Position numbers and translations under genes: made by a program
The notes under the pieces: generated by a model
The model's database searches: none
Seen by the model: the letters and a program-made list of their open reading frames with translations, nothing else
Told to the model about the DNA's origin: nothing
Shown: positions 1-64,000 of the stretch, one piece after another
Position numbering within the stretch: position 1 is the first letter of the stretch
How the letters are laid out: each line of letters opens with the position of its first letter
NCBI GenBank assembly: GCA_028688015.1
Contig: JAQTZB010000003.1
Location: 62,001-126,000 of the forward strand
Origin: Elusimicrobiales bacterium
Lineage (GTDB): Bacteria; Elusimicrobiota; Elusimicrobia; Elusimicrobiales; UBA9959
Direction of reading: 5' to 3'
DNA: 64,000 bases

Positions 1-360
1 AATTTCCTTCACGCCGCGCTGCTGGCTGCGGCCGAGGCCCCTTCCGGCGCCGCCCTGAACGTGAGCGAAGGCTCCATCTCCATGCGCGACCTGCTGCTCA
101 CCCTGGCCGCGGCCCTGGGTCGCCGGCCGCGCCTGATCAGCCTGCCCATCCCGGCGCTGCAGACCGTTTCCGCCGCGCTCGACGCCGCGCTCGGCCTGGC
201 CGGGCTCTACCTGCCCGGGGTGATGGGCGCCGACCCGGCCCGCTTCAGGGAGGCCTGCTCTTCCTGGTCACACAGATGCGAGGGCCTGAGGGCGCTGGGC
301 TGGAAGCCGGCCGTCTCCACAGCCGACGGCCTGGCCGCTTCCATCGGGGAGAAACTGTGA
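1..360 (+). CDS. NAD-dependent epimerase/dehydratase family protein, C-terminal part
   Basis: The reading frame is open from base 1 and ends at TGA 358-360, so the gene starts left of the window and only about 119 residues are visible. The fragment resembles the C-terminal end of extended SDR (NAD-dependent epimerase) proteins: a segment reading ALNVSEGSISMRDLL, then a helical region, then a closing RALGWKPAVSTADGL of the kind found in UDP-sugar epimerases and cinnamoyl-CoA-reductase-like enzymes. The cofactor domain is outside the window, so the substrate cannot be judged. Its stop overlaps the GTG start of the next gene (GTGA), indicating a shared transcript. Confidence 0.6.
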   Translation, partial: NFLHAALLAAAEAPSGAALNVSEGSISMRDLLLTLAAALGRRPRLISLPIPALQTVSAALDAALGLAGLYLPGVMGADPARFREACSSWSHRCEGLRALGWKPAVSTADGLAASIGEKL

Positions 361-1400
361 TCCGCCTGGAGCCGCTGGCACCCACGGAAACCCCTCCGCC
401 CGGCGGCGCCTATTCCTGCTCCCCGGCCTGGGCAAACCTCTGCCGCGGGCTGTACAGCTACGACCTGCGCGAGTACCGGCTGGTCCGCGGAGCCGAAATC
501 CTGGGCGGCTTCAGTTGCGCTGTGGTCCGTTCCTCCCTGTTCGGCACCCGCCTGATCTCCCTGCCTTTCTCCGATGAACCTGGCCTGTGGCTGCGCCCCG
601 GCGCTGCTGTGTCCGCCCAGGAGCTCGCCGCCCTCCGGGGCGCCGTCGCCGGAGTGCTGGACGGGCTGGCGGCCGAAACCGCCGCCGACTACGCCGAGCT
701 GCGCGGCGCGGACGCGCTGTTCCCCCAGGAGGAGCCCGGCTTCGTCAGCGCCGCCCCCTACCTGCGCCTGGTCCTCGATACCTCCCGCCCCTACGAAGAC
801 CTGCGTAAAAATTTTCACAGCAACCTTATCAAGAACCTGCGCAAGGCCGGCAAGAGCGTGGCGGTGCAGGAAAGCCGGGACCCGGCGGCCTTCGCGGCCG
901 TCTATCCCATTTACCTGCGCCAGCTGCGCCGCTTCGGCTCGCCGCCGCTGCCGGCGGCGCATTTCGAAGCCCTGCTGCGCGCCGGCATGGGCCGGCTCTA
1001 TACCGCCTCCGTAGGGGGCAGGCCGGCGGCCTTCCTGTTCGCGCTGGTCTGGGACAAGACCTTCTACGCCGACGTGAACGCCGGCCTTCCTGAATACGAG
1101 ACCTGGTTTCCCAAGATCCGGCTTTTCGACGAGACGATCCGCCTGGCCTGCCGCGAGGGCCTGCGCGCCTACGACTTCATGCGCACCCGGGCCGGCTCCG
1201 GCGTCCACGAGCATAAGAAAAAATGGGGCGGATCAGAGCTGCCCATAAAGTATTACTACCGGGTGTATAAAAAGGGCAAGGAACTGCGGCTGGACCCGGA
1301 GCAGGCGCGCTTCGCCCTGCCCCGCCTGCTGCTGCGGCGCGCGCCGCTGGCGCTGCTGAAAGCCGTAGGCCCTCTTCTCCGCCGGCACGCCGGCAAATAG
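357..1400 (+). CDS. FemAB/GNAT-like acyltransferase
   Basis: 347 residues from a GTG that overlaps the upstream TGA by four bases; the open frame extends further upstream to 276, but that part lies inside the previous gene and has no ribosome site. Residues around NFHSNLIKNLRKAGKS, the stretch YLRQLRRFGSPPLP and the closing KKKWGGSELPIKYYY look like the FemAB/BioF2-type fold of the GNAT superfamily, seen in exopolysaccharide and peptidoglycan bridge formation. The likely role is transfer of an acyl or aminoacyl group to a cell-surface glycan or lipid intermediate; the donor is unknown. The location next to an epimerase supports a surface-polymer context. Moderate confidence in the fold, low in the substrate. 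Confidence 0.6.
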   Translation: MIRLEPLAPTETPPPGGAYSCSPAWANLCRGLYSYDLREYRLVRGAEILGGFSCAVVRSSLFGTRLISLPFSDEPGLWLRPGAAVSAQELAALRGAVAGVLDGLAAETAADYAELRGADALFPQEEPGFVSAAPYLRLVLDTSRPYEDLRKNFHSNLIKNLRKAGKSVAVQESRDPAAFAAVYPIYLRQLRRFGSPPLPAAHFEALLRAGMGRLYTASVGGRPAAFLFALVWDKTFYADVNAGLPEYETWFPKIRLFDETIRLACREGLRAYDFMRTRAGSGVHEHKKKWGGSELPIKYYYRVYKKGKELRLDPEQARFALPRLLLRRAPLALLKAVGPLLRRHAGK

Positions 1401-1430
1401 CCGGCCCGGGCGCGGGCGTCCGCTAATTTT

Positions 1431-1439
1431 TGTTAAGAT
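1431..1439 (+). promoter_or_regulatory. Extended -10 promoter element, candidate leaderless start
   Basis: TGTTAAGAT matches an extended -10 box (TGn followed by TAnnnT). It ends seven bases before the ATG at 1447, so transcription would begin at or next to the start codon. No Shine-Dalgarno sequence is present. The surrounding bases are much more AT-rich than the genes. Confidence 0.4.
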
Positions 1440-1446
1440 TTAATCT

Positions 1447-3024
1447 ATGAAAGAGAAAGTTTTACTCGTTGCGGGAGCCTTGCTGGTCGCGGGCGCTTTA
1501 TTCCTGTTCAATTCCAAACCCGGCTGGCTGTCCCTCTCGTCCGTGCAGGGCGCCGGCCCCGTCAGCATGGTTTACCCTTACGAAGGTTCCCTGTTCCCGG
1601 CTGACATGCGCTCCCCGGAATTCCGCTGGAGGGGAACCCAGCCCGAGAACGGAGAATGGAACCTTAAGATATCTTTCAGCGCTTCCACGCGCACCTTCTC
1701 GGCGGTCTGCCGCGACACCGCCTGGGCCCCGACCGAAGCGGAGTGGGCGGAGATCCGCCGCCTGGCCGCAGGCAAGCCCGCCGTCTTCGAAGTTGCCCCG
1801 AAGGGCGGCGAGGCCGCAAACACCGCCCGCGTCTCCTTCAGCGTGTCCGCGGACCCCGCCGGAGCGCCCCTGTTCTACCGCGCCGTGCCTTCCGGCATGG
1901 CCTTTCCCGCCGAGAGCGAATACCGGCGCATCAAGTGGCGGCTGGCCTGGCTGTCCTCTTATGAGCCGCCCGCCACGGTGATGAGCGACCAGGACACCTG
2001 TTTCAACTGCCACGTCGCCTCGCCCGACGGCAGCACCATCGGCTTCGACTACAACACCGACGAAGTGGACAAATCCAGCTATTTCTTTTTCAGGCACCCG
2101 GGCCGCAGCGTGGCGATCACCCCGGAGATGACCTTCAACTGGAACGGCTATAAGCCCGGCGCGCAGCGCTCGCTGCTGCAGGCCAACGGCTCCGCCATCT
2201 CCCCCGACGGCAAAACCATCGTCACCAGCGGCAAGGGCCTCACGCTGCTGCACATGCGCTGCACCGACATGCGGCAGTACACCTTCCCCATCCTCGGCGT
2301 GGTGATGTACCGCACCGTCTCCGACCCGACGCTCCGGGTGCTGCCCGGCGCGGACGATGAAAAGTTCCTCTACACCCCGGCCTCGTGGAGCCCGGACGGC
2401 AAGTACGTTTACCTGTTCGGCGGCCCCATCCCGGAGCAGCTGCTGGAGATGGGCCGGCAGAAGCTGGCCGGAACCTACAAGGAAGACTGGCGGAAGCTGG
2501 GCTGGCGAGAGCTGGACAAGGTCTACCCCTTCCGCTACAGCCTCTACCGCATCCCGTTCAACGGCGGCAAGGGCGGCCGCCTGGAGCCGCTGAGCGGCGC
2601 GCACGACAACGGCTACAGCAATTTTTTCCCCCGGGTTTCGCCGGACGGAAAATGGGTGGTCTTCAACCGCAGCGCCAACGGCTCCATGCTGGTGCGCGAG
2701 GACAGCGACCTCTATATCATGCCGGCCGGCGGCGGTTCGGCGCGCAAGCTCACCTGCAACGGCCCGCGGGCCGATTCGTGGCACAGCTGGTCGCCGAACG
2801 GGCGCTGGCTGGCCTACGCCTCCAAGTCGCACAGCGATACCGCCACGGACATCGTACTGACGCATATCAGCGCGACCGGCGAGAATTCTCCGCCGGTGGT
2901 GCTAACGCAGTTGAGGGATAAACAGGGGCTGTCGCTGAACCTGCCGGAATTCTTCAACATCAAGCAGGGCGTGCTGCAGGAGATGCTGCCGCGCCTGCCC
3001 CCGCCTACGGTGGGAGCGGAGTAG
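1447..3024 (+). CDS. Membrane-anchored PD40/TolB-like beta-propeller protein with one c-haem motif
   Basis: 525 residues. An N-terminal hydrophobic segment (about residues 4-22) looks like a signal or anchor, so the protein should act outside the cytoplasm. One CFNCH motif (CxxCH, residues 185-189) predicts a single covalent haem c. After it come repeats typical of PD40/TolB propellers: SAISPDGKTIV, SWSPDGKYVYLF, RVSPDGKWVVFNRS and SWSPNGRWLAYAS. The haem sits just before the propeller. No catalytic domain is visible, so the role (electron transfer, sensing or scaffold) is unknown. The gene probably has its own promoter at 1431 and is followed 12 bases later by the end of a convergent gene. 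Confidence 0.65.
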   Translation: MKEKVLLVAGALLVAGALFLFNSKPGWLSLSSVQGAGPVSMVYPYEGSLFPADMRSPEFRWRGTQPENGEWNLKISFSASTRTFSAVCRDTAWAPTEAEWAEIRRLAAGKPAVFEVAPKGGEAANTARVSFSVSADPAGAPLFYRAVPSGMAFPAESEYRRIKWRLAWLSSYEPPATVMSDQDTCFNCHVASPDGSTIGFDYNTDEVDKSSYFFFRHPGRSVAITPEMTFNWNGYKPGAQRSLLQANGSAISPDGKTIVTSGKGLTLLHMRCTDMRQYTFPILGVVMYRTVSDPTLRVLPGADDEKFLYTPASWSPDGKYVYLFGGPIPEQLLEMGRQKLAGTYKEDWRKLGWRELDKVYPFRYSLYRIPFNGGKGGRLEPLSGAHDNGYSNFFPRVSPDGKWVVFNRSANGSMLVREDSDLYIMPAGGGSARKLTCNGPRADSWHSWSPNGRWLAYASKSHSDTATDIVLTHISATGENSPPVVLTQLRDKQGLSLNLPEFFNIKQGVLQEMLPRLPPPTVGAE

Positions 3025-3036
3025 CGGGCGAAGAGT

Positions 3037-4185
3037 TCAGAAGCGGGGCAGGCCCGCCGCGCCGGCGGCAGTGGCCGCCATGCCCTCCACTTCCACCAGC
3101 CAACCGGGCCGGCAGACGGCCCCGCGCACCACCGCCAGCGGCAGGGCCCCGAAGTTCCTGCCGAGATACCCCGCCACCCGCCGGTAGTCCGAAGGGTTCC
3201 GCAGGTAGACAATCAAATACATCAGGTCCCTCAGGCCGGCTCCGCCGGAGCGCAGCAGCGCCCCGATATTGCCCATGGTCCGCTTGAGCTGCCGCAGCGC
3301 GTCGCCCGGGTACAGGATGCCGCCGGTCTTGTCGATGCTGGCCGTGCCGGAGATAAAGTAATGGGAGCGGTCGGCATAGCGCACGCGGGTGCCGCGCTCG
3401 AAGGTGACGTCGTAATCCGCCGCCCGGCACAGCCGGGAAAAATCGTTAAGGTAAGAAACCTGGCCGGGCCTGAGCCCCGGCACCGAATAGGCGTCGAGCC
3501 CCACCAGGCAGCCCTTGCCCCCGGTCGCGCCCTCTATGCCGGTGCTCGAGATATAATGCGTGGCCCGCGTCAGCCCTTGCCGCCTGAACAGTTCGCGCCG
3601 CGCGGCCACCATGCCGGCATAGGCTTCAGCTATGTCGCCCATGAACAGCCAGGTGCGCACGCAGCCGCCGGCCAGGGTGCCACCGACGCGCCGCAGGGTC
3701 CCGGAGAGGCTTTTGAATATTTCCTCCGTCTGCTCCGCGGCGGCAAGGCCTGGTCTCCCGTTCAGCCCGGTGCTCCAGAGGTGCCGCAAACCGCCGGCGC
3801 TGACGGCCAGGTGCCCTGGCGCCAGCCTGCGCTTGCGCGGCGGCCGCGCACCCTGCACGTGGTAGGCCAGCAGAGTGAGCTCGCCGCCGGGCAGCGGCGG
3901 CTGGCGCACTACGGAAAGGGCCACCGGGCCCTCGCCCCGGCCCAGCGAGAACGGATCCCGCCCGGCCCGGAGGCGCGCGGCCGGACCTTTTAAAAGGACC
4001 CGGCGGAACACAGCGCTGGCAGGGGCCAATCCTAACTCCCGGGCCGCGGCCGAGTAAGCCGCGGCCGCGGCCCGGGCCTGGGCGGCGAAGCTTCCGGCGG
4101 GAGCCGGCGTAACGGAAATAAAATATTCGGAAGCACCGCCGGGGGGCCGTAAAATCCTGCTTCTGACGGTAGCGGTTGTCGCCAT
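3037..4185 (-). CDS. Chorismatase (FkbO/Hyg5)-like protein with Rid-type C-terminal domain
   Basis: 382 residues. The C-terminal third carries a YjgF/Rid-like pattern (TASIDKTGGILYPGD, then LRDLMYLIVYLRN and RGAVCRPGWLVEVEG), and the whole length matches the layout of chorismatases, which hydrolyse chorismate to (dihydroxy)benzoates, and of related pteridine-dependent deoxygenase-like proteins of aryl-polyene and xanthomonadin clusters. The start is ten bases after the stop of the rSAM-methyltransferase gene, in the same direction, so it is the last gene of the 11.4-3.0 kb operon. A PaaK-like adenylating enzyme is also in that operon, which would fit activation of an aromatic acid. Function is by resemblance only. 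Confidence 0.55.
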   Translation of the reverse strand: MATTATVRSRILRPPGGASEYFISVTPAPAGSFAAQARAAAAAYSAAARELGLAPASAVFRRVLLKGPAARLRAGRDPFSLGRGEGPVALSVVRQPPLPGGELTLLAYHVQGARPPRKRRLAPGHLAVSAGGLRHLWSTGLNGRPGLAAAEQTEEIFKSLSGTLRRVGGTLAGGCVRTWLFMGDIAEAYAGMVAARRELFRRQGLTRATHYISSTGIEGATGGKGCLVGLDAYSVPGLRPGQVSYLNDFSRLCRAADYDVTFERGTRVRYADRSHYFISGTASIDKTGGILYPGDALRQLKRTMGNIGALLRSGGAGLRDLMYLIVYLRNPSDYRRVAGYLGRNFGALPLAVVRGAVCRPGWLVEVEGMAATAAGAAGLPRF

Positions 4186-4195
4186 ATATCAGGGC

Positions 4196-5953
4196 CTACG
4201 CCGGCTTCTTCCAGACCAGGTAGCCGAAGATGCCGTGGCGGACTTCCGTCCGCGCGCCGGGCAGCGCCGCGGCGTAGCGACGGCGGAACTCCTCGTAGGT
4301 AAGGTGCACCTCGCGCGCCTTGTGCCGCGCGACGCGCGTATCGAGGAAGAAAGCGCGGAAGAAACCCAGCGCCAGCCGCAGCGGGCTGTGCAGCGCCAGC
4401 ATCTCGCGGTAGTAACCCAGCGCGGTGAGCGGCGGGTTGCCCTTCAGCGCGTCCACTATGATTATCACGCCGCCCGGGGCGAGCCGCTCTTTGACCTTGG
4501 CCAGAGCGGCCTCGGCGTCTCCGATGTGGTGCATCGTGGAGACGGCCACCGCCGCGTCGAAGGGCCCGGCGGGCAGCTCGTCCTTCTCAATATCCAGTTC
4601 AAGCACCTCGGCCCGCGGCAGGTCTTTGAGCACTTCGCGCGCCACCGCGGCCATTCCGGCCGATGAATCCACGGCGGCCAGCCGGGCGGCGCCTGAGAAG
4701 ACCGCCCGGGCGCGGCGGCCGGTGCCGCAGCCCAGGTCCAGCACCCGCCGGCCTTCGGGCGCGGCGAGTTCCTTTATATCCGGGTTATGGATCTCCTCCA
4801 CCCAATCCACGTCGCGGCCGTAGTCAGGGGCCCAGGCGTCCCACTCGGCGGGATCGTTGGGCGAGGAGGTAAGCTCGGCCGGGTGCGGGCCGGGGCCCGG
4901 CCGCGACAGCACCCCGCCGAAGGTTTCGCGGAACCGCTCTGAATTCATCGGGCAGTCGGCGGCGGAGTCGAGCGCCCCGAACATGGCCGAGCCCCACATG
5001 CGGCGGGCGATCTTCTCCAGCGGCTCGGTGCGGATGTCGCCGAAGGAGAGCGGCACATAACAGCACGGCTGCACCTCGCCGTAGGGCGAGACGTAAAAGT
5101 GGGTGCGCGCGGAGCAGCCGCAGACGAATTTGGCCTTCGGCGAGGCGAGCAGCAGGGATTCCCAGTATACGTCGGGTGAGAGCCGCGAGCGCAACAGTTC
5201 TATATCCTCCGGGCTAAACGGCACGTCGGCGCGCTCCAGCCACTTGCCGGCGCGCAGCGAAGACAGAACGCGCGTCTTCACGCCCAGCCCGCGCGCCAGC
5301 GCTATGACGCGGTCAAGCCCGCCGTCGCGCAGGCTCTCTTTGGTGGCGTAGGTGGACAGGCAGACGTCCAGGCCGGCCTCGGCGCAGAAGCGCATGGCGT
5401 CGAGCGCCGCGCGGTAGGTGCCCGGGCGGCCGCGCAGGCGGTCGTGCTCCGCCTCGTCGGCGCTGTCCAGGCTGACGCCGATGCGGTCCAGCCCGGCGTC
5501 CCTGAGCACGGCGGCCAGGCGCCGGTCGAGCAGCAGGCCGTTGGTATCGAGCGAGGTCACCAGGCCCAGGCGGCGCGCCTCGCGCACCAGGCCAGGCAGC
5601 CAGGGCACCAGCAGCGGCTCGCCGCCGAAGAAGTAGAAACCGCCGGCGCCCAACGCGGCCGCCTGGCGGATAAGCGCCAGCGTCTCATCCTCGCCCAGCT
5701 CCCGCCTGCCGGCCGCGCCGTAGGGAGTGGTGCCGCAATGCGTGCAGCGGCACTGGCACTTGTAGGTAAGGCCGGCCATCACGGTCACGCCGAACAGCGG
5801 CTTTACGACGCGCGCCGCCGGCTGTACCTTAAGGTGGTAAAAGCGCGCCAAAGCGCCCAACCCCGGCGCGGAGAGAAAAGGGCGAAAGAAACCGCCCAGC
5901 CCCTTCTTCACGAAGCGGTTGACCGAGGGAGGCCTGGGGTTCTCTGTGGTCAT
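4196..5953 (-). CDS. Radical SAM/SPASM-like enzyme fused to a class I methyltransferase
   Basis: 585 residues; the ATG at 5953 overlaps the upstream stop (ATGA), and the longer open frame to 6196 is only the reverse of that gene. The rSAM cluster motif is C66-C70-C73 with an additional C68 (CQCRCTHC); FFGGEPLL follows at about 108-115. Auxiliary cysteines at 278, 280, 297, 298 and 334 suggest a SPASM-type domain. From about residue 370 a second domain with VLDLGCGTG (404-412) and STMHHIGD is a class I SAM methyltransferase. Such a fusion could perform two successive steps on one substrate. It belongs to a six-member CQCxCxxC paralogue group in this window. Confidence 0.75.
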   Translation of the reverse strand: MTTENPRPPSVNRFVKKGLGGFFRPFLSAPGLGALARFYHLKVQPAARVVKPLFGVTVMAGLTYKCQCRCTHCGTTPYGAAGRRELGEDETLALIRQAAALGAGGFYFFGGEPLLVPWLPGLVREARRLGLVTSLDTNGLLLDRRLAAVLRDAGLDRIGVSLDSADEAEHDRLRGRPGTYRAALDAMRFCAEAGLDVCLSTYATKESLRDGGLDRVIALARGLGVKTRVLSSLRAGKWLERADVPFSPEDIELLRSRLSPDVYWESLLLASPKAKFVCGCSARTHFYVSPYGEVQPCCYVPLSFGDIRTEPLEKIARRMWGSAMFGALDSAADCPMNSERFRETFGGVLSRPGPGPHPAELTSSPNDPAEWDAWAPDYGRDVDWVEEIHNPDIKELAAPEGRRVLDLGCGTGRRARAVFSGAARLAAVDSSAGMAAVAREVLKDLPRAEVLELDIEKDELPAGPFDAAVAVSTMHHIGDAEAALAKVKERLAPGGVIIIVDALKGNPPLTALGYYREMLALHSPLRLALGFFRAFFLDTRVARHKAREVHLTYEEFRRRYAAALPGARTEVRHGIFGYLVWKKPA

Positions 5954-7593
5954 AAAGGTTTGGGGGCCAGGTCCAGCACGAAGCCTCCGGGCCAGGAGTA
6001 CGCGGCGCTTGCGCGGCCGGCCTCGTAGCAGGCGGCGGGGTCCCGGCCGGCCAGCAGCTCCGGCAGGCCTTCGTAGAGCGGCGACCTGGACTGCAGGGCT
6101 TCGTCCACGAACCAGCCGCCGTAATATTTTTTTTCGAAGACCAGCCAGCGCACGCCGTAGGCGGCCAGCGCCTCTCCGGCCCCGGGCGCGGCGCAATAGA
6201 GCGCCGCCAGCAGCGCGGACCGCCTGCCCTCGTAATCGCCGCCGCCGAGGAAGAGCAGCTCCTGGTCCTTCAGGTCCGAAGAGACCAGCACCGCCTTCCC
6301 GGTGAAGACGGGAAGAGCCAGGTTCAATTCCCCCTCCGGATAAGCCGCGGCCAGGCCGCCCGGCGCGGCGGCAAGGAACTCATAGGCGCCCGCGAACTCC
6401 CGCACAGAAGTGGTTTCGTTGTACAGCGGGTGCAGCACGGCGAACAGCGCGGCGCAGACGGCCGCGGCCGGGCCCGCGCGGAAGCGGCCGGAGCCGAGGA
6501 GGAGCAGGGCCTCGGCGCCCAGGAAGACCAGCGCGAGCGGCAGTATCACCGCGAGCTGTCTGGAAGCGGAAACCGGGTGCAGCGGGTAGAGGACGATAAA
6601 AGCCGCCCCGCAGCCGGCCAGCAGCGCCGGCACGGCGCGCGGCAGCATGGCCGGCCTGCCCGGTGCCGCCAACAGGCCGAGGCCGTACAGCAGCGCCAGC
6701 AGGGCGAGGAAGATGGCGTAGAGCGGGGCGTGCTCGTTGAGGTTGAGCACCAGGTTGGGCGCGGCCTCTGCGGGGTTGGCCGGGTTTATCTGGGCCGCCA
6801 GCCGCTGGTAGAGCTTGGCGGCCTGGAACTCCGGGCCCTGCGCGGCGCGGGCCCCTGCGTTGTTCGCCAGGCCGCTCAGGTTCAGCAGCAGCAGGCACAG
6901 CGCGGCGGCTCCGGCCAGGTGGGCCAGGTAGCGGCCCAGCAGGCGCCGTGCGGAAAAGTCGGCGCGGAAAAAGACCGGCACCAGCGCCGAAGTGAAGCCC
7001 ACCCCGACGGCGGCGGAAGGATAGACCACGAAGCACAGCGCCGTAAGCCACGGCAACAGGAGAAAGCGCCGCTCCTCCAGCGCCGCGGCGAAACCCAGCA
7101 GGGCCAGCGCCCCATAGAGGCGCGGCACTCCGAAGAAGGTGTCCATGGACAGGAACAGCAGGGTGAACAGCAGCGCGGCCGCCCCGGCGGCCCGGGGCCC
7201 TGGGGAAGCCAGCGCCAGGCGCCGCACCAGCAGCGCGGCCGCAGCGCAGCCAAGGACGGCCAGCGCCTTAAGGCCCAGGGTATACGGCCTGACCTTCATG
7301 AATAACGCCGTGAACCAGATCCAGAGCGCTTCCGGGTGATAAGGTTTCAGGTGCGAAAGGTAGAAGGCGGCCAGCCGGTCCCCGGCGAAGAGGCCGCGGT
7401 CCCAGAGCGCCTGTATCCAGTAAAAACTGACGCTGTCGAGGTAGAGCGAATATACCGGCTCAAAGGCCGGCGGCGTGCAGACCGTCACGGCGTAGGCGGC
7501 CAGCGCGGCCGCGAACAAGGCGGCGGCGCAGGCGGAGATCCCGCCGGGGCCGGGCGCCAGGCAGCGCTCGAGGAGGTCTTTCAGCGTCTTCAT
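5950..7593 (-). CDS. Polytopic membrane protein, glycosyltransferase-like
   Basis: 547 residues with many hydrophobic segments spread over roughly the first 370 residues (for example ALFAAALAAYAVTV and AALCFVVYPSAAVG) and a soluble C-terminal part. The arrangement, an early loop YSLYLDSVSFYWIQALWDRG and a tail with a few short motifs, resembles dolichyl-phosphate-mannose-type (GT39/GT-C) membrane proteins, but no diagnostic acidic pair is certain. The gene sits between the adenylating enzyme (ATGA overlap upstream) and the rSAM-methyltransferase (ATGA overlap downstream), so it is translationally coupled in the same pathway. It may transfer or move a lipid-linked intermediate; this is inference. 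Confidence 0.5.
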   Translation of the reverse strand: MKTLKDLLERCLAPGPGGISACAAALFAAALAAYAVTVCTPPAFEPVYSLYLDSVSFYWIQALWDRGLFAGDRLAAFYLSHLKPYHPEALWIWFTALFMKVRPYTLGLKALAVLGCAAAALLVRRLALASPGPRAAGAAALLFTLLFLSMDTFFGVPRLYGALALLGFAAALEERRFLLLPWLTALCFVVYPSAAVGVGFTSALVPVFFRADFSARRLLGRYLAHLAGAAALCLLLLNLSGLANNAGARAAQGPEFQAAKLYQRLAAQINPANPAEAAPNLVLNLNEHAPLYAIFLALLALLYGLGLLAAPGRPAMLPRAVPALLAGCGAAFIVLYPLHPVSASRQLAVILPLALVFLGAEALLLLGSGRFRAGPAAAVCAALFAVLHPLYNETTSVREFAGAYEFLAAAPGGLAAAYPEGELNLALPVFTGKAVLVSSDLKDQELLFLGGGDYEGRRSALLAALYCAAPGAGEALAAYGVRWLVFEKKYYGGWFVDEALQSRSPLYEGLPELLAGRDPAACYEAGRASAAYSWPGGFVLDLAPKPL

Positions 7594-8867
7594 AATATAT
7601 GGCAGAACTTGCCCGAAGAAGAGATTTTAAAACTTTCCCCGGCGCGCAGGCCATAGCCGCCAACTGGCAGGGCCAGGGCTTCCCTTACGCGCGCGGCCTC
7701 CCTTTCGCCCGCGCCCGGCGGCAGCAGCAGGCCGCCGGCGGCAGTGTCGAGCTGGAAGAAAGGCAGGTCCGACGGGAACGCCTTGTCTATCAGTTCTGAC
7801 TCATAGAGCCGCCCCGAAGCGGTCTCGATAAAATTCTTCACCCGGCCTTTGAGCCTCACCTGCAGGCCCGCACGGCCGCAGGCGCAGCTGCGGCGCGCCA
7901 GTTCCCCAGCGTCGCCGGTCTGGTAGCGCAGCAGGGGCGCCAGTTTGTTGTCCAGATCGGTGGCCAGCAGCGAGCCGCCGGGGCCCTCCTCCAGCAGGTG
8001 CCGTTCCTCGTCGGAGTGCAGCCACTCTCCGGAGGCGGGGCAGGACAGCGCAGCGTAGCCCAGTTCCGTAGAAGCGTACATATTGAAAACCTCGGCGCCC
8101 AGCCGCTCGCGCGCCTCGCGCCGCACGGTCTCGCCGAGGGCCGTGCCTACGGTCAGGACCGCCTTAAGCCCCCTGAAAACCGGCCCGCCAGGGCTCCGCA
8201 GGCTCCTGAGCAGCGCCATCAGCGCATCGGGGCGGCTGATCAGCAGGCGCGGCCGCTCGGCCGCGGCCGCCGAGGCCAGGCGGCGCGCCGCTCCCGGCTC
8301 AGAGAAGATCCTGTGGTCATAATAGACGTTCTTCCTGTTGTGCACCAGGCGGTAAAGGGCGTACTGCTGGAAAAATTCGAAGACTGCCTTCCCGAACTGC
8401 CCTGCGGACAACATGCCCTGCAGGTTGTTGAAATAACCGTATTCCACGGGATGCAGCGCGGCAACCTTGTCGCCCATGTCCCAGCCGGCGGACTTCAGCA
8501 CCGCGAGCAGTCCGGCGTAACGCGCTACCACGGCCTCCAGGTCCAGGCGGGTTTCCACGCGGCCGGCGCAGCCGGTGCCGCCGCTCTCGAGCCGCGCCAG
8601 CGCCCCGCCGGTGTAGCCGGCGGCGTCTTCGCGCGACATGGCTGGCAGGCGCGGCAGTTCCTCAAACGAGCTCAGCCCGGCGCGGCCGCCAAGCGCGGCG
8701 GCGCAGGCGGCGTCGTAAGCAGGCAGCGCAGCCCGCGCCCGGGCGAGCAGGAAATTAAAGCGGGCCAGCCTGTCCCCGGCCGGCGCACCGAAGGCAGCCG
8801 CCCTGTTTTTGAAGCCTGGCAGGACCAGCTCCCCGGCTGCGGCGACCAACGCGCGGCGGAAATTCAC
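7590..8867 (-). CDS. Phenylacetate-CoA ligase (PaaK)-like adenylate-forming enzyme
   Basis: 425 residues. The segment VLTVGTALGETVRREA, the MYASTELGYAA motif (acyl-adenylate binding), LLRYQTGDAGEL and the C-terminal GRVKNFIETASGRLYESEL follow the PaaK/CapK branch of the ANL superfamily. Such enzymes activate carboxylic acids with ATP, usually aromatic ones, for transfer to CoA or directly to an acceptor; CapK-like members act in surface polysaccharide biosynthesis. CACGR near residue 315 adds a short cysteine knuckle seen in many PaaK relatives. Overlaps by four bases on both sides. Pairing with a chorismatase-like gene downstream suggests a benzoate-type acid, but this is not shown by the sequence. 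Confidence 0.7.
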   Translation of the reverse strand: MNFRRALVAAAGELVLPGFKNRAAAFGAPAGDRLARFNFLLARARAALPAYDAACAAALGGRAGLSSFEELPRLPAMSREDAAGYTGGALARLESGGTGCAGRVETRLDLEAVVARYAGLLAVLKSAGWDMGDKVAALHPVEYGYFNNLQGMLSAGQFGKAVFEFFQQYALYRLVHNRKNVYYDHRIFSEPGAARRLASAAAAERPRLLISRPDALMALLRSLRSPGGPVFRGLKAVLTVGTALGETVRREARERLGAEVFNMYASTELGYAALSCPASGEWLHSDEERHLLEEGPGGSLLATDLDNKLAPLLRYQTGDAGELARRSCACGRAGLQVRLKGRVKNFIETASGRLYESELIDKAFPSDLPFFQLDTAAGGLLLPPGAGEREAARVREALALPVGGYGLRAGESFKISSSGKFCHIL

Positions 8868-11419
8868 TCGCGCCCCCCGGCCGGCAGATAGACGGCCCGG
8901 CGCGCGGCGGCCTCGGGGTGCGCGGCGCGCCAGTCAGGGTTGCGCGGCCAGCATTTTAACACCGGCCCGAAGCGGCTTTCCCCGTAGGCCGCCGCTATCA
9001 GGTCACTCACGGCCAGCTTTTCGGAATCCTTGAAAATATAAGGCAGGTGCTCGCAGGGCGCCAGGCTGCCGTCGGGGAGCACCATGATCTTGTAGGCGGA
9101 GGGCAGCTCGCAGTCCACGAGCCCGGTGCGGTCCAGCACGGGCAGCGGGGCGCCGGCCGCGGCCCGCAGCACTCCCTCGCGGTCGCCAGCGGTGAGGACC
9201 AGCTCCTCGAAGCGCCCGGCCCAGGCCCCGGAAGGCACCGGAGGCAGCACGCGCACCGCGCCCGCCCCGGCCGCGGCGGCCGCGGCCAGCAGCCCGGCCA
9301 GCGCGCCGTCGGCGGCCGTCTCTCGGGTGGCGTAGCAGGAGGCCATGGCCGGCAGGCCTATGCGCCGCGCCAGTTCGAGCGCGTTCACGGCGGCCGAATG
9401 GCAGCCGGGCGCCAGGCGGCCTCCGTCGTGGGCGCACGGCTCGGCCGAATCCAGGCTGACGTTGAGGCAGGCCAGGCCCGCCGCCTTCAGCTCGCGCGCC
9501 AGGGGCTCCGTTACGCTGAGGGCGTTGGTCTCCACAAAAACCGTCATCCCCGCGGCGGCCGCCTCGCGCACGAGGTCCGGCAGGTGCGGCACCAGCGTAT
9601 TCTCGCCGCCGGTGAAGTGCAGGCGCGGCACGCCAAGCGCGGCCAGTTCCCGGATGCGGGCCAGCGCCAGCTCCTTATCCATGACCTTGTCGCGGAAGAC
9701 CTCGCGGAAGGTGTCAGAAGAGCAGGCGCCGCAGCGGCACTGGCAGGCGAAGGTGGCCGCGAAGGCCGCCATCCCCGGGATCCTGCGCCTTAGCAGGTTG
9801 CGCTTGAGGAAATAGGCGGCGTAGCGGGCCGCGCGCCGGGCGTCCAGCAGGCCAGCAAGGAACAGCGCGCCGCGCGCTCCGACGTAGAGGCGGCGGGCCG
9901 CGTTCAGCGCCGGGGCGGCGGCGCGGCGGGCGTAGACGCGCAGCAGGTAGGTCAGGAAATATTTCAGGCTGCCGGCCAGAGAAAAATTGGGATAGGGATT
10001 GCGATTGCCGCGGTACCGGGCCTTCAGCGCGGCGGCGGCTATGGCGGGCAGGCGCAGGCTGGCCGAGGGCAGCAGGCGCCACAGGCCCCGTCTGAGCGCG
10101 GCGCGGGCGGCGACGGGGAACAGCGAGGCCAGGAAAACGAGGTTGCGCAGCTTGGCGCGCTCCGGAGTCCAGCTGTGCCCGCCGTGGCCGTAGGGCACCC
10201 GGTAAGCTCCCTCCTCAACCGCCGCGGCCTCGGCCGCGGTCAGCAGGCCGCTGCCGCGCGCCTGCTCCAGCATGGCCGTGCCGGGATAATAGCGCAGCCA
10301 GTTCACGTCGTGAAAGCCGGCCGGGTTGGCGGCCGCGAAAGCGGCCACCCGCTCGAGCTCCGCGCCGTCCTGCCCGGGCAGGCCGAAGATGAAATTGGTG
10401 TAGGTGTGGATGCCGGCGCGGCGCAGCAGGCGCAGCGCCTTCACGGAGGCCTCCGTGCTCTCGGAACGGCCCAGGCAGTTGCGGCGTATGGTTTCGCTGA
10501 CCGTCTGCACGCCCATGTTGGCCGCCGTGCAGCCGGCCGCCTTCAGCAGCCCCACGGCCCGCTCGCCGGCGTCGGCCGGGTGGATATTGCAGAAGAAGGG
10601 CAGCCCCACCGCGCGCGGGTAGGCGGCGGCGAACTCCTCCAGCCAGGCCGGGTCGGAGATAAAAAGATCGTCGCAGAAGGAGACGCGGCGGAAGCCGTAC
10701 TTGGCCTTGGCCGCGCCAAGCTCGGCCAGCACATGGCCCACGCTGCGGCGGCGCAGGAACTTATCGTGACAGCCGAGACGCGAAAGCGTGCGGCGCATCG
10801 AACTGTTGTGGCAGTAGGTGCACGCGTTCGGGCAGCCGCGGCCGGTGACCACGGAATAGGTGTCGAGGACGAAGCCCGGGTACTCGCGGAAGAAGAGGTC
10901 CTTGTCCGGGAACGGCAGCGCGTCCAGGTTCGTCTCCAGCCGCACCGGGTTCTTCACTATCGCGCCGTTTCTTTTAAACCAGATATTGCGCAGGCCGTCG
11001 AGGGGCCGGCCTTTTTCCAGGCGGTCGGCCAGTTCGCAGACCGCTGTTTCCCCGTCGCCGACGCAGAGCAGGTCGATCTCGGGCCGGGCCAGCGCGGCCT
11101 CCGGGGCCGTGCTCGGGTGCACGCCGCCGAACAGCACCGGGGCCGCGCTCAGGCGCTTGAACTCGCGCGCCACGGCCAGCGCCCACTGAAAATGGTCCGA
11201 CTCCGCGGAAAAGCCGACGAGGCCCGGCCGGAGCGCGGCCAGCCGCCGCGCCGTGCGGGCGGCGCTCTCGGGCTCGAAAAAAGGGAGGCGGAGGCGGAAA
11301 GAATCGAACAGCAGGGGTTCGTAAACCAGCGCGGTCTCCTGCCCGCGCGCCTTTAGGGCCGCCGAGAGGCATTCCAGCCCCAGGCTTTCCGTGGCCGCAC
11401 GCGCGAAGACCGTCTTCAT
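8864..11419 (-). CDS. Tandem fusion of two radical SAM enzymes (B12-binding-like + CQCxCxxC type)
   Basis: 851 residues. Residues 1-130 look like a cobalamin-binding-like Rossmann domain (PVLFGGVHPST, CVGDGETAV), followed by an rSAM core with GRGCPNACTYC (C196, C200, C203) and the HemN-like NFIFGLPGQDG. After a helical, arginine-rich linker (about 430-545) a second, complete rSAM core begins: CQCRCGAC (C559, C563, C566, additional C561), FTGGENTL, NVSLDSAEP, and a C-terminal PCEHLPYIF segment. The second half belongs to the same paralogue family as the genes at 4196, 12690, 13765, 14817 and 17186. First gene of the minus-strand operon; an extended -10 lies just before it. Substrate unknown. 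Confidence 0.8.
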   Translation of the reverse strand: MKTVFARAATESLGLECLSAALKARGQETALVYEPLLFDSFRLRLPFFEPESAARTARRLAALRPGLVGFSAESDHFQWALAVAREFKRLSAAPVLFGGVHPSTAPEAALARPEIDLLCVGDGETAVCELADRLEKGRPLDGLRNIWFKRNGAIVKNPVRLETNLDALPFPDKDLFFREYPGFVLDTYSVVTGRGCPNACTYCHNSSMRRTLSRLGCHDKFLRRRSVGHVLAELGAAKAKYGFRRVSFCDDLFISDPAWLEEFAAAYPRAVGLPFFCNIHPADAGERAVGLLKAAGCTAANMGVQTVSETIRRNCLGRSESTEASVKALRLLRRAGIHTYTNFIFGLPGQDGAELERVAAFAAANPAGFHDVNWLRYYPGTAMLEQARGSGLLTAAEAAAVEEGAYRVPYGHGGHSWTPERAKLRNLVFLASLFPVAARAALRRGLWRLLPSASLRLPAIAAAALKARYRGNRNPYPNFSLAGSLKYFLTYLLRVYARRAAAPALNAARRLYVGARGALFLAGLLDARRAARYAAYFLKRNLLRRRIPGMAAFAATFACQCRCGACSSDTFREVFRDKVMDKELALARIRELAALGVPRLHFTGGENTLVPHLPDLVREAAAAGMTVFVETNALSVTEPLARELKAAGLACLNVSLDSAEPCAHDGGRLAPGCHSAAVNALELARRIGLPAMASCYATRETAADGALAGLLAAAAAAGAGAVRVLPPVPSGAWAGRFEELVLTAGDREGVLRAAAGAPLPVLDRTGLVDCELPSAYKIMVLPDGSLAPCEHLPYIFKDSEKLAVSDLIAAAYGESRFGPVLKCWPRNPDWRAAHPEAAARRAVYLPAGGRE

Positions 11420-11425
11420 TGGATA

Positions 11426-11434
11426 ATTTTAGCA
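11426..11434 (-). promoter_or_regulatory. Extended -10 promoter element, candidate leaderless start
   Basis: On the minus strand this reads TGCTAAAAT, an extended -10 ending six bases before the ATG at 11419. There is no Shine-Dalgarno sequence, so the message may start at the start codon. The stretch lies in a short AT-rich divergent spacer. Confidence 0.45.
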
Positions 11435-11463
11435 TAAGCCCGCGCGTCGGGCGGCGGCCACTA

Positions 11464-11472
11464 TGCTATCAT
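11464..11472 (+). promoter_or_regulatory. Extended -10 promoter element
   Basis: TGCTATCAT in an AT-rich patch, twelve bases before the ATG at 11485. It would give a 5' leader of only a few bases; no ribosome site is visible. It faces away from the similar element at 11426-11434. Confidence 0.4.
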
Positions 11473-11484
11473 TGATATATATTT

Positions 11485-12678
11485 ATGAAGCTGGTCATAC
11501 CCACCAACTGGGACGACGCCCTGCCGGACCAGGTCAAAAGGCCGGAAGTCGCCTCGGTCTACGGCAAACTGGACCGGGATTTCATAGGCGGCGGGCGCCC
11601 TTCGAGCATGTTCGGCGCACTGTCGCGCCGAGCGGCCGCGCGCCACGTTAAAAAGTTCGCGGACACCGGCAAGCCCTTCTACTACCTGCTTAACGCCGGC
11701 TGCCTGGGCAACCGGGAGTGGACCCGCGCCGGCAACCGCGAGATAAACCGCCTGCTGGACTGGCTGACGGAGATAAAAGTCGCCGGCGTGACCGTGGCCG
11801 TGCCCTACCTGGCGGAATACATCAGGAAGAACTACCCTCATTTCAAGCTGGCCGCCTCGGTGCTCTCCAATGTCAATTCCGTAGAGAAGGCCCGCTACTG
11901 GGAAGGCCTCGGCGCCTCGGTGATCACCCTCAACCATACCGAGCTCAACCGCGACTTCCGGCTGCTGGGCAAGATCCGCAAGGCCGTGAAGTGCGGCCTG
12001 CAGCTGCTCGTCAACGACAACTGCCTGCAGGGCTGCCCGCTCTTCTCCTACCACCACAACGTCATCGCGCACGCCTCGCAGTCGGCCGAGAGCCGCGGCA
12101 GCTACACCTTCGACTACTGCCGCCTCTCCTGCCGCCGCATGATGCTGGCCGACCCGGCCAATTTCATCAAGGCCACCTGGATCCGACCCGAGGACCTGAA
12201 GCATTACGAGGAGGCCGGCATAGACCACTTCAAACTGGTGGACCGCACCATGACCACCGAGGCGCTGGTCCGCGCCGTGAACGCCTACGCCGCGCGCTCC
12301 TATAAAGGCAACCTTTTCGACCTGTTCACGAACACCTCGCGGCTGAACTGGTCCAAGGTCTCCGGCTTTCTGCACAAGCTGCGCTACTACGTGCACCCGC
12401 TCAAGCTCAACATCTTCAAGCTCTACGGCAAGCGCGGCGTGGCCAAGGACATAGAGGTTTACCTGGACAACCAAGCCCTGGAGGGCTTCATCGAGTTCTT
12501 CAAGAAGAACGACTGCCGCTCCATGTCCTGCGCCGAATGCGGCTACTGCGCCGAGGCGGCGCGCAAGGCGGTGCGGATAGACCCCGCGCATTGCGCCGAG
12601 CTGCTGGGCGTGCACGAAAAATTCCTCGGCGAGATAATCTCCGGCGACATCCTGCGGTACGGCCCCCCAAAAAGGTAA
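11485..12678 (+). CDS. U32 family peptidase-like protein
   Basis: 397 residues. The layout matches peptidase U32/UbiU-UbiV-like TIM-barrel proteins: LLDWLTEIKVAGVTVAVPYL, the strand pattern FKLAASVLSNVNSV, and the cysteine segments VNDNCLQGCPLFS and YCRLSCRRMM, which in this family can hold an Fe-S cluster. The C-terminal CAECGYCAE adds three more cysteines. U32-like proteins in rSAM clusters and in ubiquinone or tRNA modification act as hydroxylase or cluster-bearing partners rather than proteases, so peptidase activity is not implied. The gene leads a plus-strand operon with three related rSAM genes. Confidence 0.7.
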   Translation: MKLVIPTNWDDALPDQVKRPEVASVYGKLDRDFIGGGRPSSMFGALSRRAAARHVKKFADTGKPFYYLLNAGCLGNREWTRAGNREINRLLDWLTEIKVAGVTVAVPYLAEYIRKNYPHFKLAASVLSNVNSVEKARYWEGLGASVITLNHTELNRDFRLLGKIRKAVKCGLQLLVNDNCLQGCPLFSYHHNVIAHASQSAESRGSYTFDYCRLSCRRMMLADPANFIKATWIRPEDLKHYEEAGIDHFKLVDRTMTTEALVRAVNAYAARSYKGNLFDLFTNTSRLNWSKVSGFLHKLRYYVHPLKLNIFKLYGKRGVAKDIEVYLDNQALEGFIEFFKKNDCRSMSCAECGYCAEAARKAVRIDPAHCAELLGVHEKFLGEIISGDILRYGPPKR

Positions 12679-12689
12679 AATTCCCACTT

Positions 12690-13754
12690 ATGGCCGACAA
12701 GCTTTCCACTAGCCTGACCTTCCGGCTGCGCCCCGCGCTGCGGCGCTTCTACGGCTCGTCCTGGTTCATCTCTTTCACGGCCTTCTATTTCCGCAGCATC
12801 CTGCCGTTCATCCGCCGCTTCGTGCCGCTCTACGGCGTTACGGCCATCCTCTCCATGTCCTACCGCTGCCAGTGCTCCTGCCCGCACTGCGGCGCCGGCA
12901 AGTACCCCAAGCAGAAAGAGGGCGAGCTGAGCCGCGAGGAAGTCTTCAAATTTATCGACGACCTGGCCCGCCTTGGCGGCGCCTGCATCCATTTCTTCGG
13001 CGGCGAGCCGCTGATGGCCCCGGCGCTGGAAGAGTACGTGCGCCGCACCCGCGAGCGCGGCCTGCTGGCCACCGTGGACACCAACGGCCTGCTGCTCGAC
13101 GAGGCCATGGTGTTCAAGCTCAAGGCCGCCGGCATCCACCTGGTGCGCGTCAGCCTGGACAGCCCGCGCGCCGAAGAGCACGACGCCCACCGGGGAGTGA
13201 AGGGCTGCTGGCAGCGGGCCATAGACGGCATGCGCCTGTGCCTCAAACACGGCGTGCCCTGCTTCATGTCCCTCTACGCCACCAAGGAGAACCTGGCCAA
13301 CGGCGACTTCGAAGGGATGATAGCCCTCGCGCGGGAAATCGGCGTGGGCGTGCGCTTTCTGTCGGCTATCCAGAGCGGCCGCTGGGGGCAGGAAGAGGTG
13401 CACCTCTCCCCGCCCGAGATCCAGAAACTGCGGAGCCTGCTGGCCCCCGACGTCTGCTGGGAAACCGAATTCATGCAGCACAAGGACGTGCCCTTCTGGT
13501 GCAATTCCATGCTGGGCAACAAATTCGACGTGTCCGCCTACGGCGAGGTGCTGGCCTGCGCGTACCTGCCGGCCGGCTTCGGCAATATCCGCAAGGAGCC
13601 GCTGGAAACCATCGTCAAGCGCATGTGGGCCTCGGAGATGTTCAAGGAAGGTTCCAAACACTTCGACTGCCCCATGAACGACGCCAAGTTCATCGAGAAG
13701 CACGGCGACAAACTGACCGGCGGCGCTGCCGCCAAGTCCGACTGCCAGGCCTGA
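12690..13754 (+). CDS. Radical SAM protein, CQCxCxxC paralogue 1
   Basis: 354 residues from the ATG at 12690; an upstream open frame reaching 12537 lies within the preceding gene. An N-terminal arginine-rich amphipathic region with PLYGV precedes the cluster motif CQCSCPHC (C60, C64, C67, additional C62). HFFGGEPLM, TVDTNGLLLDEA and RVSLDSPRAEEHD are rSAM core signatures. The C-terminal part (FWCNSMLGNKFDVSAYGEV, ACAYLP, FDCPMNDAKF) repeats the auxiliary-cluster region of the 4196 protein. Probably acts with the two following paralogues on related substrates. The target is unknown. Confidence 0.75.
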   Translation: MADKLSTSLTFRLRPALRRFYGSSWFISFTAFYFRSILPFIRRFVPLYGVTAILSMSYRCQCSCPHCGAGKYPKQKEGELSREEVFKFIDDLARLGGACIHFFGGEPLMAPALEEYVRRTRERGLLATVDTNGLLLDEAMVFKLKAAGIHLVRVSLDSPRAEEHDAHRGVKGCWQRAIDGMRLCLKHGVPCFMSLYATKENLANGDFEGMIALAREIGVGVRFLSAIQSGRWGQEEVHLSPPEIQKLRSLLAPDVCWETEFMQHKDVPFWCNSMLGNKFDVSAYGEVLACAYLPAGFGNIRKEPLETIVKRMWASEMFKEGSKHFDCPMNDAKFIEKHGDKLTGGAAAKSDCQA

Positions 13755-13764
13755 CCACTAATCT

Positions 13765-14820
13765 ATGTCCCTGCCGCCCCCGGGAAGCTACTTCAACGTG
13801 CCGGCCTTCCGCCGGGCGCTGCGCTCCTGGGCCGGCCACCCGCTCGTGGTGCGCCTGATGTATTTCGCGCTGCGCCGCGGCCTGCCGCTGGTAAGAAAAA
13901 TAAAGCCACTGTTCGGGGCCACCGCGCTGGTGGCGCTGACCTACCGCTGCCAATGCTCCTGCCGCCACTGCGGCGCGGGAACTTTCGCCGCGCGCGGCCG
14001 GGAGGAACTCTCCAAAGATGAAATTTTCAAGCTGCTGCGCGACCTGCGCGAGGGCGGCGGCGCCGGTGTGCATTTCTTCGGCGGGGAACCGATGCTGGCC
14101 AGGGACCTGGTGGAGTATATCGCCGAGGCGACGCGCCTGGGGCTGCGCGCCGCCTTGGGTACCAACGGCCTGCTGATCGACGCCGCCATGGCCAAGCGCC
14201 TGGCCGCGGCCGGCGTGAAGAACGTGGACATCAGCCTCGACAGCCAGGATCCGGCGCTGCACGACTCCTTCCGCGGCGTGCCGGGCGGCTGGCAGAAGTC
14301 CGTGGACGCGCTGGGCCATTGCCGGGCCGAGGGCATCCCGGTCTACATCAACTATTACGCCAGCCACGAGAGCCTGGAGAACGGGGGCCTCGACGGCATG
14401 GTAGCGCTGGCGGATAAGGCCGGCGCGATGCTGCGCCTGCTGCCGCCGGTACGGGCCGGCCGCTGGAAAGAGCGCGACGACATAGCTCTGGGGCCGCGTG
14501 AGCTGGACGGCCTGCGCGCCCGCCTGAAGCCGGGCAAGGTCTGCTGGGGTTACGAGTTCATAGACCGGCCCGGCGTACCGTTCCTCTGCCACTCGTTCGT
14601 GCGCAGCACCTTCGACGTCTCGGCCTACGGCGACGTCACCGCCTGCCCGTACCTGGCGCGGTCCTTCGGCAATATCCGGGGAGTCCGGCTGGCCGAGGCC
14701 GCCGCCCGCATGTGGGCCTTCGACACTTTCAGCGAAGAAGCGGGTTACGACGGCTGTCCGCTGAACGCGGAGACCTTCCTGGCCCGGCGGGAAGAGTACG
14801 AGCGCGGGGGCGGGCTGTGA
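13765..14820 (+). CDS. Radical SAM protein, CQCxCxxC paralogue 2
   Basis: 351 residues, starting ten bases after the previous stop. A basic N-terminal helix ending in KPLFGAT precedes CQCSCRHC (C62, C66, C69, additional C64). HFFGGEPML, LGTNGLLID and DISLDSQDPALHD give the SAM-binding core; FLCHSFVRSTFDVSAYGDV, ACPYLA and DGCPLNAETF form the C-terminal cysteine region. Very similar in order and motifs to the 12690 protein, indicating local duplication followed by divergence. Its TGA overlaps the GTG of the next gene. Confidence 0.75.
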   Translation: MSLPPPGSYFNVPAFRRALRSWAGHPLVVRLMYFALRRGLPLVRKIKPLFGATALVALTYRCQCSCRHCGAGTFAARGREELSKDEIFKLLRDLREGGGAGVHFFGGEPMLARDLVEYIAEATRLGLRAALGTNGLLIDAAMAKRLAAAGVKNVDISLDSQDPALHDSFRGVPGGWQKSVDALGHCRAEGIPVYINYYASHESLENGGLDGMVALADKAGAMLRLLPPVRAGRWKERDDIALGPRELDGLRARLKPGKVCWGYEFIDRPGVPFLCHSFVRSTFDVSAYGDVTACPYLARSFGNIRGVRLAEAAARMWAFDTFSEEAGYDGCPLNAETFLARREEYERGGGL

Positions 14821-15779
14821 ACCCCGGCATGACGGCCCGGCGCCTCGCCGTGAAGGCCGCGCGGCTCTTCAAGCCGCTGTTCGGCGCGGCCGTGATGCTT
14901 TCCGTAACGCGGCGCTGCCAGTGCAAATGCTCCCGCTGCGCGGTGAACGGCGGCGCAGACGGCGGGCCGGAGCTGACGCGGGAGGAGATTTTAAAGGTGC
15001 TGGGTGAGGCCGCCGCGCTGGGCGCGCGCGAGGTCAGTTTCTTCGGCGGGGAACCGCTGCTGCGCCCGGACCTGCCCGCCTTAATAGCGGGCGCCAGGGC
15101 GCTGGGACTGCGCGCAGCGCTCACCACCAATGGTCTGCTGCTCGACGAAGCCATGGCGAAGACGCTGGCCGCCGCGGGCCTGGGCGCCGCCGGCGTCAGC
15201 CTGGACGATCCCTCGCCGGAAATTCACGACGCGGGCCGCGGCGTGCCGGGCCTCTGGCGCAAGGCCGCCGACGGCGCGCGCGCCCTGGCGGCGCTCGGCG
15301 TGCGGGTGGATATCTCTTTCTGCGCGGACCGCGCGCGGCTGCGCGACGGGCGGGCCGCCCAAATGCCTGCGCTCGCGGCCTCGCTGGGCGCGCGGCTGCG
15401 CATCCTGTCCCCCATGCGGGCGGGGCGCTGGAACGACAAGCCGGAAGAGGCCCTCGAGCCGGGTGATATAGAGGTCCTGCGCTCGCTGCTCTCGCCCGGC
15501 AAGTCGCACTGGGTGATAGCGCCGGTGGATTACCCGGCGGCGGAGTTCGTTTGTTCCTCGCTGGACCGCTGGAAGGTGGACATCACCGCCTCGGGCGAGG
15601 TGGTGGCCTGCAATTACTTCCCCGTGCCCTACGGCAGCGTGCGCGCGGAACCCCTGGCCGCGATAGTCGAGCGGATGTGGTCTTCCCCCCTCTATCTGGA
15701 ACACAAGGGCTGCTCCGACTGCCCGCTCAACGACCCGGCTTTCCGGGCGCGCTGGACGGATCTCTTCGAAAAAATTTAA
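14817..15779 (+). CDS. Radical SAM protein, CQCxCxxC paralogue 3
   Basis: 320 residues from a GTG that overlaps the previous stop (GTGA); an in-frame ATG at 14829 is an alternative. KPLFGAAVM is followed by CQCKCSRC (C34, C38, C41, additional C36), SFFGGEPLLRPDL, TTNGLLLDEA and GVSLDDPSPEIHD. The C-terminal region FVCSSLDRWKVDITASGEV, ACNYFP and SDCPLNDPAF repeats the auxiliary-cluster pattern. Shorter at the N-terminus than its two neighbours. Its stop is directly followed by the end of the convergent gene at 15780, with no spacer and no visible terminator. Confidence 0.75.
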   Translation: MNPGMTARRLAVKAARLFKPLFGAAVMLSVTRRCQCKCSRCAVNGGADGGPELTREEILKVLGEAAALGAREVSFFGGEPLLRPDLPALIAGARALGLRAALTTNGLLLDEAMAKTLAAAGLGAAGVSLDDPSPEIHDAGRGVPGLWRKAADGARALAALGVRVDISFCADRARLRDGRAAQMPALAASLGARLRILSPMRAGRWNDKPEEALEPGDIEVLRSLLSPGKSHWVIAPVDYPAAEFVCSSLDRWKVDITASGEVVACNYFPVPYGSVRAEPLAAIVERMWSSPLYLEHKGCSDCPLNDPAFRARWTDLFEKI

Positions 15780-17192
15780 TTATTCGCGGCCCGCCAGGAA
15801 GGCAGCGGCCTGCCTGAACACTTTTGCCGCCGCCACCGGCAGGTCGAGGTGGCGCAGGTGCGCCAGGGCCGTAAGCGGGTGGCGCAGCGCCACGCCCAGC
15901 CGCGCCAGGAAGATCAGCCTGTAAAAATTCACGCCCCGCAATTCTTCGGAAACGTAACTGCGTTCTCCCGAAGAGAAATCCCCGACCGCCGGGATAAAAT
16001 CCGCCGGGATCCTGCCGGCCGCGCGCAGCTCCCGGAAAACGGGCGACCCCGGCAGCGGCTGGAACACGAACAGCTCCGCCAGGTCGAAGAGCTTCACCAT
16101 ATTCAGCGTCAGCGCCAGGTCCTCGCGCGTCTCGCCGGGATAACCCAGGATGAAGAAGCCGCAGACCGGCAATCCCGTCGCCCGCATCCCGGCCACGGCG
16201 GCCTCTATCTGGGCGGGCTTCAGGTCCTTTCTCATCAGCTCCAGCACCCGCTCCGAGCCGCTTTCAGGCGCCACGGTAAAATGGTCCCAGCCGGCCGCCG
16301 CCATCAGCCGCCACAGCTGCGCGTCGCCGTGCTGCGCCCTGATGCCGTTTGGGGTGCCGAAGCGCAGCCCCGGCAGGCGCAGCTTCAGGGCCTCGCGGCA
16401 GAACTCCTTGGCCGCCTCGGGGTGGAAGGTGAAATTGTCGTCGATGATATTGAACCAGAGCACGCCGAAATCCCTGTTCAGCGCCTCGATCCAGCGCATC
16501 GCGTAGTCGGCGCTGAAGCGCCGCAGCCGGGAACCGCTGATGGCCGGCCCGCAGCAGAAGGCGCAGGCGTAGGGGCAGCCGCGCGTGGTCTGGATGGGCG
16601 CGCTCGGGCGGGAATCGGCGTAGACGCGGTAGCCGCGGCGCAGGTATTCCGCGAAATTAATAAAACGATAGTCCGGCAGGGCCAGCGAGTCCAGGTCCTC
16701 CACCATGGCCGGCGGAGCTTCGAGCAGGCCGTGCGGCCCGCGGCGCGCGAGGCCCGGCACCTTGCCCCAGTCCGGAGCGGCCGAGCGGAACTGCTCCAGG
16801 AAGGCGGCGAAGGCCCGCTCTCCCTCGCCCTTCAGCACGAAATCTATCTCGTTATGGGCCAGCACGCCCTCCGGCCAGGAGCTGGGATGCTGCCCGCCGG
16901 CTATGACGACCGCGCCGGGCGCCGCTTTTTTAGCCGCTCGCGCCGCGGCCAGCGCCTGCGGGAAATTCATGGCGAAGCAGGAGAGCCCCACCACCTCGGG
17001 CGCGAAGGCGGCGAGCTCGGCCTCCAGGCGCTCCGGCGCCGGCGCGCCCAGCGCCAGGTCGAACAGGCGGAACTCGCAGAGCTCTTTGGGGGTGTTCGCG
17101 GCCAGGCAGGCGTAGGCCAGCGGCAGGACGCGCCGGGGGTCCAGCCCGCCGGGCCAGACCAGGGCGACGCGGGTGGTGGCCCTCTTCAGCAT
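15780..17192 (-). CDS. B12-binding-like radical SAM protein
   Basis: 470 residues. The N-terminal 130 residues form a Rossmann-like cobalamin-binding-type domain (VVIAGGQHPSSWPEG, FVLKGEGERAF). The DxHxxG lower-ligand motif is not evident, as is common in this class. The rSAM motif is GCPYACAFC (C206, C210, C213), and FFILGYPGETRED is the usual later strand. Family members methylate unactivated carbons or rearrange rings in natural-product and lipid pathways. Last gene of the 24.4-15.8 kb operon; its ATG overlaps the upstream stop by seven bases. Confidence 0.75.
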   Translation of the reverse strand: MLKRATTRVALVWPGGLDPRRVLPLAYACLAANTPKELCEFRLFDLALGAPAPERLEAELAAFAPEVVGLSCFAMNFPQALAAARAAKKAAPGAVVIAGGQHPSSWPEGVLAHNEIDFVLKGEGERAFAAFLEQFRSAAPDWGKVPGLARRGPHGLLEAPPAMVEDLDSLALPDYRFINFAEYLRRGYRVYADSRPSAPIQTTRGCPYACAFCCGPAISGSRLRRFSADYAMRWIEALNRDFGVLWFNIIDDNFTFHPEAAKEFCREALKLRLPGLRFGTPNGIRAQHGDAQLWRLMAAAGWDHFTVAPESGSERVLELMRKDLKPAQIEAAVAGMRATGLPVCGFFILGYPGETREDLALTLNMVKLFDLAELFVFQPLPGSPVFRELRAAGRIPADFIPAVGDFSSGERSYVSEELRGVNFYRLIFLARLGVALRHPLTALAHLRHLDLPVAAAKVFRQAAAFLAGRE

Positions 17193-18166
17193 GCGCCGCA
17201 GTCCAGACCGGGGCCCTCGCCGCCGGAAAGATAGCCGGCCCGCTCCAGCACGGCGGCCAGGCCCCCGTCCCTGACGTTACCGAGCGGCCTGGGAGAGACG
17301 TAGCAGCTGCGCACGGAGCCGTCGGCTCCCACGTAGACGCTCATCTTCCTGGCCGCGGTGCACTGCACTGAGCCGTCGAGGTAGTCGAAGAGCGGGCTTT
17401 CGGAATAGACGAAGGACGGGTCGGCGTAGCGCTCAAAGAAAAGGCGCTTGTGCGCCGCCGACAGCAGCGGCCGGCTGCGGCCGTGCAGCTTGCCCGAGTA
17501 GATGGGGAACAGCGCGCGCACGGCGGAGGCGCCCGCGGAGCGGGCCAGCGCTATCAGCGCCTCCAGCCGGCCCTCGGCCACGGCCCTGTCGGTCAGGTAG
17601 GTGGAGACCACGCAGGGAATGTCCAGCGCGGCGCAGACCTTCACCGCCGCCAGCGCCGAGTCGAAACAGCCGGGCACGTTGCGCAGGCGGTCATGGCGCC
17701 TGGCATCGGGCGAGTCCAGGCTGACGTTGATGTTTGAAACGCCGGCGGCCTTCAGCTCCAGCGCCTTCTTTTCGTCTAGCAGCAGGCCGTTGGTATCCAG
17801 CGAGACGCTCAGGCCGAGCGCTGCGGCGCAGGCGGTCAGATCAGCCAGGTCGGCGCGCAGCAAGGGCTCGCCTCCGGTGAAGCCTATCTTGGGCGCACCC
17901 AGCGCCGCGGCGTCGGCGATGACCGCCTTCACCTCGGCCGAGGAGAGCTCGGCGCCGCCGTCGGTCAGGCCGCTGGCCGAGCAGTGGGCGCAGTCGCACT
18001 GGCAGCGGCAGGTGACGGCTATCATCACCGTCACCGGCACGCGGCGGCGCAGCGCCCAACGCAGGAAGGCGAAGCGGGCCAGGCGCGGCAGCAGCCGCAG
18101 CCCGGCGCGCCGGGCGAAGATCCTGTAAAGCAGCAACAGGCGCTTAGTATGTCCAGCCGTTCTCAT
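17186..18166 (-). CDS. Radical SAM protein, CQCxCxxC type with additional cysteine
   Basis: 326 residues. An arginine-rich N-terminus precedes TCRCQCDCAHC, in which C55, C59 and C62 form the CxxxCxxC motif and C53 and C57 are extra. GFTGGEPLLRADL, SLDTNGLLLDEK and NVSLDSPDARRHD follow. Near the C-terminus, SVQCTAARKMSVYVGADGSV, SCYVSP and the final GLDCGAC give several possible auxiliary ligands. It is the only member of its paralogue group inside the minus-strand block of B12-type rSAMs. It overlaps the upstream gene by 23 bases and the downstream gene by seven. Confidence 0.75.
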   Translation of the reverse strand: MRTAGHTKRLLLLYRIFARRAGLRLLPRLARFAFLRWALRRRVPVTVMIAVTCRCQCDCAHCSASGLTDGGAELSSAEVKAVIADAAALGAPKIGFTGGEPLLRADLADLTACAAALGLSVSLDTNGLLLDEKKALELKAAGVSNINVSLDSPDARRHDRLRNVPGCFDSALAAVKVCAALDIPCVVSTYLTDRAVAEGRLEALIALARSAGASAVRALFPIYSGKLHGRSRPLLSAAHKRLFFERYADPSFVYSESPLFDYLDGSVQCTAARKMSVYVGADGSVRSCYVSPRPLGNVRDGGLAAVLERAGYLSGGEGPGLDCGAC

Positions 18167-19619
18167 CTATTTTCTTTCCGGCCAACTTATCCTTCAGGAT
18201 CCGCAACTGGTGGCTGAAGATCAGGGCCACGCCCCACAGCACCCGGCCAAGCTCGCCAGGCAGCAGCAGCGTGCGCAGCCGCTTGAGGACGTAAGAGGGC
18301 CGCAGGTAAAAACCGCGCGTGTAATCTTCCATCAGCGCCAGCAGCTCGCCCGCCGGCACCTCGCTGAGCTCCACCATGGGCTCGCGCTCCGAGTAGACGG
18401 TGATATAGTCGGCGCCGTAAACTTTATCCAGGTCCAGCCGCCCCTCGCCCGCCAGCTGGTCGAACAGCTCGCCGCCGGGGCTGGGGATGTAGACCGAGAA
18501 CATGACGTAGTCCGGGTCCAGCTCGCGCGCGAACTCGTAGGTCTGCCGCGCTGTCCCGCGCGTCTCGCCCGGCGTGCCCAGGATGAAGGCCGCGTTGACG
18601 CGCATGCCGTGTTTCCTGGTCAGCGCCATGGTGCGGCGCACCGCGTCGAGGGTGATGCCCTTCTTCATGCGGTCCAGCAGCGCCTGCGAGCCGGACTCCA
18701 CACCCAGCAGCGCGCGCCGGCAGCCGGCGGCCGCCATGTCCGCGAACAGCTCGTCGGAGGCGGTGTTGGCTCGGACGTTGCAGTTCCACGAGATCTTCAT
18801 GCCGCTCTCTACTATCAGCCGGCAGATCTCGCGCACGTGGGCGGGGTCGCAGGTGAAAGAAGGGTCCTCGAACTGGAACTCCCGCACGGCGTAATTATCG
18901 TAGAGGGAGCGCATCTCGGCGACCACTTTGGCAGGCGCGCGCTTGCGCAGGCGGCCGCCGTAGCCGTAATGGTGGCTGCAGAAGGTGCATTTGTACGGGC
19001 AGCCGCGCATGGTCAGTACCGAGGCGGCCGGCGCGGTGCTGACGGCGCGCGTGATGCCGAGGTAATATTTGGAAAGGTCTATCAGTCCGTAGTCCGGGAG
19101 CGGCAGCGAGTCCAGGTCCTCTATCAGCGGGCGCGGCGGCGTGGCGAAAGGCTTGCCGTCCCTCGGCAGCACGAGGCCTGGCACGGCGAAAAGATCGCCG
19201 CCTGCCGCGAGCGCGTTCGCCAGCTCCAGCGTGGTCTGCTCTCCTTCCCCCACCACCACAAAATCAAAGGCGCCGCTGCGCAGGCACTGCGCGGGCAGGT
19301 AGCTGGCGTGGATGCCGCCGGCCGCCGTCCTGAGGCCGGGAAAGTTCTTCTTCAGCAACTGCGCGCCGGCCGCGGCCATGTCGAAGCTGGCGGTGTACGT
19401 CGCGAAGGCGGCCATATCCGGCCCGAAGGCCCGCGCCCGGGCGAGGAACTCCGCGTCCGAGAGGGCCTCGGCGTAGAGGTCCACCACCAGCACCTCGTGG
19501 CCGCCGCGCGTCAGAACGCCGGCGATGTAGAGCAGGTTCAGCGGCGGCATGCAGCCGCGCGCGCGCACCTGGTAGACGTCCATGTTCTTGAGCGCCGGCG
19601 AGACGAGGAGGACCTTCAT
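18144..19619 (-). CDS. B12-binding-like radical SAM protein (SHHYG subtype A)
   Basis: 491 residues from the ATG at 19619, two bases after the upstream stop; a GTG at 19631 would overlap that gene and has no ribosome site. N-terminal B12-type domain (MPPLNLLYIAGVL, VVDLYAEAL, AAGGIHASYLP, VVVGEGEQTT), then RGCPYKCTFCSHHYG (C207, C211, C214), FEDPSFTCD, LLGVESGSQALL and AFILGTPGETRG. It is clearly paralogous to the 21001 protein: both share SHHYG after the cluster motif and the WNCxVRAxTASDxLF segment. Membership in the operon suggests consecutive steps on one scaffold. Confidence 0.78.
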   Translation of the reverse strand: MKVLLVSPALKNMDVYQVRARGCMPPLNLLYIAGVLTRGGHEVLVVDLYAEALSDAEFLARARAFGPDMAAFATYTASFDMAAAGAQLLKKNFPGLRTAAGGIHASYLPAQCLRSGAFDFVVVGEGEQTTLELANALAAGGDLFAVPGLVLPRDGKPFATPPRPLIEDLDSLPLPDYGLIDLSKYYLGITRAVSTAPAASVLTMRGCPYKCTFCSHHYGYGGRLRKRAPAKVVAEMRSLYDNYAVREFQFEDPSFTCDPAHVREICRLIVESGMKISWNCNVRANTASDELFADMAAAGCRRALLGVESGSQALLDRMKKGITLDAVRRTMALTRKHGMRVNAAFILGTPGETRGTARQTYEFARELDPDYVMFSVYIPSPGGELFDQLAGEGRLDLDKVYGADYITVYSEREPMVELSEVPAGELLALMEDYTRGFYLRPSYVLKRLRTLLLPGELGRVLWGVALIFSHQLRILKDKLAGKKIDENGWTY

Positions 19620-19621
19620 TA

Positions 19622-21004
19622 TCAGTACCACCTCAGGAAATACAACAGCGCACGGGCAGAGTCCGCCAGCGCGCGGGGCGAGGCCAGGCGGCGCGCCAGG
19701 CTGGCCGGCCGCAGGTAGTAGCTCAAATAGGCGCGCTTGGCGAACTTGGCCTGCTGCCGCAGCGTCAGGCCCGGCACGTTGACCAGCGGAGCGGTGTTAT
19801 CGTGCGAGTCCAGCAGCTCCTCGTCGGAGACAGCCAGCAGGCCGCGCGCCCTGGCCTCGGCGTAGAGCGGCGTATCGAAGAAGGGGTGCGCGAAGGCGAT
19901 GAAGACATGGTCCGCGTCCACCTCCGCCATTTTGGCCGGCGCGGCCGCAAGCGTGGCCCGCGTCTCGCCGGGATAGCCGAAGATGTAATAGGCGCGCGTC
20001 TCCAGGCCGGCCGCCCGCGCCGCCGCCACCGCGGCTTTCGCCCTGGCCGAGTCGAAACCCTTGCCCATCAGCCCGCAGGAGGCGTCGCCGGCGCCGTCTA
20101 CGCCGAAAGCGATCGAGAAGCAGCCGGCGCCTTTCATGGCGCGCAGCAGCTCCGGGTCCACCAGGTCCACGCGCGTCATGCAGGACCAGGTCAGGTCCAG
20201 CGGGCTTTTCTTCAGCAGGGCGCAGAGGCGAAGGGTCCTGGCGCGGTCGGCGGTGAAAGTGTCGTCCTGAAAGCTGACCTCCTTGACGCCGTAGCGCCCG
20301 GCCAGCTCCGTCATCTCCGCGTGCACCCGCTCCGGGCTCTGCGCGCGGTAAGCTGCGCCGAAGACGCTCTTTGAGCAGAAGCCGCAGGCGTAGGGACAGC
20401 CGCGCGAGGTGACCATGCTGGTCACCGGCCGCCGGCGGTACGCGAACAGCGACGGCCTGTAAAGCGAGAGGTCCACCAGGTCGCGCGCCGGGAACGGCAA
20501 AGAGTCTGGGTCCAGCGGCGCGGGCCGGGCCGGCTCGTCGCCGGGCTTGAGCGCCAGGCCGGCCAGGCCGGCCAGCTCCCGCCCCGCCGCCAGGCGCTTG
20601 GCCAGCTTACTGAAAGTCTCTTCGCCCTCGCCGACCACGGCGCCGTCGAAGCCATGCAGGCACTGCGAGGGCCGGGCCGAGGCGTGGTGCCCTCCGGCCA
20701 CGGTAAAACAGGAAGGGCGAAGTTTTTTAACGGCGGCGGCGGCGGCCAGGGAAGCGCTGAAGGTCCCGGCATGGACGCTGACGCCGGCCAGGTCCGGGGC
20801 GAAAGCGGCGACCTCCCGCTCGAAGGCCGCGAGGCCGAGTCCGGCCCCCGGGCAGTCCAGCACTTTTACCTTGGCGCCCGGCATCTCCCGGCGCAGGTAA
20901 GCCGCCACTGAGAGCAGCCCCAGCGGCGGCAGCGCCAGGCCGGCGCCCCTCAGGGGGTTCTCCGGGGAGAAGGAATGCGGCGGGTTGACCAGCAGCGCTT
21001 TCAT
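19622..21004 (-). CDS. B12-binding-like radical SAM protein
   Basis: 460 residues. It starts with KALLVNPPHSFSPENPLRG, has a B12-type first domain (VAGGHHASARPSQC, AVVGEGEETF), then RGCPYACGFC (C203, C207, C210), SFQDDTFTADRA, FGVDGAGDAS and YYIFGYPGETRA. The ATG overlaps the upstream stop (ATGA). The B12-like domain has histidines (GGHHAS) but no clear DxHxxG, so whether it binds cobalamin cannot be decided here. Substrate unknown; the context of five other rSAM genes suggests a multistep pathway. Confidence 0.75.
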   Translation of the reverse strand: MKALLVNPPHSFSPENPLRGAGLALPPLGLLSVAAYLRREMPGAKVKVLDCPGAGLGLAAFEREVAAFAPDLAGVSVHAGTFSASLAAAAAVKKLRPSCFTVAGGHHASARPSQCLHGFDGAVVGEGEETFSKLAKRLAAGRELAGLAGLALKPGDEPARPAPLDPDSLPFPARDLVDLSLYRPSLFAYRRRPVTSMVTSRGCPYACGFCSKSVFGAAYRAQSPERVHAEMTELAGRYGVKEVSFQDDTFTADRARTLRLCALLKKSPLDLTWSCMTRVDLVDPELLRAMKGAGCFSIAFGVDGAGDASCGLMGKGFDSARAKAAVAAARAAGLETRAYYIFGYPGETRATLAAAPAKMAEVDADHVFIAFAHPFFDTPLYAEARARGLLAVSDEELLDSHDNTAPLVNVPGLTLRQQAKFAKRAYLSYYLRPASLARRLASPRALADSARALLYFLRWY

Positions 21005-22416
21005 AGCGGGAAGATGTGCGCGGCGCCGTCGGCCAGGCTTTTAAGCTCTCCGAGCGAGCGCACGGAGAGCAGGCGACGGAGCAGGTAGCCCGGCCGGCCG
21101 TAAAATTCCTTATTGAAGCCCCGCATCAGGCGCACAAGTTCCTGGGCGCTGAGCGTGGACATGGTCACCAGGTCCTTCGGGTTAGAGTAGGAGGCCAGGT
21201 AATGCCCGCCGCGGTAGGTAACCGGGTCTATCTTGCCTTCCTTCACCGCCTGGTCGAAAATACGCGAGCCGACCACCGGCATCAGCGCGGCGAACATGGC
21301 GTAGTCCGGGTCCAGTTCCAGCGCGAATTTCAGGCTCTCCATGGCGGTTTCCAGGGTTTCTCCGGGCAGGCCCAGCACGAAAGAGCAGTTGATGCGCATG
21401 CCGTGCTTCTTGGCCAGCTTCACGGTGTTGCGCACCTGGTCGAGGCGGATGGCCTTATTGGCGCCCAGCTCGCCCAGCATCTTCTGCGAGCCGGTCTCAA
21501 CGCCCAAGAAGACGCGCGAGCAGCCCGCCGCCCGCATCGCCGCGAACAGGCCGTCCGAGGCAGTGTCGGCCCTGACGTCGCAGTTCCAGGCCGTGCCGGG
21601 CAGCCGCTCTTTCAGCAGCGCGCAGATCTGCTTGGCGCGGGCGGGATCGGCCGTGAAGGCGCAGTCCTCGAAGCGGAACTCTTTTACCGCGTACATGCGG
21701 GCCACGTGCCGCATTTCCTCCACCACGTCCTCCGGGTTGCGCCGGCGGATGTGGCAGAAATAGCCGTAGTGGTGGCTGCAGAAGCTGCAGTTAAAATTGC
21801 AGCCGCGCGCCGACAGTACCGACGAGACGCGGCCGCGCGACACGGCCCGCGTCGGCGGCAGGCGGTAGGCGTCGAAGTCCAGCAGGTCGTAGGCCGGCCA
21901 CGGCAGCGCGTCGATGTTCAGCAGCGGCGACCGCGGCGCGCTGCGGAATGTGGCGTTGTGTTTGCGGTAGCAGAGCCCGGCCACCTTGGCCAGCGGGACG
22001 CCCTCGGCCACCGCGGCGGCCAGTTCGCAGAGAGTCGCCTCGCCCTCGCCCAGCACGGCGGCGTCCGCCTGGCACTGCGAGAGCGCTATCTCGGGGAGGT
22101 AGCTGGCGTAGAGCCCGCCCAGTACCTGGAAAGTCCCGGGCGAAGCCGCGCGCAGCGCCTTGGCCAGCCGATAAGTCTCGTCGATGCTGCCCGGGTAGGT
22201 GGCGAAGCCGGCCAGCTCCGGCTTGAAGCCGGTCATGGCCGCCAGTTCCTCTTCCGGCGGGAGCGGTGAAGCATAGAGGTCGAGCAGCTTCACCTCGTGC
22301 CCGGCCTTCTTCAGTGACGAGGCCAGGTAGAGCAGGCTCAGCGGAGGCATGATGTTTTCCAGCCCGCGCTGGGCGCGGCCCAGCCGCTGCGGCGGGTGCA
22401 CCAGGAGTATCTTCAC
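21001..22416 (-). CDS. B12-binding-like radical SAM protein (SHHYG subtype B)
   Basis: 471 residues from a GTG at 22416 that overlaps the upstream stop (GTGA); the frame extends to 22464 but the natural beginning VKILLVHPPQR is at the GTG. B12-type domain with MPPLSLLYLASSL, LLDLYASPL, VLGGLYASYLPE and AVLGEGEATL, then RGCNFNCSFCSHHYG (C206, C210, C213), LGVETGSQKML and SFVLGLPGETLE. Paralogue of the 18144 protein over its whole length. No separate promoter visible. Confidence 0.78.
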   Translation of the reverse strand: MKILLVHPPQRLGRAQRGLENIMPPLSLLYLASSLKKAGHEVKLLDLYASPLPPEEELAAMTGFKPELAGFATYPGSIDETYRLAKALRAASPGTFQVLGGLYASYLPEIALSQCQADAAVLGEGEATLCELAAAVAEGVPLAKVAGLCYRKHNATFRSAPRSPLLNIDALPWPAYDLLDFDAYRLPPTRAVSRGRVSSVLSARGCNFNCSFCSHHYGYFCHIRRRNPEDVVEEMRHVARMYAVKEFRFEDCAFTADPARAKQICALLKERLPGTAWNCDVRADTASDGLFAAMRAAGCSRVFLGVETGSQKMLGELGANKAIRLDQVRNTVKLAKKHGMRINCSFVLGLPGETLETAMESLKFALELDPDYAMFAALMPVVGSRIFDQAVKEGKIDPVTYRGGHYLASYSNPKDLVTMSTLSAQELVRLMRGFNKEFYGRPGYLLRRLLSVRSLGELKSLADGAAHIFPL

Positions 22417-23408
22417 GCTCCGCCTCCGGCGTGGCGGCGCTTGTAGATGTCGCAGGCGCGGCACAGTTCGGCCTGACGGCCGTAGAATCTTTGCCGCCCG
22501 TCGGTAAGGGCCGTAAGGGGCCGGGCGGCCAGGTTGCCCGACTTCACTTCCCGCAGGAAGAAGCAGGGCAGCGCGTCACCTTCGGCGCTCACGAAGATAT
22601 GGTCGTCGGAGATGAGGCAGCGGCGGCCGAAGCCGGAAGCCAGGTCCATGAAAAGGTTATAGGTGTTATTATTGCGGCAGCGCAGACCCAGCGAAGCCGC
22701 CAGCGCCGAGGCTTCCGCGACTATGGAGCGCTCTTCGGCGAAGCCCGGGCGGGAGACCGGGGCCGCCCCGGCGAAAGCGTGCAGGTCCACGCGCATCAGC
22801 TGCAGCTCGTCGGCCCCGGCGCCGGCCGCCAGGCGCGCCGCGGCCAGTACGGCGCTCCGCGAGGTTATCAGGGTCTGGACGCGGATCTTAAAGCCCGGCT
22901 CGCTTTTTTTCAGCCCGGCCAGGAACTCCAGGTTGGCGCGGGCCTCGCCGGAAAAGGAATGAAAGTTGCCGCCCGACTCCGGCCCGTCCAGCGAAACGCT
23001 AAGGCGGTTCAGCGCGCGGCCGCGCACCAGCGCGGCGAAGCCCTCGCGGTCGAAGGGGACCAGCCCGGTGGAAAGGTTCAGTTCGGTGCCAGGGAAGCGC
23101 TCCGCGGCCAGCCGCAGGAACTCAGCCAGCTGCGGGTGGCAGAAGGGCTCGCCCAGCCCGACGAAATTCAGGTAGCGAGGCCCGCCGCCGCCGTAGCCTT
23201 CACGGATGGAGTCCAGCACCTTCAGGAAAGTTTCGCGGGGCATGTCCTGGGGCTTCACGCCCAGCGGCCCGCGGAAGCAGACCGCGCAGCCGCGGCCGCA
23301 GCGGGTCGTTACCTCTATGGTGATGTCCCGCGGCGGGTAAGCGACGCGCCCCAGGACCAGCCTGAAGAACTTGCGCGCTTTCTCTCCGAGGGTCGCTTCG
23401 AAATACAT
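22413..23408 (-). CDS. Radical SAM protein with C-terminal cysteine segment
   Basis: 331 residues without a B12 domain. TTRCGRGCAVC (C37, C41, C44) is the cluster motif; FVGLGEPFCHP replaces the usual GGEP strand, and LSVSLDGPESGG and RVQTLITSRS follow. Near the end, RCLISDDHIFVSAEGDALP, CFFL and AELCRACDIYKRRHAG give up to five cysteines for an auxiliary cluster. The arrangement is SPASM-like. The start overlaps the epimerase stop by one base (TGATG), so both are coupled. Confidence 0.7.
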   Translation of the reverse strand: MYFEATLGEKARKFFRLVLGRVAYPPRDITIEVTTRCGRGCAVCFRGPLGVKPQDMPRETFLKVLDSIREGYGGGGPRYLNFVGLGEPFCHPQLAEFLRLAAERFPGTELNLSTGLVPFDREGFAALVRGRALNRLSVSLDGPESGGNFHSFSGEARANLEFLAGLKKSEPGFKIRVQTLITSRSAVLAAARLAAGAGADELQLMRVDLHAFAGAAPVSRPGFAEERSIVAEASALAASLGLRCRNNNTYNLFMDLASGFGRRCLISDDHIFVSAEGDALPCFFLREVKSGNLAARPLTALTDGRQRFYGRQAELCRACDIYKRRHAGGGA

Positions 23409-24409
23409 CAGGCCAGCCCCTGCTCCTTGTACCAGCGGCCCGTCTTCTCGAAGGCCTCCGCCAGTGTGAAGCGCGGCCGCCAGCCGAGTTTCCTGACCTT
23501 CCCGCTGCTGCAGACCCAGTCGCCGGAGGCGACGCGCACGGAATCCAGCCGCAGGTCCATGCGCAGCGGGAAGAACCTGAAGCGGAAGAGCCCTTCCACG
23601 GCCTCCTTCAGCAGGAAGCCCGGGTAGAGCAGCCAGAGCGGCACATAGAAACCGCTGAGCCGGCGGCCGGCCGCGGCCGCTATCCCGCCGAAGAAAGCCC
23701 GCATGCTGACCGGCTCCTCGGTAACGAAATAGACCTCTCCGAACGGCGCCTTGTCCGCCACCAGCAGAGTAGCGTCGATGAGGTTTTCGACGTAGGTGAA
23801 CGGCACGGTGTTGTTGCCGGGGCCGAAGAACGGGAAGAAAGAGAAGCGCAGGAACTTGAAGATCAGCGCCATGTTAAGGTGGCGCGGTCCGAATACCGAC
23901 CCGGGCCGCACGACCTTCACCGGGAACCCTTCCGCCTTGTGCAGCTCCAGCAGGTACTTCTCCCCGTTGTACTTGCTCCAGCCGTACTCGGTCTCGGGCA
24001 GGGCGTCGCAGGTCTCGTCCATGCTCGGACGCACGCCGGCCGCGGCGATGCTGCTGTAATAAACAAAAAGCTTCACGCGGCCGCGCGCGGCTTCTGCCAG
24101 GTTGCGGGTGCCTTCGCAGTTAACCCGGTTCATCTCGGCCAGCAGCCCGGACCTGGAGTAGAACCAGCCCGCAGGGCGCACCGAGGCCGCCAGGTGGTAG
24201 ACCTCGTCAACGCCTTCCAGCGCGCGGGCCAGACTCTCTTTATCGAAGAGGTCTCCGTAAACCACTTCGACGCCGAGGCCTTTCACGAATTCCAGGTGCC
24301 AGCTGTCCGGCTGCACGAAAGCCCGCACGGTGCGCCCCGACTTCACGAGCGCCTCGGTGAGGTGAGATCCAATAAAGCCGGCAGCGCCGGTCACTAGCGT
24401 AATTCCCAT
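23408..24409 (-). CDS. NAD-dependent epimerase/dehydratase (extended SDR)
   Basis: 333 residues from the ATG at 24409, chosen because GGAGG sits six bases ahead; the frame runs eight codons further. TGAAGFIGSH near the N-terminus binds the dinucleotide, YYSSIAAAG gives the serine strand and YGWSKYNGEKY the YxxxK catalytic pair. VKVVRPGSVFGPR and TYVENLIDATLL are typical of dihydroflavonol-reductase/3-beta-HSD-like and UDP-sugar epimerases. First gene of the operon that continues with six rSAM genes, so it may prepare or finish a sugar or cyclic alcohol for them (inference). Confidence 0.75.
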   Translation of the reverse strand: MGITLVTGAAGFIGSHLTEALVKSGRTVRAFVQPDSWHLEFVKGLGVEVVYGDLFDKESLARALEGVDEVYHLAASVRPAGWFYSRSGLLAEMNRVNCEGTRNLAEAARGRVKLFVYYSSIAAAGVRPSMDETCDALPETEYGWSKYNGEKYLLELHKAEGFPVKVVRPGSVFGPRHLNMALIFKFLRFSFFPFFGPGNNTVPFTYVENLIDATLLVADKAPFGEVYFVTEEPVSMRAFFGGIAAAAGRRLSGFYVPLWLLYPGFLLKEAVEGLFRFRFFPLRMDLRLDSVRVASGDWVCSSGKVRKLGWRPRFTLAEAFEKTGRWYKEQGLA

Positions 24410-24415
24410 GCCGTT

Positions 24416-24420
24416 CCTCC
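24416..24420 (-). promoter_or_regulatory. Shine-Dalgarno sequence deciding the epimerase start
   Basis: GGAGG on the minus strand, six bases ahead of the ATG at 24409. It lies inside the longer open frame beginning at 24433 and therefore argues against that start. Confidence 0.65.
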
Positions 24421-24433
24421 GGTGAATCTCCAA

Positions 24434-24439
24434 ATTATA
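24434..24439 (-). promoter_or_regulatory. -10 box (TATAAT) for the epimerase-rSAM operon
   Basis: A perfect TATAAT on the minus strand, 24 bases ahead of the ATG at 24409, leaving room for a short leader with the GGAGG ribosome site. No convincing -35 hexamer at 16-18 bases. Confidence 0.4.
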
Positions 24440-24476
24440 GTATTTTCGCGAAGTATACCCGGGCGCATAATTATTA

Positions 24477-24482
24477 TAGAAT
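24477..24482 (+). promoter_or_regulatory. -10 box (TAGAAT), candidate leaderless start
   Basis: TAGAAT in the AT-rich divergent spacer, ending seven bases before the ATG at 24490. No ribosome site precedes the ATG, so transcription starting at the start codon is likely. Confidence 0.4.
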
Positions 24483-24489
24483 CAAACAT

Positions 24490-25224
24490 ATGAAAGCGCT
24501 CGTCATAGGCGGCACCTCGGGGCTCGGCCGCGCCCTAGCGGCGGAATTCCTGGCCGCCGGCTGGGACACCGCCGTCACTGGCGTCCGTGAAGAGGCCATC
24601 TCGGATTTCTCCGCGGCCTACCCGGCCGCTAAGGTGTCGCGCCTGGACCTCTCCGTAGCCGGAGCCCACGCGCGCGTGGAGACGCTGCTCGCCTCGCTGG
24701 GCGGCGTGGACGCCGCGGCCGTCTGTGCGGGCCTCTACGCCGACGACCCCGAGGCAGATTGGGCGGCGGAGGAAAAGGTCATAGCCGTCAACGCAGCCGG
24801 CTGCGCAGCCGCCCTGAACGCGGCCTACCGGCATTTCAGGAAGAAGGGCTCCGGTCGCCTGGCCTGCGTCTCCTCCATCGGCGGAGTGCGCGGCAACGCG
24901 CGCTGCCCGGCCTACAACGCCTCCAAGGCGTTCCTTTTTAATTATCTGGAGGGCTTGCGGCAGAACGCCGCCGCCGCCGGGCTCCCGATCTCCGTCACCA
25001 ACCTTATCCCGGCTTACGTCGGGGAAGGGGCAGGCTGCGGCCCGGCCCTGCTGGCCGCGGTGCTGGCGGGACGCCGCACCGCGTACCTGCCCGGCTACTG
25101 GCGGCTGCTGGCCGCGGTCTACCGCAACCTGCCGGATTTCCTCCACGAGAAAATGACGCGCTGGCACTATGTCCTGCTGAAGCCCTTCATGCGCCGCGCG
25201 CCGCGCTGGAAGAACAAAGCATGA
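24490..25224 (+). CDS. Short-chain dehydrogenase/reductase
   Basis: 244 residues. GGTSGLG (residues 7-13) is the glycine-rich NAD(P) motif, VCAGLY replaces the NNAG strand, VSSIGG holds the catalytic serine and YNASKA supplies YxxxK. Length and motifs are those of a classical SDR. The C-terminal 50 residues are basic and hydrophobic (YRNLPDFLHEKMTRW), which may tether it to the membrane as in ketosphinganine-reductase-like SDRs. It opens the plus-strand operon and overlaps the next gene by four bases. Substrate unknown. Confidence 0.78.
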   Translation: MKALVIGGTSGLGRALAAEFLAAGWDTAVTGVREEAISDFSAAYPAAKVSRLDLSVAGAHARVETLLASLGGVDAAAVCAGLYADDPEADWAAEEKVIAVNAAGCAAALNAAYRHFRKKGSGRLACVSSIGGVRGNARCPAYNASKAFLFNYLEGLRQNAAAAGLPISVTNLIPAYVGEGAGCGPALLAAVLAGRRTAYLPGYWRLLAAVYRNLPDFLHEKMTRWHYVLLKPFMRRAPRWKNKA

Positions 25225-26099
25225 ACTGCAAGCTCTGCGGCGGCGCCCTGCGGCGCGAAATCCTGCGGTCCCAGGACAGCGCCATCCTGCGCTGCCCGGC
25301 CTGCGGCTTTATCTGGCGCGACCCGTACCGCGGCTGTGCGGCCGCCAAGTGCGCGGCCTGCGCCGACCGGTGCATAGACCGCCTGGCCACCCCCGGCTTC
25401 CTTGAAGCGCGGCTGCGCGCCGACGGGCGGCGGGCCGCCCGCGTGGCGCGACTGGCCGGCGGCGACCTGTCGGGGCTGGCGGTGCTTGAGCTGGGCGCCG
25501 GACTAGGATGCCTCGCCTCCCACCTGCAGGCGGCGGCCGGCCAGTATGTCGGCCTTGAGTCCTCGCCGGTCTTCTACGGCTGCCTGCGCCAGGCCTTCCC
25601 GGACCTCGCCGGCAAGGTAGAGAACGCCCTGCTGCCCGGCCCCGAGCACAGGGGCCGCTTCGACCTGCTGGTGCTGGTGGACGTGCTGCAGTTCGCCCCC
25701 AAACCCCTGGAATTCCTGCGCGAGGCCCTGCTCGCCCTGAAGAAAACAGGGCGGGTCTACATCGAGATCCCCGACGAGTCGCTGATGCCCCTGCGCGCCG
25801 CGGCCCGCAAAGCCCTGGGGCTTTACGGCGGCAGCCCGCTGCACCACGGCCACATCAACTTTTTTACGCCGCGCTCGCTGCGCTTCCTGCTGAAGGAGGC
25901 GGGGCTGCGAGCCGAGACCCTGCGCCAGACCAGCATCGTGGCCGATGAGGACCGCTTGTTCCTCACGCTCAAGCGCCGGCCGCCCGGCTGGGCGCGGGCC
26001 CTGTCGCTGGCGGCCCGCCTGACCGGGGCCGACACCCTGGTGCGCCTGGGCAACACGGTCTGCGTGGCCTCCAGGAAAAAATCAGGGGGCGGCGCGTGA
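25221..26099 (+). CDS. Class I SAM methyltransferase with N-terminal zinc-knuckle
   Basis: 292 residues. The N-terminus has two CxxC pairs (CKLCGG and CPACGF) typical of the zinc-binding lead of methyltransferases that act on sugars or lipid heads, with further cysteines at KCAACADRC. VLELGAGLGC is the SAM-binding loop, LVDVLQFAPKPLEFL the following helix, and HHGHINFFTPRSLRFLLKEAG a motif common in Methyltransf_23-type O- or C-methyltransferases. Overlaps by four bases with both neighbours. The methylated molecule is unknown. Confidence 0.72.
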   Translation: MNCKLCGGALRREILRSQDSAILRCPACGFIWRDPYRGCAAAKCAACADRCIDRLATPGFLEARLRADGRRAARVARLAGGDLSGLAVLELGAGLGCLASHLQAAAGQYVGLESSPVFYGCLRQAFPDLAGKVENALLPGPEHRGRFDLLVLVDVLQFAPKPLEFLREALLALKKTGRVYIEIPDESLMPLRAAARKALGLYGGSPLHHGHINFFTPRSLRFLLKEAGLRAETLRQTSIVADEDRLFLTLKRRPPGWARALSLAARLTGADTLVRLGNTVCVASRKKSGGGA

Positions 26100-28114
26100 A
26101 GCCCTTCGACCCCTACCGCCTGGACCGCCGGCTGATGCGCGCCGCCGCCAAAGAGACCCGCGCGCTGCAAGCGGCGGGCTTTGCGCCATACCGCGCCGCG
26201 CTGGAAAAGGACTTCGCCGCCTTCGTCGGGCGGCGCTTCTGCCTGCTGACCGACAGCGGCCGCACCGCGCTGCGCCTGGCCGCACTGGCGCTGCGGCCCG
26301 GCGGGGGCACCGCGGCCTTTCCCGACATCACCCACCCGTCGCTGGCCGAGGCCGCCGAAGGTTTCCGGCTGCTGCCGCTGGACATAGACCGCCGCACCCT
26401 CAACCTTTCGGCTGACGCGCTGGAAGCGGCCGCGCCAGGGCTGGACCTGCTGCTGCTGCCGCACATGTTCGCCACGCCGGCGCCGGTGGCTGACGCCCTG
26501 CGCCTGGCGCGCCGGCACGGCTTCGCCGTCATAGAGGACGCCTCGCAGATCCTGGGCGGCGCGCTGCGCGGCAAAAAATTCGGCTCCTTCGGCGACATAA
26601 GCGTGCTGTCGCTGTCGCCCTACAAGCCGGTATCTTCGCCTTTCGCGCGGGCCGGCGCGCTGCTGTGCGACTCGCCGGAACTGTTCAGAAAAGTGCTGGC
26701 GCTGAATCCGCCGCCGCCCAAGCCGCAGGCGCTGCCCTTCCTGAAGCTGAAGCTCGAGCGGCTGCCAGCCACGCTGAAGTCCTCGCGCACCGCTAACGCC
26801 TTTTACCGCGCCGCGCTCAAAGGGCATCCAGGCGTCGTGCCGGGCGGCCTCAGCCAGGACGCGCAGGAATTCCCGCTGCTGCTGCCCGACCGCGCCGGCG
26901 CGGAAGAACTTTTCAAGGCGGCCGGAGTACCCCTCGAGCGCCCCTACCGCCCGCTGCGGCTGGAGAAAGGGCTGCCGGGCGTCCTTCCGACCGCCGACGA
27001 GTATTGGCGCGGGGCCGTTCACCTGCCGGCCTGGCCCGAGATGACTGCGGCGGAATGCCGCCGGGCCGCGGCTTTGGTAAACCGGCATCTGGCCGGCGCG
27101 CAAAAGCTTCCCGCCCCGGCAAAAAAGCTGCCGCCGCCTTCCTATATAGCGCTGGACCTCACCTACCGCTGCGGGCTGGACTGCTCTTTCTGCTTCGTCA
27201 AGCGCCACGGACTCGGCGGCGGGCGGGAGCTGGACCTGGCCGGCTGGCTGCGGGCTATAAAGAAGCTCGGGCCTGGCGCGAAGAAATTTTACCTGACCGG
27301 CGGCGAGCCGCTGCTTGTGCCGTTCCTGCCGAAACTGATAATGAAGCTCAAAGAGATGGGGCACTCCTCGCTGGTAACCACCGCGCTGTTCGCCCCGGCG
27401 GCGCGGGCCGCGGCGCTGGCGGCGGCCGGCCCCTCCGAGATAGTGGTTTCGGTGCATGGCTGGCCCGCCCTGCACGAAAGCTCCGCCGGCGCGCGCGGCG
27501 CGTGGCGCACCGCCCTGCGCAACTTGGAACTCATCAAAGCCCGCCGGCAGCCAGGCACCCGCCTGACCCTTTGGTGCACTGTCAACAGCTCCAACCACGC
27601 CGGCCTGTACCGCGCCTACCGGGCCTTGAAAGCCCTCGGCCCCGACGGCATAGCCTTCAACCACCTCGAATTCACCACGGAACGGGACCTGGCGGCCACG
27701 CGGGCCCTGCTGGCCGGCTCAGGCTTTGAGACGCCCATGAAGGCCTCTGCCGCGCCGACCGCAGGCATAGACCCCAAAAAGCTTTCGGCGCAGATAGCCA
27801 GGATCAGGGCCTCCGCCGGCCCGTCAGTTTCTTTCTACCCTGACCTCTCCGGGCAGGCGCTGCGGGCGTGGTACTCGACCCGGTCAAATTTCAAAAAGCC
27901 TGGCTTCTGCCGCGGCCAGTTCAGCGCCGCCTGGCTGTCGCCCTCGGGCGAACTGCTGAGCTGCCAGCCTTTGGCCGTGACCCTGGGAGCGCCGGGCGCC
28001 TACAACGGTCCGTCCTACGCCTCTTTCCGCAGGTTGCTGCTCAAGAGCGGCGGCTTCCTGCCGGCCTGCCGGCGCTGCGGCCGCGAGCCCTATTCCTCGG
28101 CGGGCGCCCGGTGA
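26096..28114 (+). CDS. Fusion of DegT/DnrJ-type PLP aminotransferase and radical SAM enzyme
   Basis: 672 residues, GTG start overlapping the upstream stop. Residues about 1-335 follow the DegT/DnrJ/EryC1/StrS fold: DSGRTALRLAAL, FPDITHPSLAEA, HGFAVIEDASQ (aspartate facing the PLP ring) and LSLSPYK with the Schiff-base lysine K177 present, so the domain may be active. A proline-rich linker leads to the rSAM core with C359, C363 and C366 (TYRCGLDCSFC), YLTGGEPLL and later cysteines (GFCRGQF, LLSCQPLAV, PACRRCGRE) for an auxiliary cluster. Aminosugar aminotransferase and rSAM activities in one chain point to modification of an amino-sugar or aminoacyl intermediate. Confidence 0.78.
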   Translation: MKPFDPYRLDRRLMRAAAKETRALQAAGFAPYRAALEKDFAAFVGRRFCLLTDSGRTALRLAALALRPGGGTAAFPDITHPSLAEAAEGFRLLPLDIDRRTLNLSADALEAAAPGLDLLLLPHMFATPAPVADALRLARRHGFAVIEDASQILGGALRGKKFGSFGDISVLSLSPYKPVSSPFARAGALLCDSPELFRKVLALNPPPPKPQALPFLKLKLERLPATLKSSRTANAFYRAALKGHPGVVPGGLSQDAQEFPLLLPDRAGAEELFKAAGVPLERPYRPLRLEKGLPGVLPTADEYWRGAVHLPAWPEMTAAECRRAAALVNRHLAGAQKLPAPAKKLPPPSYIALDLTYRCGLDCSFCFVKRHGLGGGRELDLAGWLRAIKKLGPGAKKFYLTGGEPLLVPFLPKLIMKLKEMGHSSLVTTALFAPAARAAALAAAGPSEIVVSVHGWPALHESSAGARGAWRTALRNLELIKARRQPGTRLTLWCTVNSSNHAGLYRAYRALKALGPDGIAFNHLEFTTERDLAATRALLAGSGFETPMKASAAPTAGIDPKKLSAQIARIRASAGPSVSFYPDLSGQALRAWYSTRSNFKKPGFCRGQFSAAWLSPSGELLSCQPLAVTLGAPGAYNGPSYASFRRLLLKSGGFLPACRRCGREPYSSAGAR

Positions 28115-28884
28115 AGAACGCGCTCACGGTGGACCTGGAAGAATGGCACGACACGGTGCTGTTCGACGGCGCTCCGGCCGGCTCGGGCGAGTTCGAGCGC
28201 TGCGTCGACGTCATCCTGGCGCTGCTGGAGCGGCGCAAAGCCAAAGCTACATTTTTCATGCTGGGCCGGCTGGCCCAGGCCTATCCGCAAGTCGCGCGCG
28301 CCATAGCCGGCGCGGGCCACGAGCTGGCCAGCCACGGCCACGAGCACCGCTCGCTCTGGCGCCTGACCCCGGAGGAGTTCTCCGCCGACCTGGCGCGCTC
28401 CCGCGCCGCCCTCGCCGCGGCCGCCGGCACAGCGCCCCTCGGCTACCGCGCCCCCACCTGGTCGCTAAAAGGGCGGGCCGCCGAATTCCTGCCGCTGATC
28501 AAGGCGGCCGGTTTCGCTTACGACTCCAGCCTCTACGGCCTCGGCCCGGGGGCACCGCGCTCGCCTTACCAGGTCATCGACGGACTTACGGAGTTCCCCC
28601 CGTCCGTCGCCCGCTGCTGCGGCCTCGGCTTGCCGTTCCTGGGCGGCACCTTCCTGCGCTGGGCGGGCGCCGGCTTCCTGCGGCGCCGCGTCGCCGGGCT
28701 AAACGCCGCCGGCCTGCCGGCCGTGCTCTATTTCCACTCCTGGGAATTCGGGAGCGTGCCGCCCGGCCTGCCTTTTTACAAGCGGGCCGTTCAATACTAC
28801 AATGTCAGTAGCGTCCCGGTTAAGGCGGAGGCCCTGCTGGAAGAGTTCGCCTGGGCCCCGATGCGGGAGCTGCTGAACCTATGA
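28111..28884 (+). CDS. NodB-type polysaccharide deacetylase
   Basis: 257 residues from a GTG at 28111 that overlaps the previous stop; the frame upstream to 27868 lies inside the rSAM fusion gene. ALTVDLEEWHDT carries the metal-binding aspartate, ASHGHEHRS the two histidines, GYRAPTWSL the arginine strand and LYFHSWEF the late histidine. This pattern is that of the DUF3473/PEP-CTERM-type deacetylases that act on exopolysaccharide. No signal peptide is visible. It is coupled to the next rSAM gene (ATGA). Confidence 0.75.
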   Translation: MKNALTVDLEEWHDTVLFDGAPAGSGEFERCVDVILALLERRKAKATFFMLGRLAQAYPQVARAIAGAGHELASHGHEHRSLWRLTPEEFSADLARSRAALAAAAGTAPLGYRAPTWSLKGRAAEFLPLIKAAGFAYDSSLYGLGPGAPRSPYQVIDGLTEFPPSVARCCGLGLPFLGGTFLRWAGAGFLRRRVAGLNAAGLPAVLYFHSWEFGSVPPGLPFYKRAVQYYNVSSVPVKAEALLEEFAWAPMRELLNL

Positions 28885-30029
28885 AGCGCGACTGCTGCGA
28901 AATAATCTTAAACCACGCCTGCGACCTGCGCTGCGGCTTCTGCTCGCAGGCGGACTTCGACCCGGGAGCGGTGCTGCGCCCGGCCGACGCCGTGCGCCGC
29001 ATCTACGAGGCGAAGACGGCCGGCTTCACGCGGCTGGGGTTCTCCGGCGGGGAGGCGCTGCTGCGCCGGGACCTGGCGCCGCTGGTAAGGGCCGCGCGGC
29101 GCGTCGGGTTCAGGGCCGTGCGGCTGCAGACCAACGGCGTGCGGCTGGCGGACGCCGCGCTGGCGGCCCGGCTGGTGCGCGCGGGGCTGACCGTCTGCAA
29201 GTTCACTTTCGCGGGCCACACGCCCCTGCTGCACGACAGGCTGGTGGGCCGGGCGGGGGCTTTTAACAAAAGTCTCGCCGGGCTGGGCAACATGCTGCGC
29301 CTGAAGACCGCGGTGGGCGTGAACCTGCTTATCACGCGCGCCAATTACCGCGCCCTGCCAAAGACGCTCGAATTCTTCATGGGCAGGGGCGTCGCGAATT
29401 TCGTGCTGATCTATCCTATCCACACCGGGGCGATGGCCCGCGCCGGCCGGCTGCGCGTCAGCCTCCCCCAAGCCGCGCCCTTCATAGCCGAGGCGCTGCG
29501 CGCCGCCGATAAAGCGGGGCTTGGCCGCGAGGTCAAGGCGCTCAACGTCCCGCCCTGCCTGCTGCCCGGCTTCGAGGACCGCGCGGCGGGGCTCTACAAA
29601 TTCAACACCGTCGTGGTCTCCGCCTCCGGCGAGGCGCGCGACCTCGACGCCTGCACGGCGGCCGACCGCGAACAGGGCCCGCCTTGCGCGCGGTGCTTCT
29701 TCAGGAAGACCTGCCGCGGAGTGGACCGCAATTACCTGCGCCTCTTCGGCTGGGTAGGATTCCGGCCCGTAACCGGCAAGCCGGTCCCGGCGCCCGCCGC
29801 GACGGGCCCGCTGCTGACGGATAACGAAAAATGTTTTCTCGAGACGCTGCGCGGCAAAAAGGAACTCTCCACCGCCCGGATCCTGGCGGCCGCGAAGAAG
29901 GTCCCGCTCTGCTACGACTGCTCCGACGGCAACAGCGTGCTGGCGACCGGCCAGGCCCTGGTCAGGAAGGGCCGCGCCGCCCGTTCTTTCAGGAACGGCG
30001 TCTATTACTGGAGGCGCACGGATGCTTGA
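28881..30029 (+). CDS. Radical SAM protein with C-terminal DCSDGNSVL domain
   Basis: 382 residues. NHACDLRCGFC (C14, C18, C21) is the cluster motif, GFSGGEALLRRDL the next strand. At about 185-275, VPPCLLPGF, then CARCFFRKTCRG and LFGWVGFRPV form an auxiliary cysteine domain. A final domain of about 70 residues starts LLTDNEKCFLETL, contains CYDCSDGNSVL and ends GVYYWRR; it looks like a winged helix with a conserved cysteine pair. The 49422 protein has the same architecture and the same final domain. Overlaps the next gene by eight bases. Confidence 0.75.
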   Translation: MKRDCCEIILNHACDLRCGFCSQADFDPGAVLRPADAVRRIYEAKTAGFTRLGFSGGEALLRRDLAPLVRAARRVGFRAVRLQTNGVRLADAALAARLVRAGLTVCKFTFAGHTPLLHDRLVGRAGAFNKSLAGLGNMLRLKTAVGVNLLITRANYRALPKTLEFFMGRGVANFVLIYPIHTGAMARAGRLRVSLPQAAPFIAEALRAADKAGLGREVKALNVPPCLLPGFEDRAAGLYKFNTVVVSASGEARDLDACTAADREQGPPCARCFFRKTCRGVDRNYLRLFGWVGFRPVTGKPVPAPAATGPLLTDNEKCFLETLRGKKELSTARILAAAKKVPLCYDCSDGNSVLATGQALVRKGRAARSFRNGVYYWRRTDA

Positions 30030-31359
30030 GCAGCTGCTGCGCGCCGCCGGAGACTGCGGCCTGGCCCTGGACCTCCGCCGCCGGGAGCGGAAGTTCTCCG
30101 CCGCATTCGCTCCGGGCTTTGACGCGGAAAAGGCCCGGGCGGTCCTTTACCCGCTGCTGGCCGCGCTGGAAGAGAACTTCCTGGTCTCGGTGACCGGCGC
30201 GCCGGCCTGCCTGATGCCGGACGCCTTCGAACATTTTACCTGGCCTCTGGGCGCGCGCGGCCGGTTCCGGCGGATCAAAGCCTGCGGGCGCTGCGTCCTC
30301 AGCGGGCGCTGCCCCGGGCTCGACGCGGCCTGGGCGGGGTGCTCCCTTTTAAAACCGGTCCTGCCTGTCCCGGCTGAAATAGTGCTGGAGCTGAATAAAA
30401 AGTGCAACCTGGCCTGCCGCGCCTGCTTCGGCCGGAGCGGCGAGGAGCTGCCGCGAAATACAGCGGAGCGCGCGCTGCGCGAAGCCGCCGCCCTGGGCGT
30501 AAAGAGCGCCCGTTTCACCGGCGGGGAGCCCCTGCTTTACCACGGGCTGGAGCGCCTGCTTCGCCTGGCAAAAAAGCTGGGCTTCTACACGCTGCTCAAC
30601 ACCAACTCCGTGCTCCTCTCCCCGGCCCGGGCACGGGCCCTGGCCGGCCTGGTGGACAACGCCCTGATCTCGCTGCCGGGCCCGGACGAAGCCTCCCACG
30701 CCGCCGGCTCGGGCCGGGCCGGCACCCTGGCGGCCAAAACCGCGGCCGTGAAGCGGCTGCGCGCCGCCGGCGTCAAAGTGGTGCGGGCCGGCACGGTGGT
30801 CTCCAGGCAGGCTATAAATAATTTTACTCGCTGGCGGGCTGCCGTAAGCGCGCTCGGCTTCGACCTTTGGGAGCTTTACCGCCCGATGCTGCAGCCCGAC
30901 GCGCTGGAAGCGGCGCCGGAGTTCAAGCTCTCCAGGCGGGACTTCGCCGCGCTGGCAAAGAAGGTCGCGGCGCAGCCGCGGGACGGGGCCAGGGCGGTAC
31001 TGGCCAACCCCGTACCCTTCTGCGCGCTGCCGGCCGCCGCCCTGTCCTGCGCGCTGGGCGCGCGGTTCGACGACGGCTGGACACGGCTGGTGCTGGACGC
31101 GGCCGGCGCCTGGAAGCCCAGCTACCCGTCGTGCAAATTCCTGGGCGCCTCGCTGGCGCGGGCCTGGGCCCATCCCTTCCTGAAAAAACTGCGCGGGGCC
31201 GCCTGGCTGCCGGTGCGCTGCCGCACTTGCCCCATGCTCCAGGTCTGCCTGGGCGGCAGCCGCTTCCAGGCCGGTGAGGCCGGGGACGTCTTCGGCCCGG
31301 ACCCGTGGATGGCCGCAGAGAATAACCGTAAAGATGGTTCCCTGAAGGCTGTTCGATGA
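30022..31359 (+). CDS. Radical SAM protein with cysteine domain placed at the N-terminus
   Basis: 445 residues. The first 115 residues are unusual: APACLMPDAF and KACGRCVLSGRCPGL (C63, C88, C91, C97, C107) resemble the C-terminal auxiliary domain of the neighbouring rSAM proteins, but lie before the core. The core has NKKCNLACRACF (C128, C132, C135), RFTGGEPLLYHGLE and a C-terminal CRTCPMLQVCLGG auxiliary segment. The substrate is unknown. It overlaps the upstream gene by eight bases and the downstream deacetylase by four. Confidence 0.72.
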   Translation: MLEQLLRAAGDCGLALDLRRRERKFSAAFAPGFDAEKARAVLYPLLAALEENFLVSVTGAPACLMPDAFEHFTWPLGARGRFRRIKACGRCVLSGRCPGLDAAWAGCSLLKPVLPVPAEIVLELNKKCNLACRACFGRSGEELPRNTAERALREAAALGVKSARFTGGEPLLYHGLERLLRLAKKLGFYTLLNTNSVLLSPARARALAGLVDNALISLPGPDEASHAAGSGRAGTLAAKTAAVKRLRAAGVKVVRAGTVVSRQAINNFTRWRAAVSALGFDLWELYRPMLQPDALEAAPEFKLSRRDFAALAKKVAAQPRDGARAVLANPVPFCALPAAALSCALGARFDDGWTRLVLDAAGAWKPSYPSCKFLGASLARAWAHPFLKKLRGAAWLPVRCRTCPMLQVCLGGSRFQAGEAGDVFGPDPWMAAENNRKDGSLKAVR

Positions 31360-32063
31360 AGGCTTTTTTCCTCCGCTGCGACGACGTGGTCCGGCCCGAC
31401 CGGGCTTTCCTGAGGGTCTTCAACCTGCTCGGCGGCCTGGGCCTGCCGCTCTCCTGCGCCGTCATCCCGGCCGGGGCGGGCAAGGCGCTAGCGGCCTTCT
31501 TCCGGCGGCAGCGGGAGCTGGGCGCCAGGACCGAGGCGCTGCAGCACGGCCTTTCCCACGCCGAGCACGCCGGCAACAGGTATTTAAAGCACGAGTTCGG
31601 CCCCGCGCGGAGTTACGAGGAGCAATTGGCCGACCTGGCCGAAGGCAAAAAACTGCTGGCCCGGCTGCTGGGCAGCACGCCGCCGATCTTCGTTCCGCCC
31701 TTCCACGCCTACAATTCGGATACCCTCCGGGCGCTGCGCGCTTTGGGCTTCCGGGGGCTCTCCGCGAGCCGCCGGCCCGAACGCCTGCCGCGCGGCCTGG
31801 CCTTCCTGCCCACGCGGGTGACGGTGAATGAATACGACCTGCGGCTGGAGCCGCGCCCGCTGGACCTGCGGCTGCTAAAAACGCGCACGCTCGCTGCGCT
31901 GAAAGAAAAAGGGCCGGCGGGGATCTATTTCCACCACGCCGACCTCAACGCCAGGGATTATAAAGTTTTTTCAGCCTACGCCGTTTTCCTGAAGGACCTC
32001 TCCGACCGCGGCCTCGCCCGCTTCGCCCTCTGCTCCGAACTGCTCAAAAGATCCGCTCGATAG
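31356..32063 (+). CDS. NodB-superfamily polysaccharide deacetylase-like protein
   Basis: 235 residues. LRCDDVVRPD (D9, D10) and QHGLSHAEH (H64, H68) give the metal site, FVPPFHAYN the middle strand and IYFHHADLNAR the final histidines of the NodB/DUF2334-like deacetylase fold. Without a signal peptide it would act in the cytoplasm or at the inner face. It closes the plus-strand operon. Its last 20 bases overlap the convergent rSAM gene at 32044, so neither gene has room for a terminator. Confidence 0.65.
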   Translation: MKAFFLRCDDVVRPDRAFLRVFNLLGGLGLPLSCAVIPAGAGKALAAFFRRQRELGARTEALQHGLSHAEHAGNRYLKHEFGPARSYEEQLADLAEGKKLLARLLGSTPPIFVPPFHAYNSDTLRALRALGFRGLSASRRPERLPRGLAFLPTRVTVNEYDLRLEPRPLDLRLLKTRTLAALKEKGPAGIYFHHADLNARDYKVFSAYAVFLKDLSDRGLARFALCSELLKRSAR

Positions 32064-33003
32064 GGAACCGGTGGCAGCAGCGCGCGCAGCCGCGCGGCAG
32101 CCCCCCTTTTACCAGCCTCCGCTTGGCCTTCAGCAGGCCCGCCCGGTCGAAAGCGCGCACCGTGCCGCCCGCCGGCGCTGCGTAGAGCACGCAGGTCCTG
32201 AAGCGGCCGTCGGGCTCTACGTTTAAAGTGGAGAGCAGCGGGCAGCCTCCGGAGACGCGCGGGGTGCCGTTGTAATAGCGCTCCAGCTCCGCCCGGCTGA
32301 AGTCTGGCCGCAGCTCGAAATGAGTTTTAAACGCCCCGCGCAGGGCCTTTATCCTGTTTATAGAGCGTTCGAGCGTTCTTACAGCCAGGCGGCGGGGCGA
32401 CAGCCGCGGGGCCAGGAGGTCAGCGGCAGAAAGCCCCGGCGCCTCCCCCTTTTTGAGGAACTGCAGGTGCTCGAAAACAGCCCGGTCGGCGCCGGCGCGG
32501 GCGGCCTCCAGGTAGACGGCCGGCAGCAGCGCGGCGTTGGCGGGGCTTATCACGCAGTTGGTGATTATTTCCGTGCCTGGCTTTTTCTGCGCCGCGGCGG
32601 CCTTTACGGCCGCCAGCACTTTTTTGTGCGCGCCCGTCACTCCCAGCAAGCGGTCGTGCAGGGCAGCGGGCCCGTGCAGCGAAAAAATAACGTAGGCCGG
32701 GCGCAGCGACATCAGCTTTTTAATTTTAGACAGCGGCAGGCGCAGGCCGTTGGTGTTCACGCCCCAACTGAGGCCGTGCGACGAGGCATAGGCAAGGATC
32801 TCGAAGATATCTTTCCGCACGAAGGGCTCGCCGCCGCTGAAATAAAAGCGCGTCCCGGCGGGAAAGCGGCGCAGGAAGGCTTTCAGGTCGGCCGCGCTCA
32901 GTTCGGGGCCGCGGGAGTTCAGGCGGCCGGTGCGCCCGAGGTAGCAGAACGAACAACCGGCGCCGCAGCGCCAGGTCAGCTCCATCATCACGTTCAGCGG
33001 CAC
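32044..33003 (-). CDS. Radical SAM/SPASM-like protein downstream of Hxs locus A
   Basis: 319 residues if read from the GTG at 33003 (ten-base overlap with the glycosyltransferase); GTG 32991 or ATG 32988 are possible, and the frame up to 33222 is a shadow. ELTWRCGAGCSFCYLG (C13, C17, C20) is the cluster motif, YFSGGEPFVRKDI follows, and VIFSLHGPAALHD is typical of peptide-modifying rSAMs. C-terminal GGCPLLSTLNVEPDGRFRT, CVLY and GCARCCHRF form a SPASM-like domain. Last gene of the Hxs locus A operon, so it may act on the same peptide or its glycan. Confidence 0.72.
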   Translation of the reverse strand: MPLNVMMELTWRCGAGCSFCYLGRTGRLNSRGPELSAADLKAFLRRFPAGTRFYFSGGEPFVRKDIFEILAYASSHGLSWGVNTNGLRLPLSKIKKLMSLRPAYVIFSLHGPAALHDRLLGVTGAHKKVLAAVKAAAAQKKPGTEIITNCVISPANAALLPAVYLEAARAGADRAVFEHLQFLKKGEAPGLSAADLLAPRLSPRRLAVRTLERSINRIKALRGAFKTHFELRPDFSRAELERYYNGTPRVSGGCPLLSTLNVEPDGRFRTCVLYAAPAGGTVRAFDRAGLLKAKRRLVKGGLPRGCARCCHRFPIERIF

Positions 33004-34115
33004 AGGGCCTCCAGCTCGCGGGCCGACCTGGCGGCCCCGCAAAACCAGGCGGGCTTTACCCGGGCCGAGCGCCACGCCGGGCGGGAGAGGGCGCGCCGCA
33101 CGGCAGCCGCCACCTTGCCGGGAGTGAGATCGGCCGGCAGCAGCAGGCCGGCGCCCGCCAGGTCGCGGGCCAGCCAGGCGCGGGCCAGCTGGTCGGCGTG
33201 CTCCCGGCCCCTGGCCCCGCAATAGGGCGCCAGCACCATTTTAGCGCGCTGAGCGAGCAGCTCGTAGACGGACCCGCCGGCGGTAGAGACGCAGGCGGCG
33301 GCCTTCGCCATCAGGGCCGGCAGATCGGTATAGCCGAACAGCACGGCGGCGTCGCCGCCGCAGGCCGCGGCCAGCCGGCGGAAGCGCTCCAGCTTGGCGG
33401 GCGGCGTGGAAGTACCGGCGACTATCAGGAAAGGGCGGCCGACGAGGGGCGCCGCGCCTATGGCCGCCTCTACCAGCCGGTCCGAGGTGGACCCGCCGCC
33501 GCGGGTGACCAGGATGAATTTCTCTTTTTTCGCGGGCCGGGCGGCCTGCGGCAGCAGCCAGCCGGTAAAGACCAGCTTGCGGCGCAGCGCGCCGAAGACG
33601 GAGAGGAAAGCGGCGCGGGAGACGCGGCGCTCCAGGGCCACGGCCGCAGCCATGCAGGGCAGGTCCGCGCCGGCAGGGCTGTGCACCAGGAGCTTGTCGT
33701 AAAGCGCGCAATCGGCGAGCAGGTCCGGCAAGGCCTTTTCCGGCGCGGTGAAATACGGCATAGGTACGCTGGCCGCAATTTTAGCGCCTAGCCTCCGGGC
33801 CGCGGCCAGCGCAGGGAGGAGCTCCGGCCGGCACTCCCGCCGGCCGAACGGGAAGAATTCCGTCACCAGCAGCTCCGGGCGGAAGCGCCGCAGCGCGGCA
33901 GCCAGCGCGCGGCCGGCGGCGGCCGAAGGCGCGGCCGGCAGCGGCCGGACTTCGCCGTAGTTTTCAAAGAGTTTGTGGGGGTAGGAAGAAGGGGCCCGGA
34001 GGAAAATTAAGTTGCGGCCGCCGCGGGGTTGAGCCGCAAGCAGCCGCAACAAGTGTACGGCGTGCCCGATATCCCCCGAGGGATTATGAAGGTAAAAAAC
34101 GCGTCGCCCGGGCAC
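32994..34115 (-). CDS. Predicted MurG-like glycosyltransferase (COG4671 type)
   Basis: 373 residues. LLVTEFFPFGRRECRPELLP is the mark of the COG4671 predicted glycosyltransferases; FILVTRGGGSTSDRL, VLFGYTDLPALMAKAAACVS and GGSVYELLAQRAKMVLAP follow the GT-B C-terminal half, where the nucleotide sugar binds. It begins 15 bases after the stop of the Ser-His-Gly repeat peptide gene and is read in the same direction, so glycosylation of the serine-rich peptide or of a linked polymer is possible but not shown. Confidence 0.7.
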   Translation of the reverse strand: MPGRRVFYLHNPSGDIGHAVHLLRLLAAQPRGGRNLIFLRAPSSYPHKLFENYGEVRPLPAAPSAAAGRALAAALRRFRPELLVTEFFPFGRRECRPELLPALAAARRLGAKIAASVPMPYFTAPEKALPDLLADCALYDKLLVHSPAGADLPCMAAAVALERRVSRAAFLSVFGALRRKLVFTGWLLPQAARPAKKEKFILVTRGGGSTSDRLVEAAIGAAPLVGRPFLIVAGTSTPPAKLERFRRLAAACGGDAAVLFGYTDLPALMAKAAACVSTAGGSVYELLAQRAKMVLAPYCGARGREHADQLARAWLARDLAGAGLLLPADLTPGKVAAAVRRALSRPAWRSARVKPAWFCGAARSARELEALCR

Positions 34116-34130
34116 CTGCGGCGGTTTCCG

Positions 34131-34439
34131 TCAATACGAGCCGTGCGAGCCGTGAGACCCGTGCGAGCCGTGGCTGCCGTGCGAGCCGTGCGAGCCGTGC
34201 GAGGCGTGTGAGCCGTGGCTGCCGTGACTGCCGTGCGAGCCGTGGCTCTGGTGGCTGACGTGCTGGGTCGTGTTGAAGTAGTTGGAGTGGACCTGCGCCG
34301 AAGCCTGCTCCACCAGCGCAGTGCCCAGGATGCCCAGGGCCAGGCCGGTCTTCACGATATCGGCGTCGAGCATCTTGCCTTCCTCGCTGCTGAGGAACAT
34401 GCGGATGTTCTTTTTGAGTTTCGAAGTTTTGTTTTTCAT
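34131..34439 (-). CDS. hxsA: His-Xaa-Ser repeat peptide, HxsA-like
   Basis: 102 residues from the ATG at 34439, preceded by AAGGCGG; the frame upstream to 34739 overlaps the previous gene. The basic, acidic and then hydrophobic N-terminal part (FLSSEEGKMLDADIVKTG, then LALGILGTALVEQASAQ) resembles a leader with a possible membrane or export signal ending in AQA-like sequence. Residues 62-100 are 13 Ser-His-x triplets, x being Gly except Gln in the first and Ala in the sixth, and the chain ends Ser-Tyr. Repeats of this kind together with an HxsB enzyme define the His-Xaa-Ser system, whose chemistry is not established. Family membership is inferred from repeat and context. Confidence 0.75.
   Translation of the reverse strand: MKNKTSKLKKNIRMFLSSEEGKMLDADIVKTGLALGILGTALVEQASAQVHSNYFNTTQHVSHQSHGSHGSHGSHGSHASHGSHGSHGSHGSHGSHGSHGSY
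34140..34256 (-). repeat. Nine-base coding tandem repeat (Ser-His-x)13
   Basis: Thirteen in-frame nine-base units on the minus strand encode the Ser-His-x triplets of the HxsA-like peptide. The units differ by synonymous changes in the serine, histidine and glycine codons, so selection on the protein rather than recent slippage maintains them. Confidence 0.85.
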
Positions 34440-34450
34440 ATAGCCGCCTT

Positions 34451-35548
34451 TTATTCTCCGCCCTGTTTCCCTATCAGCTTGCGCACGCGCTCGTTGGTCT
34501 GCTTGGTGATGACGTCCAGCTCTTTGCGCGCCTTCTCGTCTTCGGCCTTCTTCTGGGCCTTGAGGCGCAGGTCTTCCTTCACTTCGTCGGGCGTCAGGCC
34601 CGCGTAGCCGCCGGAGCCCTTCACGAGGGCCTTGTAATAGACGCAGTACTTCCTGGACATCTCCATGATGATATCGACGCAGGGCGACTGGCTCTTCTCG
34701 GCCAGCGCCGCGCAGTGCGGCGCCCTGGAGGGCGGGCACTTATCCGGCGAGCCGGTCCGGATGCCTTCCCAGAGGGCGTTGTTCGCGAGGCAGACCGGGT
34801 CCGAGCCGCAAACCTTCTTGGTGAAAGCCATCATCTTCTCGCCGATGCCGAAATACTGCGGCATCTTGGCCCGGCCGTATTCGGTGAATTTTTCCGGCCC
34901 CTTGGCCGCGGCCTCGCAGAACTCGGGCGCCGAAACCCTGCCCTGGTCGGTCGGTTCCCACTGTGCCAGGTAGGCCAGGCAGTTCTGCTGGTCCTTGGCC
35001 TTGCCGGCCACGTAGGCCCTGAAGAGCAGGTCGGCGGCTATGCCGCGGCAGAGGCCGAGCGGGCTGTCGTCGAGGGTGATCTTGAAGCCGTTGGCGTCGG
35101 TCTCCCCGGGCAACTCGTTGCAGGTCGTTATGTCCTGGCGGGCCACGGAGAGGCAGGCGTAGTAGCTGGCGATGTAGGTGTACATCTCCTGCTTCTGATT
35201 CGTGTCGAAAGCGGCGCGGCGGCCCGTGAAGTGGCCCCAGGTCTTGCCGTGGGCCTCCATGATCTCTTTCGGGGAGCCGCCCTCGCAGGCGCCTTTAAGG
35301 GCCATGACGGGAGCGGGCAGCGTGAACATCTCGTAGCTGCCCATGGCCTGGGTGGGCACATAGACGGATTCCGAGTTGATAGCGGAATAATCCTTGGCCG
35401 CGGTGGGCAGGGCCACGCCCTGCTGTTCCTGCTGGCCGGCCGGGGCGGCGGGGCGCTGGACCGCGGCCTGTTCTTTAGAAGCGAAAAATTTCAGGCCGAT
35501 CAAGGCGGCCGCCAGCACCACGACTACTCCAATAATGAGTTTTTTCAT
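34451..35548 (-). CDS. Membrane-anchored 12-cysteine protein of Hxs locus A
   Basis: 365 residues from the ATG at 35548. One N-terminal hydrophobic segment (residues 4-20) and a proline/glutamine linker suggest an anchored, periplasm-facing protein. The rest has exactly 12 cysteines, for example in YYACLSVARQ, APEFCEAA, DPVCLANN and SPCVDIIMEMSRKYC, an even number that fits disulfides or metal binding. The C-terminus is a charged helix after GGYAGLTPDEVKEDL. The 54534 protein beside the second HxsB is a clear paralogue along its length. I recognise no described family. It sits between hxsB and the repeat peptide gene, so a role in receiving or exporting the modified peptide is a reasonable guess. 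Confidence 0.75.
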   Translation of the reverse strand: MKKLIIGVVVVLAAALIGLKFFASKEQAAVQRPAAPAGQQEQQGVALPTAAKDYSAINSESVYVPTQAMGSYEMFTLPAPVMALKGACEGGSPKEIMEAHGKTWGHFTGRRAAFDTNQKQEMYTYIASYYACLSVARQDITTCNELPGETDANGFKITLDDSPLGLCRGIAADLLFRAYVAGKAKDQQNCLAYLAQWEPTDQGRVSAPEFCEAAAKGPEKFTEYGRAKMPQYFGIGEKMMAFTKKVCGSDPVCLANNALWEGIRTGSPDKCPPSRAPHCAALAEKSQSPCVDIIMEMSRKYCVYYKALVKGSGGYAGLTPDEVKEDLRLKAQKKAEDEKARKELDVITKQTNERVRKLIGKQGGE

Positions 35549-35622
35549 AACGTAACCAATAGACCCCCCGGCTTTCCGGCGCGGGCCGGGAAACCTACCC
35601 ATATGTTTTACCACATAAATCG

Positions 35623-37023
35623 CTAATTTTCAAGCCATCCCCTAAACACCTTTAAATTATCTTTATCGGTTAGCCGCGCGAAGATATGGTCGAAGACACC
35701 CATAAGGACGCGGCAGCGCGCGTTGGAAGGCATGTCGCCCCAGAAACCGCCCTGGGCCGCGGCGTTATAGGCCGGGCAAACCCCGCACCAGGCCTTGTAG
35801 GCGCAGCGGGCGCAGGCCGGCTGCAGGTCCAGGCTGGAAGCCAGGGCGCAGGCCCGGACCGGGGCCGAACTTATAAGTTTTCCATAGGAATCCCTCACGC
35901 TCCCCAGCCGGAAGGAGCGGTCCCCGTCCCGGGCCAGCATGCGGCCCTCGTCGCAGGTGTAGACGCCACCGTCCACGTCGTAGGCCAGCTGGCCCAGCCC
36001 GGCGCCGCAGGGGCAGCGCAGGTCCACGTATTTATTGTCCTGGGTGCCCAGGATCTTTTTGACCAGCAGGAACGCCGTCTTCTCTTTGATGGGCGTGCCG
36101 CGGCGGTTCAGCTCCAGCACCCGGTCGAGGCCGGCGCGGTAGAAAGCCAGGAACTCTTCCGGGGTGTAGCCGATCTCGCCCCAGAGCTTAGGGGCCTGGC
36201 CCATCGGCGTGAGAGGCCGCAGAAAGACGTAGGGCAACTTAAGGCGGGCGTACTCGTCCACTATCTCCCTGGCGCGGGGCAGCGACGCGCGCGTGACGGT
36301 CAGCAGCGCGCTGGGCCCGCCGGGCGGCTGCGTGCCGCGGCGCTGCTGGAAAAATTTTATCCACTTCACGGCCAGGGCGTGGGAGTTTCCGCCGCGAAAG
36401 GGCCGGTTGGCGTTGTGCAGGTCCGCCGGCCCGTCGAGGGAAGTGCAGACGGAGATGTCGTTCTTGATGATGAACTCAGCCTTCGCCTCGTCCAGCAAAC
36501 TGAAGTTGGAAACCAGGGCGAGCGCGAGCTCCTTGCCTGTCTTCTCCGACTTGCTCCGCGCGTAGAGGGCGGCCTCTTTGAGCACCGGCCAATTGAGCAG
36601 CGGCTCGCCGCCCTGGAACTCCAGGGTCAGCCCGGTCACCGGCGCGGAAAAGGCCAGGTCTACGGCACGGCGGGCCGTGGACGCGCTCATGCGGGCGCCG
36701 CGGCCGGAGCCGGCCTGGCAGTAAAGGCAGCCATGGTTGCAGTCCTGGGTCAGCACAAGGATGTGCAGGCCCGGGCCCCGCTCCAGGTACTCGTTGGAAT
36801 CCCGCCAGTCGGCCGAGAGCGTGTCGAAATCCAGCCGGGAACTTACCAGGCCGGCCTTTTCCAGCGCCTCCAGCGCGGCCCCTTGCTTAAGCCGCCCCGC
36901 GGCGAAAGCCTTGAAGTCGGCGGGCTTGAGCAGCGCCCAGCCGCCCAGGTCGCCGACGGCCAGCACGCCGCCCGGCAGGCGGCGGAAGTTAAAATAGGCG
37001 GGCTTGTTCCGCGGTTTCCTCAT
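35623..37023 (-). CDS. hxsB: His-Xaa-Ser system radical SAM maturase HxsB (locus A)
   Basis: 466 residues. YFNFRRLPGGVLAVGDLGG at the N-terminus, HILVLTQDCNHGCLYCQ (C95, C99, C102), LEFQGGEPLLNW, SNFSLLDEAKA, CTSLDGPADLHNANRPF and FLRPLTPMG follow the HxsB order. The SPASM part has CPCGAGLGQLAYDVDGGVYT, CDEGRML and CARCAYKAWCGVCPAYN. HxsB acts with partner proteins on histidine/serine repeat peptides; the modification is unknown. A TATAAT box lies nine bases ahead of the ATG with no ribosome site. The stop is 74 bases from the next gene of the locus. Confidence 0.85.
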   Translation of the reverse strand: MRKPRNKPAYFNFRRLPGGVLAVGDLGGWALLKPADFKAFAAGRLKQGAALEALEKAGLVSSRLDFDTLSADWRDSNEYLERGPGLHILVLTQDCNHGCLYCQAGSGRGARMSASTARRAVDLAFSAPVTGLTLEFQGGEPLLNWPVLKEAALYARSKSEKTGKELALALVSNFSLLDEAKAEFIIKNDISVCTSLDGPADLHNANRPFRGGNSHALAVKWIKFFQQRRGTQPPGGPSALLTVTRASLPRAREIVDEYARLKLPYVFLRPLTPMGQAPKLWGEIGYTPEEFLAFYRAGLDRVLELNRRGTPIKEKTAFLLVKKILGTQDNKYVDLRCPCGAGLGQLAYDVDGGVYTCDEGRMLARDGDRSFRLGSVRDSYGKLISSAPVRACALASSLDLQPACARCAYKAWCGVCPAYNAAAQGGFWGDMPSNARCRVLMGVFDHIFARLTDKDNLKVFRGWLEN

Positions 37024-37032
37024 AGCTATTCG

Positions 37033-37038
37033 ATTATA
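37033..37038 (-). promoter_or_regulatory. -10 box (TATAAT) of the Hxs locus A operon
   Basis: TATAAT on the minus strand, nine bases before the hxsB ATG at 37023. No Shine-Dalgarno sequence lies between, so the transcript would be leaderless or nearly so. No good -35 hexamer. Confidence 0.5.
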
Positions 37039-37066
37039 TCTAATCGCAGGGCCGGTCGGCCTGTCC

Positions 37067-37096
37067 TTGACAATAGAACTATGAAATACATTTAAT
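37067..37096 (+). promoter_or_regulatory. Sigma-70-type promoter of ygeY-ygeW
   Basis: TTGACA at 37067-37072, an 18-base spacer and TTTAAT at 37091-37096. It is the best -35/-10 pair in the window and faces the ygeY start at 37179, giving a leader of about 75 bases. Confidence 0.7.
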
Positions 37097-37178
37097 TAAT
37101 GGACCTTCGGACGGCCAACCCGCCGGAAGGCGCTACCCGCGGCCGTCCGCGCATACTTTAAAAGAGGTAAAACCCAAA

Positions 37179-38414
37179 ATGGCAAAAACTGCTGCTGTCG
37201 ACATCAAGGAACTTTCCCGCAAGATCAACGCCGGGGCGAAGAAGTACGAAAAAGACATGATCAAGTTCATGCGCGACATGATCGCCATCCCCAGCGAGAG
37301 CTGCCAGGAGAAGGAAGTGGTCCTCCGCATCAAGAAAGAGATGCAGAAGACCGGCTTCGACAAGATCACCATCGACCCGATGGGCAACATCATCGGCCGC
37401 ATCGGCAAGGGCAAGACCGTCATCGCCATGGACGCCCACATCGACACCGTCGGCATCGGCAGCCTGAAAGAATGGAAATGGAACCCTTACAAGGGCAAAG
37501 TCGACAAGGGGATCATCTACGGCCGCGGCGCCACCGACCAGGAAGGCGGCATGGTGAGCATGGTCTACGCGGGCAAGATCCTAAAGGATTTGGGGCTCGA
37601 CAAGGACTTCACGCTCTACGTCGTGGGCAGCGTGCAGGAAGAGGACTGCGACGGCCTGTGCTGGCAGTACATCTACAAAGAGGACAAGCTGCGCCCGGAC
37701 TGCGTCATCATCACCGAGCCCACCAACCTCAACATCTACCGCGGCCACCGCGGCCGCATGGAGATCGCCGTCACCACCTACGGCGTGTCCTGCCACGGCT
37801 CGGCCCCCGAGCGCGGCAAGAACGCCGTCTACATGATGGCCAAGGTGGCCAACGAGATCGAGAAGCTCAACACCCGCCTGAAGGGAGACAAGTTCCTCGG
37901 CAAGGGCACCGTCACCATCAGCTACATCGACTGCAAGACCCCGTCGCTGTGCGCGGTGCCCAACCAGAGCTACATCCACCTGGACCGCCGCCTCACCAAG
38001 GGCGAGACCAAGGCGCTGGCCGTCAAGCAGGTCACCGACGCCGTCAAGCGCACCGGCCTGAAGCCCTCCGAGTTCAAGGTGGAGGTGCTGCGCTACGACA
38101 CGCCCAGCTACACCGGCCTCAAGTACCCGACCGAGAAATACTACCCCACCTGGGTGCTCGAGGAGAACCACCCCGTCTGCAAGGCCGGCGTGAAGACCTT
38201 CGAGAACGCCTTCGGCAAGGCGCCGCTCGTGGACAAGTGGACCTTCTCCACCAACGGCATCGCCACGATGGGCATGTTCGGCATCCCGACCATCGGCTTC
38301 GGGCCCGCCAACGAGAAATTCGCGCACTCGGTCAACGACCAGGTGCCGGTGGACCACCTCGTGAAGGCCGCGGCCTTCTACGCGCTGTTCACGCAGGTCT
38401 ACAGGAAAAATTAA
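37179..38414 (+). CDS. ygeY: YgeY family selenium-metabolism-linked hydrolase (M20 peptidase fold)
   Basis: 411 residues. MDAHIDTVG (H87, D89), RGATDQEGG (D120) and SVQEEDCDG (E154/E155) supply the dizinc ligands and base of the M20 family, and TEPTNLNIYRGHRGRMEI is typical of the YgeY branch. YgeY proteins are found with YgeW and selenium-dependent hydroxylase genes in purine and amidohydrolase-type catabolism; the exact substrate is unsettled. A ribosome site (AGAGG) precedes the ATG. Codon choice is strongly biased (lysine almost always AAG, isoleucine ATC), unlike the rSAM genes, suggesting high expression. No selenium hydroxylase gene is in the window. Confidence 0.88.
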   Translation: MAKTAAVDIKELSRKINAGAKKYEKDMIKFMRDMIAIPSESCQEKEVVLRIKKEMQKTGFDKITIDPMGNIIGRIGKGKTVIAMDAHIDTVGIGSLKEWKWNPYKGKVDKGIIYGRGATDQEGGMVSMVYAGKILKDLGLDKDFTLYVVGSVQEEDCDGLCWQYIYKEDKLRPDCVIITEPTNLNIYRGHRGRMEIAVTTYGVSCHGSAPERGKNAVYMMAKVANEIEKLNTRLKGDKFLGKGTVTISYIDCKTPSLCAVPNQSYIHLDRRLTKGETKALAVKQVTDAVKRTGLKPSEFKVEVLRYDTPSYTGLKYPTEKYYPTWVLEENHPVCKAGVKTFENAFGKAPLVDKWTFSTNGIATMGMFGIPTIGFGPANEKFAHSVNDQVPVDHLVKAAAFYALFTQVYRKN

Positions 38415-38430
38415 ATGACTACTTTAACAC

Positions 38431-38435
38431 AGGAG
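38431..38435 (+). promoter_or_regulatory. Shine-Dalgarno sequence deciding the ygeW start
   Basis: AGGAG, six bases ahead of the ATG at 38442. An in-frame ATG at 38415 directly abuts the ygeY stop and has no ribosome site of its own, so 38442 is preferred. Confidence 0.7.
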
Positions 38436-38441
38436 AAAACC

Positions 38442-39626
38442 ATGGACATTAAGACTGCTATCGCGGAACTGGAAAAGCTCAACGCGGACCTCTATCACAA
38501 GGACTTCCTGCTCACCTGGCAGAAGAACGACGCCGAGATCCACGCGGTCCTGAAGATCGCCGAGATCCTCAAGGAGATGCACGCGCAGAACATAGACGCG
38601 ACCATGTTCAAGACCGGCCTCGCCGTGTCGAACTTCCGCGACAACTCCACCCGCACGCGCTTCTCGTTCTCCAGCGCCTGCAACCTGCTCGGGCTCGCGG
38701 TGCAGGACCTCGACGAGGGCAAATCGCAGATCGCCCACGGCGAGACCGTGCGCGAGACCGCCAACATGATCTCCTTCCTCACCGAGGCCATCGGCATCCG
38801 CGACGACATGTTCATCGGCAAGGGCCACACCTACATGAAGGAAGTGGCCGAAGCCCTGGACGACGGCTTCAAGCAGGGCGTGCTCAACCAGCGCCCGCCC
38901 GTAGTGAACCTGCAGTGCGACCTGGACCACCCCACCCAGAGCATGTCCGACCTGCTGTTCGTGAAGAACCACTTCGGCGGCTTCGACAAGCTCAAGGGCA
39001 AGAAGATCGCCATGACCTGGGCGTACTCCCCCAGCTACGGCAAGCCGCTGTCCGTGCCGCAGGGCGTCATTACCCTGATGAGCCGCTTCGGCATGGAAGT
39101 GGAGCTCGCCTACCCCGAGGGCTACGACCTGCTGCCCGAGACGCTGGAAGTGGCCAAAAAGCACGCCAAGGCCTCCGGCGGCTCGTTCAAGGTCTCCAAC
39201 AGCATGGAGAGCGCCTTCAAGAACGCCGATATCGTCTATCCCAAGAGCTGGGCGCCGTTCAAGGTGATGGAGCGCCGCACCGCGCTGCTCGAAAAGGGCG
39301 ACCAGGCCGGCCTCAAGACGCTCGAGAAGGAGTGCCTCGAGAACAACGCCAAGTTCAAGAGCTGGGAATGCGACGAGGCGAAGATGAAGCTCACCAAGGG
39401 CGGCAAGGCCGTGTACATGCACTGCCTGCCCGCCGACATCACCGACGTCAGCTGCAAGGCCGGCGAGGTGAGCGCCAGCGTCTTCGAGAAGGCCCGCATC
39501 GGCACCTACAAGGAAGCCGGCTACAAGCCTTTCGTCATCGCCGCGATGATCGCCGCCTGCTCCAAGAAGCAGCCGGCGAAGCTCCTCGCTGAACTGCTGA
39601 AGGCCAGCCAGAAGCGCGTGCTGTAA
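38442..39626 (+). CDS. ygeW: Knotted carbamoyltransferase YgeW
   Basis: 394 residues, close to the usual length of about 396. FRDNSTRTRFSF (STRTR at 69-73) binds carbamoyl phosphate, LDHPTQSMSDL and MHCLPADITD are the other transcarbamylase signatures. YgeW is a trefoil-knotted carbamoyltransferase whose amino acceptor is not known; it normally accompanies YgeY. The start is chosen from AGGAG six bases upstream; the ATG abutting the ygeY stop would add nine residues. Codon bias is as strong as in ygeY. A strong terminator follows within 20 bases. Confidence 0.9.
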   Translation: MDIKTAIAELEKLNADLYHKDFLLTWQKNDAEIHAVLKIAEILKEMHAQNIDATMFKTGLAVSNFRDNSTRTRFSFSSACNLLGLAVQDLDEGKSQIAHGETVRETANMISFLTEAIGIRDDMFIGKGHTYMKEVAEALDDGFKQGVLNQRPPVVNLQCDLDHPTQSMSDLLFVKNHFGGFDKLKGKKIAMTWAYSPSYGKPLSVPQGVITLMSRFGMEVELAYPEGYDLLPETLEVAKKHAKASGGSFKVSNSMESAFKNADIVYPKSWAPFKVMERRTALLEKGDQAGLKTLEKECLENNAKFKSWECDEAKMKLTKGGKAVYMHCLPADITDVSCKAGEVSASVFEKARIGTYKEAGYKPFVIAAMIAACSKKQPAKLLAELLKASQKRVL

Positions 39627-39642
39627 AAGCGCCCGGCCGTAT

Positions 39643-39676
39643 AAAAACCCCCGGCTCGGAAAAGCCGGGGGTTTTT
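39643..39676 (+). terminator. Rho-independent terminator, possibly bidirectional
   Basis: A perfect 14-base-pair stem with a six-base loop (CGGAAA) and A/T tracts on both sides. It ends ygeW and, read from the other strand, could also stop transcripts from 42086. Confidence 0.92.
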
Positions 39677-39734
39677 ATTTGAGAGCAAAAAAAAGCGCAC
39701 CGCTGCGCGCCCGCCTCCGGGCCGAAGAGCCGCG

Positions 39735-42086
39735 TCAGCGCACCGAGCCAGCCTCCTGGCCGTCGGCCTCGAACGCGGCCACCCGGGCGCCCAGCGCTTT
39801 AGCGGCGCGCTCCAGCGCTTCCGGAACGGGGGCGGTAGCCTTAAGCAGGTCTATGTCCTCCGGGAAAGCGGCTTCCCAGAGCCGTCCCTCCAGCCAGCCC
39901 ACGTCGTGTTTTTTTATCAGCCCGGGGATCTCCGCCGGAGAGCAGCGCAGGAACTCGGCGAGGGCCGCCCGCGGCAGAGCGCGCAGCTCCCCGACCACCT
40001 GCAGGGCCAGCGCCCCCGGCAGATCTTCCGGGGTCACGATCCAGGAAAAGAAAAGCTCTTCGGCCTCGGCTACGGCCGAGGGGTCTTTTTCGGCCGCTTC
40101 GAGGGTCAGCCCCCGCTTTTCCGCCGTCAGGGCAAGCGCGCGCATGCCGGAACGGCGGGTGGCCCAGGCGCGGCGCCGCCAGGTTTTCTCCCTTATGCGC
40201 AGCACGGTATCGCCGTACTTTTCAGGGCCGTCCCAATAGGAAAGAGTGCCAAAAATGTAGCTTAGGGCCCCGTAGGAACGCTGCTCGTAGTCCGGCGTGA
40301 AGGGTTTTACAGCGGAACCTTTCAGCCCTTCCACCAGCGCCGTGGAAAGGAAGGCGCCGTCCTCCAGCACCCGCTCGGCGCGGGCCCGGCTCATCCTCAC
40401 GGAGAAGGCCGGCGGAGAAGCGCGGAAAAACCCGGAGAGTTTCCGGATCAGCCTCTTCTCCGCCCCGGAGAAAGGCGAGAGCCTTCTCTCCTCGGCGGCC
40501 AGGTTCGCCGCCGAACGCCGGGCCAGCGGCATCCCCATCTTTTTTTCTACGGGCTGCCAGCCGGGCGGGACACCTCCGGCCAGCCAGGCCCCGAGGGAAA
40601 GCGCGTATTCCCCGATATTGCGGTACTTGGCCCCGGGGTCCTGGCTGGCGAGGTTCGCGCCGGAGGCGGCCCTTTCCATGACGGGCCGGCTCTTCGGGAA
40701 ATCGGTGACCAGCACGGCGAAGCCCAGCCGCAGACCCAGCGCGGAGAGCCTGGCCGCCGCCGGCCCCATTTCCACGTCCACGGTGGATACTCCTTTAGCC
40801 AGCGCCGCGCCCAGCCAGCCCGGCGTCTCCTCCAGCGGCGACACCACGCTGACATGGGCGCGGAAATCGGCCTCGGAGCCGAGGGCGTTGACCACCGGGG
40901 CCGCGCCGGGAGGCAGCACGTGCGAAGGGTAGACCACGGAGTAGAACGGTCTGGCTTCCAGCGAACCGCCGGAACCCGCCAGCACCGCCGTCTTCACGCC
41001 GCTGGAGACCGCCACGAGCGCGGCCAGGCTCTCGCCCAGGGTTTCGCCGTAAAATGAAGAGCGCGCCGTGACCACTCCCCAGCGGCCGCGGCCGTCGGGA
41101 CCGTAGAGGTCCAGGCGCCAGTCGCCGTCCGTCAGGCTGAGGACCGACCAGGAAGACCAGTGTATCCGGAAAGCCTCCCCATACCCGGCTATCACGGTCT
41201 CCAGCCCGGAGCAGGCGGGCCGGTCTTTTTCGCACAGCGCCGCCAGCGACCGGTAGCGGGGCGCGTAAGCCCCCGCGGACTCGGCCAGCCGCGGTGCGGG
41301 GCAGGACCTGCCGGAGCAATAGCGGCGCAGCAGCAGCTCGAAATGCCTTAGGTAGACGCGGCCCTCGAAATCGGTGAGATACAGAGTGTCAGCGCCTCCG
41401 GCCCCTTCGGCCAGCCAGACCTTCTTGGCATAGCCGCTTATCGGCAGGTGCAGCGCCTTGAGCTTGGCGCCGGAGGGAACGGACTGGGCCGCGATAGGGA
41501 GGTTGGAAAGTACGATGCTGTCGCCGCCGTCGAGGCGGTCCAGCAGGGCCGTCAGCGGACCGATCCTAGACGCGGCATATGCGTCCGCTCCGGCCCACGC
41601 CGCGGCCTCCGGGCGCGCGGCCGCCTCCGCGGAGCCGCCGGGCAGGACCACCAGGTCCGGTGGCGCCGGCAGCGGCGGCGGGACTTCGGCGGCCTCTACC
41701 GCCCTGAGCGCCGCGGGTGAAAGATATTCCCTGGCGGCGGCGGCGGCCCGCGCCGCGGGCTGGGCCCCGGACGCGGCTTTCGTAAGCGCGCCGGCCATGG
41801 CCTCGAACAGCTCCGCCTGCGTCGGGTCTCCTGCGGCCGCCCCTTCACGGGCCGCGGCGGCCAGAAATGGCCCGGCGACCGTCAGTACCGCCCTGCCGGC
41901 CGGTTCCTTGCGCAGCTCGTACTCCAAAGCCTCGCGATAGGCCTCCGCGCTGCGCAAGCGCAGGTCCGGCAAGGCCTCTTCGCAGACGCCACCGAACGCA
42001 CAGGGCGCCGGCCCGGCTCCGGCGGCCGCGCAGAACAGAAGCGCCGCCAGCCAGGCGGCCCGTGACGGGGCGGAGATCTTTTTCAT
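39735..42086 (-). CDS. Large secreted protein with nucleoside-phosphorylase-like segment
   Basis: 783 residues. A signal peptide covers about residues 1-25 and cysteines follow soon after. An alanine-rich helical region precedes residues 337-470, where VVTARSSFYGETLG, VLAGSGGSLEA and VSTVDVEMGPAAARLS resemble the core strands and the VDMExAA-type active-site segment of MTA/SAH nucleosidases and purine phosphorylases. The last 200 residues (RMSRARAERVLEDGAFLST, YEQRSYGALSYIFG) recall ADP-ribosyltransferase-like folds only vaguely. Both comparisons are by eye. An extended -10 lies six bases before the ATG, without a ribosome site. Confidence 0.6.
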   Translation of the reverse strand: MKKISAPSRAAWLAALLFCAAAGAGPAPCAFGGVCEEALPDLRLRSAEAYREALEYELRKEPAGRAVLTVAGPFLAAAAREGAAAGDPTQAELFEAMAGALTKAASGAQPAARAAAAAREYLSPAALRAVEAAEVPPPLPAPPDLVVLPGGSAEAAARPEAAAWAGADAYAASRIGPLTALLDRLDGGDSIVLSNLPIAAQSVPSGAKLKALHLPISGYAKKVWLAEGAGGADTLYLTDFEGRVYLRHFELLLRRYCSGRSCPAPRLAESAGAYAPRYRSLAALCEKDRPACSGLETVIAGYGEAFRIHWSSWSVLSLTDGDWRLDLYGPDGRGRWGVVTARSSFYGETLGESLAALVAVSSGVKTAVLAGSGGSLEARPFYSVVYPSHVLPPGAAPVVNALGSEADFRAHVSVVSPLEETPGWLGAALAKGVSTVDVEMGPAAARLSALGLRLGFAVLVTDFPKSRPVMERAASGANLASQDPGAKYRNIGEYALSLGAWLAGGVPPGWQPVEKKMGMPLARRSAANLAAEERRLSPFSGAEKRLIRKLSGFFRASPPAFSVRMSRARAERVLEDGAFLSTALVEGLKGSAVKPFTPDYEQRSYGALSYIFGTLSYWDGPEKYGDTVLRIREKTWRRRAWATRRSGMRALALTAEKRGLTLEAAEKDPSAVAEAEELFFSWIVTPEDLPGALALQVVGELRALPRAALAEFLRCSPAEIPGLIKKHDVGWLEGRLWEAAFPEDIDLLKATAPVPEALERAAKALGARVAAFEADGQEAGSVR

Positions 42087-42092
42087 GTCTAA

Positions 42093-42101
42093 AGTTTAGC
42101 A
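42093..42101 (-). promoter_or_regulatory. Extended -10 promoter element, candidate leaderless start
   Basis: TGCTAAACT on the minus strand, ending six bases before the ATG at 42086; no ribosome site follows. Confidence 0.4.
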
Positions 42102-42120
42102 GATACGGCGGGAGCGAAAG

Positions 42121-42142
42121 AACCCCGGGGCGGCCCGGGGTT
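42121..42142 (-). terminator. Hairpin terminator after the small membrane protein gene
   Basis: AACCCCGGG, a four-base loop and CCCGGGGTT form a nine-base-pair stem 18 bases beyond the stop of the 42160 gene. The T tract on the minus strand is short and interrupted, on the plus strand somewhat better. Confidence 0.6.
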
Positions 42143-42159
42143 TTCTTCGTCACGCCGTC

Positions 42160-42558
42160 TCAATTCTCCAGCCAGCGCGGGGTGCGGAAGCGGCGGAAGT
42201 GGGAGAAGGTCTCGCGGAGATTGCCGGCCTGCGCGGCCGCGGCCAGAATGAACAGCACGCCGGCGGCGAACATGGCGCGCGCCCAGACCAGCAGCCCGGG
42301 GGCCTTCAGCGCGTCGGAGAGCATCCACAGCGTGTTCATCCAGATCCAGCAGTTGATGGCCAGGTTTATCCGGAACACCGCCGGGCGCTTCTCGATATAG
42401 AGCAGGCACAGGCCGGTCAGGACGGTGGGCAGGATAAAAAAGAACCCGGCCGTGTCGAGGCCGAGCATCCAGAAGGCGTCCATGAAGAACCAGGCTACCG
42501 AGTTGGTCGTGTCGAGCGAGTCTTTGGAGAGGAAGAAGGGGCGTTCGTTATTGGTCAT
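42160..42558 (-). CDS. Small four-helix membrane protein
   Basis: 132 residues. After a polar start (TNNERPFFLSKDSLDTTN) there are about four hydrophobic segments, for example SVAWFFMDAFWMLG, FFFILPTVLTGLCLLYI and AMFAAGVLFILAAAAQ, and a basic tail. It resembles uncharacterised membrane proteins of about 130 residues that follow the form of YrvD/DUF-type proteins; no function can be given. It stands alone between two intergenic gaps and has a TATAAA box about 20 bases upstream on its strand. Confidence 0.6.
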   Translation of the reverse strand: MTNNERPFFLSKDSLDTTNSVAWFFMDAFWMLGLDTAGFFFILPTVLTGLCLLYIEKRPAVFRINLAINCWIWMNTLWMLSDALKAPGLLVWARAMFAAGVLFILAAAAQAGNLRETFSHFRRFRTPRWLEN

Positions 42559-42683
42559 CTTTGCCGCGTTTTTTATAAACCTCCGTTAAGTTAATGCCGC
42601 GAACAGAGTGTAGCCCGCGGCGGGGCTTCCGCCAAGGGTCTTTGGTCCTACTCCCGAGTATTACTTTTGCCGGCCCGGCGGGT

Positions 42684-44111
42684 TCAGTGCCGGGGGCCGA
42701 AGGAGATGGAGTTGCGCAGCAGCTGCCAGCCGCGCACGGGCATGTCCCAGCCGAAGCCGCCGTCGCGCGCCGCGCGGTACATGCGCGCGGGGTTCAGGAA
42801 AAAGCCGAGGAAGGCCCACTTGTAGAGCAGCCGGTAGTGAAAGTCGCTCATCTCGCTGGCGTTGAACGGGGCGGCGTGGTACTCATAGTCGGCGGCCCTG
42901 GCTCCGGCGGGCAGGCGCCCGGCCCTGGCGAACATCTCGTAGAGCTCCGTATTGGGATAGGGGTTGGGCGTGAAGAAGAAGGCCATGTGCAGGCGCGACC
43001 GGTGCGCGTAGCTGATAGTCTCCATCATTTCCGCGGCCGTCTCCGTCGGCAGGCCCAGCATGAAGAAGCCGCGGGTGAAGATGCGCCTGTCAGCCAGCAG
43101 GTTTATGGCGCGCGTGGTCTTCTCAAGCGACAGGTTCTTATCCAGCATCTTCTGCAGGCGGGGCGAGGCCGTCTCTACGGCCACCGACACTTCCCGCGCG
43201 CCGGCCCGCTTCAGCAGGTCTATCTGCGGCTCGTCGAGCAGGTCGGCGCGCAGGCCGTTGGGGAAGCTCAGCGCCAGGTCCGGGCCGCGCGCGGCCAGCA
43301 GTTCCAGGATGCGGGCGAAGCGCGGCGCGTCCAGGTTGGCTATATCGTCGTAAAATTCAACGTGGTCCGCACCCAGGCGCTTTATCAGCGCGGCCTCCTC
43401 CGCCACGCTTTCAGGGGAGCGGGGCCGGAAGGCTTTGCCGAAGATGCGGTGGCAGAACACGCACTGGTACGGGCACCCGCGCGAGGTGGTGAGCGGCAGG
43501 TAGGCGCGCTTGCCCATGGTGGACATGCCGCTGACCTGCCAGTAGCGCCGGTAGTCCAGCAGGTCCCAGGCCGGCAAAGGCAGCGCGTCGAGGTCCAGTA
43601 TCGGCGGGCGCTGGGCGGAGAATTCCGTTTTGCCCTCGGCGCGGAAAGCCAGGCCCGGCACGCCGCGCAGCAGTTCCGGTTCCTTCCAGCGCGGCCCTTC
43701 CGAAACTATCAGCCGCACCAGTTCTACGAGCGTCTCTTCCCCCTCTCCTAGCACGGCGGCGTCGGCCCCGTCGCGCAGCACGGCTTCCGGGTCGGAGGTG
43801 GGGTGCGGCCCGCCCAGCAGCACGGGCACCCCCGGGCTCTCGCCTTTCGCCGCGGCCGCCATTCTGAGGGCCAGCGGGTATTCGGCCGTCAGGCAGCTGA
43901 AGCCGACGGCGTCCGGTTTGAGCTCGCGCACCGCGGCGCGCACTGCGCCCTCGGCGTCAGGCTCGAAATAGGCGTCGAGCAGCCGCACGTCCGCGCCCAG
44001 GCGCGCGCGCAGGGCGGCCGCCAGGTAGAGGACGCCCAGCGGCGGCACCGCGTTGGGCACCTTGAGGCCGCGGCTGCGGCTTTTTACCAGCAGTACTACG
44101 GGTTTTTTCAT
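42684..44111 (-). CDS. B12-binding-like radical SAM protein
   Basis: 475 residues from the ATG at 44111. An ATG at 44126 is in frame, but a TAGAAT box lies immediately ahead of it, so a transcript would begin between the two. The first domain (VPPLGVLYLAAAL, LLGGPHPTSDPEAVL, AVLGEGEETL) is B12-type, then TTSRGCPYQCVFCHR (C213, C217, C220), VAVETASPRL and GFFMLGLPTETAA. Outlying relative of the 15780-21001 group. A single gene with its own promoter; substrate unknown. Confidence 0.75.
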   Translation of the reverse strand: MKKPVVLLVKSRSRGLKVPNAVPPLGVLYLAAALRARLGADVRLLDAYFEPDAEGAVRAAVRELKPDAVGFSCLTAEYPLALRMAAAAKGESPGVPVLLGGPHPTSDPEAVLRDGADAAVLGEGEETLVELVRLIVSEGPRWKEPELLRGVPGLAFRAEGKTEFSAQRPPILDLDALPLPAWDLLDYRRYWQVSGMSTMGKRAYLPLTTSRGCPYQCVFCHRIFGKAFRPRSPESVAEEAALIKRLGADHVEFYDDIANLDAPRFARILELLAARGPDLALSFPNGLRADLLDEPQIDLLKRAGAREVSVAVETASPRLQKMLDKNLSLEKTTRAINLLADRRIFTRGFFMLGLPTETAAEMMETISYAHRSRLHMAFFFTPNPYPNTELYEMFARAGRLPAGARAADYEYHAAPFNASEMSDFHYRLLYKWAFLGFFLNPARMYRAARDGGFGWDMPVRGWQLLRNSISFGPRH

Positions 44112-44126
44112 CTTAAGGCCCGCCAT

Positions 44127-44132
44127 ATTCTA
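44127..44132 (-). promoter_or_regulatory. -10 box (TAGAAT) of the B12-type rSAM gene
   Basis: TAGAAT on the minus strand directly before the ATG at 44126. A transcript begun six to eight bases later would exclude that ATG and serve the one at 44111. Confidence 0.4.
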
Positions 44133-44160
44133 GTCAATGGCCGGCGTCCCTGTAAAACTT

Positions 44161-46353
44161 TCAGCTCCGGGCGGCCAGCGCCGCTTCGGCCTCGGCCCGG
44201 CGGGGCCAGTCAGCGGGCGCGTTCTGCGCGGCGCGCAGCAGTTCGGCGCGGGCCTGCGCCGGGCGGCCCAACGCCCGCAACAGCCCGTAGGCGCGCCAGC
44301 CCGCCTCGGCGGCAGCCAGCGGCGGCCGGCCGTCGGCGGCGAAATAAGCGGCGTAGGAGGCGGCCCGGCAGTATTTGAGAGCTTCCGCAGCCTGGCCTTC
44401 CGCCTGGCAGAGTTCCAGCAGGACGCCGGCCGTAGCGGGATTGAAATCGACCTCCAGCGCGCGCAGCAATTCCGCGCGCGCTCCGGCCTTATCTCCGGCT
44501 TTTGTTCGTTTCTCGGCTTCGCCCTTCAGCGCCACGGCTTTGGCCGCGCCGGCGGACCACAGCCTCTCCAACCCTGCCTGGGACAGGCCGAAAACGCCGG
44601 GGGCCAGCCACCGGCGCACCTCGCGCGGCCCGAAGCTGCCAGCGCGCATTTCGCCCAGCGCGTCGGCCAGCAGCCGCAGGCTCCCGTCGAACGCCGCATT
44701 TTTTTCCAGAGCGGCCAGGATCTTGGCCATGCGCTCCGGCGGCAGCCGCAGCAACTCTCTATAAACGAAAACCGACCAGAACGGACCCTCGGCGCCCTGC
44801 AGCAGCGCGTCCAGTTCCCTGTCCCTGGCATAGGGCGCGCTCCGCAGACCGGCGTGCTCCGCGGCGTAAAGGGCTCGCGCCCGGCCCAGAGTAACCGCAC
44901 CCGCCGCCCCGCGGCCCAACTCGAACTCCCGCAGCGCCAGCGCGGCGGCGCAGCGGGTGGCGCAACCCGGCGGCAGTTTCAAGGCGGCCGGCTCTTCCGA
45001 AGAGAATACGCCCAAAGTATACGCCAGTTCCGCGTCGCGGAAATCAGAGCTGAATTCCGCCAGGCAGGCCCGCTGGCCGGAGTAAGCGCCTTTGAGCCAG
45101 AGCTCCGCGCAGGCCAGCTCGCGCAGTGTCCTGTCGCCGTTGAGCACGGCTGCGGCTTCGCGGAAGGTGACGCCGGCGGCGCCGCTGCGCGCGGCGCGGC
45201 CCGGGTAAGCCAGGACCAGCGCCAGTACGGCCAGCGCGGCGCCCAGGCCGGCGGCCGAAGAGACCGAGACCGCCAGCTCCGCGGTTCTGTCTTCCCCACC
45301 TGCTTTAAAGAAGGGCGCGCCCAGCAGCGGCGGCAGCAGAAAGAGCAGCGGATAGAAATACCGCTCTTCCACCGGCAGCAGCGCGTGAATGCCGATGAAA
45401 TAGGCGGGCAGCAGCAGCAGCGGCAGCCTGTCCCCGCCCCGGCTGAAGACGGCTGCGGCCAGGAACAGCAGCAGCGGCGCCGGGTAAAACAGGAAGATGG
45501 CCCACAGCCGCCGCAGCACGGTCAGGGCGAAATCCAGCGGTTTGGCCGCTGCCTCGCTGAAATAGAACTTCAGGGGGGACTCGCCGCCTGGCGCCGCCAG
45601 CGCGGCCGTATCCCCGTTCATGGTATAGACGGCGCCGCGGGCGGCCGTCACCAGGTTGCAGGCCGCGCGTCCGGAGTCCAGCAGCGCGAACCTGCCGGAG
45701 ACGGACTTGTTCAGCAGGCCCCAGGGCAGCAGCAGCGCGTAAGCGGAGAGGGTGAACAGGGCCGCCCGCGGCCAGAAGGCGCGCCCGCGCGCGCCGCAGC
45801 AGGCCAGGCGGCTGAGCTCGAAGACCGGCGGGAACAGGAAGAGCGGCGTCCTGACGAGCAGGCCGGCGCCCACGCCCAGCCCGGCCAGCGCCGCGGCGCG
45901 CGGGCTATCGGAGCGGCCGCGCCGCAGCAGCAGGCAGAGGGTGAGCAGCAGAAAAAAAGTATAGAAGGACTGCTCCGCGTCATACGAGAAGCCGGCGGCC
46001 GCCTCGAAAACCCCGGCGGCGGCCAGCGCCAGCAGACCCGCCCGCCGGCCCCGGAACAGCGCGCCGGCGGCGAAGGTCAGCAGGTAGCCCCCGAAGCGCA
46101 CCGCAAGCAGCAGCGCGGCCTCCGCGCCGAAATTTTTTGCGGCGGCCAGCAGCGCGCCGAACAGCGGCATCCCCCAGCCCGCGCCGTTGTGGAAAAGCCC
46201 GGCCAGCAGGAAGCTGGCCGGCTCCGGCTTTTCAAGATAGGCGCGCGGCAGGCCCGGTCCGCCCGGAAGGAAGACCAGCGCCGCCAGGCCGGCGGCCAGC
46301 AGCAGCGGCAGTGCCGCGCCGCTTAAAAGAGCCGGACGGCCGGCGGTCTTCAT
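44161..46353 (-). CDS. Polytopic membrane protein with TPR-like C-terminal region
   Basis: 730 residues from an ATG overlapping the cysteine desulfurase stop (ATGA); the frame upstream to 46476 is a shadow. The first 400 residues contain about ten hydrophobic segments arranged as in GT39/PMT-type (GT-C) glycosyltransferases, with an early loop KPEPASFLLAGLFHNGAGWG. The last 250 residues are alanine-rich helical pairs (for instance AKAVALKGEAEKRTKAGDKA and GRPAQARAELLRAAQNAPAD) resembling TPRs. The 59881 protein has the same plan. Last gene of the long minus-strand operon. Possibly transfers a lipid-linked sugar to a protein; not certain. Confidence 0.55.
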   Translation of the reverse strand: MKTAGRPALLSGAALPLLLAAGLAALVFLPGGPGLPRAYLEKPEPASFLLAGLFHNGAGWGMPLFGALLAAAKNFGAEAALLLAVRFGGYLLTFAAGALFRGRRAGLLALAAAGVFEAAAGFSYDAEQSFYTFFLLLTLCLLLRRGRSDSPRAAALAGLGVGAGLLVRTPLFLFPPVFELSRLACCGARGRAFWPRAALFTLSAYALLLPWGLLNKSVSGRFALLDSGRAACNLVTAARGAVYTMNGDTAALAAPGGESPLKFYFSEAAAKPLDFALTVLRRLWAIFLFYPAPLLLFLAAAVFSRGGDRLPLLLLPAYFIGIHALLPVEERYFYPLLFLLPPLLGAPFFKAGGEDRTAELAVSVSSAAGLGAALAVLALVLAYPGRAARSGAAGVTFREAAAVLNGDRTLRELACAELWLKGAYSGQRACLAEFSSDFRDAELAYTLGVFSSEEPAALKLPPGCATRCAAALALREFELGRGAAGAVTLGRARALYAAEHAGLRSAPYARDRELDALLQGAEGPFWSVFVYRELLRLPPERMAKILAALEKNAAFDGSLRLLADALGEMRAGSFGPREVRRWLAPGVFGLSQAGLERLWSAGAAKAVALKGEAEKRTKAGDKAGARAELLRALEVDFNPATAGVLLELCQAEGQAAEALKYCRAASYAAYFAADGRPPLAAAEAGWRAYGLLRALGRPAQARAELLRAAQNAPADWPRRAEAEAALAARS

Positions 46354-47606
46354 TTCCCCCGGCCGAGCAGGGAGAGATATTTTTCGAGGGCCCCGGCAAA
46401 ACAGCTGACGTCGCCGGGGGTATTGTAGGCGAAGAAGGAGAGCCTTATGGTTTCGGCGTAGCCGGAGTTCAGGCACGCGAGGTCGGCGCAGTGGCGGCCG
46501 GTGCGGACCGCTATCAGGGAGCCCTTCACGCCCTCGTTCAGGAAAAGGCTGAAATCCGGCACCGAAAAGCCTTTCACCGCCGGCGCCAGCGAAACCAGCG
46601 AGCCGCCGGGGATGTCCTCCGGACGGCCAAGCACGCGCACGCCTTTCACGCCGCCCAGCTCCTTCAGCGAGGCGGAGACCAGCGAGGAGACGTGCGCCCT
46701 GATGGCCGGGAAGCCGGCCCTGGTCAGGCGCTCCAGCGCGGCGGCGAGGCCGGCCGCGCCGGAATAATTCTGCACTCCGGCCTCGAAGCCCTGGTAGCCG
46801 CCCAGGTAGCGCACGCTGTAGCGGCCGGCCGCGGCGGCTACTTCAGCCACGGTGCCGCCGCCCACACGGGAGGGGCGCAGCCGCTCCAACAGCGGCCGCT
46901 TCACGCAGAGGGCGCCGGTAAAGTAAGGCGCGCCGAGCTTATGGCCGGAGAAGGCGCAGGCGTCGGCGCCGTCGGCTGCGCCGCAGCGGCCGTGCGTCGG
47001 CGCGTACTGCGCGTCGTCGCAGAAAAGGTAAGCCCCGGCGGCGTGCGCTATCTCGGCGGCGCGGCGCACGTCGGCGGTGCCGCCGAAGATATTGGGCGCG
47101 TGCGTCACGCAGACCAGCGCCGTCCTGCGCGTAACCAGACGGGCCAGGCCGTCCAGGTCGACGCCGAAATCCTTCAGCGGCGCGACGCGCAGCTTTATGC
47201 GGCCGGCCGCGGCCAGCCGCTCGAACGGCAGGAAGACGGCGTTGTGCTCGAGCGGCGACAGCACCACCTCGCTGCGCTGCGGGGTGAAAGGGAAAGAGTT
47301 AGCCAGCAGGTTGGCGGCGTCGGTGACGCCCGCGGTGAAGATCACCTCTTCCGGAGAGCCGCCCATGAACGAGGCGGCTACGGAGCGGGCCGCATGGAAA
47401 TTCTCCTCCATCGCGGAGGCCAGCGAATGCAGGGAGCGCTTGCCGCCGCAGCCGCCCAGCAGCAGCATGTGCCGGCGCTGCGCGTCGGCCGCGCAGCGCA
47501 GCTTCAGCACCGTGCAGGCGCTGTCGAGGTAGACCAGGCGGCGGCCGCCGAAGCGCTCGTTCAGCGTCGGGAATTCTTTTTTAAGAGCGGCGAGGTTCTT
47601 GTTCAT
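46350..47606 (-). CDS. SufS-like cysteine desulfurase (class V PLP enzyme)
   Basis: 418 residues. LEHNAV (H120), FCDDAQ (D198), FSGHKLGAP with the PLP lysine K223, and RTGRHCADL with the persulfide cysteine C373 fit SufS/CsdA-type desulfurases, in which sulfur is taken from cysteine for Fe-S clusters or thio-modifications. Many clustered rSAM enzymes need multiple Fe-S clusters, or the enzyme could feed sulfur to a peptide. No SufE or scaffold gene is nearby. Four-base overlaps with both neighbours place it firmly in the operon. Confidence 0.8.
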   Translation of the reverse strand: MNKNLAALKKEFPTLNERFGGRRLVYLDSACTVLKLRCAADAQRRHMLLLGGCGGKRSLHSLASAMEENFHAARSVAASFMGGSPEEVIFTAGVTDAANLLANSFPFTPQRSEVVLSPLEHNAVFLPFERLAAAGRIKLRVAPLKDFGVDLDGLARLVTRRTALVCVTHAPNIFGGTADVRRAAEIAHAAGAYLFCDDAQYAPTHGRCGAADGADACAFSGHKLGAPYFTGALCVKRPLLERLRPSRVGGGTVAEVAAAAGRYSVRYLGGYQGFEAGVQNYSGAAGLAAALERLTRAGFPAIRAHVSSLVSASLKELGGVKGVRVLGRPEDIPGGSLVSLAPAVKGFSVPDFSLFLNEGVKGSLIAVRTGRHCADLACLNSGYAETIRLSFFAYNTPGDVSCFAGALEKYLSLLGRGK

Positions 47607-48448
47607 AAGGTCTTATGCACGGCTATGTAGTCCTTGCGCGGGCCGGGGCACAGCTTTACGAAGCGGCAGCCGCGGCAGGCCGGCACGCGGGCCTTTTCCT
47701 GCAAATGCGGGCCGTCGCGCCCCTCCCTCATTTTAACAATATCGACGTTGAGCCTGTAAAAATCGCCGAGGAAGCAGGGCGGGATATGGTCCACCTCGCA
47801 GCGAAGTTTGGCGGCCTCGCAGGCCGCGAGGGCTTTCAGCAGGTAGGGCCGCACGGCGGCGTAGCGCGGCAGGTACTTTTTTCCCGCCGCACGGCCCAGG
47901 CCCTTGATGTAGCTGAACTGCACCCACGCCGCGCCCGGCAGTTCCCGGGCGACGAAAGCGGCGAAGGCCGGCAGCTGTTTGTAATTCAGAGCGGTGATCA
48001 CGTGCGTCAGGCGCACCGGCGCGCCCGACGCTATCAGCCGGCGCACGCCGGCCGTCCGCTTCCTGAACCCTCCGGGCGCGCGGGTGATCTTCAGGTCCAG
48101 CGCGGCTGTGGCGGCCGGGAAATTCACGTTGAAATAGCCGCGGGCGGCCCGCAGGGTTTTGGCGATAGCGGCCAGCTCGGAGGCCGGCAGGTCCGCGGCG
48201 GCCAGCGCGTTGGTCTGCAGCTCGGCCCGGCGCCCCAGCTTTTTAACGGCCGCCAGCAGCATACAGAGGTTCTCCGCCCCGGCCAGCAGCGGCTCCCCCC
48301 CGGAGAGCTGCACAAGCCCGGGCGGCATGGCGGCGATCTCCTTCAGCCAGGCCTTCAGCGAAGGGGCGGGGTCCCGCCCGCCCTCTGCCGGATAGGAGCA
48401 GAACGCGCAGCGCTGGTTGCAGCGGCGGAACAGGTGGATCAGCGCCAT
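47603..48448 (-). CDS. Small radical SAM protein with auxiliary cysteine domain
   Basis: 281 residues. LFRRCNQRCAFC (C10, C14, C17), VQLSGGEPLLAG, then the C-terminal VDHIPPCFLGDFY and PACRGCRFVKLCPGPRKDY. The pattern Pro-x-Cys, then CxxC and a later CxG is shared with the 28881, 49422, 50612, 52686 and 53593 proteins, a second rSAM paralogue group in the window. The shortest member; it lacks the winged-helix-like end. Immediately upstream of the cysteine desulfurase. Confidence 0.72.
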   Translation of the reverse strand: MALIHLFRRCNQRCAFCSYPAEGGRDPAPSLKAWLKEIAAMPPGLVQLSGGEPLLAGAENLCMLLAAVKKLGRRAELQTNALAAADLPASELAAIAKTLRAARGYFNVNFPAATAALDLKITRAPGGFRKRTAGVRRLIASGAPVRLTHVITALNYKQLPAFAAFVARELPGAAWVQFSYIKGLGRAAGKKYLPRYAAVRPYLLKALAACEAAKLRCEVDHIPPCFLGDFYRLNVDIVKMREGRDGPHLQEKARVPACRGCRFVKLCPGPRKDYIAVHKTL

Positions 48449-48475
48449 AGGGTCATTGTAGGAAACATCCAGCCT

Positions 48476-49417
48476 TCAGCCTCTCTTTTTCGCCGTAAAA
48501 TTCAGCAATTCGAAACGCCCCGGCACCTTTTCCCGGGGCCCGCTGTCAGTGCGCCACGCCAGGGCTGCGCCGCCGGCGGCGGCCAGCGAGCCGCAGCGCT
48601 CCAGCACCCTGGCGGCGGGCGCCGGCAGCAGGGAGCGCGGCGGCAGCAGGCCGCTGTAGCGCACCTCATCTCCGGAGCCGGTTCCGTTCAGTACCGCATA
48701 GCTGTATTTTCCGCCGAACAGCAGCGGCCGCGCGAGGGTTTCTTTCAGCTGCAGGGCCCGCGCCGGCAGGTACTCCTCGAAGAAGCGGAAGATCTCCCGG
48801 CCCAATTGCGCGCTCCGGGCGCAGTTGTAGGAGCAGGGGTGCCAGCTGATGATCTGCAGGGCCGCTATATCCAGCGCCTTATTGCGGGCGCGCAGGCGGT
48901 CGAAGGCGGCCCTGTCCGCTGGCGTTCCGGTCAGGCGGGAAAAATAGTTGAAGACGTTGTTGAGCGTGAAGTCCAGCCGCCCCCTGTCGGCGGTGTTGGC
49001 AAGGATAAAGTCCACCAGGTCCGTGGTCTCCGCCACGGCGCGCCAGGCTATATACGCCTTCACACAGCACTCCGGGTAGCCCAGCAGCACGCCCCAGGCC
49101 GGGTCCGTCGGGGAGCGATGCCAGCTCTCGGCCGCCAGTTTAAGGTCCTTCAGCCTCCGGCCTATCAGCAGCATCCGCTTGCCGGAGGCCGGCACGGCCT
49201 TGAAGCCTTTCGCGCCGTAAAGTTCTTCCGGGAAAACATAGTGCAGCTTCAGCTCTGCACAAAGCACGCGGACATAGTCCCAGCCGGCGGGCTCGAAGTC
49301 GGTATAGAGCACGGGCTTGGCGCCGATCAGCAGGGCGGCCAGGTCGGAGAGCCCGGGGTCGCAATCCCGCAGGGCTGTGAGCCGGCCGAAAGGTTTTTTT
49401 AACTTGAGCAGGGGCAT
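48476..49417 (-). CDS. Uncharacterised GYPECC protein (DUF483-like)
   Basis: 313 residues. The striking element is LLGYPECCVKAY (GYPECC at about 113-118), with a further HPCSYNCARS near 193. A GYPxCCV signature is what I recall of DUF483-type proteins, which often occur near rSAM genes; assignment is tentative. Between the motifs the protein is mixed alpha/beta without a recognisable catalytic set. The paired cysteines could bind an Fe-S cluster, zinc or carry a persulfide from the nearby desulfurase. Placed between two rSAM genes with gaps of four and 27 bases. Confidence 0.55.
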   Translation of the reverse strand: MPLLKLKKPFGRLTALRDCDPGLSDLAALLIGAKPVLYTDFEPAGWDYVRVLCAELKLHYVFPEELYGAKGFKAVPASGKRMLLIGRRLKDLKLAAESWHRSPTDPAWGVLLGYPECCVKAYIAWRAVAETTDLVDFILANTADRGRLDFTLNNVFNYFSRLTGTPADRAAFDRLRARNKALDIAALQIISWHPCSYNCARSAQLGREIFRFFEEYLPARALQLKETLARPLLFGGKYSYAVLNGTGSGDEVRYSGLLPPRSLLPAPAARVLERCGSLAAAGGAALAWRTDSGPREKVPGRFELLNFTAKKRG

Positions 49418-49421
49418 GGCG

Positions 49422-50615
49422 CTAGAGCAGCTTTTTTACCTGTGCGTAAGGCTTCGCCAGCGACCAGCGGTAAACGCCGCGGGCGAAAACGCTTTTCACC
49501 AACCCCTTCGCGGCCAGGCCGGAGGCCGCCGCCAGCACGGAGTTGCCGTCTGAGCAGTCGCGGCAGAGCACGATGTCCTTCGACAAGGCCAGCACCTCCC
49601 GCGTGGAGGCGCCAGGCCGGCGGCGCAGGATCTCGAGCAGGCATTTCTCGTTGTCGGAAAAATAGACGCGGCCCGCGGCGGCGGCGGCCGGGGCCGCCCC
49701 CGGCTTCTTCACCGGCACGAAGCCGGCCCAGCCGAAGTTCTTTATGTACTGCGCGTCGGCGCCTCGGCAGCGGCCGCTCAGCGCGCAGGCCCGGCACGGC
49801 GGCCCCTTCACCTTGGCGGCGGCGGCGTTGGCGTCCAGGTCGGTGCGGCCGCCGGAGGGGTCGGTGACCAGCGTGTTGAACAGGTCCAGGCCGATAGCCA
49901 GCTTCTCGCGGCCCTTCAGGAAGCAGGGCGGCGTGTTCAGGAACAGGATCTCACCCGGCAGGCCGGCGGCTTCCATGGTCCGCACGGCGGCGTCGAAATA
50001 CGGCTCACACTCAGCCAGGCTGACGCCAAGTTTTTTCGCGTTCGCGGCCATGGCGCCGTTGTAGACCGGATAGATGATGACGAAGTTGGTGATGCCGCGG
50101 TCCAGGTAAAACCTGATGATCTCGGGGAGCCGCTTGTAATTGAGCCGGTTGACCAGGATGTTGGTGCCGAGGCGGACCTTGAGTTTGCGCAGGTGCGCGA
50201 GCCCCGCCAGCGCCGCCTTCAGCGCGCCCGGCACGCCCACCAGCGCGTCGTGGTCCTTGGCCCGGTCGGTGGTGAAGGAGAATTTGCAGAAAGTAAGGCC
50301 GGCGCGGGCGAGCGCGCGGCAGAAGGCCGGGTCCGCCAGCTTGATGCCGTTGGTCTGCACCCGGATGAAGCGGAAGCCCACGGATTTGCCGAGCGCTATC
50401 ACCTTGAGGATGTCCGGCCGCACCAGCGGCTCGCCGCCGGTCAGGCCGAGGCGGCGGTAGCCGTCGCGGTAGGCCGAATAGATGTTGCGGGCGACCGCGT
50501 CGAACGGCGCGTTGAGCGATTTGTCAAAATCCCCCTGCGAGCAGAAGCGGCACCGGGCGTTGCAGTTATAGTTGAGGATCAGCTCGTAGCATTTGCCCAG
50601 GGCGCTCTTCTTCAT
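49422..50615 (-). CDS. Radical SAM protein with C-terminal DCSDGNSVL domain (locus B)
   Basis: 397 residues. NYNCNARCRFC (C18, C22, C25), RLGLTGGEPLVRPDI and VQTNGIKLADP form the core. TPPCFLKGRE and CRACALSGRCRGADAQY plus FGWAGFVPV make the auxiliary domain. The last 80 residues, beginning YFSDNEKCLLEIL and holding CRDCSDGNSVL, match the end of the 28881 protein and look like a winged helix. Whole-length similarity to 28881 shows a recent pair placed in different operons. Overlaps its upstream gene by four bases. Confidence 0.78.
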   Translation of the reverse strand: MKKSALGKCYELILNYNCNARCRFCSQGDFDKSLNAPFDAVARNIYSAYRDGYRRLGLTGGEPLVRPDILKVIALGKSVGFRFIRVQTNGIKLADPAFCRALARAGLTFCKFSFTTDRAKDHDALVGVPGALKAALAGLAHLRKLKVRLGTNILVNRLNYKRLPEIIRFYLDRGITNFVIIYPVYNGAMAANAKKLGVSLAECEPYFDAAVRTMEAAGLPGEILFLNTPPCFLKGREKLAIGLDLFNTLVTDPSGGRTDLDANAAAAKVKGPPCRACALSGRCRGADAQYIKNFGWAGFVPVKKPGAAPAAAAAGRVYFSDNEKCLLEILRRRPGASTREVLALSKDIVLCRDCSDGNSVLAAASGLAAKGLVKSVFARGVYRWSLAKPYAQVKKLL

Positions 50616-51541
50616 AGTTTCCTCACCGGCTTCAGCTCGGCGTCGCCGTAGCGCTTGAGGTACTCGGTCCAGAGGCCCTCGCAGGCGCCGTAGAGCAGGC
50701 AGCCGCGGCAGCGGGCCGTGCGGCGGCGGCCGACGGCGGCGCGCGAGCCGATGGCGTCGCGGTTAACGAAATCGGGGGCCCAGTGCTCCGTCAGGAACAG
50801 CTCGCGCTCGTTGATCTCGCTGATCTGCCCGAGGCAGTCCTTGAAATGGCACAGCGGCACGTAGCGCGCCTTCCAGCCGCCGTAGCCCGCGGCCCGGCCC
50901 AGCGCCAGCGCGCGGCGCATCAGCGGCGCGGCCTTGGAAATGCGCGGCACCAGCCTTTTAAAATCGTTCTTCGCCCCGCCGTAGTTGGGGTCCACGAAGA
51001 TGTATTCCACGTTGGGGATGCGGTTCTTTATATAGAACCTCGCTATCGCCGGCAGCGCGGCCAGGTTCCCTTTCACTACCGTGGTGTTGCCGCTGATCTT
51101 TTTAAAGCCGAGGGCGCGCAGGTTGGCCAGCCCTTTCTTAAGCTGGGCAAAACTGCCCGGGGCACGCGTGAGCGCGTCGTGCGTTTTGGCGTCGGGCCCG
51201 TGCACCGAGAAGACCAGGGCGTCTATGCCAGAGCGCACGATGCGGCGCGCCGCGGCCGGGTCGGCGAACAGGCGGCCGTTGGTGGCGCAGGCCACCTGCG
51301 GGATGCCGAGCTTCTTGGCCGCCGCCACGACGCGGCTGAAATCGGGTCGGATGGTGGCTTCCCCCCCGATGATCTCCAGAATATAAGCGCCCTTCCCTTT
51401 TGCGCGGGCCGCCTCGCGGAGCAGTTCGGCGGTGGTTTTTTGCGGCAGGGCGCGCTTGTCGGCGTCTATGCAGAAGGCGCAATTGTTGTTGCAGGCGTAG
51501 CCCGTGAACAGCACGACCTTGAGCTTCTTGTCCCCGTTCAT
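50612..51541 (-). CDS. Radical SAM protein (locus B)
   Basis: 309 residues from the ATG at 51541 (ATGA overlap with the A24-like gene); the open frame to 51922 is the reverse of that gene. GYACNNNCAFCID (C17, C21, C24), EIIGGEATIRPDF, ACATNGRLFAD and VFSVHGPDAKTHDALTRAPG follow. The C-terminal VPLCHFKDCLG, CRGCLLYGACEG and YGDAELKPV are auxiliary-domain elements as in 53593 and 52686. HGPxxxxHDALT is typical of this peptide-linked rSAM branch. Confidence 0.72.
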   Translation of the reverse strand: MNGDKKLKVVLFTGYACNNNCAFCIDADKRALPQKTTAELLREAARAKGKGAYILEIIGGEATIRPDFSRVVAAAKKLGIPQVACATNGRLFADPAAARRIVRSGIDALVFSVHGPDAKTHDALTRAPGSFAQLKKGLANLRALGFKKISGNTTVVKGNLAALPAIARFYIKNRIPNVEYIFVDPNYGGAKNDFKRLVPRISKAAPLMRRALALGRAAGYGGWKARYVPLCHFKDCLGQISEINERELFLTEHWAPDFVNRDAIGSRAAVGRRRTARCRGCLLYGACEGLWTEYLKRYGDAELKPVRKL

Positions 51542-52689
51542 TTGAGCAGCCCCGCTATGTTGCGGTCCAGCGCCAGCAGCAGCGCCGCCCCGGCGAAGAT
51601 CCACAGCGCGAACGGGCGCCCGCGCACGGCCTCGACCCGCGGGTCGTGCACCGGCAGCTTCTTGAGCCACTCCCTGAGGACACCGATCTGCTCCTCGGTC
51701 AGCCCGTCCTTGAAACAATCTTCGAACAGCCCCTCGAAAGCGGGGTTGGCCTTGAATTCGCGGGCCGACTTGGAGGACAGCACCGTGCCGGGCTCCAACT
51801 CGGCCGGAGTCAGGTAGACCGTGTCCTTGCGCTCCATCAGGAATTCCAGCATGAAGCGGCCTATGAAGAGGATCAGGCCGAACTTCAGCACATTGGTCCC
51901 CGCGACGATGAGCAGCAGCCACAGCCGCTCCCGGAACAGGAAATACCCGGCGAAGAAGTAGAGCACGTAGCAGGCCCCGCTGATCAGGATCCAGCGCCGG
52001 CTGCTGAAAACCTCCCCGACCTTGTCCCAGAGGATGAACAGGAAGAAGAACAGCAAATCCGCGCGGGTGAAGAAGCGCCCGACGAAGCCGCGCGCCTCTA
52101 TGGAGATCACCTGCTGCACGAGGAACAGGAAACCCAGGTTCAGCGCGTAGACGACCAGCACGAAGCCGTTCTTGCCGGCGGAGAGATCCGCGAAGCGCTT
52201 CTTCATGTCGCGCCCCATCTCGGCGAAGAAATCGGAGGGCGAGGCGGAGGCGAAGCCGGAGGCGATGTGGCTGCCCACCGCCCAGAACGCGGCGGCGACG
52301 AAGATGTTGATCAGCAGGCTGAGAAAGAGGAAGCTGGGGAAGTTCTTCAGGTACGGGTTAGCCAGCGGCAGCGCGGCGGCCACCAGCATGAAGAACTTGG
52401 CGTCGCCGGCGGGCCAGATCTCCGCGTACCAGAGTATGATCCCGGAGAGGGCCGCCCAGAACAGGTGCAGGCAGAACAGCCAGTAGAAAGAGGCGTTAAG
52501 GAAGCTGTCTACGCGCCCGGCGTAACCGAACGCGGTATAGCCGGCGTAGACCGCCAGCGTCAGCGCCAGCAGCTTCGCCCCAGCCAGCAGGCTGGCGTTC
52601 GGGATCTTGCGGGTAGCCAGGTCGCGGCTGACCACGGGCAGGGCCCAGACGGTGAAAGCGGCGAGGAACAGCAGCGACAGGTTCTTCAT
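51538..52689 (-). CDS. A24 prepilin-peptidase-like membrane protein
   Basis: 383 residues with about eight to nine hydrophobic segments. SRDLATRKIPN (D23) and AGDAKFFM (D96) reproduce the two aspartates of A24 aspartic proteases of the CpaA/TadV type, which cut leader sequences of type IV prepilins on the cytoplasmic side. About 130 extra residues at the C-terminus (VYLTPAELEPGTVLSSKSA, LTEEQIGVLREWLKKLP) are not in normal prepilin peptidases. No pilin or pilus assembly gene is in the window, so this may serve the peptide system around it, for example by removing a leader. Overlaps both neighbours by four bases. Confidence 0.65.
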   Translation of the reverse strand: MKNLSLLFLAAFTVWALPVVSRDLATRKIPNASLLAGAKLLALTLAVYAGYTAFGYAGRVDSFLNASFYWLFCLHLFWAALSGIILWYAEIWPAGDAKFFMLVAAALPLANPYLKNFPSFLFLSLLINIFVAAAFWAVGSHIASGFASASPSDFFAEMGRDMKKRFADLSAGKNGFVLVVYALNLGFLFLVQQVISIEARGFVGRFFTRADLLFFFLFILWDKVGEVFSSRRWILISGACYVLYFFAGYFLFRERLWLLLIVAGTNVLKFGLILFIGRFMLEFLMERKDTVYLTPAELEPGTVLSSKSAREFKANPAFEGLFEDCFKDGLTEEQIGVLREWLKKLPVHDPRVEAVRGRPFALWIFAGAALLLALDRNIAGLLK

Positions 52690-53579
52690 TTCAGGGCCTT
52701 CAGCTCACCGTCACCGAAGAACTTCGCGTATTCGGCCATCAGGCCAAGGCACTTTTTGCGCGCCGTGCAGCGGCCGCAGACGCGCGCCGGGTAAAGCCTG
52801 TCCTCCGGAGGCAGCGTGATCCAGCACAGCGGCCGCAGCTCTTTGCGCAGAACGCAGAGCGGGAAGTGGTAGAGGCGGAAATCGGAGAACTGCTTTATCA
52901 GCGGCAGGCACCCGCCCAGTTTGGCCGCGGACGCGGACAGCGGCAGCGCCACCTTGCGGTGGTTCGCCAGGGACATGCCCTCTATCTCGTAATGGATGGC
53001 GGTGACGCGGTAGGCGGCGGTGGCCGGGAAGGTCTTCAGCAGGAAGCGCAGCGTGCGGTCCAGCGCCGAGATATTTTTCTTATGCAGCACCAGCCGGATC
53101 TCCAGGAACGGCGCGCCGGGCAGCGAGAGCAGGTTTTTGAAGCCGCGCACCGTCTGCGCGAAGCTGCCGCGGACCCCGCTTATCGCGTCGTGCACCGCGG
53201 CCGAGGGGCCATGCAGCGCTATCGCCACGGAAAAGGGCGGCCGCGCGGCCGCGCAGAACTTCTCCGCGAAGGCCCGGTTCCCGAAGCGGCGGCCGTTGGA
53301 CAGCAGTGTGATGGGCACGCCGGGCAGGCGCAGGCGGAAATAGGCGAGCAGCTTGAAAAGATCCGGGTGCAGCGTGGGCTCGCCGCCGGTCAGGCTGACG
53401 AACTCCGCGCGGCCCGCGTTCTTGAGGTAGACGGAGCCGATCCCCCGGAGCCAGCGCTCGAGCTTTTCGACCTGGTTCTTCAGGGTGTAATGCGAAGCGG
53501 CCTGCAGCGCGAACGCGGGCTCGTTAGTGCACATCACGCACTTATTGTCGCACTTGTTCCAGACGGGGATGTCGGGCAT
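52686..53579 (-). CDS. HxsC-like radical SAM protein
   Basis: 297 residues. VWNKCDNKCVMC (C10, C14, C17), FVSLTGGEPTLHPDL, LLSNGRRFGNRAFAEK and RLVLHKKNISAL match the order known from HxsC, as do IHYEIEGMSLANHRKVAL and FRLYHFPLCVLRKELRPLCW near the C-terminus, followed by VCGRCTARKKCLG. It lacks the N-terminal domain of typical HxsC (about 100 residues). HxsC pairs with HxsB on His-Xaa-Ser peptides. The assignment is by recalled motif order, not by search. Confidence 0.65.
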   Translation of the reverse strand: MPDIPVWNKCDNKCVMCTNEPAFALQAASHYTLKNQVEKLERWLRGIGSVYLKNAGRAEFVSLTGGEPTLHPDLFKLLAYFRLRLPGVPITLLSNGRRFGNRAFAEKFCAAARPPFSVAIALHGPSAAVHDAISGVRGSFAQTVRGFKNLLSLPGAPFLEIRLVLHKKNISALDRTLRFLLKTFPATAAYRVTAIHYEIEGMSLANHRKVALPLSASAAKLGGCLPLIKQFSDFRLYHFPLCVLRKELRPLCWITLPPEDRLYPARVCGRCTARKKCLGLMAEYAKFFGDGELKALK

Positions 53580-53592
53580 AGCGGGGGCGCGG

Positions 53593-54513
53593 TCAACGCG
53601 CCGGTCCCGGCACCTTCTTTCCTTTTACCGGTTTAAATTCGTCCCAGCCGTACAGCTCGGGATACTCGCGCCAGGGCCCCTCGCAGGCGGCGAACCAGCG
53701 GCAGGCCCGGCATTCGGGGCGCTTGGCCTTGCCCTCGTTGCGGCGGTAGTCGCCGTAGCTTTCTATGTAAAAATCCGCGTCGGCCACCGGGCCCTCCGGG
53801 ATCACGCGCTCGGCCACGCAGGCCTCGTAGCCCTTCATCAGGCAGAACGGCACGGCCTCGGTGTAGCAGGCGGTGCCGGCGGCGAGCCCTACGTCGAGCG
53901 CGCGGCGCAGGTACGGCAGCACCGCGGTCTTCCTGGGCGCCAGGGTCTTGCGGTTCTCCCAGGCCGAGCCGACCAGGTGCACGTAAGCGAACTGGAACTG
54001 GTTGACCTTCAGGTGAACCAAAAGCCGGGCCAGCGCCGGCAGGTCCTTGTAGTTGACAGAGGTGATGACCGAGTTGGTCAGCACGTACAGCCCCAGCTTG
54101 CGGCAGTTGACCATGCCCTGCACCACTTCCCGGAAGCTGCCCGGCGCGCGCGTCAGCGCCTCGTGGATCTCCGGCGTGGAGCCGTGCAGCGACGGGCCCA
54201 TCTCGGTGACGCCGGCCGCCTTCAGCTCGGCGCAGTAGTCCAAATAGGCGAAGCGGCGGCCGTTGGTCTGCACCTGCACGCTTTCGTAGCCCAGGGCGCG
54301 CGCGGCGCGCACGGCCTTCACCAGGTCCGGGTGCAGCGTTGGTTCGCCTCCGGTAAAGACGGCGCCGGTCACGCCCTCCTTCCTGGCGCGGACGAGCGTG
54401 CGCTTTATTTCGGCGAGGCTCTTGAGCCCCACGCGCGAGCGCTTGCCGCCCTGCGCGCAGAAATCGCACATGTTATTGCAGTTGAAGCCTATCTTGATGT
54501 CGATTCTTTTCAC
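53593..54513 (-). CDS. Radical SAM protein (locus B, next to Cys-rich protein)
   Basis: 306 residues from a GTG at 54513, chosen because GAGG precedes it; the frame upstream to 55200 is the reverse of the next gene. FNCNNMCDFC (C12, C16, C19), AVFTGGEPTLHPDL, VQVQTNGRRFAYLDY and SLHGSTPEIHEALTRAPG are the core. AVPFCLMKGYEAC, CRACRWFAACEG and YGWDEFKPV form the auxiliary part, the same set as in 50612. The strong resemblance of 50612, 52686 and 53593 suggests duplication within the operon. Confidence 0.72.
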   Translation of the reverse strand: MKRIDIKIGFNCNNMCDFCAQGGKRSRVGLKSLAEIKRTLVRARKEGVTGAVFTGGEPTLHPDLVKAVRAARALGYESVQVQTNGRRFAYLDYCAELKAAGVTEMGPSLHGSTPEIHEALTRAPGSFREVVQGMVNCRKLGLYVLTNSVITSVNYKDLPALARLLVHLKVNQFQFAYVHLVGSAWENRKTLAPRKTAVLPYLRRALDVGLAAGTACYTEAVPFCLMKGYEACVAERVIPEGPVADADFYIESYGDYRRNEGKAKRPECRACRWFAACEGPWREYPELYGWDEFKPVKGKKVPGPAR

Positions 54514-54533
54514 CGGCTTCCTCGGGGGGCGGG

Positions 54534-55619
54534 CTACTCCCGGCCCATCATCCTGCGGACCCGCTTGTTCAGCTCTTCGGTAACTTTTTTGCTCTCGGCT
54601 TCCTCCCGCACGGCGAGGAGCTTGGCCTCGGCGTCGCGCGCGAGCGCTTCTTTGAGCTCCTCCGGGGAGAGCCCGGCGTAGCCGCGCGCCCGCTTCTGGG
54701 CGCCGGCCAGGTATTCGCAGTAGTCCGCGCCCAGCTTGACCAGCAGGACCGAGCAGGAAGCCTCGGAGCCGGACAGGAACGCCCCGCACAGGCCGCGGTA
54801 TTCTTCGGGGCAGGAAGCGGCGTCGCCGGCCTTCATGGCCCCGTAGACCGACAGGCGCGAACGGCACTCGTTGTCGGAACCGCAGTCTTCCTGGCGGGCG
54901 GGCAGGAAGCGGCGGCACTGCGCCAGCTCCTCCCGGCTGATGGAGGGCGCGAACTTGTCGCACAGGCCTTCCAGGCCGGCGGCCGCGGCCCCGCAGAATT
55001 CGCGCCCCGGCACGCGGCGGCCCTCCCCCAGATTGCTGCCGCCCAGCACCAGCCGGCAGGGCTCGTCGGATTTCTCGCGGCCGGCGGCGAAACCCGGGAA
55101 GGAGACGTCCGTGTAAAGTTCGCGGCAGCGGGCGTTCGGGGTACCGAAGCGGTCCAGCTTCACCGAGGCGCCGCTGTAGGGCCCCGGCAGGTAGTCGCAA
55201 TAGGAGGGAGACCGGCGGGCGAGACCCACGCAGGAGAGATAGCGGCCCAGCAGGCCGTACATCTTCTCCGTCTCGGCCGGGCGGAACGTGGCGTACCTGG
55301 CGCCGTAGCCCCAGAGGCGGCCGTGCGCGGAGAGGATCTCGTTAAGCGAACCGCCGGGGCAGAGGCCCCGGTCGTAGACCTCGTTCTTGATGGTAGGCAG
55401 CGCGCCGTAGGCGGTCGGGGCGCCGGAGCGGGGCGGCACCGAGAGGAATTCCTCGGGGATGTAGTACTGGGTGGTGTCCTCGGGCAGCACCTGGCCGCCG
55501 GGCAGCACGTGCACCGGCGGCAGCTCGGCCTGGCCGGACGCCCTGCGCTGCTGCAGTACCCTGAAGCTCACGCCGGACGCCAGCAGCAGGGCCGCCAGCA
55601 GGACCTGCCACTTTTTCAT
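54534..55619 (-). CDS. Membrane-anchored 14-cysteine protein of Hxs locus B
   Basis: 361 residues. One N-terminal hydrophobic segment (about residues 5-18) and an extended proline-rich linker, then a domain with 14 cysteines, ending in a charged helix after RGYAGLSPEELKEAL. It is a paralogue of the 34451 protein: shared anchors include GRLWG/GKTWG, REFCGAAA/PEFCEAAA, the Cys-x4/x3-Cys region and the GYAGL(T/S)PxE(L/V)KE tail; the cysteines of the locus A protein nearly all have counterparts. It lies four bases after hxsD and directly before rSAM genes. Family unknown to me; a periplasmic partner or carrier of the Hxs product is inferred. Confidence 0.75.
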   Translation of the reverse strand: MKKWQVLLAALLLASGVSFRVLQQRRASGQAELPPVHVLPGGQVLPEDTTQYYIPEEFLSVPPRSGAPTAYGALPTIKNEVYDRGLCPGGSLNEILSAHGRLWGYGARYATFRPAETEKMYGLLGRYLSCVGLARRSPSYCDYLPGPYSGASVKLDRFGTPNARCRELYTDVSFPGFAAGREKSDEPCRLVLGGSNLGEGRRVPGREFCGAAAAGLEGLCDKFAPSISREELAQCRRFLPARQEDCGSDNECRSRLSVYGAMKAGDAASCPEEYRGLCGAFLSGSEASCSVLLVKLGADYCEYLAGAQKRARGYAGLSPEELKEALARDAEAKLLAVREEAESKKVTEELNKRVRRMMGRE

Positions 55620-55623
55620 TTTT

Positions 55624-55917
55624 TCACCGGCGGCCCGGCTTGTCGCCGGCCGCTGAAAGCAGCGCCTTGGTGGAGAGCAGCGAAGCGTAGCGGGAATTCT
55701 TCAGGCCCAGGTCCAGGCGGCACTGCTGGTTGAGCGCCTCGTTGGCAAAATCGCCGGCGGAATTTTCGGGGCCGGTCACGTCGGCCCGGAGGCCGCCGGG
55801 GGCCTTGGAGAGGGCGATCGCGGCGCGGCCCTCGAAGACGGCGGCGGCCAGGCGCACGGCCTCGGCGCTGTACAAGGCTGAGCTGAAAACTACGGTCTCG
55901 GTTTTCGCGGGCTTCAT
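55624..55917 (-). CDS. hxsD: HxsD-like small protein 1
   Basis: 97 residues from the ATG at 55917, overlapping the hxsB stop (ATGA); a GTG at 55929 is possible. The layout is that of HxsD: an initial strand-helix (VVFSSALYSAEAVRLAAAV), a short strand region and the closing helix FANEALNQQCRLDLGLKN followed by LLSTKALLSAAG. HxsD accompanies HxsB/HxsC and may present the peptide to them; this role is not established. The position directly after hxsB is the normal one. Confidence 0.7.
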   Translation of the reverse strand: MKPAKTETVVFSSALYSAEAVRLAAAVFEGRAAIALSKAPGGLRADVTGPENSAGDFANEALNQQCRLDLGLKNSRYASLLSTKALLSAAGDKPGRR

Positions 55918-57374
55918 GGCGTCACCCACCCTTTCAGTATTTTAGCGCTGGCCGGCTTGGCGAGCAGGCCGAAGAGCGCGTCGAACACGCCCATCGACAG
56001 GGCGCAGCGCTCGTTTGAGGGCATGTCGCCCCACAGCGAGCCCTGCGTCTCGTAATTATAGACGGGGCACACCCCGCAGAACGGCTTGTAAGCGCAGCGC
56101 GAGCACTGGGGCTGCAGCTCCAGGTTGGAGGCGGACGCGCAGGCGCGGGTGGCCGGCGCCAGCATGACCTTGCGGTAGGAATCCTTGAGCACGTTGCCTA
56201 CCTTGAACAGGTCGTCGCCCTCCCAGCCCACCATGCGGCCCTCGTCGCAGGTGTAGAGGTCGCCGTTGTAGTTGTAGGCCAGCTGGCCGATGGCCGCGCC
56301 GCAGGGGCAGCGCATGTCCAGGTAGCCCGGGTCGGAGCCGTTGATTATCTTCTCGAGCATGATCACCGCGTTGCGCTCCCGGATCTTCCTGCCGGAGGCG
56401 TTGAGCTTGATCATGTAGTCGAGGCTGCTGCGGTAGAAGGCGGCGAACTCGGCCGCGGTATAGCCGATCTGCGGCCACAATTTTTTGGCGTACCCGATAG
56501 GCGCGAGCGGCCGCACGAAGATGTCGGCGAGGCCCTGCTTCAGGTATTCGTTTATTATCTCTTTCTCGCGGCCCAGCGAGTACTTGGTGACGGTCAGCAG
56601 CGCGCTCGGATTAAAGGCGCGGTATTCCGGCACCTGTTTGGCAGCGCTCTCGTTGAAATACTTGAGCCAGCGCACGGTGGCGGCGTGCGAGTTGCCGCCG
56701 GCGTAGGTGCGGTTCTTGTTGTGCAGGTCCGCCGGGCCGTCGAGCGAGGTGCAGATGGAAACCTCGTTCTGCAGCAGGAAGCGGGCCTTCTCCTCGGTCA
56801 TCAGGCTGAAGTTGGAGACCAGCGCCAGGCGCACCTCGCGGCCGAGGTCGCGGCCGCGGCGGCGCGCGTAGAGGACGGTGTCGCGCAGCACGTCCCAGTT
56901 CAGCAGCGGCTCGCCGCCCTGGAATTCTATGGTGATGCCGGGATTGGTGCTTTTAAGGGCGAAGTCCACGCTCTTGCGGGCTACGGCGCGGCTCATGTCG
57001 CTGCGCTTGCCGGCGGCGCCCAGCGCGCCGGACTGGCAGTAGAGGCACTTATGGTTGCAGCGCAGCGTCATCACCAGGATGTGCAGGCCGGGGCCGGCGC
57101 CCAGGAAGGCGTTGCGCTTGGAGCAGGCCGCGGCGCACCCCTCGAAATCGGTCAGGTCCCGCACGAAGCCCTTGGCCGCCAGCTCCTTGTGCAGCGGCGT
57201 GCCCTTGGCGAGCCGGCCCGCGGAGAAGAGGGCGAAGTCGGCCGCGCGCAGCGAAGCAGTGAAGCCAGCGTCGTTGGACAGCAGCACGGCGCCGCCTGGC
57301 AGGCGGCGGAAGGAGAAATACGGCAGGCCGGAGGCCCGCTCAGCGCTTTTTTTTGCCGGCGTTCTTGTTGTCAT
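55914..57374 (-). CDS. hxsB: His-Xaa-Ser system radical SAM maturase HxsB (locus B)
   Basis: 486 residues. PYFSFRRLPGGAVLLSNDAG, HILVMTLRCNHKCLYCQ (C106, C110, C113), ITIEFQGGEPLLNW, SNFSLMTEEKA, CTSLDGPADLHNKNRTYAGG and FVRPLAPIG are HxsB hallmarks, and CSRCAYKPFCGVCPVYN closes the SPASM domain. It is closer to textbook HxsB than the locus A copy. It overlaps the upstream HxsD-like gene by 35 bases and the downstream one by four. Confidence 0.87.
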   Translation of the reverse strand: MTTRTPAKKSAERASGLPYFSFRRLPGGAVLLSNDAGFTASLRAADFALFSAGRLAKGTPLHKELAAKGFVRDLTDFEGCAAACSKRNAFLGAGPGLHILVMTLRCNHKCLYCQSGALGAAGKRSDMSRAVARKSVDFALKSTNPGITIEFQGGEPLLNWDVLRDTVLYARRRGRDLGREVRLALVSNFSLMTEEKARFLLQNEVSICTSLDGPADLHNKNRTYAGGNSHAATVRWLKYFNESAAKQVPEYRAFNPSALLTVTKYSLGREKEIINEYLKQGLADIFVRPLAPIGYAKKLWPQIGYTAAEFAAFYRSSLDYMIKLNASGRKIRERNAVIMLEKIINGSDPGYLDMRCPCGAAIGQLAYNYNGDLYTCDEGRMVGWEGDDLFKVGNVLKDSYRKVMLAPATRACASASNLELQPQCSRCAYKPFCGVCPVYNYETQGSLWGDMPSNERCALSMGVFDALFGLLAKPASAKILKGWVTP

Positions 57375-57807
57375 GCTTTTCTTCCCAGGTGCTGGTGATG
57401 CCGAGCGGGTCGGCCGAGGCGGCGGCGCCGGCTTCCCCCTTTATTTCGCCCTCTATCTGGGCGATGAGGTCGTTGAGTTCTTTTTCCTGCTGCGGGGTCA
57501 GGCCGGAATCGTCCTTCTCCGGCGCGCGGGGCCGCCAGGTCAGGGCCTTGAGCAGCATGAACTCGCGCAGCTCGCGGTTCTCCGCGGCGACGCGCTCGCG
57601 CAGGCGCTCGTCCTCGAGCGCGGCGCTGAAAAGCCCGGGCAGGCCGGCGCCGCTCCCCTTTTTAGGGGCGAGCTCCACCAGCACCTTCTCTCCGGGCAGC
57701 GGCTTGAGCAGCGCATAAGCCGCGCCGCCCAGCGAGTGGGCGGCGTAGCGTATGGTCTCCAGCGTGTATTTTTTAAGACTGACCTGAATGGCGATATTCT
57801 TGGACAA
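57340..57807 (-). CDS. HxsD-like protein 2 with charged C-terminal extension
   Basis: 155 residues. The first 95 residues repeat the HxsD pattern (VSLKKYTLETIRYAAHSLGG, then ALEDERLRERVAAENRELRE and a final LLKALTW helix, resembling the LLNDYxLRE motif). A further 60 residues (LTPQQEKELNDLIAQIEGEI, then STWEEKHDNKNAGKKKR) are charged and partly coiled. Having HxsD-like proteins on both sides of hxsB is unusual. No ribosome site stronger than AGGAG-like purines near the ATG. Confidence 0.6.
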   Translation of the reverse strand: MSKNIAIQVSLKKYTLETIRYAAHSLGGAAYALLKPLPGEKVLVELAPKKGSGAGLPGLFSAALEDERLRERVAAENRELREFMLLKALTWRPRAPEKDDSGLTPQQEKELNDLIAQIEGEIKGEAGAAASADPLGITSTWEEKHDNKNAGKKKR

Positions 57808-57828
57808 ACTAAGCTCCTTGGTTGCCGC

Positions 57829-58656
57829 TTACAGCTTGCAGCAGATCATTGTGCCGCCCCAGTCCTCACCGAGCACTATGTAGCGGCCCACGCCGCTGGT
57901 GGTGGAGTTGGCGGGCAGGAAGCCGGAAATGCGGGGGGTGCCGTCCCCGAGGAAGCCGATGACGCGCTGGCCGGCCAGGGGGCAGGAGGTAGTGCCGCCG
58001 TCGCTGTAGACCTGGCGGGAGCAGAGGTTCATTATCATCCCGTCCACGTACAGGTCGCCGGTGACGCGCATGTCGCCCTCGACGCGCAGCCGCTTATTGC
58101 CCTCAACGTTGCCGCCGATGGCCACATTGCCGCCGGTGCTCAGCCTGAACATCGGGGTATTGATGGTCCGGTTGCCGGCGCTGGAGGCGCCCATGATCAG
58201 GTCGTTGGTGGCGGCCACGCCGAGGGCCCACGGGTAGGTGCCGGACTTGGTGAGGCCGATATAGGCCAGGTTGGAGCCGCCGGCCGCGCGGGTGACGCCG
58301 AAGGTGGCGTAGCTGCGGGTGTCGGGGCCTGTATTATCGTCGGCGATCTGCACGCCGTCGACGCCGAGCCCGACCGGGATGCGGATGTCGACCTTGCTGG
58401 TGGGGGCGTTGCCGGCGGTACCTATGCCCAGGCGGCCGGCGTCGCGCACCAGCAGGGTATTGGCGGGCGCGGCATTGGTGCCGCCGGAGGCCAGCAGGCT
58501 GACATAACCGCCGTAGGGGGCCGGGTAATAAGTGGTCAGCTGCAGCGACTCGGAACCGATGAACCCGGGGTGCCAGCAGAGGAAAAAGAGCGAGAGCAGC
58601 CCCAGGGCGCCCCTGCGGGTGATAGAAATCCTGACATTCAGTTCTTTAGTTTCCAT
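57829..58656 (-). CDS. Exported tail-fibre-like surface protein (TTYYPAPYGGY)
   Basis: 275 residues from the ATG at 58656, with GGAGG five bases ahead. A basic start (RISITRRGALGLLSLFF) and hydrophobic stretch give an export signal; LQLTTYYPAPYGGYVSL follows directly. The body has repeated beta-type segments (RLGIGTAGNAPTSKVDI, GNVAIGGNVEGNKRLRVEGD, MRVTGDLYVDGMI) like trimeric phage-tail or adhesin shafts, and the end holds two cysteines (MICCKL). Proteins of this kind occur in many copies in some deep-branching phyla. It begins the locus B operon and could be surface cargo for it; this is unproved. Confidence 0.6.
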   Translation of the reverse strand: METKELNVRISITRRGALGLLSLFFLCWHPGFIGSESLQLTTYYPAPYGGYVSLLASGGTNAAPANTLLVRDAGRLGIGTAGNAPTSKVDIRIPVGLGVDGVQIADDNTGPDTRSYATFGVTRAAGGSNLAYIGLTKSGTYPWALGVAATNDLIMGASSAGNRTINTPMFRLSTGGNVAIGGNVEGNKRLRVEGDMRVTGDLYVDGMIMNLCSRQVYSDGGTTSCPLAGQRVIGFLGDGTPRISGFLPANSTTSGVGRYIVLGEDWGGTMICCKL

Positions 58657-58725
58657 ATACCCTCCGCGCGGAGCGGGCGAAAGACTGCCCGCTGGGCGCA
58701 ATACAGGTTATACCCTAATAATATA

Positions 58726-58759
58726 AATATAGCATAGCAGAAAACCCCCCGGTTTTCAA
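58726..58759 (-). promoter_or_regulatory. Promoter of Hxs locus B
   Basis: On the minus strand, TTGAAA, 17 bases, TATGCT; an overlapping extended -10 TGCTATATT (58726-58734) is the alternative. The leader of about 70 bases ends in GGAGG. A short A/T-flanked hairpin (58741-58756) lies between the boxes and may end the barstar transcript. Confidence 0.55.
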
Positions 58760-58778
58760 TGGGACCCGCTGTGAGGAT

Positions 58779-59165
58779 TTAGAGAAGAATTATAACGAAA
58801 TCGGCCTTGAATTTCTCGCGCAGGAAGGACCTGGCTTCCCCGGCCACATCCGCGAAATCTTCCAGGTCCTGGGCCGAGGCCGAAAGGAAGGCCCCGGAAT
58901 TGAGGATAGCCAGCGCGTAGCCGCCGGCCGGCAGGTCGTTTGGCAGGGAACGCAGGCAATCCAGCAGCGCGTCCCAGTTCTTGCCGAAATAGGCGGGGAA
59001 CTTAAGGGCAGGGGCGATCTCGTCCATCAGGCCGGCCTTGTCGCTGGCCTTGGCGCCGTCCAGGAAGGCCAGAAAATACGGCGGAGGGAATCGTTTCTTG
59101 ACTCCCTCCGCCGTGCCGGCGGGCCGCAGGTCCAGGAAAAGTCCTTCTTCCCCGGGCAGGCCCAT
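58779..59165 (-). CDS. Barstar family ribonuclease inhibitor
   Basis: 128 residues. LDGAKASDKAGLMDEIAPAL, FPAYFGKNWDALLDCLRSL and a long last helix-strand are the barstar signature; the tyrosine/tryptophan and aspartate region around the GKNWDALLDCL segment contacts the nuclease active site in barstar. No signal peptide, so it stays in the cytoplasm, where it protects the cell from the enzyme made by the gene five bases upstream. About 40 residues more than classical barstar (89) at the N-terminus. Confidence 0.85.
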   Translation of the reverse strand: MGLPGEEGLFLDLRPAGTAEGVKKRFPPPYFLAFLDGAKASDKAGLMDEIAPALKFPAYFGKNWDALLDCLRSLPNDLPAGGYALAILNSGAFLSASAQDLEDFADVAGEARSFLREKFKADFVIILL

Positions 59166-59170
59166 CGCCT

Positions 59171-59752
59171 TTAGTACACTACCGTCAGCTCAATGAAGTG
59201 AGCGTAGTGATCGGGCGTGTAGTAGATCTTCTGGCCGCCGCCGATGATGACGCGCTCGGAGCCGCGGGCGCTGAGGTCCGGGGCCACGGTATAGGAAACC
59301 CCGTCGATGGTAACCTTGTGGGGCGCGTCGCCGGTGAGCAGGGTGTATTCTTTGTAGAAGCCGGAGGGCTGCGCGGGCAGTTTGCCTTCCTTGTTCTTGA
59401 ACGTGGAGCCGTCCTGCGAGTAGGGCAGCGGCTTGCCGTTATAGATGTCGGCGAGCAACTTCATGATGGCCTTAATGCGGGCCTGGTCCTCGACCACAGG
59501 GGAGAAAGTTTTACCGGGCGCCGGGGCGCCGGCGCGGGTTTCCTCGGCCACCTTCTCGGGGGCCGCCAGCGGGATGGCGATCTCGGCGGGTACGGGGATG
59601 GCGTCGAAGCCGGTCAGCACGCCGTCGGTCAGCGACTGCAGGGCGGCGGGCTGGGCCTTGACTTCGGGGGTAGCGGCGAAAACGGGAGAGGCCCAGACGG
59701 ACAGGGCGAGCACGGCTGCGGCATTCAAAAGAAGCTTGTTGTTTTTAAACAT
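59171..59752 (-). CDS. Secreted barnase/RNase Sa-type ribonuclease
   Basis: 193 residues from the ATG at 59752, because AAGGA lies nine bases ahead; the ATG at 59761 overlaps that site. Signal peptide about 1-26 (SPVFA). The mature part has a proline-rich pro-region and a C-terminal microbial RNase domain: FKNKEGKLPAQP, GFYKEYTLL with catalytic base E135, ARGSERVIIGGG with R163/R167, and YYTPDHYAHF with catalytic acid H182. It cleaves RNA after guanine. A 15-residue insertion separates two of the strands. With the barstar gene this forms an enzyme-inhibitor pair. Confidence 0.85.
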   Translation of the reverse strand: MFKNNKLLLNAAAVLALSVWASPVFAATPEVKAQPAALQSLTDGVLTGFDAIPVPAEIAIPLAAPEKVAEETRAGAPAPGKTFSPVVEDQARIKAIMKLLADIYNGKPLPYSQDGSTFKNKEGKLPAQPSGFYKEYTLLTGDAPHKVTIDGVSYTVAPDLSARGSERVIIGGGQKIYYTPDHYAHFIELTVVY

Positions 59753-59817
59753 TGCTGTCATCCTTTACCGTAATTTTTTCGCAACTTTACAGTTATAGTT
59801 TATCAAATGGGCTCATT

Positions 59818-59862
59818 TAGACTAGGGCCCAAGGGCCCAGCACAGGGTAGGCCCTTAGACCC
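59818..59862. other. GC-rich imperfect palindromic block
   Basis: CTAGGGCC near 59822 pairs imperfectly with GGCCCTTAG near 59849; between them GGGCCC occurs twice. It stands in the 119-base spacer between the membrane protein stop and the ribonuclease start. It could act as a transcript-end hairpin or be a copy of a dispersed repeat. No T tract follows it. Confidence 0.35.
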
Positions 59863-59880
59863 AGAAGGAGACCGCGAGGC

Positions 59881-61842
59881 TCAGCGCGAGCGGCCTTCCA
59901 GGGCGATGCGCCAGGCGTTGGCGGACTCGCGGCGGCGGCCGGCTTCCGCAGAGAAAGAGACTTCACGCAGCTTAGCCAGAGCGGCGGCGTCCGACCCGGC
60001 GGCCGCGTCCTCAAGCGCTGACAGCAGCGGCTCTCCGGCCGGGTCCGGCGCGGCGCGCGCGGCGCGCAGCGAGGCCGCGGTCCCGGCGGCCCGGCGCAGC
60101 GCCAGCGAGGCCGCGAGGTCGGCGGAGCAGAGGCCGCAGGCGGGAGCCAGCGCCAGCGCCGCCGAAAAGTTCCGTTCGGCGCCGGCGTAGTCGCCGCCCC
60201 GGAGCGCCCGCAGACCCTCCGAGCGAAGCAGCAGCGCGCGGTCGGCTGGCCCGTCGGCACGGTAAAAGCCGAGCGTCACAGGAGCGGGATCGCGGCGCTC
60301 GAGCCCGTCGAAGATGGTATAAAAGGCGTGCGGGAAGGAAGCCTCGGCGAGGACCTTACCGCCACGCGCCGGCAGCCAGGGGGGCACGCAGTCGCGCGGC
60401 CGCCCGGCCTCCGGCCCGGAGAAGACCTGGCAATGCGGGGAAATATACTTATAGACGCAGGCCGGGGCGGGCCGGCCGTCGTCGCCTGACAGAAGCGGGA
60501 AGTATTTTTTTAAGACCTCGCGGCGGTGGTCGTATTGCCCGTAGGCCAGCGCGCAGCCTTCAGGCCAGGCGCCGGCGGCCTTCAGCAGGACGGCCCACTC
60601 CCTGTCGTTGGTGCGCGTCTCCCCGTTGAAAGAGGCCGCAGCGGCGGAGTTCGCCCGCAGGTAGAGAGCGCAGAAAACAGCCAGGGCCGCCCACTGCAGC
60701 CGGCGCGCCCGGTCTCCCCACGCGGACCGCCAGGCTAAAGCGCCCAGGCAGGCGAAGGGCAGGAAGAAATAGAGCTGGTGGCGCATGAAATGCAGCGGGT
60801 AGAGGTCTATGGGCATGTAAACAGCCGAGAAAATCCCGCAGGCGCAGAGCAGGGCCCCGGCGCGCCAGGCGGCGGCCTCGTCGCGGGCCAGCAGCGGGCG
60901 GACGAGCGCCAGCAGAGCGGCGCCCCCGGCCAGCGCCCATGCGGCGGCGCGCGGCAGCGGCAGCAGCAGACCCAGGTTCCTGTCCCAGAACTGGTAAAGG
61001 AAATTACCGCCGGCGTCCAGCAGGCGCGCCGCAGCGGGGCCGTTATAGGCGGTGCGGGCCACCACCAGCCAATACCAGGCGGCGCACAGCGCCGCAGCGG
61101 CTGCGGCCTGCGCCAGCGCCGCGGCGCGGCGGCCGGCTAGCAGCGCCCGCACCCCGCCGCCGGGCCGCACGGCGGAGGCCGCGAGCAGAAGGGCTGGCGG
61201 AGCCGCGAGCTCGTACCGGCCGGCCCAGACCAGGAACAGGGCGCACAGCGCCGCCGCCAGGCCGGCCGCGCCCCGGCGCCCCCCGTCGGCGCAGGCGGCC
61301 GCGTACAGCGCGGCGCAGGCGAAGACCAGGTTGGCCGCCGTGGTGGTGAAGGCGGCGCCGTTGAGCCCGGAGAGGAAATTAAAATAGAAAGCGGCGAAGC
61401 CGAAAGCGGCGGCCGGCGCGCCCAGGCCGCAGCGCCGCAGGAAGGCGAAGAACAGCACGGCGGCAGCGAAGAGCAGCAGGCGGTTCCAGACCGGCACGGC
61501 AGCGAGCGAGGAGCCGCTGAGCAGGTCGCCGAGACCGCCCAGCAGCAGCGGCGAAACTTCCTTACCGGCGAACGCCAGCGGCACCGCCGGCGGACTGAAG
61601 AAGCGCGCGCCGGCGTACTGGAAGTCGTGGTCGTTGTCGTAGCCGCCGCGGGGCGGCAGGCCGGAGAAGGCGAACTGCGCCGCGGCAAAGGCGGCGGCCA
61701 GCAGCAGCAGCGCGGCGGCGGCCCGGCCGCGGCCCGAGGCGCGCAGCCATTCCAGCGCGTCGGCGGCCAGCAACCAGGCCAAGCCCGCGGCTGACGCCAG
61801 CAGGGCGGAGTAGAAGAGCCACATTACGGGGGCCGGGATCAC
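59881..61842 (-). CDS. Polytopic membrane protein with TPR-like tail
   Basis: 653 residues from a GTG at 61842 with a G-rich patch upstream (an ATG at 61824 is possible). About ten hydrophobic segments in the first 390 residues, an early GGYDNDHDFQYAGARFF loop that recalls the acidic active-site loop of GT-C enzymes, and a last 120 residues with helical pairs (YAGAERNFSAALALAPACG). The plan equals that of the 44161 protein. A TATAAC box is seen about 25 bases upstream on its strand. Function unknown, possibly glycan transfer. Confidence 0.55.
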   Translation of the reverse strand: MIPAPVMWLFYSALLASAAGLAWLLAADALEWLRASGRGRAAAALLLLAAAFAAAQFAFSGLPPRGGYDNDHDFQYAGARFFSPPAVPLAFAGKEVSPLLLGGLGDLLSGSSLAAVPVWNRLLLFAAAVLFFAFLRRCGLGAPAAAFGFAAFYFNFLSGLNGAAFTTTAANLVFACAALYAAACADGGRRGAAGLAAALCALFLVWAGRYELAAPPALLLAASAVRPGGGVRALLAGRRAAALAQAAAAAALCAAWYWLVVARTAYNGPAAARLLDAGGNFLYQFWDRNLGLLLPLPRAAAWALAGGAALLALVRPLLARDEAAAWRAGALLCACGIFSAVYMPIDLYPLHFMRHQLYFFLPFACLGALAWRSAWGDRARRLQWAALAVFCALYLRANSAAAASFNGETRTNDREWAVLLKAAGAWPEGCALAYGQYDHRREVLKKYFPLLSGDDGRPAPACVYKYISPHCQVFSGPEAGRPRDCVPPWLPARGGKVLAEASFPHAFYTIFDGLERRDPAPVTLGFYRADGPADRALLLRSEGLRALRGGDYAGAERNFSAALALAPACGLCSADLAASLALRRAAGTAASLRAARAAPDPAGEPLLSALEDAAAGSDAAALAKLREVSFSAEAGRRRESANAWRIALEGRSR

Positions 61843-61951
61843 GCGCGCCCCCCGAAGTCCGGATGGTTATAAAGAGCGGGGCCCGCGGCCCGGCGCGTGC
61901 CGCCCGGGGCGGCTGCGCGCTGGTTCCACGGGCCCTGCATGTCGCTCCGGG

Positions 61952-63253
61952 CTACAGGAGTTCGGCTACCAGCGCGGCCAGCTGGCTGCGCTCGGTCTTG
62001 GTGAACGTCAGGTGGCCGTACAGCTTCTGGCCGCGCATGCGGTCGACGATGTAGGTCAGGCCGTTGGACGCGATATCCAGGTACGGGTTGTCGATCTGGT
62101 ACGGGTCGCCGGTCACGACTACCTTGGTACCCTCGCCGGCGCGCGACAGGATAGTCTTGATCTCGTGCGGCGTCAGGTTCTGCGCGTCGTCGACGATCAT
62201 ATACTGCTTGGGCAGCGAGCGGCCGCGGATATGCGTCACCGAGGCGATCTCTATCTTCTCGTTCTGCAGCAGGTACTCGAACTTCTCGATGGCGCCCTCG
62301 GGGTGCTTCTTGTCCATCACGTACTCGAGGTTATCGTAGATGGCGCCCATCCAGGTGGAGAGCTTCTCCTCCTTGGTGCCGGGGATGAAACCGATATCCT
62401 TGCCCACGGGCACTATCGGGCGGCAGATAATGAGCTTGCGGTAGACACTTTCCTCGACGGACTTCTGCAGGCCGCAGACCAGCGTCATCAGCGTCTTGCC
62501 GGTGCCGGCGGCGCCGAGCAGCGTGACCAGCTTGACGGAATCGTCGAGCAGCAGCTCCATGGCGCAGCGCTGCTCCTTATTGAGCGGGCGGATGCCCCAC
62601 GGCGAGGGCTCGGGGTTCAGCGCGCGCAGCTTCGTAGCGTCGGCCGGGTCCACGCGGGCCAGGGCGGACTTCTTGGGGTCCTCCTTGGCGTGCAGCACCA
62701 CGAACTCGTTGGGAGAGAGGTCCTTGTCGGGGCTCACTATCGTGTGCTCCTTGTAGAACTTGTCCACCGAGGCGCCGGGCACCTCCAGCGTGACCAGGCC
62801 CGGGTACAGCTCATCCACGTTGACCTTTCCGGCCTCGTAGTCTTCGGACTTCAGGCCCACGGCTTCGGCCTTCAGGCGGAGGTTGATGTCCTTGGTCACC
62901 AGGATGGCGCTGTGCTTCTTCTGCTCGTACCAGTAGGCCGTGTTGAGGATGCGGTTATCCATCTCCAGCAGCTTGAATTCCTTGGGCAGGACCTGTTCGT
63001 GGTCCAGGTCCACGATCAGCGTGCCGCCGGACTCGGTCTTGACGCCGGCGTTCAGCTTGCCCTTGGTGCGGTATTCGTCCAGTTTGCGCGAGACAATGCG
63101 GGCGCTCTTGCCGCGCTCGTCGGCGGTATGCTTGAAATTATCCAGTTCTTCGATGACCACGATCGGGACGACCACGGTGTTGTCCTCGAATTTGGTGAAA
63201 GAAAGCGGGTCATGGATGAGCACGTTGGTGTCGAGTATGTATACTTTTTTCAT
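61952..63253 (-). CDS. phoH: PIN domain-PhoH ATPase fusion (PhoH2/YlaK type)
   Basis: 433 residues. The PIN domain begins YILDTNVLIHDP (D8) with the further acidic residues of VVIEELDNFK and ILVTKDINLRLKA. The PhoH part has GAAGTGKT (Walker A, 247-254), ICRPIVPVGKDIGFIPGT and MIVDDAQN (Walker B). Proteins of this plan act as sequence-dependent RNA unwinding and cleavage enzymes. Monocistronic, with a promoter at 63333 and GAGG before the ATG. A housekeeping-type gene marking the end of the accessory region. Confidence 0.9.
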   Translation of the reverse strand: MKKVYILDTNVLIHDPLSFTKFEDNTVVVPIVVIEELDNFKHTADERGKSARIVSRKLDEYRTKGKLNAGVKTESGGTLIVDLDHEQVLPKEFKLLEMDNRILNTAYWYEQKKHSAILVTKDINLRLKAEAVGLKSEDYEAGKVNVDELYPGLVTLEVPGASVDKFYKEHTIVSPDKDLSPNEFVVLHAKEDPKKSALARVDPADATKLRALNPEPSPWGIRPLNKEQRCAMELLLDDSVKLVTLLGAAGTGKTLMTLVCGLQKSVEESVYRKLIICRPIVPVGKDIGFIPGTKEEKLSTWMGAIYDNLEYVMDKKHPEGAIEKFEYLLQNEKIEIASVTHIRGRSLPKQYMIVDDAQNLTPHEIKTILSRAGEGTKVVVTGDPYQIDNPYLDIASNGLTYIVDRMRGQKLYGHLTFTKTERSQLAALVAELL

Positions 63254-63332
63254 GGTACCTCGCTGCCGCCCCGCGCAACCGTTTTGGGCCCGCGCCCGTA
63301 GGTTTTATGGACGGCAAAATTAAACCTCGCTA

Positions 63333-63341
63333 ATTCTAGCA
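63333..63341 (-). promoter_or_regulatory. Extended -10 promoter element of phoH
   Basis: TGCTAGAAT on the minus strand, about 80 bases before the phoH ATG, thus with a normal leader and ribosome site (GAGG). It has the same TATGCTA core as the elements at 11426 and 58726. Confidence 0.55.
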
Positions 63342-63372
63342 TAAAAAAGTAAATGCGGGCTTATTGCGGATG

Positions 63373-63385
63373 ACTAATAATTAGT
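63373..63385. promoter_or_regulatory. Perfect 13-base palindrome upstream of bamA
   Basis: ACTAAT-A-ATTAGT lies in an AT-rich patch between the divergent phoH and bamA genes, just before a TAAAAT that could be a -10 box for bamA. It could be an operator; no regulator can be named. Confidence 0.35.
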
Positions 63386-63464
63386 AAAATAAAGACTTAC
63401 CCATTGTGGACGGCTCCACGCGGAGGTGCCGCGCCGCCGGCCCTCGTCTTTTTTTAAGGATATG

Positions 63465-64000
63465 ATGAAACAAACCCTGACCCTGCTCCTCCTGCTGACC
63501 GCTTCGCTCCAGACTATTTACGCCCAGGCCCCCGCCCAGCCGCAGGACCTGCCCGGCATGACCGCAGGCCCCTCGGCCCAGGCCGAACCCGCCCCGGCGG
63601 CCGCGCCGGCGCCGGCCGCGGGCCCCTGGGAAGTGGCGGAAACGGCCGCCAAAGGCACCGTAAACCTGAAGCCCAAAGCCGTCCTCAAGGCCGGCAAGGC
63701 CAAGAAGGGCCGCCTCTATCACAAGGATTTCGTCGCCCAGGACATAGAGGCCATCCTGGCGCTGGGCAGCGTGGACCGGGTTTCCGTGGACATCGAGGAA
63801 CTGCCGGGCCGCGCCGTATCGAAGAAACTGGCCGAGGCCGCCGGCTCCACCACCCCCGTACGCATCACCTACATCGTCTCCGAGAAACCGATGATCAAGA
63901 AGATCACCGTGACCGGCGCCAAGGGCATAGGCAAGTCCGCCGTCAAGGACGAGATGAACCTCAAGGAGCGGGATTATTTCGAGGAGCTCAAGGTACGAGA
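63465..64000 (+). CDS. bamA: Outer membrane protein assembly factor BamA, N-terminal part
   Basis: About 178 residues are visible before the window ends; the start is the second of two adjacent ATGs, four bases after AAGGA (63462 is the other). A signal peptide (TLLLLLTASLQTIYAQ) is followed by a proline/alanine linker and POTRA-type segments: YHKDFVAQDIEAIL with ALGSVDRVSVDI, then VRITYIVSEKPMIKKITVTGA and NLKERDYF. BamA inserts beta-barrel proteins into the outer membrane. The barrel lies beyond the window. Confidence 0.8.
   Translation, partial: MKQTLTLLLLLTASLQTIYAQAPAQPQDLPGMTAGPSAQAEPAPAAAPAPAAGPWEVAETAAKGTVNLKPKAVLKAGKAKKGRLYHKDFVAQDIEAILALGSVDRVSVDIEELPGRAVSKKLAEAAGSTTPVRITYIVSEKPMIKKITVTGAKGIGKSAVKDEMNLKERDYFEELKVR

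Follow-up and report, generated by a model that had tools for sequence, protein, structure and literature searches.

The genes of a His-Xaa-Ser (Hxs) peptide system in the window, as we call the whole 64,000-nucleotide stretch of Elusimicrobiales DNA analysed here, are distributed over two operons, loci A and B, lying 16-19 kb apart, and our preferred reading, to which we give a probability of about 55%, is that they constitute a single HxsA4-type peptide-modification pathway in which a cysteine-rich anchored protein, CysR, acts as the receiver. That the two loci most likely belong to one pathway follows from the relative L048, in which all the core genes and the glycosyltransferase lie in one run. 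Curated models for His-Xaa-Ser systems exist, and Hxs peptides are widespread yet uncharacterised; in the literature searched we found no product, chemistry or function described for an Hxs peptide, and among the literature records listed for Elusimicrobiota together with radical SAM enzymes or RiPPs there was nothing on Hxs.

Locus A occupies the reverse strand throughout. Its hxsB gene (35623..37023) encodes a 466-residue radical SAM/SPASM His-Xaa-Ser maturase scoring 440 bits against TIGR03978 (cut-off 370); a first-pass annotation had named this gene hxsB, and the profile search in which that name could have failed returned this match above the cut-off. Then come the gene for CysR (34451..35548), a helical protein of 365 residues with 12 cysteines and a predicted N-terminal anchoring helix (residues 2-25), and hxsA4 (34131..34439), whose 102-residue precursor peptide carries 13 Ser-His-x triplets, both as that annotation had described them. 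The glycosyltransferase gene, GT (32994..34115), is followed by rSAM_A, the further radical SAM gene noticed in the same direction (PF04055, E 7e-16), whose listed reading frame (32044..33222) overlaps GT, so that the true start probably lies inside it; rSAM_A comes after GT in relatives too. The broader description of an extended Hxs locus with a linked glycosyltransferase and a cysteine-rich partner of no described family is upheld.

The peptide is a member of HxsA4, a curated subfamily (NF038313, cut-off 55); the first pass had missed this, as it had the second operon of HxsD- and HxsC-like genes that relatives tie to locus A. It scores 86.2 bits, and 85.6 bits in the genome search, being the sole HxsA4 match of a profile search of its genome; against HxsA (TIGR03979) it gives 8.8 bits and does not reach the cut-off of 121.65. 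A leader motif, F-[LF]-x-S-E-E-G-K, is followed by an Ala-x-Ala site resembling an export signal and then by the Ser-His-Gly repeats, whose 13 triplets precede a final Ser-Tyr, the chain ending in Tyr. Across the six frames of the window this is the single run of at least three [ST]-His-x triplets, and in 20 shuffled windows, a rough control that permuted non-overlapping base pairs, the longest runs were 1 to 3 as against the 13 observed; a chance origin was rejected on scan and shuffles together. Recent DNA slippage is not the source either, since the repeat region codes Ser by five different codons and the gene differs from that of the relative G241 by 18 silent codon differences and one that changes a residue. 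That the repeats would be modified we infer from the HxsB family alone.

Locus B, also on the reverse strand, has at its head, in the window and in many relatives, genes for a barnase-like secreted ribonuclease (59761-59171; PF00545, E 3e-13) and a barstar-like inhibitor (59165-58779; PF01337, E 4e-21). These are followed by p577 (57829..58701), a secreted or anchored protein of no Pfam family, which has one full-length copy in the genome and stands immediately upstream of HxsD1 in relatives; by an HxsD1-like protein (57340..57807; TIGR03976 20.5 bits, cut-off 50, the sole family listed); by a second HxsB (55914..57374; TIGR03978 479 bits, so that this family's cut-off of 370 is passed twice), 53% identical to that of locus A; and by an HxsD2-like protein (55624..55917; NF038315 20.9 bits, cut-off 41, again the sole family listed). 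Next is CysR2 (54534..55619), a paralogue of CysR (27% identity, E 3e-44) with 14 cysteines, among them counterparts of all 12 in CysR, and the operon ends with two radical SAM genes, one HxsC4/HxsC-like (53593..54513; NF038332 147 bits, cut-off 500; TIGR03977 89 bits, cut-off 268) and one HxsC-like (52686..53579), for which TIGR03977 is the best family at 143 bits, below its cut-off of 267.9. All the HxsD-like and HxsC-like genes thus score below the curated cut-offs, and no peptide gene accompanies them. The earlier statement that hxsC and hxsD are missing holds for locus A only, as HxsD-like and HxsC-like genes are present in the window at 57807-52686. We make no claim that HxsD2 is the usual winged-helix recognition element: its AlphaFold2 model (pLDDT 88) is alpha/beta, and its domain matches, to KH/Pcc1, are weak (best E 0.03).

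The relationship between the two loci is best seen from gene order in relatives, which are Elusimicrobiota among the matches listed. In 40 neighbourhoods, chosen because CysR matched there (a bias from which the HxsA4, GT-copy and phylum-sample counts given below are free), p577-HxsD1-HxsB-HxsD2-CysR-HxsA4 forms one strand-wise run in 14, L061 becoming a 15th if CysR is read from its true start, and the shorter stretch from HxsD1 to HxsA4 is continuous in 17. The run goes on into GT and rSAM_A in L048 and into GT in L067, both of which hold HxsD1, HxsD2, one HxsB, CysR, HxsA4 and GT together and suggest compact gene sets for expression. In the 15 genomes in which the operon is split, the peptide side always has a CysR, one copy being interrupted by a contig end. 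The operon without the peptide retains HxsD2 in all 15 and HxsD1 in 14, the contig ending in G272; the CysR of that operon is absent in eight, truncated in two and apparently intact, with no peptide beside it, in five (the window and four relatives). Because CysR follows the peptide in split genomes and is often lost from the peptide-less operon, it appears to serve the peptide, and a partner that stays with its peptide when an operon splits is a handle on the fate of the peptide after modification and hence a lead to function.

The split genomes also bear on an account that we consider unlikely, according to which the loci are separate pathways, A acting on the repeat peptide and B on p577 or on some peptide that has escaped recognition, with a separate HxsB and CysR for each locus. 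Locus B is indeed maintained without a repeat peptide in all 15, with CysR2 still intact in five, and in the HxsB tree, which leaves out eight of the locus B copies and the partial G272 copy, the locus A enzyme falls in a clade of copies lacking an HxsD neighbour, the stem of which is long, as after a functional change. Against this separation stand the single run, containing one HxsB, of L048 and L067, the loss or truncation of the locus B CysR in 10 of the 15, and the fact that no HxsD-like gene was seen beside locus A hxsB copies in the neighbourhoods and the tree set.

Of the 38 good genomes in the family to which the window belongs, 36 have HxsA4. In a sample of the phylum, comprising 294 genomes taken from a larger set and not selected by CysR matches, 51 have both CysR and HxsA4, three CysR only, 22 HxsA4 only and 218 neither, and 51 of the 60 repeat peptides of the family have CysR within 7 kb; in one exception, G086, CysR lies some 33 kb from the peptide on the same contig. 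A restriction of CysR to one family was considered and dropped, since nine f7 genomes, all of them carrying HxsA4, give weak matches and f12 gives a marginal one. Eight Tyr-ended peptides whose leader is of a different type lack a nearby CysR. Repeat peptides are encoded near HxsB in Omnitrophota, Bdellovibrionota, Myxococcota and Pseudomonadota, among others (among the matches listed), and among the 80 of 83 confirmed loci listed CysR was not found outside Elusimicrobiota save for one borderline match. HxsA4-like peptides therefore need no CysR in general.

This wider distribution weighs against the proposal, in our view quite improbable, that the peptide is a His-rich protein with little or no modification and a metal-binding or adhesive role, the radical SAM enzymes serving to mature CysR, p577 or another substrate. 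The repeat does resemble collagen-like PF01391 weakly (E 4e-5, below the cut-off), CysR and p577 accompany HxsB as well, and locus B retains HxsB and HxsD2 without the peptide in 15 genomes; but in the distant phyla the peptide lies near HxsB at loci where CysR was not found apart from the borderline match, and p577 is not among the genes of 11 f7/f8 loci in a cluster comparison that used ORF and composition gene calls, some clearly in the wrong frame.

CysR is a conserved partner protein, its 12 cysteine columns being kept in 33-35 of 35 homologues, and it matches no described family in Pfam, NCBIfam or the solved structures searched: the window copy has no Pfam match and the 35 alignment members just isolated weak ones, the best NCBIfam match has an E value of 1.9, and the PDB yields nothing by sequence and a best fold match at E 0.79. 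Its AlphaFold2 model, a confident one (mean pLDDT 87), is all-helical, with one N-terminal helix and a helical domain. The suggestion that the anchored protein exports the peptide has accordingly been dropped, since a single predicted anchor and a helical domain with no transporter or other Pfam family and no PDB fold do not support it, and the peptide has its own Ala-x-Ala site. Two additional cysteine columns are both present in 19 of the 35 rows and both absent in 14, the pattern expected of a disulfide; a strict pairing of these cysteines with Cys-ended peptides was abandoned, as L048 and L067 combine them with Tyr-ended peptides. The disulfides of CysR and its location on the outer side are predictions.

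Immunity proteins likewise remain with their peptide gene, and CysR could in principle protect the cell against an antimicrobial Hxs product, the barnase-barstar pair at the head of locus B, in the window and many relatives, then marking a locus of competition. We regard this as very unlikely: typical bacteriocins are patchily distributed, unlike HxsA4 with its near-constant occurrence in the family, and the repeats are simple and conserved, not diversifying.

The identification of the glycosyltransferase stands by its homologues, PF04101 (GT28-type) matching 11 of the 13 members of the alignment at E up to 1 (best 1e-7), and does not extend to the window copy itself, which matches no Pfam family. 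GT directly adjoins hxsA4 in 18 of 20 family copies, and it is found only with Tyr-ended peptides, near 20 of 31 (the other 11 having none nearby) and near none of 28 other peptides, so that glycosylation of the peptide is possible. On the tree the Tyr end needs three changes and GT five, giving about three origins of the link, and under random independent pairings the mean number of the 3 in which GT moves with Tyr is 2.2, with none in which it moves the opposite way, which is not significant; as a proven link the association was downgraded, independent origins being too few for significance to be within reach. A dedicated glycosyltransferase yields a testable prediction for the peptide C-terminus.

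Under the one-pathway reading, locus A would make the precursor, its own HxsB, CysR, GT and the further radical SAM enzyme, and locus B would supply in trans the HxsD-like proteins, the second HxsB and the HxsC-like radical SAM enzymes. HxsB, with HxsD-like help, would read the leader and act on the repeats, with probably one modification to each His-Gly-Ser triplet, and in Tyr-ended variants GT might conceivably add a sugar to the C-terminal Tyr. The peptide would then leave the cytoplasm via its own signal, with cleavage after Ala-x-Ala, and membrane-anchored CysR, with six probable disulfides bracing its helical domain, would receive, fold or retain it, a role suggested by the behaviour of its gene across genomes and by the topology predicted for it. 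That almost all good genomes of the family carry HxsA4 points to a permanent task in the envelope, either binding metal or contributing structure, and away from a dispensable antibiotic. Tentatively, and as something possible rather than probable, CysR and the Ser-His-Gly peptide might form a two-component envelope structure, a His-studded strand stiffened by radical SAM chemistry and sugar-capped on Tyr in some lineages, bound to a disulfide-locked helical membrane receptor whose fold has no match among the solved structures searched; it would then be near-core to the family's envelope and not a secondary metabolite.

Among known systems, the triceptides (HaaB, YhhB, MscB), in which a three-residue cyclophane is formed, share with the present system the SPASM type of radical SAM enzyme and an aromatic-x-y unit three residues long, and His and Ser can each join such cyclophane links, according to PMC11002830; the window HxsB, however, lies far below the triceptide models (GrrM/OscB 41 of 310 bits, YhhB 35 of 445). 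The PapB/SCIFF-type thioether maturases supply some of the models that come next closest to HxsB (PapB 108 bits, cut-off 340), but the window repeats contain no Cys and no thioether is therefore possible in them. With the Hxs systems themselves the window has in common a peptide and an HxsB that each score above the curated cut-off (NF038313 and TIGR03978, respectively); it differs from them in that its HxsD- and HxsC-type genes, which fall short of their models, form a separate second operon, and in the addition of CysR, GT and further radical SAM genes.

The window (C41:62001-126000, in a genome of 3.34 Mb on 58 contigs) holds two operons of the Hxs (His-Xaa-Ser radical SAM peptide) system. 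The peptide-bearing operon, locus A, is encoded on the minus strand and comprises hxsB (37023-35623), cysR (35548-34451), specifying an N-terminally anchored protein with 12 cysteines, hxsA4 (34439-34131), specifying the precursor peptide, a glycosyltransferase gene (GT, 34115-32994) and a radical SAM gene, rSAM_A, ending at 32044. That this is an Hxs locus with 13 Ser-His-x repeats, as the first-pass annotation proposed, is confirmed by scores of 440 bits against the HxsB model (cut-off 370) and 86 bits against the HxsA4 model (cut-off 55); its broader reading, an extended Hxs operon with a cysteine-rich partner and glycosylation, is partly supported, while the reported absence of hxsC and hxsD holds for locus A but not for the window, where locus B carries HxsD-like and HxsC-like genes. 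The locus A peptide is the one HxsA4 match in a search of the genome, its 13 triplets use five different Ser codons, and comparison with the related genome G241 reveals silent differences at 18 codons and a single residue change. Its named relatives are mostly from Elusimicrobiota MAGs, the best among the matches listed being Elusimicrobia bacterium GWD2_63_28. PMC9062424, the one chemically relevant paper among those found, lists HxsB and HxsC as clusters annotated earlier, putatively for maturation, and credits them to Haft and Basu; Hxs genes are also named in PMC8446631; in the literature covered, mostly subscription-free, we found nothing on Hxs in Elusimicrobiota, and studies of the product may exist beyond it.

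The second, peptide-less operon, locus B, was located by a genome search with HxsB, which matched a copy 53% identical to that of locus A at 55923-57323. Its gene order is barnase, barstar, p577, HxsD1-like, HxsB2, HxsD2-like, CysR2, HxsC4-like radical SAM and HxsC-like radical SAM. Since the HxsD1-like (20.5 bits, curated cut-off 50), HxsD2-like (20.9, cut-off 41), HxsC-like (143, cut-off 268) and HxsC4-like (147, cut-off 500) products score below the curated cut-offs, these genes are named 'like' only. CysR and CysR2 share 27% identity (E 3e-44) and all 12 cysteines of CysR. No Ser-His repeat peptide is encoded in locus B, the sole such repeat in the window being that of locus A. The secreted or anchored protein p577 (58701-57829) has a single full-length copy in the genome, lies directly upstream of HxsD1 in relatives, matches no Pfam family and contains a TTYYPAPYGGY stretch as well as C-terminal cysteines; it could be a second substrate.

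The cassette is headed by genes for a secreted RNase of the barnase type and an inhibitor resembling barstar (59761-58779), as it is in loci L036, L037, L040, L043, L045, L058, L065, L068, L074, L265-L270 and L272 of relatives. Downstream of locus B, a conserved protein without a Pfam match (52689-51538) has an RDLATRKIPN stretch, which we take to resemble A24 prepilin peptidases. Radical SAM genes are very dense at 26096-33222 and 47603-54513, with deacetylase genes in between, and the one at 26096-28114 is fused to a DegT-type aminotransferase domain. Elsewhere, NifH-like (PF00142, E 2e-57) and nitrogenase component 1-like (PF00148, E 4e-33) genes at L122:12597-16528 lie upstream of an Hxs cassette, and genes of the same clusters occur at L072 and L106.

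Loci A and B are tied together by the gene order of relatives. Among 40 neighbourhoods chosen by CysR match, with matched ORFs ordered by script, 14 have p577-HxsD1-HxsB-HxsD2-CysR-HxsA4 as a single run and 17 the stretch from HxsD1 to HxsA4; L061 would add to both counts given its true CysR start, and in L060 the genes are ordered differently. In L048, from a different genus of the same family, the complete run is followed by GT and rSAM_A, and in L067 HxsD1 to GT form one run in which HxsB is interrupted by a stop. Fifteen species, that of the window among them, have the split arrangement: locus A holds the peptide and CysR, together with GT except in G213 and G229 (the latter at a contig end), and locus B holds HxsB, HxsD1, HxsD2 and further radical SAM genes. 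Twelve of these 15 carry a separate HxsB in locus A; G221 and G272 meet a contig end, and in G213 no HxsB adjoins locus A. Of the 18 HxsB copies that lack a neighbouring HxsD, 17 fall into a single clade of the HxsB tree, whose main group sits on a long stem, and the six locus B copies included in the tree group with a single-operon copy.

The split genomes also provide the main new result, a fairly strong genetic inference that CysR is tied to the HxsA4 peptide type and not to the enzymes. The peptide-less operon keeps HxsD2 in 15/15 and HxsD1 in 14/15 (G272: contig end), and CysR is intact there in five (G000, G241, G267, G243, G272), truncated in two (G110, G281) and absent from eight (G057, G154, G220, G263, G221, G222, G213, G229), whereas all 15 have a CysR next to the peptide, the G272 copy being cut at a contig end. 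A further peptide-less operon, in G080 (L180), retains only a CysR remnant of 112 residues. Across the family, CysR lies within 7 kb of 51 of the 60 repeat peptides read; the counter-cases are G086, where CysR is some 33 kb away, and a set of eight peptides that end in Tyr, have another leader and lack a CysR nearby.

Among 294 sampled genomes of the phylum, CysR profile matches occur in 54 (44 in the window's family, nine in family f7, one marginal in f12), several with partial coverage (for example G028, G080 and the f7 genomes), and HxsA4 in 73; 51 genomes have both, three CysR only, 22 HxsA4 only and 218 neither. Two of the three CysR-only genomes (G168, G291) carry a repeat peptide on direct reading, the third being G266. 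In the f7 loci L106 and L107 a CysR-like gene lies upstream of HxsD1, away from the peptide, and among the peptide loci listed from other phyla one borderline CysR match was seen, in Omnitrophota (25 bits). Among 35 aligned homologues, eight of the 12 cysteines are present in every row and the other four in 33 or 34; at two further alignment columns, 307 and 344, 19 rows have Cys in each, 14 in neither and two in the second alone. An AlphaFold2 model on this alignment is largely helical (mean pLDDT 87, pTM 0.75), and solved structures yielded no match to CysR by sequence or by fold (best fold E 0.79). At L110:9871-10815 (family f8) an unrelated-looking, signal-bearing 10-Cys protein, with neither a Pfam family nor a CysR profile match, occupies the place of CysR between HxsB and HxsA4.

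The window GT has no Pfam match, and the GT28 C-terminal domain is matched in 11 of the 13 members of its alignment. The family has 20 GT copies in 19 of 59 genomes, 18 of them within 300 bp of hxsA4 and another at a distance of 1.6 kb within the locus; the copy in G030 (L171:8625-11229) adjoins an HxsB near which no Ser-His repeat peptide was found, and the substrate there may be another peptide. The 60 repeat peptides end in Tyr (31), Gly-Trp-Cys (25) or Gln-Trp (3), one being cut by a contig end, and a nearby GT accompanies 20 of the 31 Tyr-ended peptides, none of the 28 other complete ones and none of the f7 or f8 peptides (12 rows, one a wrong-frame duplicate). On the 61-row HxsB tree, three changes are required for the Tyr end and five for GT; in independent pairs GT changes in the same direction as Tyr in an average of 2.2 out of 3 and never in the opposite one, numbers that leave significance out of reach. 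The association of GT with Tyr-ended peptides is suggestive, and Tyr glycosylation is a lead rather than a result.

Other ends and types are also seen. Ser-His repeat peptides of Myxococcota, Bdellovibrionota, Pseudomonadota and one further bacterium (L228, L231, L235, L237, L241, L246, L247, L248, L256, L264) end in Gly-Ser-Trp or Gly-Gln-Trp, so that a C-terminal aromatic residue is common, not universal, the exceptions being L111, L225 and L253. A second repeat-peptide type (L117, L118, L119, L165, L167, L168, L170), without CysR near, has a hydrophobic MAGA-x-x-GLGMG-like leader, a Cys ahead of the repeats and a Tyr end; at L117 it has small proteins on its flanks whose starts look like signal sequences.

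The presence of HxsA4 in 36 of the 38 good genomes of the window's family argues for a standing role. Its leader contains the motif F-[LF]-x-S-E-E-G-K, the pattern picked in the scan that listed related loci, together with a segment of moderate hydrophobicity and, ahead of the core, a conserved site resembling Ala-x-Ala, features that make Sec export and signal-peptidase cleavage plausible. Modification of the repeats by HxsB and its HxsD-like partners would come first, in the cytoplasm, conceivably, as a guess, through a His-to-Ser link within each His-Gly-Ser triplet, and CysR would act once the peptide is exported. Among known radical SAM peptide enzymes, HaaB and YhhB form links from His C2 to C-beta, MscB from Phe C4 to Ser C-beta, and HghC from Ser O to His C-beta (PMC11002830).
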